Source of the DNA: Microglena sp. YARC
Taxonomy: Eukaryota; Chlorophyta; Chlorophyceae; Chlamydomonadales; Chlamydomonadaceae
Reading direction: 5' to 3'
Length of the DNA stretch: 64,000 bases
Assembly (NCBI GenBank): GCA_022414725.1
Contig: CM039463.1
Location: 59,010,051-59,074,050, forward strand
Shown in pieces: positions 1-64,000 of this stretch. The position numbers and the translations under genes were made by a program. Position 1 is the first letter of the stretch. Each line of letters starts with the position of its first letter. The notes beneath the pieces were generated by a model, which was not told the DNA's origin, ran no database searches, and saw only the letters and a list, made by a program, of their open reading frames with translations.

Positions 1-42
1 AAATGAGACCTTAAAATCCCCTTGCAACATTTCCCTTTGCAG

Positions 43-3000
43 CGCCTCTTACGCCACTTGCATACAAACAAGGTCCCCATGGCTGTTGCCACCTCCTCAC
101 ACAAGCGCCACTTTGATCTCAAGACCTCCACTCATCAGGAGCTGTTCAGCCTCTTCCACCACGTGATTACGGGAGATCAGGTGAATAAATAAATCAATAT
201 ATATATAAATAAATAAATGGGCATCAGGTGAATAAATGAATAAATAAACAACTAAATAAGCAAATAACTAAATAAATAAACGGGCATCAGGTGACCAGCG
301 TGTTTTTTTGTTTCCCCTGTTCTGCCTCTTCCACCACGTCATAACCAGAGACCAGGTGAATAAATTAAAACATGAATAAATACATAAATGAATCAATAAA
401 CAAATAAATAGGCATCAGGTGACCAGCTCGTTCCTGTTTTCCCTTTCTGTTCGGCCTCTTCCACCCTGGGTACTACATTTTGTCATTTTGGGTTGCGCTT
501 TTGACTCAACTGAAAACGGAAATCTGTGCACTGCGCCCAGAGGGGGTTTAAAACATTGCGTCAATTGTGCAGTTGGGCTACAAAACCTTGCGCGGTAGCG
601 CGCGTCATGTAGTACCCTGCTTCCACCACGTGATAATCGGAGATCAGGTGAATAAAATAATAAATTAATAAGAAACAAACAAATCAATAAGCAATTAAAT
701 ATACAAACAAATGGGTATCAGGTGACCAGCACGTCCCTTTGTGCCCCCTGTCTGTTTGGCCTCTTCCACCATGTGATTACCGGAGATCAGGTGAATAAAA
801 TAATAAATGAATAAGAAACAAACAAATAAATAATTAAATAATAAAAATAAGTAATTAAATATACAAACAAATGGGTATCAGGTGACCAGCGCGTCCCTTT
901 GTGCCCCCTGTCTGTTTGGCCTCTTCCACCATGTGATTACCGGAGATCAGGTGAATAAAATAATAAATGAATAAATATACAAAAAAATTATTAAATATAC
1001 AAATGGGCATCAGGTGACCTGCAAGTCCCCTTTTGTCTTCTTTCTTTTTCTTTTTTTTTCTGGTCAGCCTCTTCCACCACGTGATTACCGGGCAGCAGGT
1101 GACCTGCGTGTCCTTTTTTATTTCTGTCAGCTTCTTCCATTTGTATTGTTATTTTTTTTCTGGCCGCCTCTTCCACCACGTGATGACAGAGCAGCGGGTG
1201 ACCTACGCGTCCTTTTTTTTACTTCTTTCAGCTTCTTTAATTTTTGTTGTTATTTGTTTCTGGCCAGCCTCTTTTAGCACGTGATTACCGGGCATCAAGT
1301 GACCTGCGCGTTCCTTTTTTTCAATTTGCCATTTGGTGTTTTTCCATTTCTTATTTTTTTCTTGCCTTCCACTTCCAGCACGTGATTACCGGGCATCAAG
1401 TGACCTACACGTTCCTTTTTTTCAATTTGCCATTTTTTTCTTTCAATTTCTTGTTTTTTTCTGACCAGCCACTTCCAGCACGTGATTACCGGGCATCAAG
1501 TGACCTGCGCATTCCTTTTTTTCAATTTCCCATTTTCCCCCCTTCCATTTCTTGTTTTTTTTTGTTCTGCCTCTTCAACCACGTGATTACCGGGCATCAG
1601 GTGACCTGCATGTCCCTTTTTTCTTTCTTCTTCTTTTTTTTCTCTCTGGTCAGCCTCTTCCACCACACGATTACCGGGCATCAGGTGACCTGCGCATTCT
1701 CTTTCTTTCCTTTCCTTTTTTCTTGATTTGTTTCTGGCCAGCCACTTCCACCACGTGATTACCGGGCATCAGGTGACCTGCGCGTTCCTTTTCTTTCTTT
1801 TCTTTTTTCTTGATTTGTTTCTGGCCAGCCACTTCCACCACGTGATTACCGGGCATCAGGTGACCTGCGCGTTCCTTTTCTTTCTTATCTTTTTTCTTGA
1901 TTTGTTTCTGGCCAGCCACTTCCACCACACGATTACCGGGCATCAGGTGACCTGCGCATTCTCTTTCTTTCCTTTCCTTTTTTCTTGATTTGTTTCTGGC
2001 CAGCCACTTCCACCACGTGATTACCGGGCATCAGGTGACCTGTGCATTCCCTTTTTTTCTTTTCTATTTTCTTGATTTGTTTCTGGCCAGCCACTTCCAC
2101 CTCGTAATTACCGGGCAGCAGGTGACCTGCGCGTCCTTTTAATATTTCTGTCAGCTTCTTTCATTTGTATTGTTATTTTTCTGGTCAGCCACTTCCACCT
2201 CGTGATTACCGGGCAGCAGGTGACTTGCGCGTTCCTTTTTTATTTCCGTCAGCTTCTTCCTTTTTTTTTTTTCTTTTCTGGTCAGCCTCTTCCACCACGT
2301 GATGACAGAGCATCAGGCGACCTGCGCGTTCTTTTGTTTTACTTCTTTCAGCTTCTTTCATTTTATTGTTATTTGTTTCTGGTCAGCCTCTTCCACCACG
2401 TGATTACCGGGCATCAAGTGACCTGCGCATTCCTATTTTTCATTTTTTCATTTTTTCATTTCCTCCCATTTCTTGTTTTTCTGTTCTGCCCCTTCCACCA
2501 CGTCATGACCAGGTATCAGGTGACCTGCATTTCCCTTTTTTCTTTCTTCTTCTATTCTCTGGGCAGCCTCTTCCACCACGTGATTATCGGGCATCAGGTG
2601 ACCTGCATGTCCCTTTGTTTATCTTTTATTTTTTATTTTTATTCCATTTTCTGGGCAGCCTCTTCCACCACGAGATTACCGGGCATCAGGTGACCTGCGC
2701 GTTTTTTCACTTATATCATTTTCCTTGTTATTAGTTTCTGGACAGCTTCTTCCACCATGTGATTACAGGGCAGCAGGTGACCTGCAAGTGACCAGCACGA
2801 TTCTTCTTTGTTTCAATTGCGTTTGTTTTCCTTGTTTTTTTTCCATAACGTTTTTCTGATCAGCCTCTTCCACCATGTGATTACCGAAGATCAGGTGAAT
2901 ACACAGCACACAACTCCAAACGTGATCACACAACTCAAAACATGATCACACAACTTCAAACATGATCACACAACCCCAAACATGATCACACAACTACAAA

Positions 3001-6000
3001 CATGATCACACAACTACAAACATGAGCACACAACTCCAAACATGAGCACACAACTCCAAACATGATCACACAACTCCAAACATGATCACACAACTACAAA
3101 CATGATCACACAACTCCAAACATGATCACACAACTCCAAACATGATCACACAACTCCAAACATGATCACACAACTCCAAACATGATCACACAACTACAAA
3201 GATGATCACACAACTCCAAACATGATCACTCAACTCCAAACATGATCACACAACTCCAAACATGATCACACAACTCCAAACATGATCACACAACTCCAAA
3301 CATGATCACACAACTACAAACATGATCGCACAACTACTAAGATGATCACACAACTGCAAACATGATAACTCAATCGCAAACATGATAACACAACTACCAA
3401 CATTATCACATAATTCCAAACATGATCAAACAACTCCAGTTCATCAAGGGGAAGCCTGATCCTGAGATCTTCCTACTAGCCTCATCAAAACAGCTCCAAA
3501 CATGATCACACAACTCCAAATATGATCACACAACTTCAGGTCAGCAAGGGGGAAGCCCGATCCTGAGATCTTCCTACTAGCCTCATCAAACCTTCTCCAA
3601 ACATGATCACACAACTCCCAACATTATCACTCAACTCCAGGTCAGCAAGGGAAAGCCTGATCATCCTGAGATCTTCCTATTAACCTCATCAAACCTAATC
3701 CCAACATGATCACAAACTCCAAACATTATCACTCAACTCCAGGTTAGCAAGGGAAAGCCTGATCATCCTGAGATCTTCCTATTAACCTCATCAAACCTAA
3801 TCCCAACATGATCACAAACTCCAAACATTATCACTCAACTCCAGGTTAGCAAGGGAAAGCCTGATCATCCTGAGATCTTCATATTAACCTCATCAAACCT
3901 AATCTTAACATGATCACAAACTCCAAACATTATCACTCAACTCCAGGTCAGCAAGGGTAAGCCTGCTCCTGAGATCTTCCTACTAGCCTCATCAAACCTA
4001 CTACCAACATGATCACACAACTTCAAACGTTATCACACAACTCCAGGTCAGCAAGGGGAAGCCCGATCCTGAGATCTTCCTTCTAGCCTCATCAAAATTT
4101 GAGGGCTCAGTGCCTGAGCCCCAACATTGCCTAGTCTTTGAAGACGCTCCGAGTGGCGTGGAGGCAGGGCTGGCTGCTGGCATGTGCTGTGTCATGGTTC
4201 CGGATGCCAACCTGGACAAGTGAGTGCACCAAGTGCCAGCTATGGCCATTTTCGTTGTTTGCGACTCATTGCAAATTGAGTGTCTCAGTGCCAGGGTACT
4301 TCCGTTGACCAACTTGGCCAGCGCATTAGCGCACTTGAAAACAAAAAAACTGCGCTTTGTAGTGCAAAAAGCGCAAAAATTGCTTGCTGCGCCCACAGGG
4401 GGATGCAAAAAACTGCGCGAAACGCGCAGTGGGGCTCAAAAGGCAGCGCGCCAGTGCGCAAAAGCACGTGCTTGGAACTACCCTGCTCAATGCTACCCCA
4501 ATGCGACGCGCTGCCTCCTGAACCCTGAGTGGCGTGGAGGCAGGGCTGGCTGCTGGCATGTGCTGTGTCATGGTTCCGGATGCTAACCTGGACAAGTGAG
4601 TGCACCAAGTGCCAGTTATGGCCTTTTCGTTGTTGTGCGACGTGTCGCAAATTGAGCGACTCGGTGCGACCTCAGTGCAACGCAAGGCCCCCTGAACTCC
4701 CCGGAGGGTGAAGCGCGGAGCTCGGGGGGTCGGAAGGTTATTTCTGACTATTTTAGCCAGGCCCATGCGTCGCCATGCAGCGACGGAATGGCGACGGAAT
4801 GGCGAGGCGTCGTCGGAAGAACACGCTCCACGGGGTTTGGGGGCAGCGCGTCACACTGGGGTCGCACCGAGTCACTCAATTCACACAAAAACAATTCTTG
4901 AAGCTGAGAGAATCAGCCGTCTAGGTTTTTTTTCCGTGAAAGCTGTTTATTTGGGGGGCTACGTGTAGCAGCTTCTAGGCAGCTCCATTAACCCACCTTA
5001 GGGCAAAACCTGAAGCTAGCTAGTGTTATTGAAGCTGGCAAGACAGGTATTCCAATGCAGCTGTAATCAGTGAAGTAGTGCCAGTAGTGCCAGTAGTACT
5101 TGAGAGGGTATAGTAGAGTGTATAGTAATCTTTGGGCTCGACTCAGTCACTGGCTAATAGAGCTGGGTGGAAGCTGCTACGCATAACCCAAAACAGAAGC
5201 AGCTGCCTATAACTTGAAATATATATATATTATAACTATGAAATATTTGGGAGTACAGTGTCTGGCTTTGAGATCTGCCTAGAAGCTGCTAACAAAAACC
5301 AGCAAAGTCCTCGGCGCGTCGCACGTGATGAGGAAAATTGGCGGAGAGTGATGGCTATCTAGGCGACAGGTGGCAACGGAATCGAGTGCAGCGGACTGAA
5401 GCCAGGTTTTACGAGACAGTTGGGAGACAGTTGGGAGACAGTTGGAAGCAGGGTTTCTTGTTTCTTGTGGTCGATCGGTTGGACAAACGGACATCGCGGT
5501 GACTCTGAGGGATCCCTGTCACCTCCAAGAAGGGGTGGCTCCGCCCAAAGCCCTGCTAAAATAAAAGAAAAATAAAATAATAATAAAAATAAAATAATAA
5601 TAAAATAAAAGCCCTGCTAGAATGACAGGAATCCACACAGGAGGAGGTTTCTATTCCAGGTTGTTTTGAGGTGGTCAGTGTTTCATTTTTCGACGATGCG
5701 TCGCCATTCCGTCGCCATTCCGTAGAATGCTACACCCCCCTGACCCCCCGATATCGGGACGCGCTGCCCCCCGATCCCCCCAGGCTCTGCGCTTCGCGCT
5801 CCGCCATGCGATGGCTACGCAACTATCCTGAAATCAGGGTTGAGTAGCCCAAGTAGGTACTCAACCTGGACTACAGAAATCTAAAATAAAAAACACTGGA
5901 GGTGGTGTTTCGACCTCAGTTATTATTTGTTTATTAAGGCTGTCTCACATCCAGGGTCGTTCTGGGGGACTCCAAAACCAGCATCATGAGCCGCGATCGA

Positions 6001-7034
6001 TTTCAAAATCTGTGTCTGTAACACACCCAGACCCTCTGAGGTGTAACAGACCCTCTATCACCTGTGTGTGTAACACACCCAGACCCTCTAAGGTGCAACA
6101 GACCCTCTATCACCTGTGTCTGTAACACACCCAGACCCTCTAAGGTGCAACAGACCCTCTATCACCTGTGTGTGTAACACACCCAGACCCTCTAAGGTGC
6201 AACAGACCCTCTATCACCTGTGTGTGTAACACACCCAGACCCTCTAAGGTGCAACAGACCCTCTATCACCTGTGTGTGTAACACACCCAGACCCTCTAAG
6301 GTGCAACAGACCCTCTATCACCTGTGTGTGTAACACACACAAACCCTCAAAGGTGCAGCAGACCCTCTATCACCTGTGTCTGTGACGAAGGCGCGGCGTC
6401 TCGAACAACCCTGCTCACATCCCTTTGATTTGTATTATCAGAATAAATAAATCGGGATGAGTAAAATGTTGGAGGCCTGGGCACCTCCTGTCACAACTAA
6501 AAAAGCCTTTGCAGCCTTGGAGGCATCCTTGGAATTTTGCTGGGCAGCCTCGATAGCCTTGATATTAGATTTTTTGTTCCGCTATATGTATCGATCGCTA
6601 CTTTTGACCCCGTTTTGGCCCAAATTATCGCTATAAAAAATTATTAGTGAGCTGCCCATAGTTGGCTGAAAACATGTAACAATCCAATCATATTTTTGCT
6701 CCGCAGGTCTCTGACTGGGAAGGCACACATTTATGTATTTATTTATCTATTGAAGTTGTGAAAGGGATGTATGTCTTGATCCCTCTTGCTTCTTTAAAGG
6801 CAAACGCGGCCTTCATGGCCACTACCCCTTCACCCATCCACCTACCACACACACACACATACAAAAACGCACACCACCACCACCACCTGACCACCAACAC
6901 CTATGTGACCATGACCATGGCCACTATACCGGCACTTGCTTCACAGGTCTCTCACTGGGAAGGCACAGAAAACAATCAGCAGCTTGCTAGACTTCGCACC
7001 AGAGGAGTGGGGGTTGCCAGCTTTCCAACACTAG
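43..7034 (+). CDS. HAD-superfamily phosphatase (GPP/HDHD1/GS1-like), 3' part
   Basis: Last three exons of a HAD hydrolase, 132 residues to the stop; the 5' part, with the DxD nucleophile motif, lies left of the window. Exons: 43-180, 4047-4219, 6947-7034; phases 0 and 2 join cleanly. Exon 1 follows TTTGCAG and reads LLRHLHTNKVPMAVATSS then HFDLKTSTHQELFSLF, the motif II region of the family. Exon 2 carries the motif III lysine in GKPDPEIFLL and motif IV acids in CLVFEDAPSGVEAG, ending MVPDANLD. Exon 3 gives SLLDFAPEEWGLPAF and a TAG, matching the end of plant GPP proteins. Relatives dephosphorylate glycerol-3-phosphate, pseudouridine-5'-phosphate or sugar phosphates; which one cannot be told here. 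Both introns hold tandem copies of the flanking exon edges, so the donor used for exon 1 could differ from 180/181. Family call is firm, substrate open. Confidence 0.88.
153..2900 (+). repeat. ~25 tandem copies of the exon 1 donor edge of the phosphatase gene
   Basis: Units of roughly 80-120 bp, each with a version of the last codons of exon 1 (CTCTTCCACCACGTGATTAC, the SLFHHVITG codons), then a GATCAG or CATCAG end followed by GTGA, then a T-rich or AAATA-rich filler. The first copy (about 151-180) is the real exon end. Most units keep both the donor-like CAG/GTGA and the CACGTG hexamer; fillers change from (AAATA)n on the left to poly-T on the right. The open frames here on both strands are by-products of the repeat. 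Confidence 0.85.
466..619. mobile_element. Small non-autonomous hAT-like element (MITE)
   Basis: 154 bp inserted into one of the exon-edge repeat units. The ends are inverted: GGGTACTACAT at 468-478 and ATGTAGTACCC at 607-617, extended by CT and TG outside. The 8-bp direct repeat CTTCCACC flanks it (458-465 and 620-627), as hAT insertions make. No coding capacity. Confidence 0.7.
2905..3430. repeat. 20-bp minisatellite, about 26 copies
   Basis: Head-to-tail CATGATCACACAACTCCAAA units with few substitutions, decaying at the right end where TGATAACTCAATC variants appear. It lies in the first visible intron of the phosphatase gene, between the two exon-edge repeat blocks. Confidence 0.9.
3436..4046 (+). 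repeat. Six degraded copies of the exon 2 acceptor edge
   Basis: Each unit of about 100-110 bp has CTCCAG or TTCAG, then the exon 2 start (GTCAGCAAGGGGAAGCC, the VSKGKP codons), GATCTTCCTACTAGCCTCATC, then intron-like CATGATCACA filler. The seventh copy, at 4041 on, runs into the full exon. Some copies are frameshifted (extra G near 3546) or carry a 3-bp insert (GATCATCCT), so they cannot replace the true exon. Confidence 0.85.
4292..4485. mobile_element. Small hAT-like element (MITE)
   Basis: Ends CAGGGTACTTCC (4292 on) and the reverse complement of CAGGGTAGTTCC (to 4485). Flanks CTCAGTGC (4284-4291) and CTCAATGC (4486-4493) match at 7 of 8 positions, as an aged 8-bp target duplication would. 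Interior is rich in GCGC words, no gene. It resembles the element at 466-619 in its ends. Confidence 0.6.
4527..4670 (+). repeat. Second copy of the exon 2 donor edge
   Basis: Repeats 4149-4291 closely: the codons of GVEAGLAAGMCCVMVPDANLD, the AAGTGAGTG donor and about 70 bp of following intron. The original copy is the one split by the hAT-like element at 4292-4485. Confidence 0.85.
4770..5800. repeat. Inverted GACGGAATGGCG motifs around an unidentified ~0.9-kb insert
   Basis: GACGGAATGGC is present twice near 4780-4805 and in inverted form twice near 5699-5730, with GC-rich flanks of related wording (GGGGGCAGCGCG / CGCGCTGCCCCC). It could be an old element with inverted ends; I see no target duplication. 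Inside, 4970-5060 resembles 39984-40080 and 5310-5560 belongs to the GGCGGAG dispersed family. Confidence 0.4.
5952..6413. mobile_element. hAT-like non-autonomous element carrying a minisatellite
   Basis: Starts CAGGGTCGTTC and ends with the reverse complement of CAGGGTTGTTC. Perfect 8-bp target duplication CTCACATC at 5944-5951 and 6414-6421. About 380 bp of its 462 bp is a 52-54-bp tandem repeat, so the element either picked up or grew the repeat internally. Confidence 0.8.
6016..6390. repeat. ~53-bp minisatellite, 7 copies
   Basis: Units with TGTAACACACCCAGACC, CTCTAAGGTGCAACAG and ACCCTCTATCACC, nearly identical, wholly inside the hAT-like element 5952-6413. Confidence 0.9.
6697..6727 (+). 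repeat. Echo of the exon 3 acceptor edge
   Basis: TGCTCCGCAGGTCTCTGACT here matches the real acceptor TTCACAGGTCTCTCACTGG at 6941 on, including GGGAAGGCACA. The copy runs into unrelated sequence before the QKTISSLL codons, so it is a non-functional duplicate of the acceptor. Confidence 0.7.
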
Positions 7035-8810
7035 TATATGTAAAAAAAGATAACGCCTTTAGGGGCGTGGTGTCCAGGGGACCCTCCCGTACGCCGCAAC
7101 TGGGGAAAGTAACCATGGTAGTATATGAAATGTAGTACAATAAGAAATGTTGTGTACCTTATAGAATCTTTAGCACACTAATACAATATATGAATATAAT
7201 ATAACAGCAACATGATATAATATGATGCTGGCAGTCTGACTAGGCTAAAGTTACCATTTATATAATATCATATGATGTGCCAAGTATATGTGTATTTTTT
7301 TTTTTAGTTGTGAAAGGACTTTCACCCCAGGAGGTGGGTCTCCCGACACAAACCAGCGACACAGAGGATGTATGCTGTAACAGTCCAGGTGGCAAGTTGG
7401 CTGAAGGGACTTGCCCAACCGTGACAGGAGGGGCTTCAATCGAACAAGCACTGATGACCTGAACCCCAATCAATCGTCTTACTGTCGGGGGGCCTGAGTT
7501 CGTGGTACAGTGAAAATGCAATTCTACGATTATAAAAGTAGCATCATATTATCTATGTACAATATGTATTCGATGCACAATATGTATGCGATGCACTTAT
7601 TAAATTATTCATGTACATGTGGTGTAAGAGCAGCGAGCGCCATGTATTTGATGTGTATATTAAATTATTCATATGCATGTGATGTCAGAGCCGCGAGCGC
7701 CATGTTTTCAATGCGTGTAGTAAATTATCCATACACAGGCTCATATTCATTTTTAGTTGCGAAAGGTTTTTCACCCCAGGAGGTGGGTCTCCCTACCGGT
7801 AAACAAACAAGCGACACCGAGGATTCAGTTTGCATGGCGTTGCCACTCATACAAAAGAGTAGGCGCACTGTGGATTCGGGATAAGAGATAAGAGAAGGAG
7901 AAGGGCCTTGTATGGGCCCACGAGGAATACCGGAGCAAAGAGAGACTGCTTTGGCTTGTGGGAATCAAATGAGGAAGGAGCTCCAGTGATCGTCTCGCCT
8001 TGGCCAACTATAGACGTCACGAGCTGTCAGATACAATCACAGTGATCGTCCAGATCCAATCACGGTGAAGGCGGCTGCGCAAGTGCGATAAGCAAAGCAA
8101 GTGCAATAGACACTACAAGCTTACTCCAGGAATCAATGGTGTCCAGCTCAGCGGCTCGATCTACCACCCGCACCCGTTGAATCCGAGTGTGTAGGCAAGT
8201 GATACAAGATCAGAAGCCAATCCGTCTTAGTCCTCAATGCCAGCAAGCTCTCCACTCGACGTCCAGTTCAACGACTCGATCTACCGTCAGTGAGCCTTGG
8301 GGAAGATACAAACAGCGCTACGGCTGTAGGGTAAGCAGATGATCGCGTTGGATCAGCGGCTAGCGCAGGAACGATGGATAGCTCGTGATTCGTCCACAAC
8401 CTGTTACAGTTTCATTCGTTATGGAACAGAAGATCTGGTGCACAGAGCATAAGTAGCAAGGCACCTCGAAGATGTTAGGGATAACCTAACCTTGCCAGCG
8501 GTATAACCGACTGGCATGATCAGCGGTATAACTGACTGATGTGATCAGCGGTATAACCGACTGATATGATCACAGTCACAAGCTGACCGGACATGGTGGA
8601 CACGGGGCCTCTAGCAGGTACCCTTTGTACCACAATCAACGGCATATAAGCAGTACTATAACAAAGCAAGCTTGAACTTGAACTTGAACTTATATTTAAA
8701 TTCGTTGCGCAAAGCAAAGTTTAAGGCTGCTCGCTGTCTTCGGCAGTAATCTAAGCAAAGCAAAGCATATTATCATCCCCCTCAGCTAGAAACATCACAT
8801 CATGTTTTAA

Positions 8811-8996
8811 ATGTGTCGTGCAAAGCAAGCAGAGAATGTACCGTATATTGAATGCCCGTTATACGCTAAGGATAGAAAAAATGTTTTTGAGAAAATGGAA
8901 ATTGAACCTGAATTGGTGGGTAAAAACTCCAGCATGAAGCAGGTCGTGAATCCTGATTCCTTAGAAGGATGGAAATACTTAATACAATTTATATAA
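8811..8996 (+). pseudogene. Possible C-terminal fragment of a non-LTR retrotransposon ORF
   Basis: 61-residue open frame reading NVPYIECPLYAKDRKNVFEK, then VNPDSLEGWKYLIQFI and a stop. The HxxxxCPxYxxxR-like wording is typical of the tail after the reverse transcriptase in algal and animal LINEs, though the first Cys/His residues are missing. No RT domain upstream. Weak call from wording alone. Confidence 0.3.
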
Positions 8997-10230
8997 AATG
9001 CGATAATAATCGCACAATTAAATTATCATCCCAGCTGAGATTATATTGTATAATTAAATTATCACTGTAGCACGAACTCAGGGGGCCCTTCGATAAAACG
9101 ATTGTTGGGGGTCCAGTTCATCAGTGCTTTTTCTTGTTAAGCCCTTAAGCCTATTGGGCCTACCCCTGGACTGTCACATACACTGATATTGAATAAACCT
9201 ATTATTGTACATGCAAACGGGAGGGTTTCTTCAATCTCACTGTGGCAGCTCGTTCTACCGGTAATTATATTATTTTAAACCTATAATAATGAGCAATTGG
9301 ACATACGGTATTGACATCCAGTCATCCACTCGGATCTCTCCTGCCTACCGTATATTGACTAAACCTATAATGCATAGTAGTATAGTACGCCTTATTACGA
9401 TGCGAGAGGTAGAGGGGGCCAGCCCGTTTGCTTGCACTGGGGCCAACCACCTTCTGCCTACAGTATATACCGTTTTACAGGGTCTGTATTACTATATGTT
9501 ATATGTTATATTATTTATACTGGAGTAGGTTGACCTGCACGTATTTTCAAACTGCCCGTGGTACACGCCAGGGCACTTCATGAGGACCCCCAGCTCTGTT
9601 GCCTGAGACGCAACCAATTGTATAGCCTGCGTCCTGAGTCGGACCCTTCCTTCTGGTCAACGGACCCTCCCCACGTTGAGTCCTGAAACGCAACGGCCTC
9701 TTCGAAGTCCTGAACCCATGCTTAAGAGCCCTCCTCAGGTTTTTTAGGCTTGCCGTTTGCAGCTTTTTTCACTCCAGAGTCAAGCATTAAAAATGAATCT
9801 CTATGGCAGGAACTCAGGGCATCCATCGGCAAAACGATTTGTTGAGGCCTAGTTGGCTAGTTCATCAGTGCTTGTTTTCGTTTCGTTCCCTCATTATATC
9901 GAGGTTGAATCCGCCTCTAGTTTGTTCCCTCTTTTTGACTGACCAAGTTGGTTCTTCAGGTTTGTGGGGGTGCCTTAAAACCCCTCGTGCTTCCTGTTAT
10001 AAAATTTGATGGTCGGCAGGCTGTGCTGCTCACCTGTCTCGGCAGTGATTTGCTGATATTATGTAACGAGCCTCCCTCTCTCTGGAAACTGATCGATGTA
10101 CACGTCCCATTGTTCCTGCAAGGATCGAGTATGTCACCCTAATTGATTCTGGAACCCTTCAAGATGAACAAAAAACAATTAAAATGTAGAAATGAAAGGG
10201 AAATGATTTGTTGACGTTTATACTTTCCTG

Positions 10231-10307
10231 GTAAAAAAAACTGTCTAAGACAGCGAGCAGCCAAATCGCTGGCTGAAGCTACCGGTATATAACCAAGTTC
10301 AAGTTCA
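10231..10307 (+). repeat. (AAGTTC)n-tailed SINE/LINE 3' end
   Basis: AAGACAGCGAGCAGCCAAATC, then GCTGGCTGAAGC, then AACCAAGTTCAAGTTCAAG. Copies of this unit recur at 38868-38938, 43900-43968, 48386-48450, 48507-48572 (plus) and about 8655-8740 (minus). The shared 3' hexamer tail marks a retroposon family; no coding part is attached to any copy. Confidence 0.6.
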
Positions 10308-11474
10308 AGATATGAGGTTGGGCAAGTCATATTAGCCTATTTGGCTACCCTGACTTCAGCACCTACCCGGCCGGCTGACAGCCTGGCACAAAGCTATCAG
10401 TCGCCGGCCCCGCCCCCGCGCCTGCTGGTTTGCGACAAATTCGGAATGTGCCGTTGTCCACGCTTCTTCTCTTACTCAGCAGGATCTCTTAAGCAATTTT
10501 CCACTCCCGAACTTATATGTCAGCTTCAAATATAAAGCTGCACGGTGGCAGTCCTAACTCCGTCGATTCCATTTTGCCCCGCCTCCCCTCCCTCCCATTT
10601 TGCCCCGCCTCTCCCGATTGCCTAGTTTTCTTGTACCCGTTCCTACTCACACCCTTCTACATACCGATCAGCTCTCCTGTGCCTTCAACACTCCGATTCT
10701 CAATGTTCGTATCTGCTCCTGGTATGAAGAGCTAGCCCATCTGGGTGCATGCTGCCTACCTACATGAAAAGATAAATGAATGCCTAGCTAGCAAGCTGCA
10801 TGCTGCCCAGCTGCTCCCCATCAGCTGAGCCGGCACGAGAGCTGAATGCATACGCGGTGAGTGATAGAAAGGGGGCTGCATGCATGACTAGTAGTATAGT
10901 GGTCTGCATGGCATGGGCTAAGGTATCATCAGTGGCTGGAAATCTGGAATGCGAATGGTTGGGGTCTCTTCCATGACCTGACCAATTGAATTGAATAACC
11001 GACTTTACTAGTGTGCTATCCTCACAGGATTATTGTGTAGGTTCCATGTTTGGCGCTTGGGTCGGTTTGGGCCATATTATCGAATTGGACCTCTTCCTGG
11101 GAGCGGCTACTGCATTAGTTCTGGTGTCTAGCCCAATTGCGAGGCTGGGGCCATGTAACTAAATTGTACTTCATGTATACTACTGACATAGTGATTCCCA
11201 CATTCACTTGCCAGAAGGCTGATTGACCATATGTGCCTTATGATTGCTTATACTACGCTTATATTTCCTGGTTGTTCTTCTCACTGCCTTAGACGCAAGC
11301 CAAGTTGCTGGCTGGAGTAATGTAAGTAAGTCCTCGTCCGTAGTAGGCTGTGAGCCAGCGTCCATTGTCTTCATACCCCCTTACATAAATGTATGTAATA
11401 AGTAAGTGTATTCAATCAAACTCGTAAGTGGGCCATGAGGGGACATTGCCTTGGGTTGGCTGATCGAGTCAACA

Positions 11475-11479
11475 TTACA
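11475..11479 (-). terminator. Candidate TGTAA polyadenylation signal of CHLH
   Basis: TGTAA on the minus strand about 450 bp past the CHLH stop. TGTAA is the usual poly(A) signal in chlamydomonadalean algae. Others occur further away, so the choice is uncertain. Confidence 0.3.
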
Positions 11480-11930
11480 AATGAATACACGTTCACTCTT
11501 ATCACTCATGAGAAAAAGTTTACTCCCTATGTTGGGAGTATAGTACCGCCATCCATGTGCTCTCCATGTACTTCGGGCTAGGAAGCCTGGAGACAGGAGT
11601 CAGATGGATGGAATCAAAAAAAGTTTCAGCAGCCTCTGCATTCAGGCTATTTCTCTCATCTAGCTCGATCACTCCTTATCATCAGATCTCATTGTATTTC
11701 ACCATGAACCAATCCGAAACACTCTTCTCGCTCATCTGACCCTCGCAAACAACATAACCTCTCCTAAACCCATCCGGTCACTTCACTCAGCTAGTATGGA
11801 CAGTACAAGAAAACGCGAGGAAAGGCATGACTGCCCTCAATCTTGTCAACAACAAAAAAGGAAAGGCATGAAAGCTAGTTCAATGCCCTCAATCTTGTCC
11901 ACAACCAAGACACAAAATAGGCAGGCATAC

Positions 11931-14900
11931 TTATTCTACACCCTCAATCTTGTCCTCAACATCCATGTACAACTGCTTCAACTTCTCGATCTGCTCCTCG
12001 TTGGCCTCCCAGTAGCCGCGTCCGTTAGCCTCCAAGAAAGTAGCAACCAGCTTGCGGAAGGAGTTAGGGTTGGCATCCATCAGTCGCTTGGCCATGTCAG
12101 CGTCCTCAATGAAGGTGCTGTTGGCCTCGTCATACACCCAGTTGTCAACCATGCCTGAGGTGGCTGACCAGCCCATGGTGTTGGTCAGACGCTTCTGAAT
12201 CTCACGCACACCCTCGTAGCCGGAGCCCATCATGCCCTCGTACCACTTGGGGTTCAGCAGCTTGGTGCGGGCGTCCAGGCGGACAGTCTCTCCAAGAGTA
12301 CGCACTTGTCCATTGGCAGTGGTAGTGTCAGCAATGTAGGCGCTAGGGACCTTGCCGTCCGCCCTCAAGCTGGACACCAGCTTGGTGGGGTCAGAGTCAA
12401 AGTAATGGGAGACGTCAGTGAGAGAGATCTCAGAGGAGTCCAAGTTCTGGAAGGTCACCTCCACAGTCTTCATGGCGGTCTCAAAGATCTCCCTTCGCTC
12501 TTCACCACCAGCTCCAGGGCGGTCAGAGTTGAAGGCAAAGGACTTGCGCTTCACGTACATCTCCTGCAGCTGGCTCTCGTCAGTCCAAGAGCTGTTCTCC
12601 ACAGCCAAGTTGACATTGGAGGAGTAGGAGCCAGAACTGTTGGAGAAGACGCGGACAGCAGCGTCACGAATGTTCTTTAGGCCCAGCGCCTCTGCCTGCT
12701 CCTTGGCATGCTTGCGCACAAAGTTCATCTCATCGGGCTCATCCAGCTCAGCAGCCATCTTCACAGCCCTGTCCAGCAACAGCATCTGGTTCACAAACAG
12801 ATCACGGAAGACACCAGAGCAGTTGACAACAACATCCACGCGGGGGCGTCCCAGCTCCTCCAAGGAAATGACCTCAAGCTTGTTAACACGTCCCAGGGCA
12901 TCAGCCACGGGCCTGATGCCGACCATCATCAGCACCTGAGCGAGGGACTCGCCGTAGGTCTTGATGTTGTCAGTGCCCCACAGGACCAGGGCAATGGTCT
13001 CAGGGTACTTACCACCGTTCTGGGACTTCTCACGGTCCAGCAGGCGGTCAACCACCAGCGCAGCTGACTTCAAGGCAGCCTGGGTGGGGATGGACTGGGG
13101 GTCCAAAGCGTGGATGTTCTTGCCCGTGGGCAGAACGTTGGGGTTACGGATGGGGTCGCCTCCAGGTCCAGGGAGGACATACTTTCCGTCCAAGCCCTCA
13201 ACCAGGGCACCGAGCTCGTTGTCCTTCACAATCTGAGTCAGGCAGAACTCAAGGTACTTGAAGGTGTTACCCAGGTCATCACGGTTGGAGGTTCCGAACT
13301 TAGAGCCCTTGAGTGCCCTCTGGATGGGGTCCTCGTACAAACCAGTGAACTTCAGGAACGCAGTCATGTAGTTGCTACCAATGCGGCCATCCAGACCAGT
13401 GTTGTCCTTCACAAACTCAGTCACCATTCCGCGGCAGCACCCAGTGATGTCCTGCAGCAGCTCAACCTCGGACAGCACACCCTTGTTGGAGCCCTTGTAG
13501 ATGGTCTCGATGTCGCGGCCGATGGAGCGGGCGAGGATACCAGGGAGACCCTTGATGGGGAGGGGGGTCTGGTCGGGGCGGTCGAGCTCACCGATGTTGA
13601 CCAGGGTGGCAATGGCCTCCATAGCAGTAGGGGCCTCACCAATGATGTGGAGTCCGCAGGGGAGCAGGCGAGACTCAATCTCCATCAGCTTGCTGTACAC
13701 CTGGCCGACGACAACGTCTCGCTCATCGTGGGTCAGGGTCATGGCAGCCTCATCGTCAAGGGGCAGGCTCACGTCCTTGTCCAGGTTGCACTGACGGGCA
13801 GTGGAGATGATGGTGGCAACAATCTGGACAGCCCTGCCAGACTCACGCATGCCTTGGTAGGAGGCAATCAGCTCCTTCAGCTCCTTCAGTCCCTTGTAGA
13901 GGCCAGCGTTCTCAGCAGGGGGGGTGAGGTAGGAGATGGTGTTGGCGTATGATCGACGCTTGGCGATGGTGGCCTCGGAGGGGTTGTTGGCAGCGTAGTA
14001 GTAGATGTTGGGGATGCTGCCAATGAGGGCATCAGGGTAGCAGGTACCGGCCATGCCGACCTGCTTTCCGGGCATGAACTCCAAGGATCCGTGGGTGCCG
14101 AAATGGAGCACAGCATCTGCCTTGAAGATTTTCTCCAGGTAGGTGTAGTAGGCGGCGAAGCCGTGGTGGGGGGAGGCTGACCTGCTGAACAGCAGTCGCA
14201 TGGGATCACCCTCATATCCAAAGGTGGGCTGCACGCCAATGAACACGTTACCGTACTGCTTTCCATAGATCAGCAGGTCCTGTCCGTTGGTGTTAAGCGT
14301 GCCAGGGGGCTTGCCCCAGTTCTCCTCAAGGGACTCGGAGTATGGGCACAGGTCTTGGTACTCGTCCATGTTCATCTTGTAGGCGATGTTCAGGTCAGCG
14401 GAGTTGAACTTGGAGTCACCGTTATTGACAATGCTGTCAATGAGGCCCCTGTCGTTGATTGGGAGGGAGCCAACATTGTAGCCTTGCTTCTGCAAGTTCT
14501 TCAGCACCTTCAGGATGGAGCCAAAGACGTTCAGGTAGGCGGCAGTACCCACATTACCCTTGTCAGGAGGGAAGGAGAACACAGTGACGGCAATCTTCTT
14601 CTCAGCATTGGGCTTGTTGCGCAGCTTGGCCCAGTTGATGGCGCGCATGCTCATGGAAGCAATGCGGTCGGGCAGGGAGTGGGACTTGCCAGTGTTGCTG
14701 TCCCTTCCAGCGAACACGATGGGCTCAATGGCGCCATCCAGCTCAGGGAGGGCAACCTGCAGGGCGACCTGGACAGGGTGGACACCCAGCTCAGAGGCCA
14801 TCCACTCCTCAGTGGTCTGGAAGACCAGGGGGAGGGAGCACATGTAGGGAACGTTGAGACCGGTGAGGGCTTCAACGGCCTTGGGTGCATCCTGGCGGGC

Positions 14901-17900
14901 AGGGCCACCAACCAGGGCAAAGCCGGTGAGGGAGACGACAGCATCCACGTAAGCCTTGCCCGTGCCCATGGGGTCGTAGAAGAACTTCTTCACGGGGGAA
15001 GAGAAGTCAAGTCCACCAGCAAAGACGGGGATGACCTATGGGAGGAACAAGTAGGATGGTAGGTTAGTATGTGGGGGTGGGGGAAGGTGGGGGAAGGTGA
15101 GGTTCAGGGACAAGGGGTGGCATCGTAGATAATGAGGTGGAAAGGGAGGCTGGGTTGGGGGTGGGATAGTTGGTGGGGGTGGGATGGCAGATTGAAAGTG
15201 CACTGGACTAGGTGGTAGGCCATTCACATCAACTTCTGGTAGGTAGGCTCGTAGATGATTCTGGGTCCAGGGGACTCGGCTACCAAAAATATCCAATGCT
15301 CTGGCACCAACACCTCGCTTTCATGAAACCATAAGCCCACCACCACCATCATACGTCCTTAAAACAGCCAGCACCCATTATCCCCATTCACGCACCACCA
15401 CTGCCCATCATGTTAGCGTCTCACCTTGGCACCCCTAGCCTCCAGCTCAGAGACGACACCGGAGTAGTGGCCCTCATCACCAGTTACCAAGTGGGAGCGC
15501 TGCAGCACCACACCAACGACGGGAGCATCCTTCTTGAAGGTCATGTCCTTGCGGGTGTCATACCAGTTCAGGTACTCCTTCAAGTCTTCGTACATGCCAG
15601 GGGCGGTAGGATGCCAGATGCCAACCTCAGGGAAGAGGACGGGGTCAGCGACAGCTACAGCAGATCCTTGCATAGCGGGGACGTACTCCTGGGCGATGGT
15701 GATGAGCAAGTTCTCGAGGTTCTCGGTGTTTCCTCCCAGCCAGTACTGCAGGGAGTTGACGAAGTTGCGCGCGTCCTTGGCCTTGTCAGAGGGCAGGAAC
15801 TTGAGGACCTTGGGAAGGGTGCGCACCAGCTTCAGCAGACCCTCCTCAAAGTTGTCGTTGTTCTGTGGTGGGGTAACGGGAAGAGGGGTGGATGAGTGGG
15901 TGGAGGTTGGATTGAGGGGGGGTGGGGTGGATGGGGGTAAGGTGGCTCAAGGCAATTAGTTTGGTTGATTAGCAAGCAGGTGAGGAGAAAGCCTCACCCT
16001 CAGTTGTATGTGCATCATTCCATGGATGGAATTTCTATTGAAGCATAATAACAACTAACCAGGTGATAGCATGCCTTTGGGACTCACAATAGCCAACACT
16101 ACCCCACGCCACCCCACGCTACTCCAAGGCAGTGCATGTAGGCAATGAATTGGACCAATGCTAGCTCTAACAAAATCTTGATTGCATTTGTGCTATTCCC
16201 AGGCAGTGATCTCATTACCCTGTGACCCATCCTGTTGGCAGGCTCCTCCAGTGTCAGTGCCACTATCAGCCAACTCAGCCTACTGCAATCTGATGCCCAA
16301 TCCCAACATGATATTGATATTTTTCTTGTTATCAACAAAGCAACCCAACTCCATCTGTATGCCACCATCTGATACCCAGTCCTAAACTAATATCGTGATC
16401 TCATAATAGCCAGCCCACTTGTGTGATATCTGATACCCAATACACTCAAGATATCATGGACAATCACATCGCAACCCAACCTGTCTCAGTGCCACAGTCA
16501 TCAGACAGTTGGCTCCATCATGCAACAAACCAATCTGAAATCCAGCAGGGCACCAGAAAATATGAGATCATCATTGTCATCACAACCATCACCATCATCG
16601 CTTTGAAGATCTCACCTTGCGGGCAGACTTGATGAAGTCACCAATGATGGACTTGCTCTGGCCCAGCTGGGACATGGAGAAGGTACCGAGCTTGTTCAGC
16701 TGCATCACTGCGGGCATGGAAGGGAAGACAACGCAAGCATCCAGACGGTCCCTGACAGGGGCAACAGCCTCAACAATCTGCACAGCAAGTCAGTGATAAC
16801 GAGTGTGTATGGCATGAAGGGATAGGACGGGGTGAGGAGGGATGGGGGGGAAGGGGCGGGGGAGGTTGGATTGGAGATGAGGGTAGGGTGAGGGAAGGAT
16901 GGGTGTGGAAAGGGTGGGTTGTAGGGCAGCGGAAGATAGGGTGCAGGAAAAAGGGGGGTAGGGAAGGATGGGGGAGGAACAAGTGAGGTAGGGTCTGAGT
17001 GAGGGGGGCAGGGGTGGAGAGGAGGCAATCACCATCATCCGTGCAACTACAATCATCCCTGCATACATTGAGCAAACCGATTACAACAGTTATCCAGTCA
17101 TTCTGCACAGTTGAACTAGCATAGATAGTACTGCCCCACCCTGTGCAGGTGCCTCAGTCCATAGGTAATGCCAACAGACCAGAGGAAATGCCAACAGTCC
17201 AGAGGCAAGCTAAATGGGCTACAAGACTCCCCTGCTGCTACTCAAACTGACTTTAGTGCCTGCCACTTGTACTGAACACACCTTCTCAGCCAGCTCCTCA
17301 ATAAAGATCAGGGATCCAATGAAAACGTTGGCGGTCTCCAGATCCTTCTTGAAGGCGTTGAGGTTGTCCGCATCACGGAGCTCCTCAAGGAGATAGCCGA
17401 CAATCTCAAAGCAGACCTGCAAAAGCAATCCAACAGGGCTCATTAAGTCAACAGAAATTGAGATAGTGTGTCTGATCATGTACCAGTGTTTGCTGGCTAG
17501 AAGTTGTGCCGGTAACCTGATCAGGGTTGGAAGGGCAATATTGCATAACATCAGGCCTCGTGTTCTGTACAAATGTGTTCTGTACAAATGTGGTATGCCC
17601 ATCCACACAGGTCATCAACTTCTTACTTAGTTATCAAAACTGACACTAATAAAACCACCAATTTAAACTGACAATCTAAACTTCATAAAACCCACAGCAT
17701 GAAGGTACTGATTGCACGTTCTGGAGAATCGGCGCGTGAAACATTAGTAACAACCTTCTGATCACATCATGACAAATAAATAAGGATGATGAAATCATTG
17801 GCTTGACGCGACACCAACCTGATCACCCAATTAACACAGCCATCCAAAGACCATGCAACATCGCACCTTGTCGTTCTTCTCGTTCAGGCTCTTCACTGCA

Positions 17901-19000
17901 GTAGAGAGCGCAGACTGGTACTGAGACTCAAGCACAACGTACACCACCTTCACATAGACGCGGGCCTTAGGGTCCTTAGGGGTGACCCGACGAGACTCGG
18001 GGTCAACGCTGGTGAACAGACCACTTCCACCTGAGAGGTGGAATAGGTGCAAGGTGGAGATAAATAAACCTTGACAAGGTGCACTGTACTGTCCAATGCA
18101 TCACCATGAAGTACTTAATAACGTAAGTGCGTTGGAGTTACGACATTGCACATTACTTGGATGGTCCAGGAACCATCATTGTAGCGTCTAGCTGCAGGGT
18201 GTGACCACTTCTACTACATGCATCCCTACAATCCTTCAAGATTCCACAAAGCAGGCTTAGCTGCTTGATCCAGCTTTCCCAGCCTGTACCACATGCTTGG
18301 AGGGGTGTACTGCCAAGGCCAACCAAGTATTCATCTCGAGAGAAGATGCTCCGCTTGTCTGAGGATGGTTCCTTCGGATCTTCCTAGACTGATATACGCC
18401 GAATGCGAGGATGGATTTGAGCTGCACAGTATCAATCGCCGAGCTAGCCGACACGGGGCGTGAGTCACTGGGGAGTCACTATAACTAGCATCCGATGGCC
18501 AGCTAGACTTGCCTAACCCAAATTGCTGCTAATCATCGAGTGCACACTATTCTCACCCTCATCGCGCATGTCGATGGACACAGGTTTGGACGAGCCACCG
18601 TTCTTGAAGCTGGTCATGGAAGGCCTGGGCCCAGTAGCCACCTTGCAAGACACCTGAGAGATTAGCGATTGTGATGGGCGGGTTAGCGTGCGTGTATGTG
18701 GGCGATCAAGTCAGACAGGTGCAGGAGCGGGGTAGGCATCGCAGTAGATTAGTGGAGAACCCTGTACAGTGATAAGATCGAGTACAGGAAACAGGGCAAG
18801 ATCATCGGACTCACATTGCGAGAGACGGCTGGCACAGTCTTGGAGACAGACACCTACGCGGGGAGGGAATTGGGCAGGTAAACATCCGATGGGTGGAGTC
18901 AAGATTTGTCTAACGGGAGGGCCGATGGCCTGGCTGCAATGCGACCTACAGTCTTAGAGCTAGCGCCCTGAGCCACTACGCGGCTTCCAGCTTGTAGCAT
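11931..19000 (-). CDS. CHLH: Magnesium-protoporphyrin IX chelatase, H subunit (plastid precursor)
   Basis: Complete 8-exon gene, 1396 aa. Exons (gene order): 18950-19000, 18815-18853, 18557-18653, 17867-18030, 17282-17416, 16616-16777, 15425-15862, 11931-15035; every junction has GT/AG and the phases agree. The protein binds protoporphyrin IX and, with CHLI and CHLD, inserts Mg2+ as the committing step of chlorophyll synthesis in the chloroplast. Residues 1 to about 45 ([16 protein letters not shown] on) look like a transit peptide spread over three tiny exons. The N-terminal chelatase domain follows ([33 protein letters not shown]), then the CobN-type domain with [53 protein letters not shown] near residue 674, [20 protein letters not shown] and PKWYEGMM. 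Length fits the family. Start: first ATG giving an in-phase chain; ACT/GTAGGT is the exon 1 donor. Introns are 100-1000 bp with no exon-edge repeats. Confidence 0.97.
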
Positions 19001-19749
19001 TGTTATGATTAGGTGCAATGAAGGAAACAACGACCCAGAGAGACAGGCCGTAAGGATACTCAATTATCTCAGTTCATCTTATGATACAGGGATCAAGATT
19101 CAGAAGTGGCATGCCACTGTTCTGATAATACTGCTCCGGTACAAATATCTATACGTGCAAGCACCGTGGCACTTCAGCGTCCTCATGTGCGTGACGTGTC
19201 GCCTCTTATTCCCACGTGGTTGGCCTCATCCGCTCGAATCTACAACCAAATATAACCGCCCTGCACTGTTCGCTCGCGCTCGTGGGCAGAGAATCATCAC
19301 GCATCGCGTCGTCCGAAGAAGATATTTCCCAGGAAGCTTAGGAGACCATTTATTCCCCCCGATCTACTACTACGGGGCCCTTCAAGATCGTTCATCTGCC
19401 GCTCTTTGCCTGATCATTACCTGATCATGATCCATGCCTCCTGCCACCTTCGTTTCGCCCCGGGGCGCTGCCAGGGGCCACGACAGTTGGTTGGTTGATG
19501 GATTTTTCCATCGGGCCACGGCACCTCGATTGTGTCTGTTGACTGCGTCGCTTGAATCTGTCGGCTTGTTAAGATCGGGCGTCGATCGAGGAAATATATG
19601 GCGGATTGAACCAAACGCTCAGTGACCTGATGGGGTCAGCATGATGCACAATTACCGATTCGTTGGTTGATGCGGTCTGCCATGTTGATCCAGCTGATCT
19701 AGTAACGTCTTCATCTCTCCAGTGATCTGGGTGTTTCCAACCCGTAGGC

Positions 19750-19935
19750 GTTTGCTGGGCACGAACTAAAATCGTGCGCAGGGCACGAACTAAAATAGTG
19801 CGCGTTGCTGGGCACGAACTGAAATCGAGCGCATTGCTGGGCACGGACTAAAATCGTGCGCATTGCTGGGCTCGAACTAAAATCGCCCGGATTGCTGGGC
19901 ACGAACTAAAATCGCCCGCATCGCTGGAAACGAAC
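19750..19935. repeat. ~30-bp tandem repeat, about 6 copies, upstream of CHLH
   Basis: Units of TGCTGGGCACGAACTAAAATC followed by GTGCGCAT or GCCCGCAT, with small variation. It lies about 750-930 bp upstream of the CHLH start and just past the stop of the next gene, in the 1.1 kb between the two minus-strand genes. Whether it is promoter, 3' flank or neutral minisatellite is not visible. Confidence 0.85.
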
Positions 19936-20098
19936 TCAATTCGTGGCACATCTAATCGGGTGCATGACTTTATTGCTCTTTTTGTTCCTGAATGGATGGT
20001 TGGAAGACCCCCCCCCACACACACACACCGGTAGTGAATTTAATCGGAATTTAGTGGTGCCTTCAAATTGGTAGGCAAACTGAGGGGGCGGAAACTAA

Positions 20099-23000
20099 CT
20101 ATCGCTGCTTTTTCGATTCGGCCGCCTGGCGACGAAGAGAAGGGCATTCAGGTACCAACTTTCTATCGTAGATGTAGCTAAACACTGTAGCGTTACTGCG
20201 GACAGGGGACGCAACAAACGCCGCAACGAAAATGGTGTAGTATGAAAGGGTTGACTGCGGGTTTTCCAGTGCATTCTGATTTATGAAGGGCATAGCTGGA
20301 AATCAAGCACGTGCCCGAAGGGCCTAGAACTATCCTCCCAACGATTTGCTTTCTCCTACCCACGTTCGACCACCGATCGTCATTCCTGAGCCTTGCAGCA
20401 ATATCCCGTGGGCGGAGGGATTTCCACCGTGCAGGAGAGCGCCCAAAAGGATCACACTTGACAATTTAACCCATAACATAAATTTGCATATCGGTATTCA
20501 AAATACTGTGTGATAAAACGATTTATGAGGGGAGCTCCCACATGGTTCTGCTTGTATGTGCGTTCCAGTTTGGGGATGTGTAACTTACTGTCATTGATGC
20601 ATGTTCTGTCAGCCAACTACCGTATGCGCCCAAGAATTTGGCGTAAACTTTGGCGGATGGGTCTCGCCAATTCTGGTGGGGCTTGGCGCCTAGGCCAAAA
20701 CAGGGAGCCCCTAGAACTAGGGCCGTCCGCCAACATTGTGGCGGGGTTCACTTCAATACAGTGTAGCCTGCACCCCCAAGGTTCAAACACCACAAGGGTC
20801 AAGTTATAGTCAAACGACCATCAGGCCATTAAATTGTTAGATCCCAGTGTTTGCTGGCCGAGTAAACCTTGGTGCCTAGTGTTTGCTGGCAGAGTAAACC
20901 TTGGTGGTATAAAATCTGCCACATCAGGCTCTGAATTTGATCGTTACATTTATTTGTATCCAACTCTGGGATGCTCTGTGTTTTCTTTTGACTCACACCT
21001 GAATCTGGTTTGAATGGAATGTTGAATTAGTAAATGGCCTTAGATCTGCTGGATACCTCGTTCACTACGAAGTTATCACCGTTGGAACAACTGGTACTAT
21101 TCCAACCTCTTTTTTGACTTCTATGACCACACTTGGACTTAAGAGACCGTGTGCCCTTAAACTGGCGGGCACAGTCCACTCCCACACCATCACTACCTTT
21201 CAGAGTATTTTACAGTGCAGACGTTTTATGGAAGCACACCCCGGGTCGATACCCGGGGACTAGCACACAGACCGTCCCCCCTCTCAGGTTTTGTCTTGCC
21301 AGCTGCATTGTGCTGGTGCTTCCCAACCGGGGTGAAACCCCCCCGTATTAAGCTGCACCGTCATGATGTGGCCACGATGCCTGCCGGTCAGGCATCGGTG
21401 GTGATTCTTTTTACTGAGGTGGCCCTACGTATACGGTGACTATGGCTAGCTCCGGCTTACGCTATGGTGTCCTTAACTTCACGTCCTGTGAGTAACGGTA
21501 TTACACGGATGTAACAATTTCAATTTCAATTGATTGGAATGAAAACAATGTAAAAGGATTCCGCCAATTTGTAACTAGAGCAAATTTATGGAGCCCCCCA
21601 TTTTCGAAAAACCCACAAACTTTAATGGCGAAAAAACATTTCAGTCGTTTTGGGGATTTTCCGCCAACCCTATTTACCGCCATTTTCTTAGGCGCATATA
21701 TACGGTATGGGCTGCTCACCATCTTCCCATTCCAAGCCGAGGAAAGCTCGAGAAGTGATCTCCACAGCAGCCAGCAGGGTACTTCAGGAGAACCCCTAGC
21801 TCTGCTGCCTGAGACGCAACCAATTGTATAGCTTGCGTCCTACGACGCAACAGACCCTTCCTTCTGGTCAATGGAACCTCCCCTCGCTGCCTCCTGCGAC
21901 ACAATGGTCTTTTCGACGTTGCGTATGCGACAGAGGATACAGCGTCCTTACATTACATTACATTACATTACATTACATTACATTACATTACATTACATTA
22001 CATTACATTACATTACATTACATTACATTACATTACATTACATTACATTACATTACATTACATTACATGTTAAAGTCTACTTGACACCGCGAGGGTGTAT
22101 GAGACTCTGTGCTTTAAACAAAAAGAAAAAGCACCCACAAAGCAAAAAACCCCATTACATCAGGTATGTGTCGAGGACAAACAAACCAAGCTCCCAACCA
22201 CCGTTTTGGTGGCGTAGGTATTAAACCCCCTAGAGCCGGACCCAGATCTCAACCACTTACAGTGGCGGAGGTAAGAAGCTAAAAAAAAGCTAAATGAGAA
22301 GTCACAAGAAGAAAAGAAAAAAAGGGATAATAAATTACGGAGCCACTAAGCAGTCCAGGACTTCCTGTCTTGCTCTTCTACAAGTAGAAAGTCCTGAACA
22401 GTAGAAAGTCCTGAACAACCCTGGTCCACAGATCCCAGGTCTCCAAGTGGGATAGTTGGTCTAAACCAGAAACTCAATATTTCCACTAAAAACTGTTTGG
22501 TTATTTACAGGGTACTTCGACATGCAACACAACGACATTACCTTAAACCCATATTTAAATTCTCAAACCCCAAACACTTGCTAGTTCAGCTCAGAATCAG
22601 AGCTAGGATAGGGTTTTTGCTAGATGTATTTGTCCAACTTAGTCTAAATCCACATGAAAGACAACGCATGGATACCGCTAGTTGACAAGATCCCCACGCA
22701 CCCTACTGTGACCCCACAATTAAAATTGTTGGAGGAGGCATGGGCCTCACAAGCTGAGGAGGGTGGTGGTGGTGGTGGTGGTGGTGGTGGTGGTGGTGGG
22801 GTGGAGGGGTGGGTGGGCGGATGGGGTGTGTGTGGGTGGTGGTGGTGGGGGGTGGGGGGCGAAGGGGGAAATAAAAAATCCTGGGCAGAGGGCATGAGGG
22901 CGCAATTAAAATAACTTTTCAGGCACCCCGGGTACATTTAACAACAATGCTCGAATGTGAAAGAGGAGCCGATTTCCTGTCGAAACATGCCGGTCTCGTG

Positions 23001-26000
23001 AAATTCTGACGATGCCGGATCCGACCTTTTTGCTAACTTTTTACTGAGTGAGTAGTATCACACTATCACTTCGGAATCTGACAAATCGAAGCGTCTCGGT
23101 GAGGCGAGTCCATTGGCACTGTCGCGTTCGTCATGCATTCTATTATGGGGTGGGTGGGGGGGGGCAGGGCAACGAATCCTCGCCGACCTAGCGACTGCGT
23201 CAAGCTAGACAGATGTCCCGCACGAGCAACAGAAGAAGGAGCCGACTGAAGACGCTCACCAGGTCCCACGGATGAAGCTCCATCACATGTTCCCAGATGT
23301 AGTTCTCCTCTAAGAAAACCAAAATAAAGGGTGCTGCTACCGCACTTTTTAGCCCCCATCCCGCCACTTTTTTTGCGCCCTCCTGCATTTTTTTGCGCCC
23401 TCCTCCTTTTTCTCTTTTTTTGCGCCCTCCTTTTTTTCTCCCTCCTTTTTTTTTCGCCCTCCTTTTTTTGCGCCCTCCTTTTTTTCGCCCTCCTTTTTTT
23501 TTTCGCCCTCCTCCTTTTTCTCTTTTTTTGCGCCCTCCTCCTTTTTTTCTTCTTCTTGTGACTTCTCATTTGTTAGCTTCTTACCTCCGCCACTGTAAGT
23601 GGTTGAGATCTGGGTCCGGCTCTAAGGGGTTTAATACCTACGCCACCAAAACGGTGGTTGAGAGTTTGGTTTGTTTGTCCTCGACACACCCCTGATGTAA
23701 TGGGGTTTTTTGCTTTGTGGGTGCTTTTTCTTTTTGTTTAAAGCACAGAGTCTCATACACCCTCGCGGTGTCAAGTAGACTTTAACATGTAATGTAATGT
23801 AATGTAATAGAGAAAACTTCTTAGACTATTGATAAGTACGTTTTTTTAATTGCAGTTTTTTCATCAACCCTCATCTACCCACCCAACTTTGGAGGCCCAT
23901 ACCTTTCTGCCTACTCGGCCAAACTGAAAAACACGTCCATATTCTTCATCCTTTCTACGAGCTCTACACAATTGGATGATGGGGTCATTTTGCTTACCCC
24001 CCCCCCCCCCGGTTGTAAAATTGGCGGAGTACCAGGACGCAGAGCTGGGATCCTCCTGAACAACCCTGATTGTGAGCACTGAGCAACCGGAAGGCAGCAG
24101 ATAGACCATGTCATCATTAGTCAACCCAACTCGCGAGGGTAATTAGATGGTAGGATCTGGGGTCCAGAAGTTACAAAACCTCAATCTATGCTCAATCAAT
24201 TTGAGAAACAACATTCTGAATAAGCTAGGGGGAACATTTCTTGCACATGGGTACAGTGCACCGACACAATAGCAGTGGAAAAGCGCTGAACCCATCTACC
24301 ACCACATACATTTCCACAACACACAAACTTGAAAAATGTTTAAAAACGCTCCTCCATCTTCTGCTTCTCAATCTCATACAAGCACCACCTGCACGATTTA
24401 AAGGGGGCAGTTGGACAGACTGTCAGAAAGTGTATATTTACCTAAGTTATTAACAAAGCACATCCACCCATTCCGTTGCTTTCCGGCCTGCCTCACACCC
24501 TGCCACAGATGCTGCTATATGCACTGCCACACGCCTAGCCACAAACCCTGCTGAAACTGTAGGGTGAGAGCACAGCCACACACCCTACCACTCACCCAGC
24601 AACCCACCCTGCTGTATACCCTACCACACACCCTGTCAAACAACCTGCTTCCACCGTGTGAAACATCATTGCGCAGCACTTCAACCACTACGGCACATGC
24701 AACATCCTCTCACGTACAACCCCCTTGTTTTACAAAAACTGGAGCTACAAGCAGTGTATTTTTTGTGTGCTACCGGTCACACATTGTGCGACGCGGTGCG
24801 ACCCCTGTGCAACCCTCAGGTGTGCGAGTTTAGGGCCAAGTGGGCCCTTGGTCGCCATGAAGTGCACTTCGTGGCAACCGCGGGTGAGTGACATGTGCCC
24901 TGGGTCATGTGACATGTGTCCAGCCTAGGTAGCTCAGGCCTACCCCTGGTGGAAATGACCTAGTCAGAACTGTGAAAGTGACCCATGGATCATGCATGGG
25001 CCGACCTGCCCAAGCCAGACAGTACAGATGTACAATCTAGGAGTCTTGAAGTCTACTCGAGCCCTGGAGCTACTTAGTTTGACTGATGGTTGAGTGGTTG
25101 ATTGTTGCAATGAGGCATGATCGAAATTGACCGTAGTAAACCGCACGCGCCTGCGCTGCTCGCGTTTGTCGACCGTTTAAACCCTGTCGCGACTTATCCT
25201 TTGAACCCTGTTAGAACAGCCATGCGAGTCTGCACCACCTACCCCTCTTCCAACGTCCTACCAAAGCACCAACTCAATGTTTACGTCGACTTCGTGGGGG
25301 AAGTCGGACCTTGGGCGTGGCCCCCTTCCCCTCAACCCCTGCCTTGGGGAAATTGCTTAGGCAGAGGTCTATGCCATGCCGGCAGAGGTTGCACCAACAC
25401 AGGAGACAGGTGTGATGAGGGTGTATGTGTGTCCAGTGTATGTGTGTCTTGCGCGCGTGTATGTGCGTAGATGCTTGGACTAACAGACGTGTGTAAAATA
25501 AAATGCAAGTTTTCTTGAAGACCCCCCCCCTCCCCCCCCCCCCCCCCCCCCCCCCCCCCACACACACACACAAAAAATGCTGACACCACAGTTGATAGTA
25601 TCACGATGTGATATGATCAAACATACACTTTTCTTATGATGCTCAAGGAATGTGTATAGATGATAACTTAATAGTGAGTATGTTTTAGGTTTGCATGAAC
25701 GTTGGGGCTAGGTTGTAGTACTAGACTAGTGATTATTTTTCTGGACAATTAGCTTAGCTTGGCTTGGCAAAGTCGTTACAAACCAGTGTAACATAAGTCA
25801 TCCATGTGCAAAATACATGTTCTCTAATACCCCCCCCCCCCCCCCCCCCCAAAAAAAATCCCCCTTAATGAAGCCCTACCACACCGACCGAGAATGAGGC
25901 TTGGGTCGCCACTTGTGGCTACCAAAATGGCCCCAAGAATTCTGAAAAAAGACACTGGCTACAAGGCAAAGACAGAGGACTGGACCACTTACCCCTGAGC

Positions 26001-27096
26001 TCCGAAGTAGGTGCCAAACAAGATGGCTAAGCCTGGGCCCTTCTGCAAATGGACCATGGGTGCAAAGAGATTGTAAGACAATTCAGAACTCAGATGCTAT
26101 GGGTTCAAACTCGCTAAAATACTGTTTAGAAATCGTGTGCAATGTGTATCTGAGCCATTGCCTGTCAAACAGTTTGATGGCTGGATGAGAGTTCGATGGT
26201 TGAATGTGTGGATGGTGGGATACTTGGATGCTTCAATGGTTGGACGGTTGAATGGGTGGATGCAGCATACACCACACCCCAGGCACAGTCTGCCAGGATA
26301 AGGAGCGCCCTGTCCAGCTCTTAATGTCTGAAGCGTGCACTTAAGTGGCTGATGTGGCTCATCCTGCTTTATTAGGCGCACATTGCATTTGTGTGTCTTG
26401 CCTGCATCCTTCGACAACAAAATACATGGCCCATTTGAAAAGCCTGGAAGCCATGTAATCAAACCAAACTAGGGCATGGCAACATGAGACCCTTAGTCCC
26501 TAACCACCACCCTATTGCAAACACGAGTTTTTGAAGTACCATACCACCCCCATCAACCTGCAGAGATTCGTTGCCCCTGTACCCCTGAGATAGCTTTAGG
26601 TGAAGCCTAAAGCTTTCTCAAATTGCCAGGCCTCCCATTTCCACCAGCCCCAGCAGCACACGACGAAGACGTGCCCCAGAGCAATGGTCAGTCCTCATGC
26701 TTCCGAGGAGTCTTGTGCATCAATTCCACTAGATTATTTGAAAATATCGCTGGAGAGTGCATCGGGCTGAAAACTACGGGCACCTCGAACAGTTACTTAC
26801 CTCCTTCACGAAATGGATGAAGGTGTTGGGAGCATTACGGAAGGCCTGCAGTGTGAGACGCGTTCGTTAGTCCTTTTCTTGTAGAGAGGCTTGCTTGCAC
26901 GGGGGAGCGAGATTCAATGTAACGCCTACCTGACCGATCACGCTCTGTTGGTAAGGGCTCAACTGATAAACGATTTCACGGAGAGCGATACCTAAACACG
27001 GGAGGCAAACAGTTGCGACATTAGTTAATAACTTTCTTGTCGGAACCTAGAAAGCACGGGGCATCATAGCAAAGACTGACCCGAACGAGGAGCCAT
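20099..27096 (-). CDS. bc1 complex subunit 8 (QCR8/UcrQ)-like small protein
   Basis: Five exons join in phase to 108 aa: 27081-27096 (16 nt), 26930-26991, 26801-26845, 23260-23307, 20099-20254. The first three give MAPRSGIALREIVYQLSPYQ, QSVIGQ and AFRNAPNTFIHFVKE, close to the N-terminus of mitochondrial ubiquinol-cytochrome c reductase subunit 8 (YxLSPxxQ and the following PN are family marks). Exon 4 reads ENYIWEHVMELHPWDL between a CTTAGAG acceptor and a GTGAGC donor; exon 5 reads SYYTIFVAAFVASPV, a likely membrane segment, then a basic tail to TAG. Family members are 70-95 aa with one membrane helix, so this is slightly long. Exons 1-3 are convincing; 4 and 5 rest on phase, splice sites and one helix, and could belong elsewhere. 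Introns 3 and 4 (about 3.5 and 3.0 kb) contain transposon remains. Confidence 0.5.
21425..21532 (+). repeat. LINE-like 3' end with CAATTT tail
   Basis: TAGCTCCGGCTTACGC, TGTCCTTAACTTCACGTCCTG and a TTGTTACAT-type end running into CAATTTCAATTTCAATTG. An inverted copy is at 38646-38750 with the same tail, so this is the end of a retroposon family. Confidence 0.6.
21768..22423. mobile_element. hAT-like MITE split by a LINE 3' end
   Basis: The left part (CAGGGTACTTCAGGAGAACC and the CGCAACCAATTGTATAG body) is the inverted counterpart of the intact element at 62087-62271. The expected other end (GAACAACCCTG) appears only at 22413-22423, after the LINE fragment 21949-22390. Flanks CTCCACAG (21760-21767) and GTCCACAG (22424-22431) match 7 of 8. 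The left boundary is uncertain by a few bases. Confidence 0.5.
21949..22390 (-). mobile_element. 5'-truncated non-LTR retrotransposon, 3' end with (TAATG)n tail
   Basis: On the minus strand: unique sequence with AAGCACAGAGTCTCATACACC and TCAAGTAGACTTTAACATG, then about 24 TAATG units (21949-22068 on the plus strand as ATTAC). Two further copies, 23545-23808 (plus) and 37976-38292 (minus), share the body and a short tail. Pentamer-tailed L1-like elements are known from volvocine algae. Only the 3' few hundred bases remain. Confidence 0.75.
22763..22800. repeat. (GGT)n microsatellite
   Basis: About 12 GGT units followed by irregular GGGTGG sequence to 22862. Lies in intron 4 of the QCR8-like gene. 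Confidence 0.9.
23340..23545. repeat. CGCCCTCC-T(n) repeats
   Basis: About ten units of TGCGCCCTCC plus a run of T, ending abutting the LINE copy at 23545. On the minus strand it is an A/G-rich tract upstream of the acceptor of exon 4 of the QCR8-like gene. No coding sense. Confidence 0.85.
23545..23808 (+). mobile_element. Non-LTR retrotransposon 3' end, opposite orientation
   Basis: Same body as the minus-strand copy at 21949-22390 (TTAGCTTCTTACCTCCGCC, AAGCACAGAGTCTCATACACC), ending in four TAATG units near 23787-23806. Together the two copies form an inverted pair about 1.3 kb apart. Confidence 0.75.
24757..25925. repeat. Left arm of a ~1.2-kb inverted repeat
   Basis: Matches 30452-31772 in reverse orientation along its length: GTGCTACCGGTCACACATTG near 24766, AACCCTGTTAGAACAGCCATG near 25205, GTAGATTATTG-type and poly-C parts, and the inner end GAATGAGGCTTGGGTCGCCAC near 25893. 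Arms have diverged by indels and simple repeats. Contains poly-C runs at 25522-25559 and 25830-25850. Confidence 0.75.
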
Positions 27097-27342
27097 GATG
27101 GAAAGGAAGAAATAAACGCCGGTCGGAGTGATTAATACGAAGGAGGTGGGGTCGAAGATTTTGTGTTCAACGCAGCCTAGCCTAGCCACCTTCCGGTACA
27201 TTATGTACTTTAGTCTTTGGTCCCACATTTCAGAGTGCGCGGTTGTATCTAGTCTGATTGATGATGATCACAATCGGCCAAACGCGGTCATGCCGGTTAT
27301 CAACCTTTGTAACCTCAGCTTATAACTTTCTTTCAATTGCAG

Positions 27343-28430
<1,088 letters not shown>

Positions 28431-28624
28431 GTGATAAAAATGTATGCCATGAATCAATGCTTGCATTTACATCACTGTGTCGTATGCATGCCAGTGTTGA
28501 CCCAAGACAATGCCACATCTGAATGCTGATCTATGCTATAATATTATGGACTGGTTAGTTAAGGGTCTTGCCCAGCCGCAAACAATCATCGATCAACTCT
28601 TGATAACCACAAGGGGCTAATTGT

Positions 28625-29105
28625 ATAACAGAAACAAACGCTTGATGAACTGGTACCCGACTGAATAAATGAACAACTGAATATCTGCAGCAAACACTTG
28701 ATGAACTGGTTCATGACTGAAAAACTTAATAACTGAAACAAAGACTTGATGAATAAGTACCCGACCAAATAACTGTATAACTGAAACAAACACTTGATGA
28801 ACTGGTACCCAACTGATTAACTGAACAACTGAATATCTGAAATAAAGACTTGATGAACTGGTACCCAACTGAATAACTGAATAACTGAAACAAACACTTG
28901 ATAAACTAGTACCCAACTGAATAACTGAATATCTGCAAGAAACACTTGATGAACTGGTACCCGACTTAATAACTGAATAACTGAAACAAACACTTGATGA
29001 ACTAGTAACCAACTGAAGAGCTGAATAACTGAAACAAACACTTGATGAACTAGTAACCAACTGAATGGCTGAATAATTGAAACAAAAACTTGATGAACTG
29101 GTAAT
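28625..29105. repeat. ~45-65-bp minisatellite, about 9 copies
   Basis: Units with CTGAAACAAACACTTGATGAACTGGTACCC-type wording (seen as CTTGATGAACTGGTACCC plus AACTGAATAACTGAATA). Each has CTG/GTACCC or CTG/GTAACC, a donor-like junction, and the first copy also AACAG/AAAC. It may be an exon-edge array of the unidentified plus-strand gene. Confidence 0.85.
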
Positions 29106-29269
29106 CGATGAAAGCAAATGTTCAGAGTTCCCAATCTGGGGCGACACTTGTAGAATCTTCCTCAATGTGCAGCTGCTTCTCTGGCTGGCTATTCAGCAGA
29201 ACCTACAGCAACTTAGTTCACCTAGAATAGAAGCTGGCATAATCAGGTCGCTAGTGCTGCTGAATGCTT

Positions 29270-29905
29270 ATGCGTTACAGCCCAGGGCCTGCCAGGGGAT
29301 AGCCAACTCAGGATTTATGTAATCAAACCAACTTGTGTGTTAATATGTTATAGCCCAGGGCCTGCCAGGGGGTAGCCAACTTAGGCTTTATGTAATCAAA
29401 CCAACTCAGGAGTTTGAACGTTACAGCCCAGGGCCTGCCAGGGGGTAGCCAACTTAGGCTTAATGTAATCAAACCAACTCAGGAGTTTGAACGTTACAGC
29501 CCAGGGCCTGCCAGGGGGTAGCCAACTTAGGCTTAATGTAATCAAACCAACTTGTGTGTTTGTACGTTACAGCCCAGGGCCTGCCAGGGGGTAGCCAACT
29601 TAGGCTATATATAATCAAACCAAGTTGAGTGTTTGTACGTTACAGCCCATGGTCTGCCAGGGGGTAGCCAACTTCGGCTTTATGTAACTTGTGTTTGTAC
29701 GATACAGCCCAGGGCCTGCAAGGAGGTTGCCCAGTTAGGCTTTATGTAATCAAACCAACTTGGGAGTTTGTACATTACAGCTCAGGGTCTGCCAGGGGGT
29801 GGCCAACTTAGGCCTTATGAAATCAAACCAACTTGTGTGTTTGTACGTTACAGCACAGGGCCTGCCAGGGGTTAGGCAACATAGGCTTTATGCAATCAAA
29901 CCAAC
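29270..29905. repeat. ~72-bp minisatellite, about 9 copies
   Basis: Units with CGTTACAGCCCAGGGCC, TGCCAGGGGGTAGCCAAC and AATCAAACCAACT. The unit is related to the dispersed TTACAGTCCAGG family near 7373 and 59808. Followed by CACACA and GAATGAAT simple repeats to about 30360. Confidence 0.9.
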
Positions 29906-30451
29906 TTGTTTGCTTGTATCATATCACCAGGTTGGCAGGCACTTGTCATACGCACACACTCACGCACAGAGCCACACACATACAGTAACACACAGAGTCA
30001 CATAGAGTCACGCATTCATATAAAAGTCACACACAGAGTCACACAGAGTCACGCATTCAGTTACACATAGTCACACACAGTCACACTCAGTCTCACACAC
30101 ATTCTCAAAATGACACACTTTAATTCCAATGGTTGGCCTGTAAATGGTTACGTTCGAATCGAAATGGAAAGGAATCCCTAGAAATGGTTACACGCCATGT
30201 CACTTAAGGAATGAATGAATGACACTCACGACTGAATGAATGAATGACACTCACGACTGAATGAATGAATGAATGAATGAAATAAATCATGGGAAAGCTT
30301 GTAGAAAGTGAATGGACGAAAATGTAGGAACGAAATGAATGCAACCCACAAAGGAATGAATGAATAAACCCAGGAAGGAAGGGATACAGATTTTGTTTAG
30401 TAAAGGTTAAGGAAACAGTTTTTTCCAGAAATGTTCAGGCTAAGTTGGTAG

Positions 30452-31772
30452 CCACAAGTGGCGACTCAAGCCTCATTCTGGGACGGTGCGCTAAGCGCCA
30501 CTACTATTAAGGGGGGTAATATTTTTTTTAGGGGGGGGCTTAGAAAACATGTAGTTTGCACATGGATGACATAAGTTACACTGGTTTGCAACAACTTTGT
30601 CAAGCCTCTAATTGTACAGAACAGTCAGCATTAGTCTAGTACTACAACCTAGCCAGGTAAACCTAAAACATTAAGCACTCACCATTAAGTTATCATCAAT
30701 ACACATTCCTTGCGCATCATAAGAAAAGGGTCTGCTTGATCATATCACATAATGCAAATTGTGATATTATCAACTGTGGTGTCAGCATTTAGGGAGGGGG
30801 GGGAGAGGGGGTCTTAAAGACAAGTTCTATGCAGCGTCGCCTGCGACGCTAAAAAATGGCGGAGAGTGATCGCGAGGGAGCGACAGGTGGCAACGGAAGC
30901 GAGTTAGTTACGAGGCTGTTGGCTGACGTGTCAGGCTTCATCACGGTCATATAGATGGATGGTCGGTCGGTCGGACGGACAAATGGGTAACACTGGGGGC
31001 TCCCACCTGTCAGAAGGGGGGGCTTCGCCAAAAACAAGCATTTATTTTACACACGACTATTCGTCCAATAATCTACACGCACACATGAGCAAGACACACA
31101 TACACACAAACAGACACAATAACTACCCTCATCACACCTGTCTCCTCTGATGGTGCAACCTCTGCCGGTATGGCCTAGCCATCAACTCAGGGGTTTGGGG
31201 GGAGGGGGCCTTGCCCAAGGTTCGACTTCTCCCATGAAGTCGACGACTAGAGATGGCGGTGGTACTTTGGTAGGACGTTGGAAGAGGGGTGGGTGGTGCG
31301 TATAGACTCGCATGGCTGTTCTAACGGGGTTCAAAGGAGTAGGCGTGATTAACTTGAATACTCTCGACAAACGAGCAGCACAGGCGCGTGCGGTTTAGAA
31401 CGATACATTTCACTCGTGCCTTAAGCCGTTGCAACATCCAACCAATCAACCATCAGTCAAACAAAGTAGCTTCAGGTCTTCAGGTCTCGAGTAGATCAGT
31501 ACTCGGGTTGTACATCTGTATTGTCTGGCTTGGGCAGATGGGCCCATGCATGATCCCTGGGGTCACTTTCACAGTTCTGACTAGGTAACTTCCACCAGGG
31601 GTAGGCCTGAGCTAGCTACCTGGGTTGGGCCTGTGTGACCCAGGGCACAAATCACTCACCTGAGGGTCGCACTCGTGGCGACCAAGGGCCCATTTCGCCC
31701 TAGTTTCACACACCTGAGGGTCGACGAGGGTGCGACCGCGAGACACAATGTGCGACCGGTCGCACACAAATA
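30452..31772. repeat. Right arm of the ~1.2-kb inverted repeat
   Basis: Reverse-complement counterpart of 24757-25925. It is longer because a GGCGGAG-family unit (30832-31038) lies in it, which the left arm lacks. Between the arms sit exons 1-3 of the QCR8-like gene and the unidentified plus-strand segments. Confidence 0.75.
30832..31038 (+). repeat. GGCGGAG dispersed family, ~200 bp
   Basis: Starts GCAGCGTCGCCTGCGACGC, includes GCGACAGGTGGCAACGGAAG, GACGTGTCAGGCTTCATC and GGTCGGTCGG, ends GGCTTCGCCAAAAA. Further copies: about 5310-5560 and 60183-60375 (plus), 33015-33210 and 51700-51862 (minus). No coding potential; looks like a SINE- or MITE-type family. Confidence 0.65.
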
Positions 31773-33292
31773 TAACTGTAAGCAAAGTAAATAATAAGTA
31801 AATATTCAAGAGAATTTGCTCAAAGGATTCTACTGGAGATAAAAGTAAAGTAGAAATGTCATTTATAATCACTATATGGCTACACGTTGACAACAACTCG
31901 AGTTAGGCAAGAAGTAAGAACATGGATGAGGTGCTGCAAGATAAGAGTTTGCAGGCATGCTACGTTCATATCCTTACGAAAGCATCCTGAATCCTCCATC
32001 AGTGACGTCGCGAGCAGGCGTTTGTCACGCCTGGCATTCTTTTGCCGCCAAGCTAAGAAGAAGTTCTATACGCCTGCAAATTGTTACAAGGTTCTACCGG
32101 TATTCTGCCACCAAGCAAAAGCTCGTGGATATCTGCGTGTGCGCAGGTAGCCAGGACGAAAGTGCCCAATGCTAACCCGAGCTCACCGTACTTAAGAAAG
32201 CATGAAGCGTGGAAGCGACGACAGCAGTTTCGGTGAGCAGAAAGAAATTGAATCATGGGTCCATGCATGGATGCATGGGGCCGATGGGGGTCAAGTAGAC
32301 AGCTGGATCTGCCACGTGTGTGTGTCGATACGCGTGTCGTGTCGGCAAGCGTTTGCCCCCACGAACTCCCTCGTCCAATCCTTCCGAAACTGCATATCTG
32401 CCCTTTTACAACCCTTATGCCCTCTAATCGAGAAAGGTTTCTTGAAAGAGTCGATACTGAGTGAAATTAAGTTATTTTGAGTGGTTATTGTGGTTATTGA
32501 TACCGGGGCCCTGAGATTTTTTTGCCAGAAACCATCTTAAAACTGGTTAAGCTTTCAACTGGAATGGGTGTTGCCACGGACCCACTAATTCCAGACAGGT
32601 AGGAACAAAACTCAAGGCCATCGAACCACCCTAGCTAAAGTTACGGCTGTTTGAGTGGGCTTGTTTGCACTTTTGGGCCAATTCTGGCCTAGATTAGGTA
32701 GCTACACTGCTTTTGTTTGGCTCTCCTATTGCCAATCTGTTGGTATATATGCACCCTGTACACCCACAGAGGCATGTAGCCAAGGATTGAGGCAGGGTAG
32801 AATGGTGGGTAGTCTGTGTGCCACCCTAAGCTCTCACAATATGTTTTTTTTTGCCACAGCAGTTGTTTAATTTGGGAAGCTACCCCAAGCAAAATGCGTC
32901 GGTGTCATCATGGTTAGCTTTGCGGGGACACACATTGGTAGGTAGGGGGGCTGGTAGGGGGTTTCGTTTTTTTTTTAATCCCTAACGAAACAGACATTTG
33001 TTCTACTTCCTTTTTCTGGCGGAGCCCCCCCTCCTCCTGGGGGGCGTGAGCCCCCAGATTCAACCCTGTGTCCGGCCGGCCGGCCGACCGACCGACGATC
33101 GAGACGAAGCCTGGCACGTCAGCCATATGTCTCATAACTAACTGGCTTCGGTCAGCTCCATCGTTGCCACTTGTCGTTCCGTCGCCAACACACTCGCTTG
33201 CGACACTGCTTAGTACCTGTTTTAGTTTGTTTTTTGTTTTTTGTAGTTGCTGATCTCACTGTAGCTAGGACTAGGACACGCAAAGACTGTTG
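31773..33292. other. No gene seen between inverted-repeat arm and LTR element
   Basis: Frames are short and without family resemblance. The only clear structure is the minus-strand GGCGGAG-family copy at 33015-33210, with a GGCCGGCCGGCC run near 33073. Confidence 0.5.
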
Positions 33293-33297
33293 AAGTA

Positions 33298-33546
33298 TGT
33301 GAATTTCCGGAGTTATGTGGAAGGCACAGAGACGAGGGGAAGTCAGTAAGGATAAGATCTTTACAGTTAGATAAAGCATTCGATCAATGCGCTAGGAGGA
33401 AGTACTGAGATGGCGCGGCACCTCAGGGTACCGGCATCAGAGTCCGTGCCATAGCTGGCAGCGGCATCGCAGTACAGTGCAGCAAGGAGGTAGACCTGTG
33501 CACTCTAAGTCACTCTAGGTGAGCCGGTGAAACCCGGTGAATAACA
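33298..33546 (-). repeat. 3' LTR (element orientation)
   Basis: Begins TGTGAATTTCCGG and ends GGTGAATAACA on the plus strand; matched by 37597-37845. Preceded by AAGTA. Confidence 0.93.
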
Positions 33547-33799
33547 TCCCCCCCAATTCCTGGTATTCTTCATATTGGAGAATTCCGGGAATTATAGGAG
33601 TTAAAAGAAAACTAGAGGGACTGAGGAAAATATATATATTAGATATAAGTGAGAGGGGCAGGCAGCAAACTAATTCGAGATAAGAGGTATAGGTGTAACT
33701 GACGGGAGGTCAAATCTAGGAAACTGCAGGAATTCAGATTTTTAACTATCAACTTATCAACTGCTGGCTGGCCACTATCAACTATGTCTCCTTAGGTGT

Positions 33800-35524
33800 T
33801 CATGTGTCATCAACTGGGTATGGGATCTGGTAGAACCCATCTCTTTTTAGCCTAGTTGTGATGGCCTGGTGCAGGTCATCCCAAAGGTCAGCTGTGGGGT
33901 CAGAGTGAAAGACGGGAGGGCAGAAGTTGAGGATGAAACAATCCTGGTGGTTCCAGGGCATTATGGCATCATCAACATAGATCAGGATAGGACTGGTTGC
34001 TTCATCTATCCTGATCTGATGGGACTGCATGAGGAGCCCTGGCTGCCTGTGGGTTGCATTGCAGGAGGCACTAACCATTGCTGCTTGTAGGCAGATGGTC
34101 CACTTCAACCTATCTTTCATGCTGGCAGAACAGGTGTCATACTTGTATATGAGGGTGGCCAGGAGCTTAGAGTGCATGTGGATAGGGCTAATGACAGGGG
34201 CAGGGTTAGTGGGCATATCCTGCTCTCTGCAGACTTGGTTTGGTAGGGACCTCATGTTTACTATGCAGGGTGGGGTGGGCAGTAGCATCATGTGATCTAA
34301 TATTTCCATCAGTTCCCCCAGGGGGTAGTATCCCTCCTGGTGGTTCTCAAGGGTGTAACTGACAGCATACATGTGGGCATTGTTCTGTATGTCAGCTTGG
34401 GAACCTGGCTCTGAGGTGGTCGGTGTGCTACCTAGGGAGAAGTCAGTGATGCCAGTAGGGGCCATGGTCTGGAGGAGTATGTCTTCTTTGAGCAAGGATT
34501 GGGTGGCAGGGGCTAGTTCTACAGGTGGATCTGCATGTTGCTCTACTGGTGGCTCTACTGGTGGCTCTACTGGTGGCTGATCTGCCTGCTGGCTGGCTAC
34601 AGATGGGTACCTTTTCCTATAGATCTCCATCATGGAGGCTTTCATGTGGGCCAGCTTTTTATTAACATCTATGTCATCATCATCCTGGCTACTGCTAGGG
34701 ACACTATCTGGCATGGCCTCTGTATATCCTGCTTCTCTGTGGCAGTCTGACCAATACATGCACTCTGGGGAAGGCTCACCATTGGATCTCTTCTGATACC
34801 TGATAGTGGCAGGAGCTCTATGCTCATAGGTTGCTGGAGGCACTGGTACAGGAGGACCTGTTGGTTTGGGCATGAGAAGGGAGTCTAGGGGTGGTTTAAA
34901 AGCCAGGCCTGTGTCTGGTGAGGGGCACTGCCGTGAGATATGTCCAAATCCATCACAGTTCCAGCATGTCATATTTGGTTTTTTCTGGTCTCTCTTCCTG
35001 GTATGTGACATGGGCAGGCGAGAGCAGGCTGGGATAGGGTCGGTAGAAGTAGACTGTGTAGGGCTAGCAGAAGGAGAAGGTGGTGTATGAGCAGGAGATG
35101 GAGGTGGAGGGGAGACAGGAGCTGGTTGAGACGGTGGAGGAGGAGGGGGAGGAGCAGGAGCTGGTGGTGACGGTGGAGGAGGAGGAGCTGGAGGAGGTGA
35201 TGCCAGTTCATGTAGGCGGTCTGCAGAGGCCTTGAACCGTTGAGTCCACCGTCTGCAGAGGCCTTGAACCGTTGAGTCCACTCTTCCTGCCGAGCATAAG
35301 TGATGTACCGTGACGTTAGGGTTGAGGTACCATGGGTCAACTGGGCTGTCATGATCTGGATGATCAGTAGGCTTGGGATAGAACACATATGTAGCATACA
35401 CTCCCCCCTTTGCACTGTTGGGGCAGATCAGGACAGGCTGGGATCCCAGGCTCAGGCTCATCGTCTTCTTGGAAGGGGAGGCATAGGGTAGCCTGGCAAT
35501 CATCCAAAGAAAGGGTAAGATCAT
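33800..35524 (-). CDS. LTR-element ORF with CCHC zinc knuckle and Pro-rich segment
   Basis: 574 codons open. Pro-rich stretch (residues about 108-165), basic HTRKRDQKKPN, then the zinc knuckle CWNCDGFGHISRQC (C-x2-C-x4-H-x4-C) near residue 187, an acidic SSSQDDDD segment, and PPVEPPVEPPVE repeats near residue 325. The rest matches nothing I know. A 32-bp tandem duplication at 35217-35280 lies in its N-terminal part. The knuckle suggests nucleic-acid binding, as in Gag; the start codon is simply the first ATG of the open frame. Confidence 0.5.
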   Translation of the reverse strand: MILPFLWMIARLPYASPSKKTMSLSLGSQPVLICPNSAKGGVYATYVFYPKPTDHPDHDSPVDPWYLNPNVTVHHLCSAGRVDSTVQGLCRRWTQRFKASADRLHELASPPPAPPPPPSPPAPAPPPPPPPSQPAPVSPPPPSPAHTPPSPSASPTQSTSTDPIPACSRLPMSHTRKRDQKKPNMTCWNCDGFGHISRQCPSPDTGLAFKPPLDSLLMPKPTGPPVPVPPATYEHRAPATIRYQKRSNGEPSPECMYWSDCHREAGYTEAMPDSVPSSSQDDDDIDVNKKLAHMKASMMEIYRKRYPSVASQQADQPPVEPPVEPPVEQHADPPVELAPATQSLLKEDILLQTMAPTGITDFSLGSTPTTSEPGSQADIQNNAHMYAVSYTLENHQEGYYPLGELMEILDHMMLLPTPPCIVNMRSLPNQVCREQDMPTNPAPVISPIHMHSKLLATLIYKYDTCSASMKDRLKWTICLQAAMVSASCNATHRQPGLLMQSHQIRIDEATSPILIYVDDAIMPWNHQDCFILNFCPPVFHSDPTADLWDDLHQAITTRLKRDGFYQIPYPVDDT

Positions 35525-35846
35525 CGTCTTGTCTCATCATAGCTGTAATGCTTATGAGATGCATTGGGATGCCAATATGTGGGATAATGAGTGGCATGGG
35601 GTCATATTCAATGGGGCATATATGAACATCTCTGAGGGTCAGGACCAGGCCATTCCTTGCTTGGACAACAGCTGTGCCTGTGGAGGAGCACATGCGTGGA
35701 TGGGGATACCCTGGGAAGAACACTGGTACTGGAGGAGAGAGAGGTGTGATTCTGATGAGGGAATATTTGCTGTAGGTAAGGTGGTGGATGGAGTCAGAAC
35801 TGAGTACCCAGTCATTTGCCATGGGTTGAGAGGGATAGAAGCACAT
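35364..35846 (-). pseudogene. Degenerate copia protease-like region
   Basis: WVLSSDSIHHLT aligns with the W-x-L-D-S-G-A-x-H-H-M-T protease site of copia elements, but the catalytic Asp-Ser-Gly is altered (S-S-D). Downstream LTLRDVHICP and PMHLISITAMMRQD resemble the LxxVLYVPxLxxNLLSVxQLxxxG part. The enzyme is probably inactive. It precedes the CCHC knuckle of the next frame, the reverse of the usual copia order. Confidence 0.45.
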
Positions 35847-35924
35847 AAATGTAGTGCCGGAGGGGTGCTCAGGGGTATCCGGATCAGAAGTAGTTGCATC
35901 TTCTTGTTGGTCTCCACTACTGTG

Positions 35925-36080
35925 GGTAACCTGCAGAGTGGGGGAGTTTCCTATCTCTGAGACAGTGTGGAGGACAGGATCATCAGCAGGAGTGGGGTCA
36001 TGCTCTCGTTGGTCTCCACTACTCTGGGTGTTCTGCAGAGTGGGGGTATTTCCTACCTCTGAGACAGTGTGGAGTGCAGG
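35925..36080. repeat. Two-copy ~107-bp tandem repeat inside the LTR element
   Basis: TTGGTCTCCACTACT, CTGCAGAGTGGGGG and CTCTGAGACAGTGTGGAG occur twice about 107 bp apart. Confidence 0.8.
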
Positions 36081-36275
36081 CTAGTCAACAGGATAGGGCA
36101 GAGGACTGGATATCTTACCCTCAATCATGGCGTCCCGCTGCTTGATCAGGTCTTCTTTCCATTCTGGGTACCACCCAGGGAGATGGGCATCCGGGTGGAC
36201 AGGGGGCACCTCAGGTGCAGCGGATGCCTGGTCTCCAGGTTGGTCAAGCATCTTAGCAGGATCATCATCGCCTAT

Positions 36276-36995
36276 CTAGAATTCTTTGCCCGCCGATGAG
36301 GGGATGCCAGTCGCAGTCGGCTGGTTCGTCGGAATGGGTCTGGATGGGCCAGGAGGCGGTTGAGGTTGCGCTTTGTAGCGACCTTCCTTGATGTCCTTGA
36401 AGAAGTTGGGATCCTTCTCCAGTTGTTTCTCTGCGCTTCTGCGGAGCTCAGCCAGGAGTTTGGCGTCGTCCAGAGGGCTGAGGGCAAGAGGATCGTTGGG
36501 GCATAGCGGCATCTTTGGTGGCGGTGGTGGAGCATTTGAGTCAGATGGAGACCTGGATGCTCTTCGGACGGGAAGAGCTGCATTGCGATGGATGGAGTGG
36601 CGGGAGAAGTTCAGGGATTTGAGAGTTGTGGGAATGGGAGTTTGGATAAGGGGGACGAGCATGAACCCTGATCCATACTCGTTTCTCAGGTAACGCAAGG
36701 CTGATGCCGCATTGTTTGTGCGGTCTCGAAGGATAGCAGCAATAGATGAATGGACTGAGTTGCAAATGTGGTCCATAGCAAGAAAGTTGTTGACCGCAGT
36801 GATCCTATGATCGGGGGAGGAAAGATAGTGCATGCCATCTATCGGCTCTGAAAGCGGAATGGTATCTCAGTCTCCATCAAGCACCGAGTGCATGCAGATG
36901 TTGTCCAGCATAGGGCTGGTCATGTCTTTGTACCAGGTTGCGAAGGTATCAAGTGTTCCCTTACCGTCAAACTTGGTGCATTGCGGCATGTCCAT
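36276..36995 (-). pseudogene. gag-like ORF of the LTR element, broken by one in-frame TGA
   Basis: Starts at ATG 36993-36995 (MDMPQCTKFDGKGTLDTF, ATWYKDMTSPMLD), is interrupted by TGA at 36867-36869 and continues in the same frame to 36276. The second part has NNFLAMDHICNSVHSSI and NAASALRYLRNEYG, like the capsid region of copia Gag, then a Pro-rich, basic tail. A single stop could be mutation or readthrough. Two hundred thirty-nine codons in total. Confidence 0.6.
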
Positions 36996-37596
36996 GGTGG
37001 TGCGTCGGTGCAAGGGAAGAGCAGTTTGAGGGGAAAGTTGGGGAGTGGGGAGTAGTAGATCTGGGTAGAGTATAAAAACTCAAGACCTGGGGTACGTGTA
37101 CTTGAGGGGTGGGACGGCGGAGGTTGCAAGCAACTGGAGTGAGGGTGTGAGGAGGGTTTGGGAGGGGGAAGGGTTGGAGGTGGAGGCCAACTGTGGAGAG
37201 ATCTGGAGAGATGATAGGTCAGGAGGTGGTTGAGAACGGCTGAGGTTGCTTACGCAACGGGACGTGGGAGATGGGGAGGGGTGTGTGTGTGGGTGGGTGG
37301 GTGTGTGTGTGTGTGGGTGTGTGTGTGTGGGGGGGGGGGGCGCAGTGGTCTTGGAGATGTGTTGTCAGTGGGGTTTGCTGGAAGATAGCTTGAGGCTCAA
37401 TGGAGCATAATCAATCCGAACGCGGATGATGGTTGCGCACAAGAAAAGGTATTCCAACGGGGAGGTTCTTGTCGCAGGGATGGAGAGCCTTACTCGATCC
37501 TTTCAAATGTAGCGTTCCGCACGATAACAATCAAAATGTCCTTTGCTCGGGATACCGTTAAAGCAAGGCCAATCTAAAGCGAATGGGACCGTAACC

Positions 37597-37845
37597 TGTG
37601 AATTTCCGGAGTTATGTGCAAGGCACAGAGACGAGGGGAAGTCAGTAAGGATAAGATCTTTACAGTTAGATGAAGCATTCGATCAATGCGCTAGGAGGAA
37701 AAACTGAGATGGCGCGGCACCTTAGGGTACTGGCATCAGAGTCCGTGCCATAGCTGGCAGCGGCATCGCAGTACAGTGCAGCAGGGAGGTAGACCTGTGC
37801 ACTCTAAGTCACTCTAGGTGAGCCGGTGAAACCCGGTGAATAACA
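37597..37845 (-). repeat. 5' LTR (element orientation)
   Basis: Same 249 bp as 33298-33546 with a few substitutions; followed by the AAGTA target duplication at 37846-37850. The primer-binding region would be just below 37597 (minus-strand GGTTACGGTCCC); I did not match it to a tRNA. Confidence 0.93.
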
Positions 37846-37975
37846 AAGTAAGGATGGGTCTGATTCCCTACAGATGCCGCACTCCTCAAAATATTCCCAG
37901 GGTGAATCTCTGACCACCAATTAACATGGAGGTTGGGGGCCTTTGAAACGTAAACCAGTTAACTGGAACAAAGTT

Positions 37976-38292
37976 GCATTACATTACATTACATGTTAAA
38001 GTCTACTTGACACCGCGAGGGTGTATGCGACTCTGTGCTTTAAACAAAAAGAAAAAGCACCCACAAAGCAAAAAAACCCATTACATACGGGGTGTGTCGA
38101 GGACAAACGAACCAAATTCCCAACCACCGTTTTGGTGGCGTAGGTATTAAACCCCCTAGGACCAGATATCAACCACTAACAGCGGCGGAGGTAAGAAGCT
38201 AACAAATGAGAAGTCACAAGAAAATATATAATAAATTACGGTGCCACTAAGCAGTCCAGGGCTTCCTGTCTTACTCTTCTACAAGTAGAAAG
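37976..38292 (-). mobile_element. Third copy of the TAATG-tailed non-LTR retrotransposon 3' end
   Basis: Same body as 21949-22390 in the same orientation, with only three ATTAC units of tail at 37976-37992. 5'-truncated near 38292 at the same place as the first copy (CTACAAGTAGAAAG). Confidence 0.75.
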
Positions 38293-40412
38293 GTAGTCGG
38301 CTAGGTTGCCCCAAAAAGTCTTCGTGCCATTTCCATTCACAAAGGTTCTGAATGTGTCAAGTGTAGAGTTGTAGTCTTGTAGATGGTCCTATTCTCCAAT
38401 AAGCCAATAATATTTTCTCTTACTACAACATTAAGTCATCAGATACGCGCCCTTAAGATGAAAGCTTTGGATCACAAGGAACATATAATGCTGTGCACAA
38501 TAATTGGATATCCTCTTCGTGAGATAAGTGTGGTTAACCTTAGATGCCTTCTTATTTCCCAATCTGGGAGTAAATAAAATTGATCTTCTGCATTACCTGA
38601 TGTGCAATCCAGATTCCAGAAGTGGAAGGTCGAGCGAAGCTTCGTAATTGAAATTGAAATTGTTACATCCCAGTAATGTACCACTCTCAGGACGTGAAGT
38701 TAAGGACACCACTGCGTAAGCCGGAGCTAGCAGTAGTCACCATAAAGCTTCGTAGCTTCCTCTGCTTGTCCACGAATGTATGGAGAGATTGGATCCCTAT
38801 TTTGATAACAATGCTTGGGTTTTGATTGTTTTGATAACGATTTCATTCCCCTAGTGATTAATGCCACTGCCGAAGACGGCGAGCAGCCAAATTTCTGGCT
38901 GGATCTATGTAACCAAGTTCAAGTTACTGCCACAAGCCTAACATAGTCTAATCCGAAGTATCTGGAAATTGACACGGCCAGCTTTCCAGAACTGCTGATA
39001 TCTTAGGGCGTAGCTTAGGTCGTCGTCAACCGCAATGGTAGCTTGTCCAGTTGAGGTAGGAGACCGCTCCCCACCCGAGTACGACGGGCTCCCTTAATAC
39101 CACGCCCCACCAGGCGTTATCATTACTTTTTTTTAGGGCGTAGCCCAGTGGCTGGATTAGGAGGTGAGGGGGAGGTGTGCGTGTGTGTGGGGTGGGGGTG
39201 GGGGCTTGGTTTATGGGTGGGGAGGGGGGGAGTGATGGTGGTGGGTGTGTGGGACGGGGGGAGTCATGGTGGTGGGTGCTTAAGAGGGTGGGGAGGGGGA
39301 TACAAATGGCTGCGTGTACTTACATTACGTTCATAGATATTCATGGACATGCCCGAGTTGACCCAAGAAAAGACCTATTTACAACTTCCATGCTTCTAAT
39401 CATCCTCACAATCACAGGTTACAAACATAAAGAACAACATAAAAAAAAACTGACCGCCCTAATCAACTTGAGGTGACCAGCCCACGCCGCGGGTTCATGC
39501 GGAGGTGGCGTGAGGCAAAGGCTCCGGTGTGGGGGCTCAGCTACATTCAGGGCAGTAACAAAGACAATAAGGAAGCGCGCTGCCAGGCATCATTGCTGGC
39601 TTCCTAAATCCTACAATTCAACGAGCCCAGGGCTTGTCTTTTCAGTTTTTCTGAGCAGCTTCTAGACAGCTCCCCAAGTCAGCCACTGTGCTACACCCAA
39701 ATATTTCAGCACTTCTGGACAGCTGATTGTGTCAGCTTCAAGGTGCACTAGGTGACTAGGAAAAGTTAGTTTTAGCTGAATACCAAGTCAGGGGAGCCTA
39801 GACTTGTCTCTAAACAGTACACACCCATGTGATTGCACACAGCATTTAGCAGTACAGTGCTGTTAACATTTGGATACCCCTGGACAGTACAAATACATAC
39901 ATGCAAACTAAACTGCTGTATAAGGAGAGCGGGCTGACTATGATACATAACTACACTGTTTCTTTTTGTAGCTACTCAGTACAGCTTCTAGGCAGCTCCC
40001 TTTCCCTGTCCTTGGGCCAAACCTGAATCTAGGTAGTGAATCTGAAAGCTGTCATGACAGGTATTCCTATGCAGATGAAAGCTTCAGGATTGACCCAGCG
40101 CCTGGCGCATGGAGCTGACTGGAAGCTGCCATGCGTACCCCCCCCCAAAAACAATACATAACTATATGTCCAGAGGATGATCTTCAAGGAATTGGGTTGG
40201 AACCAGTGGCTGGCTGTTGGAGCTGAAGGGAGCTGCCATAGTAGCAAAAAAATGAAACACTTCTCCTACTTCTCCTACTTCTCCCCCCACTTTGCTTTTT
40301 TGCGCCTGCAACACCTTGTGTACTGCTGGCTGGCTTGTGTTCTGCTGGCTGGCTTGTGAACTGCTGGCTGGCTTGTGTACTGCTGGCTGGCTTGTGTTCT
40401 GCTGGCTGGCTC
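38293..40412. other. No gene seen; several retroposon ends
   Basis: Holds the CAATTT-tailed unit (38646-38750, minus), an (AAGTTC)n-tailed unit (38868-38938, plus), a LINE-like 3' end with CACGCCCCACCAGGCGTTATC (39011-39125, plus; other copies 44900-44965 and 49769-49878), a GTGGGTGGG-rich tract (39160-39300) and a unit at 39984-40080 like 4970-5060. The last 400 bp are 3' flank of the NTF2-like gene. Confidence 0.6.
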
Positions 40413-40452
40413 CTACTTCTCCCCCCACTTTGCTTTTTGCGCTTGCAACACC
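40259..40452 (-). repeat. Duplicated last-exon end and CTGGCTGG repeats
   Basis: CCCCCCACTTTGCTTTTT with TGCAACACC occurs at 40282-40317 and 40419-40452; the right copy contains the real stop of the NTF2-like gene (40413-40415). Between them are five 18-20-bp CTGCTGGCTGGCTTGTG units (40322-40410). Confidence 0.75.
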
Positions 40453-43400
40453 TCATCCATGGAGCTATTCTTCTTCTTACTGTCTGACAGTATCTCGGAT
40501 TTGCTCTTGCTGCTGCGGCAGTACACTTGGGTAGAGCTGTGTTTCTGCTGCCCCACCATCACGGATGACGTGATGTGCAGGTGGCCATCCTAAGGGGGGA
40601 AGGAGGGATAGTGTAACTGGTGGGTGGGTGGGGTGGGGTGGGTGAGGGGGTGGGGGTACTGAGAGGGGGCAAGGTTGGGGAGGCGGGGTGGTGGGTGGTT
40701 GGGGTAGAGCTGTGTTAATGCTACCCCACCATCATGGATGAAGTGATGTGCAGGTGGCCATCCTGAGGGGAGGAGGAGGGGAAAAGCCAAAGGGTCTTGC
40801 CCGTCATCCGCCCCTTCCCCCCCATCCCTTCCTCTACATTCCTCACCGCATCCCATACCGGCGTGGCAGCTTACCTCACGAATGTCGTACTCCTCTTGCA
40901 AGCTTCCAGCCAAAGGGTCTTCCCACTTCATGTCGACCCTCACGCCGCCGCTAGGAAGCTGCTCAGCAGTTGCATGCTGGCTACCCGAGCGCAGGTCACG
41001 GCGCATGAGGTTCACACTTTTTCCAAACCTGTGGGTGCCAGACGTGGGTTTGGGGATAAGGCTCAGGGTTGAGCAGTTTAAGTGTTCATGACCGAGGTGG
41101 TGCTGTGGTTCACGTTATATATCAAGGGTGCGTGTGTAAGGCGTAAGTGGTGAGTAAAACCTACATCCTAGACCCTAGTACATCTGCTTGTACTTCTCTG
41201 CATGTCTCTGAAGTAGAGCAAGGTTATAGAAAACCTGAAACCTGGTGAACCTACATGTACTTCTCAGTGACCATGAAGACAGGCACAACGGTTATGGTGG
41301 GAAACCCTGAACCCTGGTGTACCCACTTGTACTTCTTAGTGACCCTGAAGAAGAGCATGATGGTGATGGTGTGATACCCTGAACCCCAAATCCTGGTGTT
41401 TACCCCCCCTTGTACTTCCCAGAGACCCTGAACCCTACAAGCTGGTGTACCTACTTGTACTTCCCAGAGACCCTGAAGAAGAGCACAGTGGTGATGGTGT
41501 GAAACCCTGAACCCGAGACCCTGGTGTACCTACTTGTACTTCTCAGTGACCCTGAAGAAGGGCACAATGGTGATGAAGCTGATGCTCAGTTTCTCGTGGG
41601 GAGTGTGCTCAAGCTGAAGGCCGTCAATGAGACGTGCTGTCACACGTTGCAATCCAGACAGCATCAGCACATCCATCATCTTTACGTATCCCTCGGCATC
41701 AGACAGCTCTGTCTCTTTCACCCAGATGCCTGCACACACATGATCAAGAGGATAGGGCATGTTGGGATAGGGATAAGGGGTAGGGATGCATGATATGATT
41801 TATAGCTGTCTCTTTCAACCAGCTGCCTGCACACACATGATCAAGAGGATAGGGCATGTTGGGATAGGGATAAGGGGTAGGGATGCATGATATGATTTAT
41901 AGCTGTCTCTTTCAACCAGCTGCCTGCACACACATGATCAAGAGGATAGGGCATGTTGGGATAGGGATAAGGGGTAGGGATGCATGATATGATTTATAGC
42001 TGTCTCTTTCAACCAGCTGCCTGCACACACATGATCAAGAGGATAGGGCATGTTGGGATAGGGATAAGGGGTAGGGATGCATGATATGATTTATAGCTGT
42101 CTCTTTCAACCAATGGCCTGCACACACATGACCAAGAGGATAGGGCATGTTGGGATAGGGATAGAGATAGACTAGTATAGAAAATAAAATCTGTCTCTTT
42201 CACCCCAATGCCTGCTCACGTGATCAAGAGGATAACATGTGTTGGGATAGGGGTAGCAAACTATCATAGGGATGGGATGCATTATGGCTCTGTCTCTTTC
42301 AGCCAAATGCCTGCAAACACATGATCAAGAGGATAGGGCATGTTGGGATAGGGATAAGGGGTAGGGATGCATGATATGATTCATAGCTGTCTCTTTCAAC
42401 CAATGGCCTGCACACACATAACCAAGAGGATAGGGCATGTTGGGATAGGGATAGAGATAGACTAGTATAGAACATTAAATCTGTCTCTTTCACCCCGATG
42501 CCTGCTCGCGTGATCAAGAGCATAACATGTGTTGGGATTGGGGTAGCAAACTATCATAGGGATGGGATGCATTATGGCTCTGTCTCTTTCAGCCAAATGC
42601 CTGCACACACATGATCAAGAGGATAGGGCATGTTGGGATAGGGATATGATGATAGGGATAGTACATACATTTGATAGGGGTAGCATACGAGGATAGGGAT
42701 GGGATGCATCACAGCTGTCTCTTTCATCCAAATGCCTGCACACACATGATCAAGAGGATAGGGCATGTTGGGATAGGGATATGATGATAGGGATAGTACA
42801 TACATTGGATAGGGGTAGCATACTAGGATAGGGATGGGACACATCACAGCTGTTTCTTTCATCCAAAAGCCTGCACACACATGATAAAGGGGATAGGGCA
42901 TGTTGGGATAGGGATGTAATGATAGGATAGGGATGCATAACAGCATGACATAAAGTACTACACACACCTACATGCACTGACCTGAAAATTTGATAGCCGC
43001 AGAACCTTCCATGCTGCCCGCAAAGCTAGCTACCTCAAACTTTTCATCACTCTACATGGAACCCCTCAACATACAACTACTCGACACACAACCCTGTTAG
43101 TGACGAACTTTACATCTGGTATAAGCACTGACCTGAAAAGTTGATAGCCGCAGAACCTGCCATGATGTCCACAAAGCTAGCTGCCTCAAACATCTAATCA
43201 CTCGACATAAGAGCACTACATACAACTACTCGACATACAAGCACTACATGCGACTCCTCTACTTATCACTCAACATAAAACCCCTCTTCGTACACGCACT
43301 GACTTGAAAAGTTGATGGCCGCAGAGCCTGCAATGATGTCCACAAAGCTAGCTGCCTCAAACATCTAATCGCTCTACATACAACTACTCAACATACAAAC

Positions 43401-46139
43401 CTGCACGTGCCGAGCTATACATACGGTATACGCACTGACCTGAAAAGTTGATGGCCGCAGAGCCTGCCATGCTGTCCACAAAGCTAGCTGCCTCAATCTT
43501 CTCATCACTCTACATACAACCCCTCAACATACAACTACTCGACACACAACCCTGTTAGTGCCGAGCTATACATACGGGATGAGCTATACATACGGGATAC
43601 GCACTGACCTGAAAAGTTGATGGCCGCAGAGCCTGCCATGATATCCACAAAGCTAGCGGCCTCAAACTTTTCATCGCTATCATCTCCTGAGTGAAACGAA
43701 AAGTCACATAACAGCATGTCTTCTTCAAACGTGTCTGTTACAGTGCTGCTGCTGCTGCCGTCCACCCTAACTCTGTTGTCGATGATCTCAACACCTGATA
43801 CGATGAAACAATGTAAGGAAACAAAATTAAAACAACGTTACAAAAGAAAAAAACTTTTCTTCCGCATCCTGTTGACATTTTCCCGTAGTAAATGCATTTT
43901 TGCAAGACGGTGAGCAACCAAATTGATGGCTGATGCAATGTTACCAAGTTCAAGTTCAAGTTCAAGACCTTCTTCTTCTTTGCTCGGGGGGACTTCCGTG
44001 GGCATGGCAAGGGAGGACGCTATGAAGGAGAGTTGGTGGAGTGAGGAAATTCATGACGAGACACAGTGAACATTTTCAAGTTCAAGTTCTCACAACTTCT
44101 TGGCAGGTCTCTCATGGGTAGGGTTGGGCCGACAAATAAACGTATAAGATACGTTCATACGTTTATACGTATAAATACGCCGTTTAGTTTTTCTCAAATC
44201 GACCTTATATACGCCGTATACAAAACGTATTGTCTGTACTTTGAGAAGTACAGCACACGTCCCGGCACTTCACTTTCTTGGTTTTCATTATATTTTTGAT
44301 CTAGATAGCTCATTGGAAAGCTTTTGATCTCCTCATAATATGCCATACAATTCACCGTTCACATGCACAATTTTATAAACATTGGGTCTGAAGGTTGATC
44401 TAGATAGCCAGGATGGCACACATATCAGAGCGCCACCTAGCCTTCCATTCCACAAGCTGTGCTCCTATGTGGGCTTGAAGGATTGATGGAGCAAGCCTAG
44501 TGCAATGTGAACATGGACAATATTGCAATACCGTTATGTACTTATATTATTATACACTTATACAGTGATATAATAGACCAAATGGCATTTAATGACCCCC
44601 TTAGATTGGCAACGCCGCACGTCTTGGCCGACGCGCTTTCTTTTCTGGTCGTGATTTATTTTCTGAGAATTGGACAACCTAAACTTGCCAGATTATTTTT
44701 CTGAGAGTTGATATGTGATGCCAATGAAATTAGCTACGCTGCAATACCTTTAAACCCATGTAAAGTATTTTCTCAAGAAGTGCCTAATTTTTATATACGT
44801 TTTCATACATTTATATGCATACGTTTATACGTTTATACATTTATACGGCTTAAAAAAATAAAAATATACGTTTGCTTCCCAACCCTACTCATGGGTAAGT
44901 ATCAGCCCGTTCCCTACAGCCGGAAGACACGGCTCCCTTAATACCACGCCCCACCAGGCGTTACACAAATTATACATGAATTATACACGAATTATCATTA
45001 TTATATTATACATGAATTAAATTATACATGAATTATACATGAATTAAATTATACATGAATTAAATTATACATGAATTATACATGAATTAAAATATACATG
45101 AATTATACATGAATTAAATTATGCATGAATTATACACGAATTATCATTATCATTACTTTGTCTCAAGTTCAAGTTCTCACCACTTGGCAGGTCTCTCATG
45201 GGAATTGACACCCCACGTGGGGCTGCCGCCGGGGCGCTGCCACGGCAGCAGCGCGGCGCTGGTACTGAGGGCCGCCCCCCCCTGGGTGGCGCGGACCTGT
45301 TGGACGCAGCTGGTCCCTGTCCTGATGGCCAGGCTGGTGCTGAGGCGGGGGAGGAGTACCTTGGTTGATGGGCGCGGTCTGATGATGGGCTAAAAGGGAA
45401 GTTGACTTGGAAAGGGGACTTGACGAAGCTACTGATGGGCTGTTTGAGGAGGGATAGGGGTCCGGCTGCCCAGCCTGGGAGGGCACTGGAGAGGGAGGCT
45501 CTCTCGGAGAAGGGGATGATGTTGCCGCTGTCGCTTTGCATGAAGCTGTAGGGAGGGGTGGGGGGGGGCATGAGTGAATTGGGAGGGAAATGTGTGTGTG
45601 TGTGTGGGGGGGTGGGGTGGGGGGTGGGGACATCTATCGAAGAAAGGGAGGATGTTGCCAGTGTCGCCTTGCATGAAGCTGAAGGGAGGGGGGACGGGGA
45701 GGGGGGAGGGGGGAAGATGAGTGAATTGGGGGAGGGAAATGGGAGGGAAATGTGTGTGTGTGTGTGGAGGGGGGGGGGGGGGGGGAGGGGACCTCTATCG
45801 GAGAAGGGAAGGATGTTACCGCTGTCGCCTTGCATGAAGCTGAAGGAGGGGGGGGGGGGGAGGGGGGGAAGGAGCATGAGTGCATTGGGGGAGAGGAGGA
45901 GGGAGGAGGGGGGGGGGGGGGGGGATCGGAGAAAGGGGATGGGGAGAGTATTCAGAAATACCGGAGTAGGGGGGAAAGCGGACAACATGTTGCTTTTTTT
46001 ACACATATGACTTGGAAGCAGATCGCGACGACGCATCAATTGTGAACTGGCGATGCGCGCGGCAGGGCGGAAAATCGTACAAAGTCAGTAGTACAATACC
46101 GCCACCGCAATTGATGATATCTCACATCGACACTACCAA

Positions 46140-46178
<39 letters not shown>

Positions 46179-47117
46179 GGGGGGCAAGGAAAAAGATTTC
46201 GTACCGCACGTTCGATATGGATAGAGAACCGCCGAGCAATAGTCGATACAAAAAAAAATCATGTCGATACACCCACGGGCGGCAGAGATACGAGGGGGGG
46301 GGGGGGGGGGGGGGTCCGACCGTTTTCCCAATTTTATTTGTACCTCGTGTAACTTTCTTGCCAGTGCGAATTTTGAGCGTGACGTACACCATTGAGAAGT
46401 CTCGACGAGAGGAGTACAAACCTGAAGTCGTTAGTTAGTGACACCAAGGGTGTAATTGGTGAAATCTCCTGGAAGGTACATCCAGGCTGGACGCCAGGCT
46501 GGACGTCACCCAGACCTTCGCGTCCAGCTTGAACGAGCGGCAGTTGGGCGGAAAAAGGCAGCGCGCAACGCGTTCTGAATTCCGGTCCCCTACCGTACGA
46601 AGTTCCTAAAGCAGTCGAGCCTGGGTTCGAGCACTCGAGCCCCCCCCCCCCCCAACCCCCACCCCCCCACACCTTCCCCCCCCTCCCCCCCCCACACCCA
46701 CCCAAAACACACACACCACCCGAGCCGACCATTTCAGGCTCCAGAATACAAGTTGAGTAGATCAAGCCATGATAATGATGATGATAAAGATAAAAAAGAC
46801 AGATAAATAACGCCTTCAGTCGATTTTCGTGATCTCCTCCTAGGGCGCGGACGACTGCTGAGCGCCCAAGAAAGTTGTAAAAATACTAAAATCTAAATTA
46901 CTTTGTCCGAACTTGATATTTATAAATTTTGGTTGTATGGTTGGAAAGGCCTTGCCGAGATGATGCTCATGGACCCCCCTTTCACTATGTAATACTGTCT
47001 GGGTGTCTAGATATGAGGTCTCAAAGAGGGGGAGGGGGGGGGGGGGGGGGGGGGAGGGGGTCAAAATAACAACTTCCGAACGTGCAGTCTGCCAACTTTA
47101 TTCCTGCCCCCCCCTCG

Positions 47118-47184
<67 letters not shown>

Positions 47185-50100
47185 TGTTTCATTATTGTTT
47201 CATTGCCGCTTTGAAGCTGGGGTGATTTATTTTGTAATAATGTAGTTCTTCAAGTTTGAATTGAAGAACTACGTCATGACAAAATAACTCACCCAACCCC
47301 ATAGCGGCAGGGAAGACAGCAGGCAGCGCAGCCTTGAGGAAAGAAGATCCCAGGGACAGCGCGGGTAGTGCCATTGACAAAACTTGCTCAGGACTGTCCC
47401 TGATGTACACTAGCTTGCCGTCTTGGCCGACCTTGTACAGACCCTGTAAAGAACCCAAATCAACTTGAACAACTACATCACCATATAACTCACCCTAGCT
47501 CCATAGCAGCAGGCAAGACAGCAGGCAGCCTTGGAAGACCGCAGGTAGCCATAAATACCCCCCTCCCCCCCCCCCCAAGTTTAGCTTTCGCTACTTTTGA
47601 CCCCATTTTGGCCCCAATTGCCGCTATAAAGAACCCAAATCAAGTTGAACAACTTCATTACCATATAATTCACCCCAGCTCCATGGCAGCTGGCCATACA
47701 CCTTGGAGAAAATAGCTGTGAAGCACTCTTAAAAAATTGTAAAAAAAAAACTCGAGAAGTACAACAAAGCTCACTCCAGCTCCATAGGGGCAGGCAACAC
47801 AGCCTAGAGAAAATAGCTGTTAAGCACTCTTAGTAAATTGTAAAAAGAAAAACTCGAGAATTACAACATAACTCACCCCAGCTCCATAGCGGCAGGCAAG
47901 ACAGCCTGGAGAAAATAGCTGGTCAGGACTGTAAATTAATTGTAAAAACAAAACTTGAGAAATACAAAATAGCTCACCCCAGCTCCATGGCAGCAGGCAA
48001 GACAGCAGGCAGCGCAGCCTTGAGGAAAGAAGATCCCAGGGACAGCCTGGAGAAAATAGCTGTTCAGGACTGTTAATTAATTGTAAAAAAACTTGAGAAT
48101 AAAAAAGTAGCTCACCCCAGCTCCATGGCAGCTGGCAAGACAGCAGGCAGCGCAGCCTTGAGAAAAGAAGACCCCAGGGACAGTGCGGGTAGTGCCATTG
48201 ACAACACTTGCTCAGGACTATCCCGGATGTACACAAGCTTGCCGTCTTCGCCAACCTTGTACAGACCCAGTCCACGCGACATAGGCAGGTGGATACCCTC
48301 AAGCTCCAAGTGCCTAAATAGGATGCACGGTATGGATGTCAAGTTCAAGTTCCAAGTGCCTATATAGGATGCACGGTATGAAGGTTGATGTTCCTGCCCA
48401 AGACGGCGAGCACCCACAATGGTTGGAGACATGCAAACAAGTTCAAGTTCTGAGTTACAAGGCCTAAGCTCCAAGTGCTTATATAGGATGCACGGTATGA
48501 ATGTTGCTGTTCCTGTCCAAGATGGCGAGCAAAACCAAATTGGTTGGAGACATGCAAACAAGTTCAAGTTCTGAGTGAAAAGTCCCAAGCTTCAAGTGCC
48601 CATATAGGATGCACTGTATGAATGTCAAGTTCTGAGTTATAAGTCCAAAGTTACGAGCCCAAGTTAAAGTTTGTGACATGCAAACAAGTTCCAACACCCA
48701 GGTGCTCACCATGCAATGCCCACAGCATCTCCTCCATCTACTACAGCACAAGCACCTCCTCCTCCTACAGCACAAACTCACACTTTACTACGAACACCTC
48801 CACACCACCACCACCACTACACTACCACCACACACCACCACCACCCATCACGCCACTAACACCACCACCACCCAGGTGCTCACCATGCAATGCCCACAGC
48901 ATCTCCTCCATCAACGACATCCTCCAGCACAAATACAGCGCCATCAGGGATGCACGGGAGGGTGTTCATATAAAACCGTTGCACTGCTGCCTTTGTGCTG
49001 AGCATCGTGTTGAGGGCACGGTTCTCGTAGCTGCGTGGACAGGTGTGTGTGTGGAGTGTGTGTGTAGGTGGGTGGGGAGGGTGTGTGTGTGTGTGTGGGG
49101 GGGGGAGAGGGTGTTCATGTAGAATCGTTGAACCGCTGCATTGTGCTGAGCATCGTGTTGAGGCACGGTTTCATGTAGCTGCGTGTGGCAGGTGAGTGTG
49201 TGTTTTGTGTGTGTGTGTGTGTGTGTGTGCGTGTGTGTGTGTGTGTGGGGGGGTGTTCATGTAGAACCGTTACACCACTGCTTTATGCTGAGCATCATGT
49301 TGAGGGCACGGTTCTCGTAGCTGCACGGGACATGTGTGTGTGTGTAGGGGGGGGGGGGGGGGGGGATAATAGGATGGGTGCCATTTCCAAATCAAAGACT
49401 GCTATTCAGAGGCATGGTTCTCGTAGCTGCATCGAACAAGAGCCGTGTTTTTGTGTTTCAGATTTCTGTAGGCCAGGTTAAGTAGTAGTACTTAGGCTAC
49501 TCAAGCCCGATTTCAGCATTGTTGCATAAACATTGCATGACAGAGTGCCAAAAATGGAGCCCAGAGGGGTCGTGCAAAACCATGCAATGACAGAATGGCG
49601 ACGCAGTTGGAACGCATCATCGGATTTTTTTGGATAAAGAGTAATCAAGGTTGGTGGGCAGGGAAGGGAGAGGTAAGGCAGGTTGGCGAGGGATCCCTCA
49701 ACCTGTTCATTTCCTTTTGTCCATGCCTTTTTCATCTTTCCTTCCCTTTTGTCCTTACCCTGTCCCCAGGTTGTCGTCAACCGCGATGGTAGCTTGTCCA
49801 GTTGAGGTAGAAGACCGCTCCCTACCCGCGTACGACCGGCTCCCTTAACACCACGCCCCACCAGGCGTTATTATTACCCAGTCCCTACGTCACTGAATCA
49901 GCCCTCATGCTGAACACCTTGGCCAGGTCTGTTTGGCTCAGTGCCGGGATACCGTGTATAGGCTGCCCACCTCTGTCCTTCCCTTCTTATCCCATTTCCC
50001 TTCCCTTTGACCTCTTCCCCTTCCTTGTCCATTTCTCTTGTCCCCTCCCCTTCCCTTGTCCACTTACATCACTGAATCGGACATCATGCTCAACACCTTC

Positions 50101-53100
50101 TCCTTGGCTCAGTGCCGGGATACTGTGCATAGGCTGCCCACCTCTGTCCCTACCCTCTTATCCCATCTCCCTGGTTCCCTCCCCTTCCCTGCCCTCTTTC
50201 CCCATTCCCTTCCCATGTCCACTAACATCACTGAATAAGCCATCATGCTCAACACCATAGCCAAGTCTGTTTGGCTCAGAGCCGCGGTACTGTGTATAGG
50301 CTGCCGCCCTCTGCCCCTGTTCCCCTGTCTCCATCCCTTGTCCATTTCCCTTGAACCATTCCCTTCCCTTGATCCTTTCCTTTCCTTTCCCTGTCCTCGT
50401 GTCCCTTACCCTTCCCTTGTTCCCTTCCTTTCCTTGTCCTCTTATCCATTTCCCTTCCCTTGCCCATTTCCCTTGTCCCATTCCCTTCCCTTGTCCATTT
50501 CCCTTCACTTATCCACTCACATCACTGAATCAGACATCATGCTGAACACCTTGGCCAGGTCTCTTTGGTTCAATGCCAGGATACCGTGTATAGGGTTGTC
50601 ACCCTATACCCTGCCCTCATGTCCCATTCCCTTGTTCGCTTCCCTTCCCTTGTTCCCTTCCCTTCCCTTGTTCCCTTCCCTTCCCTTAACACTTACATTA
50701 CTGAATCGGACATCATGCTGAACACCTTGGCCAGGTCTCTTTGGTTCAGTGCCTGGAAGAATTGTGTGACTGTGTCTGTCGCAGAGGGCTCCAACACATC
50801 CTCCTGATACTCGCGCATCAGTTTCTCATACTCCGCACTGTATGGCTCCAGGTTCCAGTACGTCTGCAGCAATGGAAGCGTTTGTTTTCGTGCTTGTGGT
50901 GGTGGTGGGTGGTGATGGTAACAGAGGGTTCCAACACATCCTCCTGATACTCGAGCATCAGGTTATCAAACTCCGCACTGTATAGCTCCAGGGTCCAGTA
51001 TGTCTGCAGCGATGGAAGTGTTTGTTTAGAGGTTGTGGTGGTGATGGTAACAGAGGGCACTAACACATCCTCCTGATACTCGTGCATCAGATTCTCATAC
51101 TCCGCACTGTATGGCTCCAGGTTCCAGTAGGTCTGCAGCAATGGACGTGTGTGTTTAGTGGTGGTGGTGGTGGTAGTGGTGGTGGTGACGGCAACAGAGG
51201 GCTCCAACACATCCTCCAGATATTCGCGCATCAGATTCTCATACTCCGCATTGTATAGCTCCAGGGTCTAGTATGTCTGCAGCAATGGAAGAGTTTGTTT
51301 AGTGGCTGTGGTGGTGATGGTAACAGAGGGCACTAACACATCCTCCTGATACTCGTGCATCAGATCCTCGTACTTCGCACTGTATGGCTCCAGGGTCCAG
51401 TATGTCTGCAGCAATGGACATGTTTGTTTGGTGGTGGTGGTGGTTGTGGTAGCAGAGGGCACTAACACATCCTCCTGATACTCGTGCATCAGATCCTCGT
51501 ACTTCGCACTGTATGGCTCCAGGTTCCAGTAGGTCTGCAGCAATGGACGTGTTTGTTTGGTGGCGGTGGTGGTGGTTTGGTGGTGGTGGTTGGTGGTAGC
51601 AGAGGGCTCTAACAACACATCCTTGGTTTGGTGGTGGTGTTTGGTAGTGGTGGTGGGTTTGATGGTGGTGGTGGTTGGTGGTTAGTTTCTAGTCGTGATG
51701 TTTTTTGGCGGAGCCTCCCCTTCTGGGGGCAGGAGTCCCCAGGGTCATCCAGTTGTCCGTTTGTTTGTTTGTTTGTTTGTGCGACTAATGTGCTACGGAA
51801 ACGAAGCCTGACATGTCAGCCAGCAGTCTCGTAACTAACTTACTTCAGTCCAAATCAATCCAATGATCGCAATCCATAAGGGGGAAGGCATTGACACTGC
51901 GTATAGAGAACATACACAGACACACACAATAGCATGCACACACACACAAACTAACACAAGGGCGCCCATGTGCGCTAATCTACAAGGGACCAGGCATGGA
52001 CAATGCATGTATAGAACATGCATGCACACACACAAAACACACACATTCTCACACACACACAAACAAGCCCCTACCACCACCACACACACACACACCACAC
52101 ACACACACACACACAACCCCCCCCCCCCCACACACACACACAAACCAAATAAACACGAACACAAGGACGCCCATGCGCGCCAATCCACAAGGGGTCAGGC
52201 ATGGCCACTGCGTATAGACCACACATAAACGCACACACAAACACAAACTCAAGGACGCCTATGCGTGCGTATGCAAAAGGGGGCAGGCATGGACAATGCA
52301 TGTATACAGCATGCATGCACACACACACACACACACACACATCAACACAAACTCAAGAACGTCTATGCGTGTGCATGCACAAGGGATCAGGCATGGACAA
52401 TGCATACTTAGGTAGGGAACGGCAAAATGACATCATATGATATCATGTCCTCATATGATATCATATGATGCCAGCAGTCTGACTAGGCTAAAGTCTATGT
52501 ATATAAAATATCATATGATGCAGTTTGCATGATATTGTATGATGCAGTTTGTATGTTATCATATGATATCAAAATCGCCTTTGGTCTACATCATATGATT
52601 TGCTGGTCCCTACATATAAATGGTATACATAACAATGATAGTACAAGAACATACATCGGTTTGTGATTTGACCACTGCTGGGTACTGTCTCTCCAGGCTG
52701 TCCAGCGCACTCAGGCGCTCAAGAATTGCCTGAAATGCAGCTCCACCCGCGCCTTCAGCCCAGATGGAAAGAAACGAGTCACACGTTCCTTGCTAGGAAT
52801 GTGTGGCATGTTCCTTACCATCCGAGCTGAAGGCGCGGGTTGAAGCCGCACTTCGACCACTTCTTGAGTGCCCCTGAGCGCGTTTGAGAAGTTCCTGCAA
52901 TGCGGCTCCACCCGCGCCTTCAGTCCAGATAGCAAGGGACCAGCCATACGTTCCTTGCAAGGAATGTGTGGCATGCTCCTTACCATCCGAGCTGAAGGCG
53001 CGGGTGAAGCCGTACTTGGACCATTTCGTGAGTGCCTCTTGAGCGCACTGAAGACGTGCCTGCAATGCGGCTCCACCCGCGCCTTCAGTCCAAATGGCAA

Positions 53101-56100
53101 GGAACGAGCCAAACGTTCCTTGCAAGGAATGTGTGGCATGCTCCTTACCATCCGGGCTTAAGGCCCGGGTAAAGCCGTATTTGAACCATTTCAATGATGA
53201 GCAAACAGATTTGTCAACAATAGCCTTTCCGCCAACCAGTATCCACCTTTCCCACACTGGGCAGGTGTGTAAGGGGGGTACTCAAACTCAGTGCCCCCCC
53301 ACTCACCCTCATCGACACACCCCACACAAAACACACTACCAGCATCACCACCACCACCAGCATCTGCACCTTGTCCAAGAAACAAGGAACACAATTTCAC
53401 TGGCATTCAGATATTAAATTGCTTCTCTAGGCTCCAGAAGTACCTGAAATGCGGCTCCACCCGCGCCTTCAGCCCAGATGGAAAGGAACGAGCCACACGT
53501 CCCTTGCAAGGAATGTGTGGCATGCTCCTTACCATCCGAGCTGAAGGCGCGGGTGAAGCCGTACTTGGACCATTTCAACGATGAGCAAACAGATCTGTCA
53601 ACAATAGCCTTTCGGCCAACCAGTTTCCACCTCTCCCACACTAGCAGATGTGTGTGAGGGGGGTACTCAAACTCAGTGCCCCCGCCACACACCCACACCC
53701 ACATCGACACACCCCACACCACACTACCAGCATCACCACCACCAGCAATGTCTGCACCTTGTTGAAGAAACAAGGAACAACCCATCAGTGGCATTTAGAT
53801 ACTTGTTTGCTTGATGATCAAACGAATCTATCAACCCTGGCCTTTCAGACAACCAGTATCTACCTTTCCCACACTGGCAGATGTGTGAGGAGGGGGAGGT
53901 ATTCAAACTCAGTCCTCCCCCCACACACCCACACCCACACAAAACACACTACCAGCATCACCACCACAACCAGCTTCTGCACCTTGTCCAAGAAACAAGG
54001 AACACAATTTCACTGGCATTCAGATAGTAAATTGCTTCTCTAGGCTCCAGAAGTACCTGAAATGCGGCTCCACCCGCGCCTTCAGCCCAGATGGAAAGGG
54101 GCGAGTCACACGTTCCTTGCACAGAATGTGTGGCATGTACCTTACCGTCCGAGCTGAAGGCGTGGGTGAAGCCGTACTTGGACCATTTCATGAGTGCATT
54201 GGAGCACGCTTGAGAAGTGCCTGCAATGCGGCTCCACCCGCGCCCTCAGCACGGATGGGAAGGACAAGTCACACATTGTTTTGCAAGGAATGTGTGGCAT
54301 GCTCCTTACCATCCGAGCTGAAGGCGCGGGTGAAGCCGTACTTGGACCATTTCGTGAGTGCCTCTTGAGCGCACTGAAGACGTGCCTGCAATGCGGCTCC
54401 ACCCGCGCCTTCAGTCCAAATGGCAAGGAACGAGCCAAACGTTCCTTGCAAGGAATGTGTGGCATGCTCCTTACCATCCGGGCTTAAGGCCCGGGTAAAG
54501 CCGTATTTGAACCATTTCAATGATGAGCAAACAGATTTGTCAACAATAGCCTTTCCGCCAACCAGTATCCACCTTTCCCACACTGGGCAGGTGTGTAAGG
54601 GGGGTACTCAAACTCAGTGCCCCCCCCACTCACCCTCATCGACACACCCCACACAAAACACACTACCAGCATCACCACCACCACCAGCATCTGCACCTTG
54701 TCCAAGAAACAAGGAACACAATTTCACTGGCATTCAGATATTAAATTGCTTCTCTAGGCTCCAGAAGTACCTGAAATGCGGCTCCACCCGCGCCTTCAGC
54801 CCAGATGGAAAGGAACGAGCCACACGTCCCTTGCAAGGAATGTGTGGCATGCTCCTTACCATCCGAGCTGAAGGCGCGGGTGAAGCCGTACTTGGACCAT
54901 TTCAACGATGAGCAAACAGATCTGTCAACAATAGCCTTTCGGCCAACCAGTTTCCACCTCTCCCACACTAGCAGATGTGTGAGGGGGGTACTCAAACTCA
55001 GTGCCCCCGCCACACACCCACACCCACATCGACACACCCCACACCACACTACCAGCATCACCACCACCAGCAATGTCTGCACCTTGTTGAAGAAACAAGG
55101 AACAACCCATCAGTGGCATTTAGATACTTGTTTGCTTGATGATCAAACGAATCTATCAACCCTGGCCTTTCAGACAACCAGTATCTACCTTTCCCACACT
55201 GGCAGATGTGTGAGGAGGGGGAGGTACTCAAACTCAGTCCTCCCCCCACACACCCACACCCACACAAAACACACTACCAGCATCACCACCACAACCAGCT
55301 TCTGCACCTTGTCCAAGAAACAAGGAACACAATTTCACTGGCATTCAGATAGTAAATTGCTTCTCTAGGCTCCAGAAGTACCTGAAATGCGGCTCCACCC
55401 GCGCCTTCAGCCCAGATGGAAAGGGGCGAGTCACACGTTCCTTGCACAGAATGTGTGGCATGTACCTTACCGTCCGAGCTGAAGGCGTGGGTGAAGCCGT
55501 ACTTGGACCATTTCATGAGTGCATTGGAGCACGCTTGAGAAGTGCCTGCAATGCGGCTCCACCCGCGCCCTCAGCACGGATGGGAAGGATAAGTCACACG
55601 TTGTTTTGCAAGGAATGTGTGGCATGCTCCTTACCATCCGAGCTGAAGGCGCGGGTGAAGCCGTACTTGGACCATTTCGTGAGTGCCTCTTGAGCGCACT
55701 CAAGACGTGCCTGCAATGCGGCTCCACCCGCGCCTTCAGTCCAAATGGCAAGGAACGAGCCAAACGTTCCTTGCAAGGAATGTGTGGCATGCTCCTTACC
55801 ATCCGGGCTTAAGGCCCGGGTAAAGCCATATTTGAACCAGTTCAATGATGAGCAAACAGATCTGTCAACAATAGCCTTTCCGCCAACCAGTATCCACCTT
55901 TCCCACACTGGGCAGGTGGGCACACTAGCAGATGTGTGAGGGGGGTACTCAAACTCAGTGCCCCCCCCCACACACCCACACCCACATCGACACACCCCAC
56001 ACCACACTACCAGCATCACCACCACCAGCAATGTCTGCACCTTGTTGAAGAAACAAGGAACAACCCATCAGTGGCATTTAGATACTTGTTTGCTTGATGA

Positions 56101-58891
56101 TCAAACGAATCTATCAACCCTGGCCTTTCAGACAACCAGTATCTACCTTTCCCACACTGGCAGATGTGTGAGGAGGGGGAGGTACTCAAACTCAGTCCTC
56201 CCCCCACACACCCACACCCACACAAAACACACTACCAGCATCACCACCACAACCAGCTTCTGCACCTTGTCCAAGAAACAAGGAACACAATTTCACTGGC
56301 ATTCAGATAGTAAATTGCTTCTCTAGGCTCCAGAAGTACCTGAAATGCGGCTCCACCCGCGCCTTCAGCCCAGATGGAAAGGGACGAGTCACACGTTCCT
56401 TGCACAGAATGTGTGGCATGTACCTTACCGTTCGAGCTGAAGGCGCGGGTGAAGCCGTATTTGAACCATTTCAATGATGAGCAAACAGATCTGTCAACAA
56501 TAACCTTTCCGCCAACCAGTACCCACCTTTCCCACACTGGGCAGGTGTGTGAGGGGGGTACTCAAAATCACTCGCAAAATCACTCCCCCCCCCCACCCAC
56601 CCACCTACCCACACACACACGCACACATAGACAAACCCCACACTACCAGCATCACCACCACCACCAGCATCTGCACCTTGTCCAAGAAACAAGGAACACA
56701 ATTTCACTGGCATTCAGATATTAAATTGCTTCTCTAGGCTCCAGAAGTACCTGAAATGCGGCTCCACCCGCACCTTCAGCCCAGATGGAAAGGAACGAGC
56801 CACACGTCCCTTGCAAGGAATGTGTGGCACGTTCCTTACCATCCGAGCTGAAGGCACGGGTGAAGCCGTACTTGGACCATTTCAATGATGAGCAAAGGAA
56901 TCTGTCAACCCTGGCCGAAAGGCCAACCAGTATCCACCTTTCCCACACTAGCAAATGTGTGAGGGGGGTACTCAAACTCAGTACCCCCTAACACATAAAC
57001 ACACACACCACCCTACCAGCATCACCACCACCAGGTGGTAGGCTGCTAATGTCTACAGCAATAACATCAGAAGTAAAACCATTATTTCAATGAAAAAATC
57101 CTCTTTATCCAATCTCAAGCTTACAAAATGTCCGTAGTATACCCTAGGGAGGATGAACAAGATAAGTATGCTTGAGGTTGGATCAGGTGTAGTTTTTCAA
57201 TGAAGCAATGGTTTCAAAGTTGATGTTACTGCTGAAGACTGTAAGCAGCCTCAACAGGCTGGAGCCATTTAACCATGAGTACAAGCATGCTTTCACACTT
57301 GCTCGAGCACAGGTGCATATGTGCATAGGAGGTGGGCAACCAGCCTTTGTCCAGATATTAACGGACACACATGCTTGTACACAGTACACCTCGGTACAAG
57401 ACCGTATCGCATGTAGACAAGAACGTACGTCGGTTCGCGCTTCGACCAATGCTGGGTACCGACTCCCCAGGCTTCCCAGCGCGCTCAGGCGCTTAAGAAG
57501 TGCCTGAAATGCGGCTCTACCGGCGCCTTCATCCCAGATGGCAAGGAACGAGCCACACGTTCCTTGCAAGGAATGTGTGGCATGTTCCTTACCATCCGGG
57601 CCAGAGGCGCAGGTGGAGCCGTACTTGGACCATTTCTTGAGCGCCTCTGGGCGCACTAGAACGGCATCCTTGTCGCTTGTGGGATCTTCAACGATGGATA
57701 GTAGGACTTATGTAGGCGTTAACCAAGTTAAATCGTTGGGTGGGAACAGGTGGGAACCAGTGGAAGCCGGCGCCATGAAGGACGTGACACGTGGATGGCT
57801 GTCGGACGCGCATGCATGTGCAAGTCCAAGGCCGAGGCAAAGAACCACGCAGTATGGGACGCGAGGAACACCGTGGGTGAAGTGATTGATCGATAATGTC
57901 TGCGAGTTCTATGGATGTCCATACCCAGGACAGATCATATCTAGGGCACGTGGGTGCATGGAGATCTTGCGTGCATGTAATGGCTACCGGCTACAGTTCG
58001 TTTTCGACCAGCTCAATGGCTCGGACAGCATTAGGTGACAAACGCGTTCACGATGAGCAAACGGATCTGTCAACCCCGGCCTTTAGGCCTGGTCGGGCTT
58101 TTTGCGATGCTGTCGACCCATCGGGTTGAAGGCATTGAGCAATTTTCTTACATCGCACGATAGGGACGAACAAACGAGCGAAGCGGGCAGCAGTTTATTT
58201 TTTCCTATGGTCGTCTATGCTTTCGCTTGCACGCCAAGGCGGTTGGAATGTATCGGGACAATCTGTCCGGACAAAAAAACTGCCTCGACCAACATCGTGA
58301 CATGGTGAATCGACAAATGGAAATTTCTCACTAGACAGATGAGACAGCAATCTGTTGTCTTTTGTTTGTGATGCTCGCGAGTCATCCCCCTTGAGGCCCT
58401 CAATATGCGAGGACATTTCGTGTCCAGTTGGGCAGCAGGATTATGCAGCCATCACCACCATACTCATCATCAAACTGTGGCTACGTGGCAGGCATTCAAA
58501 TGGGCTCAAGGTGGACAGTTCGGTAGCCCACATGACGGTTGGGATGTTCGAGGCTATGCGATGAGAAAATAGCTGCAGAAAGATAAGCGCAAGCAGTGCC
58601 TCTTACCTCAATGGCCAAAGCCCTAGCCTTCCTGAGCTTTGAGCTTTTGGAGCTGGAGGCATTTGGCTTTGATAATCCACCGTCGAGGCCCGTCTTGGCA
58701 GCAGCACAGCAAGCTACATTGTTGCGCCTGATCTCTGTGAGGGAATTAAGAGCACTTGCATGTTGGCCGGGCTTAATTGAGGGAGCCACGAGGCAACATG
58801 TAGGGTTCGCCGCTTTAGAGCTGCTGCTGCCGCTGCTGCAGCTGCCCCTGCTACTTAGAGCGTTTCTGTGTCTCAGCAATGACGCATTCAT
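40413..58891 (-). CDS. Plastid-targeted NTF2/SnoaL-like protein with C-terminal lipocalin-like domain
   Basis: Eleven exons, 678 aa, all phases agreeing: 58607-58891, 57593-57668, 52655-52740, 50697-50863, 48884-49030, 48116-48313, 45181-45545, 43609-43794, 41534-41729, 40875-41028, 40413-40589. Residues 1-60 look like a transit peptide (MNASLLRHRNALSSRGSCSS). Residues 178-300 fit an NTF2/SnoaL-like fold: TDTVTQFFQALNQRDLAKVF, AAVQRFYMNTLPCIPDGAVF, VDGGDAVGIAWHLELEGIHL, YKVGEDGKLVYIRDSPEQ. Residues 320-442 are a Ser/Pro/Ala linker. From about 495, FSGIWVKETELSDAEGY, LIDGLQLEHTP, TIVPFFRVTEKYKFG, NLMRRDLRSG and VDMKWEDPLAG suggest a lipocalin/fatty-acid-binding-like barrel. No enzyme activity can be assigned; pigment or lipid binding is only a guess. 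Exons 2-3 are the weakest: their splice sites lie in a palindromic array, and CAG/GCA at 52729 is an out-of-phase alternative. Almost every intron carries copies of the adjacent exon edges. Confidence 0.75.
40640..40765 (-). repeat. Echo of the exon 11 acceptor edge
   Basis: GTAGAGCTGTGTTAATGC and GATGTGCAGGTGGCCATCC repeat the real exon start (40530-40590) with several substitutions, next to GGGTGG-rich filler. Confidence 0.8.
41200..41533 (-). repeat. Echoes of the exon 9 donor edge, 4 copies
   Basis: CTTGTACTTCTCAGTGACC or CTTGTACTTCCCAGAGACC, followed by CTGAAGA and GAGCA, recurs near 41263, 41328, 41410 and 41455 before the real edge at 41534. Each has the donor-like TACAAG/GTAG on the minus strand. 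Confidence 0.85.
41790..42965 (-). repeat. Echoes of the exon 9 acceptor edge, about 11 copies of ~95-150 bp
   Basis: Each unit contains CTGTCTCTTTCA(A/C)CC and A(T/G)(G/C)TGCCTGCACACACATGATC on the plus strand, that is the (G)IWVKET codons and the CAG acceptor, then GATAGGGCATGTTGGGATAG. Copies become less regular to the right. The real exon edge is at 41705-41760. Confidence 0.88.
42975..43608 (-). repeat. Echoes of the exon 8 donor edge, 4 copies of ~150 bp
   Basis: ACCTGAAAAGTTGATGGCCGC, AGAGCCTGCCATGATGTCC and CACAAAGCTAGCTGCCTC (codons of ASFVDIMAGSAAINFS) recur near 42980, 43132, 43303 and 43438, each with its GTCAGTGC donor. The fifth, at 43607 on, is the real exon. Confidence 0.9.
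43900..43968 (+). repeat. (AAGTTC)n-tailed retroposon end
   Basis: AAGACGGTGAGCAACCAAATTG, ATGGCTGATGC, then ACCAAGTTCAAGTTCAAGTTC. Same family as 10231-10307. Confidence 0.6.
44119..44887. mobile_element. AT-rich hAT-like element with perfect 8-bp target duplication
   Basis: Inverted ends TAGGGTTGGG / CCCAACCCTA, extended by (A)AACGTATA words; target duplication CTCATGGG at 44111-44118 and 44888-44895. 769 bp, no transposase frame. The interior is full of TATACG and CGTATA words in both orientations. It sits in an echo of the exon 7 donor edge (GGCAGGTCTCTCATGGG). Confidence 0.85.
44966..45150. repeat. AT-rich (ATTATACATGAATTA)n tail
   Basis: About ten irregular units of TTATACATGAATTA following the LINE-like 3' end with CACGCCCCACCAGGCG at 44900-44965; probably the tail of that insertion. 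Confidence 0.7.
45546..45960 (-). repeat. Echoes of the exon 7 acceptor edge, 2-3 copies, with GGGGG filler
   Basis: CTTGCATGAAGCTGAAGG with GTCGC and GATGTT(A/G)CC(G/A) words recurs near 45650-45685 and 45805-45845, duplicating the exon 7 start (FMQSDSGNIIPFSER codons, real edge at 45500-45548). Poly-G and GTGTGT filler lies between. Confidence 0.85.
46144..46175. repeat. (TA)n microsatellite
   Basis: About 15 TA units in intron 6 of the NTF2-like gene. A second run is at 47119-47182; poly-G runs at 46296-46314 and 47034-47054. Confidence 0.9.
47285..48115 (-). repeat. Echoes of the exon 6 donor edge, about 7 copies
   Basis: CTCACCCCAGCTCCATAGCGGCAGG-like starts recur near 47288, 47490, 47670, 47770, 47873 and 47976. 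The 47290-47450 copy is the longest, still open over GLYKVGQDGKLVYIRDSPEQ and the following residues. It even has TTTACAG and GTGAGT sites, so it could be spliced as an alternative exon. Confidence 0.85.
48314..48640 (-). repeat. Echoes of the exon 6 acceptor edge, 3 copies, with retroposon ends
   Basis: CTCCAAGTGCCTAAATAGGATGC at the real edge (48305-48327) recurs near 48353, 48471 and 48592, each followed by ACGGTATGAA and, in two cases, by an (AAGTTC)n-type unit. Confidence 0.8.
48700..48883 (-). repeat. Echo of the exon 5 donor edge
   Basis: CAGGTGCTCACCATGCAATG and CCCACAGCATCTCCTCCATC at 48708-48747 repeat the real edge at 48874-48917. ACCACC filler lies between. Confidence 0.85.
49080..49450 (-). 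repeat. Echoes of the exon 5 acceptor edge, 3 copies
   Basis: GTGTTCATGTAGAA with TGCTGAGCATCGTGTTGAGG and GGTTCTCGTAGCTGC recurs near 49111-49185, 49253-49325 and (short) 49412-49435, duplicating the YENRALNTML codons at 48960-49035. GTGTGT and poly-G filler separates them. Confidence 0.87.
49769..49878 (+). repeat. LINE-like 3' end
   Basis: GTCGTCAACCGCGATGGTAG, CTTGTCCAGTTGAGGTAG and CACGCCCCACCAGGCGTTAT, matching 39011-39125 and, in part, 44900-44965. Confidence 0.65.
49885..50690 (-). repeat. Echoes of the exon 4 donor edge, 4 copies
   Basis: CATCACTGAATC(G/A) with CATCATGCT(G/C)AACACC, TTGGCCAGGTCTGTTTGG and GATACCGTGTATAGG recurs near 49890, 50069, 50225 and 50520, then the real edge at 50697. 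Each keeps the AT/GTAAGTG or related donor on the minus strand. CCTTCCCTTGTCC filler between copies. Confidence 0.88.
50880..51640 (-). repeat. Echoes of the exon 4 acceptor edge, 6-7 copies of ~100-120 bp
   Basis: Copies of the TYWNLEPYSAEYEKLM codons with CTGCAG before them; on the plus strand CTCCAGGGTCCAGTATGTCTGC. Units 50930-51231 and 51268-51618 stay open across exon plus filler on the minus strand. One copy near 51268 has a TAG in the place of the Trp codon. Confidence 0.88.
52741..57600 (-). repeat. Array of 14 ~120-bp near-perfect palindromes from the exon 2/3 junction
   Basis: Dyad centres (TTGCAA) lie near 52785, 52950, 53116, 53500, 54113, 54276, 54440, 54828, 55438, 55600, 55766, 56397, 56808 and 57560. 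Each unit has CGGCTCCACCCGCGCCTTCAG on one side and its inverse CTGAAGGCGCGGGTGAAGCCG on the other, with no spacer at the centre CCTTGCAAGG. By eye roughly 85 percent of positions pair. The minus strand reads TRAFSSDGKEHATHSLQG, the plus strand TRAFSPDGKERATRSLQG. Donor GTAAGG (minus) and the exon 3-like acceptor lie within the arms. Confidence 0.9.
53021..55671. repeat. Two 1.325-kb tandem units of the palindrome array, third partial to the right
   Basis: The phrase CCATTTCGTGAGTGCCTC falls at 53021, 54347 and 55672, giving periods of 1326 and 1325. Units 1 and 2 are nearly identical over their whole length. The third copy lost about 370 bp after 55915. Each unit carries four palindromes and spacers with GATGAGCAAACAGATCTGTC and CACACCCACACC. 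Confidence 0.9.
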
Positions 58892-60458
58892 GGCTACCGG
58901 GAAAAACTGTAGCTAGGAGCAAGGGGAATAAGTGGTTCTCTGACAATGGCCAACGAGGTTGGATTGTGTGGTGCGATGGTTGGGATACGGCGATAGCTCG
59001 AGAAGGAATTTGTAGTGAGGGGAATAATAATGCGGGCAGCGCGCTGTAACTGTTCAATTAATTGCTGTCGGGAGTCGGAAGGTAATGGAGATGGAATGTG
59101 ATTGAAATGCCAATAAATGTTAGGGACAGGTATATGAGCGGGGCTTCAGATTATCAGAATTTTGAAATGTTTTCCCCTGGTTTCCGATGCCAGTGCCACC
59201 CTGGCAGCTTTTCTAATCTTCGTTCTTTTTCACCTCCGCTCGCTGCCCACTTCATTCACAAACATGCCCCACAAGCATTCCTCAGACACAACTTAGACCA
59301 TTCCACGCGTAACAGGCCGCTGTTTCTCGACAAATCCACGCAGCGGGTGCTTCTGGCGCGTATTTATTTTAGGCTGGCGTGTTCCGCCTACCAGCCTGGA
59401 CCTTACAACTGCCAGCCTGGATCTCCCAGGTCTTTCTGTGTGGGGAGGACTAGAGCCACCCGAGCGATTGGGAGCGACGCAAGACGATGATGCGCCACCA
59501 GTTCGAATAACTATCGTTTGCTTCCTGTAGTGTGGGGCCTCATTGTCCTAGGATTGGTGGAAGGGAGTGGACCAAAATGCACGGTGGCCTCGAGAGTAGA
59601 CACTCGAGGCGACCATGCATTTTGGTCCACACTCTTGAGTGTCAGAATTGATGTCCGAATTCCAACGAGGCTTCATCTTCTGCTGGTGAAGCGCGCTTTG
59701 CCTTCGATTTCATGGCTCAAATTGCATGCCATGATACTCCTCCTGGCCTGTGAGTCATGGATTTGGGTCGGGTCGGCAACTCATTCACATGCGATGAGTA
59801 TGTGTGTTGTTACAGTCCAGGGGTAGGCCAAATATGCTCAAGGGAATTGCCCAGCCATCATATCAAGAAGGGCTAAAACGAAAAGGCACTGATAAGCTGA
59901 ACCCCGAACGATCGTTGTACCCACGGGGGCCCTGAGTTCATGCTACAGCGATAATTTGTTTACTTTGGGCATGCTGATTTCTTCTTTACCACCAACCATA
60001 CATCCATGACATTACACCACCTCCACTCACACAGCCATGGCAGGGAGTAATATCCCCTAGGCAGTAATGGCAGTGCCGCGCAACTGTTAAGAGTGGTGGA
60101 TTGAGTATTGATTCAGATGACCAAATGTATGGGTTAAATATGGTCAAAAAGGTTAGCCAATGCCCTTACCCGAAACAAGTTCTATGCAGCGTCGCATGCG
60201 ATGCTAAAAATCGCGGACTTCACGATGGAGCAACAGGTGGCAACGGAAGCGAGTTAGGGATGAGACCGTTGGCTGACGTGTCAGGCTTCATCTCGGTCAG
60301 ACGGTCGGTCGGACAGACAAATGGGTAAACATGGGGGCTCCCGCCCCCTTGAAGAGGAGGCTCCGCCAAAAAAGAATGGCATTGGCCCAAGCTTCGTTTT
60401 TGTTTTACAATTAATAAGAGTTTCACCTTGAAATACATAAGGAAATTCTTGGGTTATT
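58892..60458. other. Upstream flank of the NTF2-like gene; no gene seen
   Basis: Frames are short and unlike proteins. Contains the hairpin at 59563-59636, the dispersed TTACAGTCCAGG-family unit at 59808-59955 and a GGCGGAG-family copy at 60183-60375. The promoter of the NTF2-like gene must lie just above 58891, but I see no distinct box. Confidence 0.5.
59563..59636. other. Hairpin: ~30-bp stem, 8-nt loop
   Basis: GAGTGGACCAAAATGCACGG and GGCCTCGAG, then AGTAGACA, then CTCGAGGCGACCATGCATTT and TGGTCCACACTC. Arms are complementary with about three mismatches. Could be a small-RNA precursor or a short inverted-repeat insertion; no poly-T or flanking gene decides. Confidence 0.7.
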
Positions 60459-60479
60459 CAAATAAATAGGGAGCGGCAA

Positions 60480-60511
60480 AGACCGATAGATCTATATAGA
60501 TCTATCGGTCT
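60480..60511. repeat. Perfect 32-bp palindrome near the hAT left end
   Basis: AGACCGATAGATCTAT followed exactly by its reverse complement. The word CGATAGATCTATCG recurs at about 60604-60617. A (TA)n run at 60529-60589 follows. Confidence 0.9.
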
Positions 60512-60512
60512 A

Positions 60513-60593
<81 letters not shown>

Positions 60594-60739
60594 ATTCGCG
60601 AAGCCGATAGATCTATCGATATCCCTTGTCCGACGCCCCCCCCGGTCCCGATACATCTATATATATATATATACATGAGCCGTTTCAGCCGTCGAACTGC
60701 TCCTCGCTCCTCCTATTTGCCTTCTTCGCCCTGTTCCAA

Positions 60740-61324
60740 ATGAAATCGAATATCCTTCTGAATGAATCTGGCCTACAAAGTTACAAGAGCGATCGGGATT
60801 CGCCTGCAGCCGTCTTGGCCATTCTCGAGAAAGCCCCAACGGCTTCTAACTGGAGAGCAAACTTCGATGCGCGTATTGAAGAAGGTGGACCTTGCCTGTT
60901 GTTTTGCCGCGCTTGTGCCATTGGCGTCAGTCCCAACAACATTAGCAACTCTACGAATGCACACATGAAGGCAAGGAGGGCTCAACGAACGAAGCCGGCT
61001 GCGTCGTGGAACTGGACCTGGACAGCCCGTCAAAGAACACTAGCCAACAAAAAGGTCAGCACCTGGACAGCCCGTCAAAGAACACTAGCCAACAAAAAGG
61101 TCAGCACCTGGACAGCCCGTCAAAGAACACTAGCCAACAAAAAGGTCAGCACCTGGACAGCCCGTCAAAGAACACTAGCCAACAAAAAGGTCAGCACCTG
61201 GACAGCCCGTCAAAGAACACTCGCCAACAAAAAGGTTGGCACCTGGACAGCGCGTCAAAGAACACTCGCCAACAAAAAGGTCGGCAGCCTGGGCTCATGC
61301 TTGGGGTCGCAGCTAGTGGGCTGA
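60740..61324 (+). pseudogene. hAT-like N-terminal frame with 42-bp in-frame repeats
   Basis: From ATG 60740 on: MKSNILLNESGLQSYKSD, then ASNWRANFDARIEEGGP and CLLFCRACAIGVSPNNISNS with TNAHMKARR, resembling a BED zinc finger (C-x2-C...H) of hAT transposases, though the final His spacing is imperfect. At 61012-61290 seven 42-bp units follow, keeping the frame open (WTARQRTLANKKVS). No catalytic RNase-H core. Probably a deleted transposase. Confidence 0.45.
61012..61290 (+). repeat. 42-bp tandem repeat, about 7 copies
   Basis: Units GACAGCCCGTCAAAGAACAC, TAGCCAACAAAAAGGTCAG, CACCTG; the last two differ by CTCGCC and GTTGG or GTCGG. Two of three forward frames stay open because the length is a multiple of three. 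Confidence 0.93.
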
Positions 61325-62086
61325 TGACGAAGTTCACGTTGCCAGTAAGGGGCGCAAGCTAGTTCACAGGGAGCTGCCTAGAAGCTGCACAAATTAGACA
61401 GATTAAAGACTTTTCTAGGAACCTGATGTATGCTGAACTGCTGATGGTGATGAACTGCTGATGGGGGTAGGGGGGACTTCGCCTGGGTTGGCTCGGAGGC
61501 TATATCGTGACCGTCTAGTGTGTGACAGCGCCGGCAGCGAGCTTCACAAGTAATTACTGAACTAAAAATAAATCCTGTATTTGTTTTGAAGGTATAAGCC
61601 ACCTTAATATGATGCAGACTACATGTAAAATAAATCCCAGATTTTTCAGAGGCCTCCTTGAGTAACCGATACACCAGATATAGATATATATTGCTATATA
61701 TAGATATATATAGATCTATACGTCGGGGCAATATAGATGTATTTGCCGCCCCCTACAAATAAAGGGAAAGAAATAGTTTAAAAATTCTCCAGGAATCTTC
61801 AAATTATCTAAGTTATAAATAGTTTATAAATTATCCGTAAATAATCTCGAAATTATCTTTGGTATAATTTTTTTTAAATAAGTAAAAATAGCTTTAGCTA
61901 TATGGGCTTTGCCAATTTGGTTAATCTCCACCACTCTCAACAGCAACCACTGTGCATGCAGCCATGACAGCGACCAACCACCATCAAAACAGCCATTTTG
62001 CTTCGACCCATGTTTCCATAAGCCACTTGGGCCCCTCTCTGTGCTTGCTTTGGCTTGGAGGTACAATATGATCCCAGGAACACCAC

Positions 62087-62271
62087 CAGGGTTGTTCAGG
62101 CCGCTGCGTCCTCCGCCGCAGACGCAACATCGAAGAGTCCGTTGCGTCGCAGGACGCAAAGTGGGGAGGGTCCGTTGACCAGAAGGAAGGGTCTGTTGCG
62201 TTGCAGGACACATGCTATACAATTGGTTGCGTCTCAGGCAGCAGAGCCGGGGTTCCTCTTAAAGTACCCTG
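62087..62271. mobile_element. Intact hAT-like MITE, 185 bp
   Basis: Ends CAGGGTTGTTCAGG and the reverse complement of CAGGGTACTTTAAG. Flanks AACACCAC (62079-62086) and AACACTAC (62272-62279) agree at 7 of 8. Body has the CGCAACCAATTGTATAG family sequence in inverse orientation, also seen at 21775-21948 and 9573-9700. Confidence 0.7.
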
Positions 62272-62751
62272 AACACTACTATCGCTCACACCAGCAGGTG
62301 GCACGTGGCTCTATCGGTCTCAGCTTTGTATGGCTACAGCCTCATCGTTGTGCAAGCTGCGTGATGCACCACCGACGCATATTTTTGAGGATGCGTTGTG
62401 ACGCAGGCGCGGATTTTCAAACTGTTTCACGAAACATATTTTGGAGTCCTACAGAATAACCCTGCTACAGCCTCGTCGTTGTGCAAGCTGCGTGCGTGAT
62501 GCACCACAACACACAGATTTTTGAGGGTGCGTTGCGGCGCAGACTTGGATTTTTAAACTGCTTCATGAAACAGATTTTGGAGTCCCACAGAATAACTTTG
62601 CTACAGCCTCGTTGTTGTGATGTGCGCCCATCTGCCCTTTCACTCATGAGTATGGCAAAAAAGAATACCTATTTAATTGGTCTCTAAAAAATTATAAGCA
62701 TTTGACGGAGGACGCAAATGAACTCGGTACTGAATTTTGATCACTTGAATA

Positions 62752-62826
62752 GCTCTGGGCTGTATGGTATAGTATTACCCAGTCAAAGATCAGACGGTCT
62801 GAAGTTCGAGCCCTTGCCAGGTTCAT
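62752..62826 (+). repeat. tRNA-like (Pol III promoter-like) sequence, possible SINE head
   Basis: GGGCTGTATGGTATAGTATTA resembles an A box and GAAGTTCGAGCCC a B box about 45 bp on. I could not fold a proper cloverleaf. The following ACGGGAGGGTT(C/T)C region near 62960 recurs near 9220, so a dispersed unit is likely. Confidence 0.35.
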
Positions 62827-63515
62827 AAAAACCTCAGATTTGCCGCCTTGGACGAGGTAGAGAACTTCACTCCGTGCTGTCGCGCGGTAGTCCTGCGAGG
62901 GTCTGCGAAACCAAATAAACCCAACATGGTAGCCATTCTCCAGTATGTACACATGCATGCTAACGGGAGGGTTCCCTCAATCTCACGCCTGAGGCACGGC
63001 GTACTAATTTCATTTTTCAATTTTTGATCATTTGACTCCCGCGCCAGTATTGGTCAAAACATTATGGTTCTCGTCTCAAACACAGATTTCAGACTGTCAA
63101 CTACGTTGCAAATACAAAACGTTGTATTTTGATTCATCAGACAGCATCAGACATAGATTGAGTCTCATAAAATATATACTTTGGCTATGAGACACAGATT
63201 TTGAAAACAGCAACACCTCAAAACATAGATTCTTCGGTACCCTTGAACAGCACTTCATAAAGTACATAAACTAGCTACTGAAGTTATATAACTTGATTCC
63301 CGTGCTAATCGGATTATATTATTTCATGGTTTTTCAGCTAACGCTGGAATTTGGGCTGCTCACTGTCTTCCAATTCCAAGTACCATCCTACGATACCCAC
63401 GGTTATTCAGTTTTTAACAGCACAGTCATCCCCCAACCCATAAAAACTCCAACCCCAACTGAAACCCCAATCCAAGGCACAGCCCCCCTCCAGACTCCCA
63501 CCTTAGGCATTGGAT

Positions 63516-63700
63516 TCAGCTTCCTGTTGAGGAGGCCTTCGAGTCTTCACTCATTGCATTGCCCTTCTCTTGTTGATGTTGCTCAGCAATCTTCTCAACC
63601 TTGTCCCTGCCAGTGGTCTGGAACAGCTTGTGGAGCAAGCATCAGTGATCTTGGCCTCCGACACCTTCTTGAGAAAATTAAGACCATCTGTTTTCCTGGA
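63516..63700 (-). pseudogene. Exon-like segment of a minus-strand gene at the right edge, frameshifted
   Basis: Minus strand reads LNFLKKVSEAKITDAC in one frame, then LFQTTGRDKVEKIAEQHQ and QEKGNAMSED in the next, to a TGA at 63516-63518. One missing base near 63640 separates the two halves. Both are protein-like and share no simple repeat. A donor-like GAG/GTGAGC at 63994-63998 suggests a further exon entering from beyond the window. Family not recognised; it may also be an echo copy of a real exon elsewhere. Confidence 0.3.
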
Positions 63701-63705
63701 TACAG

Positions 63706-63706
<1 letters not shown>

Positions 63707-63783
<77 letters not shown>
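63707..63783. repeat. (GT)n microsatellite
   Basis: About 37 GT units with two GC interruptions. Confidence 0.95.
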
Positions 63784-63786
<3 letters not shown>

Positions 63787-64000
63787 TTAAAACAGTCCAT
63801 AGGTGGCCAGGTAGGCTACAGCAGCCAGCCCAACCTTGGCTACTCATCAGGAATGGCTGATTATAAGAACACTCTATAAACTGGAAACTGACAAATTGTA
63901 AACAATCCTGGATGCGATGAAGGTAGCTTGCATTGAATAGGTAACCTTGATAGGCTTATACGGGAAATCATAGGATGAAAGGTTTTGCTGCTCACCTCAA

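Follow-up and report, generated by a model that had tools for sequence, protein, structure and literature searches.

Tandem copies of exon-intron junctions in the introns of several genes of the green alga Microglena sp. YARC

In several genes of Microglena sp. YARC, tandem duplications make up the bulk of the introns, and many of them run across an exon edge. In a SnoaL/NTF2-like gene within the 64,000-nucleotide stretch of contig CM039463.1 that we analysed (the window), 14 of the 18 splice junctions have a local copy, with 1 to 12 copies each, and at least one end is echoed in each of the nine introns. We consider it probable that these introns grew by local tandem duplication and that the copies are neutral relics carrying splice-site sequence.

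The SnoaL/NTF2-like gene lies on the minus strand (40413-58891 of the window) and has ten exons in a model that we rebuilt by means of splice phases; its exons match two EukProt predictions for the same locus, P0001 and P0002. Exon 1 (58607-58891) carries the start codon and a serine-rich N-terminus, and its later part is found in P0001; the gene starts upstream of the interval assigned to it by the first-pass annotation (40259..52740). Exons 2 to 5 lie at 52655-52729, 50697-50863, 48884-49030 and 48116-48313, and exons 7 to 10 at 43609-43794, 41534-41729, 40875-41028 and 40413-40589, the last with the stop codon. Exon 6 (45181-45545), present in P0002, was identified because exons 5 and 7 were out of phase with each other; a model lacking it was rejected, since exon 5 was out of phase and adding exon 6 restored the phase. 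The public prediction split this locus into two genes and read copies as exons, several of them in P0001, which is a gene prediction and not RNA. The exon numbers of the first-pass annotation are higher than ours, which probably reflects array copies further upstream taken for exons.

Junction copies were sought by blastn with a 120-nt query, a match being accepted only if it spanned the junction with E<=1e-4. Under this rule no copy was found for the exon-1 donor, the exon-7 acceptor or either end of exon 9; an earlier run within 3 kb, with the ends of exons 5 and 6 off by 1 to 7 nt, found copies for 13 of 18 junctions. A search blind to the exons recovered 14 tandem families in this gene, 13 of which hold exactly one junction, a different one each. 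Both searches thus bear out the initial proposal that junctions are tandemly copied into the introns. The copies sit on the intron side, with the exon-2 donor as the one exception, its sole copy being the far end of a whole-exon copy 4.8 kb away.

All these families lie on the minus strand. The exon-2 acceptor family occupies 52715..57636 in intron 1, with units of ~165 bp nested in units of ~1.3 kb and 12 junction-spanning copies, and includes the whole exon-2 copy (near 57417-57563). At exon 3, the acceptor family (50778..51623) has 5 copies of a ~130-140-bp unit in which exon makes up as much as 86 nt, and the donor family (49886..50757) has 3 junction-spanning copies and one shorter. The exon-4 acceptor family (48956..49347) has a ~142-bp unit and 2 copies, and the donor a single duplicate (48691..48919). 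For exon 5 there are 3 acceptor copies of a ~121-bp unit (48300..48691) and, by the strict rule, 4 junction-spanning donor copies (47261..48271), one of them nearly the whole exon (~47308-47443). The exon-6 acceptor has 2 copies (45488..45925), and its donor a duplicate (44076..45202) with 1 copy, 1.08 kb away. Further along, the exon-7 donor family (42969..43678) has 3 copies by the strict rule and 4 by a laxer alignment, the exon-8 acceptor family (41706..42938) has 11 copies of a 97-bp unit with 24 nt of exon, the exon-8 donor family (41229..41575) has 5 copies, and the exon-10 acceptor was duplicated once (40529..40780). Apart from the whole exon-2 copy and the nearly whole exon-5 copy, which are larger, the exon content of most copies is 14-89 nt adjoining one splice site. 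For most copies identity is 73-98% across 30-120 nt, which rules out chance similarity. They had been described as decaying, and this applies to half of the families with at least four copies: identity drops with distance in four (rho -0.6 to -0.8) and not in the other four, six of the eight belonging to the SnoaL/NTF2-like gene.

The claim that each junction has a family of its own also held. None of the 12 families tested matched anything beyond its own array in the window and 37 fetched loci, and the three families compared with the whole 568-Mb genome, those of the exon-3 acceptor, exon-7 donor and exon-8 acceptor, matched at their own locus only. Dispersal across unrelated genes, as expected of introner-like elements, was not seen at either scale. 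A mobile or introner-like element carrying splice sites and inserted repeatedly is therefore highly improbable, all the more as the copies hold exon sequence of the very gene they sit in, although the unit of the exon-2 acceptor family has a long, nearly perfect hairpin (161 nt, folding at -97.9 kcal/mol) that resembles a miniature transposon in shape, and that family may include one. Collapsed or mis-joined repeats are a barely credible source of the pattern. The sequence is a single assembly and exact copy numbers in the arrays could be wrong, but the copies differ by a few to 27%, units and spacings are specific to each family, and the same kind of array occurs on other chromosomes (C1, C2 and C3).

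Junction copying is a property of this genome and not of one gene, since it also occurs in a HAD phosphatase gene of the window and in three CCT chaperonin genes elsewhere. In the HAD phosphatase gene, on the plus strand, 4 of 4 junctions are copied by the same blastn rule. The donor family of exon 1 (exon 43-180; family 142..2898) has 4 copies by the strict rule and 21 blastn matches including itself; the acceptor family of exon 2 (exon 4047-4219; family 2905..4097) has 6 copies of a 102-bp unit and runs into a 20-bp satellite; the exon-2 donor (4151..4667) and the exon-3 acceptor (6696..6967) have 1 copy each, exon 3 (6947-7035) being placed by phase and frame only. In the CCT genes 12 of 34 junctions are copied; this search used a laxer similarity cut-off than that of the window genes, so that the rates are not strictly comparable, whereas CCT junctions can be compared with their own background. 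One ambiguous acceptor of L035 was dropped from the CCT set, which retains three sites of weak score; no exons were found between HMM positions 364-392 (L034) and 103-138 (L035). Two further pieces, chosen for duplicated-looking HMM matches, contain an HSP70 acceptor with 5 copies and a CCT donor with 2. As a comparison, the gene for Mg-chelatase subunit H (11934..19000, minus strand) has eight exons and seven introns of 96-753 nt; none of its 14 junctions is copied by the blastn rule, and the exon-blind search found no tandem family in it. A close relative has a Mg-chelatase H with 91% identity to this one (P0012). That nearly every junction is copied, as first stated, is consequently true of the two array-bearing window genes (18 of 22) but not of the CCT genes or Mg-chelatase H (window genes against CCT, Fisher P 0.0009, with differing cut-offs).

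A coding-looking stretch at 34-37 kb of the window was rejected as a gene and judged a retrotransposon by a zinc-knuckle-like motif, which we take to be a mark of such elements; Pfam gave no match for two fragments of it. In 20 random 10-kb stretches of C1, tandem sequence covers on average ~25% of positions (range 1-83%); codon-model exon calls there were too unreliable to define junctions, and these stretches were kept only as background for tandem content.

The first-pass annotation pictured dozens of competing splice sites in one pre-mRNA. At the level of sequence these candidate sites, which may compete in RNA, are present: GT or AG is retained in 64 of the 68 copies of the two array-bearing window genes, and 53 of 65 copy sites score at least as high as the weakest real site in a small position matrix. 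It could be argued that the copies are functional, serving as alternative splice sites, as additional exons or as decoys that selection maintains to regulate the gene. In support of this idea, copies set beside the real junction retain the splice dinucleotide above the surrounding dinucleotide background (P 0.014 for donors and 0.0015 for acceptors), and P0001 includes several copies as exons. However, that comparison is biased, as the real site cannot change, and we set it aside after examining substitutions private to one copy. These are not depleted at the splice dinucleotides, where 2 were observed and 3.7 expected (P 0.29), and they show no bias among codon positions (18/811, 26/801 and 22/789; P 0.46). 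Moreover, 5 of the 54 copies with at least 20 nt of exon contain a stop and 4 a gap, and of the 65 usable copy sites just one would extend the exon in phase with an open frame. Differences between the real exon and its copies fall mainly on the third codon position (9.5, 8.0 and 16.5% at positions 1-3), which fits a constrained exon next to free copies. Nor do the copies resemble mutually exclusive tandem exons, in which an entire exon is copied together with its two splice sites and stays under coding constraint: most are partial and adjoin one site, and their private substitutions have no codon bias. Judged from these substitutions, the copies evolve like non-coding DNA, and their maintenance for a function is very unlikely.

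Whether exon edges are favoured places for duplication received a mixed answer, with no excess per position and an excess per family. The test suggested with the original claim, overlap with exon boundaries against expectation, did not uphold it: the 13 of 18 copied junctions of the SnoaL/NTF2-like gene compare with 10.7 +- 2.0 when the junctions are rigidly shifted (P 0.18) and with 10.0 +- 1.8 at random intron positions (P 0.08). Per position, 63% of the intron interior of this gene is copied, against those 13 of 18 junctions (P 0.47), and in the CCT genes junctions (35%) fall below intron positions (~51%; P 0.08) and above exon positions (21%). At the family level, the exon-blind search of the two window genes gave 19 families, of which 17 contain a single junction; no family has two junctions or is made of exon only. 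Sliding the families gives 4.1 expected with a junction (P 5e-12), and of the 23 families that could be placed in the CCT genes 12 hold a junction against 6.3 expected (P 0.007). This sliding null presumes that introns had their present lengths and that arrays are independent. Dust filtering, which removes simple-repeat arrays, these being intronic, also inflates the share of junction families. The family-level excess would suit a duplication aimed at splice junctions through some link with transcription or splicing, such as RNA-DNA hybrids at exon edges or replication conflict there, but junctions do not exceed intron interiors per position, and in the CCT genes the difference runs in the opposite direction. 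Taken with the limits of the sliding null, this leaves aimed duplication unlikely.

The first-pass annotation envisaged introns growing through local duplications that cross splice sites, and the pattern does look like this. We propose that repeated local tandem duplication of pieces of ~50-300 bp would lengthen introns that were short in the ancestor. A duplication wholly within an exon would alter the protein and be removed, while one across a single splice site would keep the original exon and junction at its outer end, add a junction copy to the intron and so be tolerated. Unequal exchange or slippage may then expand some copies into arrays, and splicing would normally ignore the decoy sites. 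The copying rate of CCT junctions, between the intron and the exon background, is what would be expected for the edge of tolerated territory. Neutral growth simulated from introns of 200-300 nt left 17.4 +- 1.5 or 15.9 +- 1.6 of 22 junctions copied, against 17 (family rule) and 18 (blast rule) observed; from introns of 450 nt, near the lengths in Mg-chelatase H, only 13.7 +- 1.8 were copied. The family-level excess thus needs either short ancestral introns or a junction preference. The 200-300-nt simulation also predicts 14-16 families, 2.6-4.7 of them merging both ends of an intron, where 19 and 0 were observed, and the lack of merged families is a point in favour of aimed duplication. A fuller version, in which duplication preferentially spans junctions through coupling to transcription or splicing, introns are lengthened from their ends and each expanding intron acquires a ladder of decoys that the spliceosome ranks by position, is slightly harder to credit. 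For its part, neutral growth can account for the lack of arrays in Mg-chelatase H only through selection or chance.

Tandem duplication is reportedly a route of intron gain, as in the Rogers AGGT model and the ATP2A1 case, and Zhuo et al. are said to have derived human introns from tandem arrays in 2007. The latter concerns intron origin; by its title it has tandem arrays in common with our case, where existing introns instead appear to have grown at both ends. A potato case of intron gain by tandem duplication is reported to have produced a new intron and exon that are spliced. With this case and the Rogers model ours seems to share the tandem duplication of an intron-exon segment whose splice signals are inherited from the parent; unlike the potato case, existing introns would have lengthened here, with the copies inside them and an open frame kept at 1 of the 65 copy sites. 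In human segmental duplications, De Grassi and Ciccarelli 2009 (PMC2812944) describe internal tandem repeats at exon-intron boundaries, and 27 intron modifications among recent paralogues, with RNA support, giving new or alternative introns. The units there cross the exon-intron boundary, as do ours, which hold exon, splice site and intron; here, in contrast, most junctions of single genes are involved, the copies lie inside existing introns and the arrays are described at the level of DNA. Fungal introner-like elements (PMC4457414) are repeated sequences with splice sites inside genes, dispersed copies of one element, whereas each family tested here is confined to its own junction. A literature search, with most subscription journals outside its reach, returned no report of a gene with such arrays at many of its junctions.

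Transposons usually get the credit for intron growth, whose early steps are lost. In this alga the steps are still readable in each family by comparison with its parent junction, and the rows of look-alike sites are most likely a by-product of intron growth and an unusually clear record of it. Since the public prediction took copies for exons and split the SnoaL/NTF2-like gene, many false exons may be present in gene sets from genomes of this kind. Furthermore, with rows of several to a dozen nearly identical junctions, this genome offers natural tests of how the spliceosome chooses one of them.

Local copies of splice junctions lying inside the adjacent intron, each with an exon edge, the splice site and some intron (echoes), were found by a single rule applied to all junctions at 14 of 18 junctions of the SnoaL/NTF2-like gene, at 4/4 of the plus-strand HAD phosphatase gene and at 0/14 of the Mg-chelatase subunit H gene. 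This result confirmed the echoes described for the SnoaL/NTF2-like gene in the first-pass annotation and, with the genes considered below, extended them to further genes. The family units are spaced ~45-300 bp apart and comprise an exon part of 14-89 nt (the query carried 90 nt of exon) plus intron beyond the splice site, with 1 to 13 copies per family under a laxer alignment; two copies take in almost an entire exon, one of exon 2 at about 57.5 kb and one of exon 5 at about 47.4 kb. An exon-blind self-comparison of each gene assigned 14 tandem families to the SnoaL/NTF2-like gene, of which 13 contain exactly one junction, all different, and five to the HAD gene, four with one junction; it identified none in Mg-chelatase H.

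The SnoaL/NTF2-like gene has 10 exons (40413-58891, minus strand) with splice phases consistent throughout, and its product contains a SnoaL_2 domain (3.5e-9, scored on the join without exon 6), a domain of NTF2-like fold. Ten related proteins were found. They include proteins of Volvox, Pleodorina and Chlamydomonas incerta, and two of the ten, EukProt P0001 (96% identical across 34% of the query) and P0002 (86% across 43%), are predictions for this same locus; these two represent one gene split in two, with array copies taken as exons. The Mg-chelatase H of the window was identical to EukProt P0011 across the 1022-residue query, implying that the EukProt set comes from the same or a very close strain of this chlamydomonad green alga. 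The window occupies positions 59010051-59074050 of contig CM039463.1 (C2) in an assembly that comprises 568,105,699 bases in 2390 contigs, and its GC content is 48.9%. The HAD piece matched pseudouridine-5'-phosphatase structures (9e-19), its third exon being placed by phase and frame alone. A 20-bp satellite at 2907-3438 resembles the intron sequence that leads into the HAD exon-2 acceptor, as though derived from the array there.

The echoes are not confined to this window. CCT chaperonin exons were located by profile, and three gene regions were taken among about 11 loci listed, a choice favouring compact genes; 5/12, 3/13 and 4/9 of their junctions were echoed. The copies lay to the intron side, and the splice dinucleotide was present within 2 nt in 24 of 31. 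Local copies covered 45, 51 and 58% of intron positions and 18, 25 and 20% of exon positions. Thirteen of 26 tandem families held a junction; for those placeable in an intron the count was 12/23 against 6.3 expected (P 0.007). Two further pieces, selected for duplicated-looking profile matches, showed five copies of an HSP70 acceptor and two of a CCT donor. Altogether, 30 of 70 junctions in the three window genes and the three CCT genes were echoed, with at least one echo in five of these six.

In the families compared, the arrays are not copies of one element. Three families searched across the whole genome matched solely at their own locus, in at least 5, 11 and 6 places (simple repeats skipped), and 12 families gave no match beyond their own array in the window and 37 loci. 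The exon-2 acceptor unit (52730-52890, minus strand) carries a long, nearly perfect hairpin (-97.9 kcal/mol as RNA over 161 nt), possibly a miniature transposon that multiplied along with the array.

Other repeats and coding-looking stretches were observed. A 73-bp array of nine copies at 29273-29918 has a unit with TTACAG followed by a G/C-rich stretch, and could be another acceptor array. The window also contains a TC/GA tract of about 500 bp (27797-28302), a retrotransposon-like coding stretch (34200-37300, minus strand) with what we presume to be a zinc-knuckle-like motif, and, in a coding-looking stretch on the plus strand (DSPSKNTSQQKGQHL), an in-frame 45-bp repeat of about six copies 97% alike (61016-61292). 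Elsewhere in the genome, the start of an open frame at 4177-5157 of the piece C1:176000001-176010000 resembles, by eye, a giant-virus major capsid protein; the region is possibly of endogenous viral nature.

In the two window genes, GT or AG was retained in 64 of 68 aligned copies. Real exons and their copies differed most often at third codon positions (90/946, 75/934 and 152/920), whereas substitutions private to one copy were even (18/811, 26/801 and 22/789, P 0.46), at a rate resembling that of intron sites (88/2793). Together, these data imply that the real exon is constrained and that the copies are without detectable constraint. Private substitutions at splice dinucleotides (2 observed, 3.7 expected) gave no indication of selection on the copy splice sites in either direction; these sites persist because the copies are young. 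In a position matrix built from just 18 donors and 18 acceptors, 53 of 65 usable-site copies scored at least as high as the weakest real site; an open in-phase exon extension was possible from one of the 65.

The first-pass annotation was to be refuted if repeats overlapped exon boundaries no more than expected, and this comparison went mostly against a junction preference. Local copies covered 1034 of 1653 sampled intron positions (63%) and 63 of 195 exon positions (32%) of the SnoaL/NTF2-like gene, and included 13 of its 18 junctions (72%), against 10.7 +- 2.0 expected under a rigid shift of the junctions (P 0.18) and 10.0 +- 1.8 at random intron positions (P 0.08). By contrast, 17 of 19 arrays in the two window genes touched a junction where 4.1 were predicted (P 5e-12), under a null that slid each array along the present intron, permitted up to 90 nt of exon and assumed independent arrays. 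The disagreement between the two tests arises from how fully the arrays occupy the introns. Had introns been short at the onset of duplication, most ~100-bp units would have crossed an intron end; a simple formula gives a starting length below about 200-250 nt for 110-140-bp units. Forward simulation echoed 17.4 +- 1.5, 15.9 +- 1.6 and 13.7 +- 1.8 of 22 junctions from 200-, 300- and 450-nt starts, respectively; the 200- and 300-nt runs misfitted in merged families (2.6-4.7 simulated, 0 seen) and total families (14-16 simulated, 19 seen). A preference for exon edges may exist but has so far not been required.

In the open-licence literature searched we came across no description of a gene with arrays at the majority of its junctions, or of such arrays genome-wide. 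Earlier reports describe tandem repeats spanning exon-intron boundaries in human paralogues (PMC2812944), a tandemly duplicated intron-exon segment in potato, there yielding a new intron (PMC4974935), and a mean intron near 0.8 kb in another chlamydomonad genome (PMC11228838). In summary, our results support the earlier interpretation of intron growth in Microglena sp. YARC, in which the echoes represent introns enlarged by local duplication.
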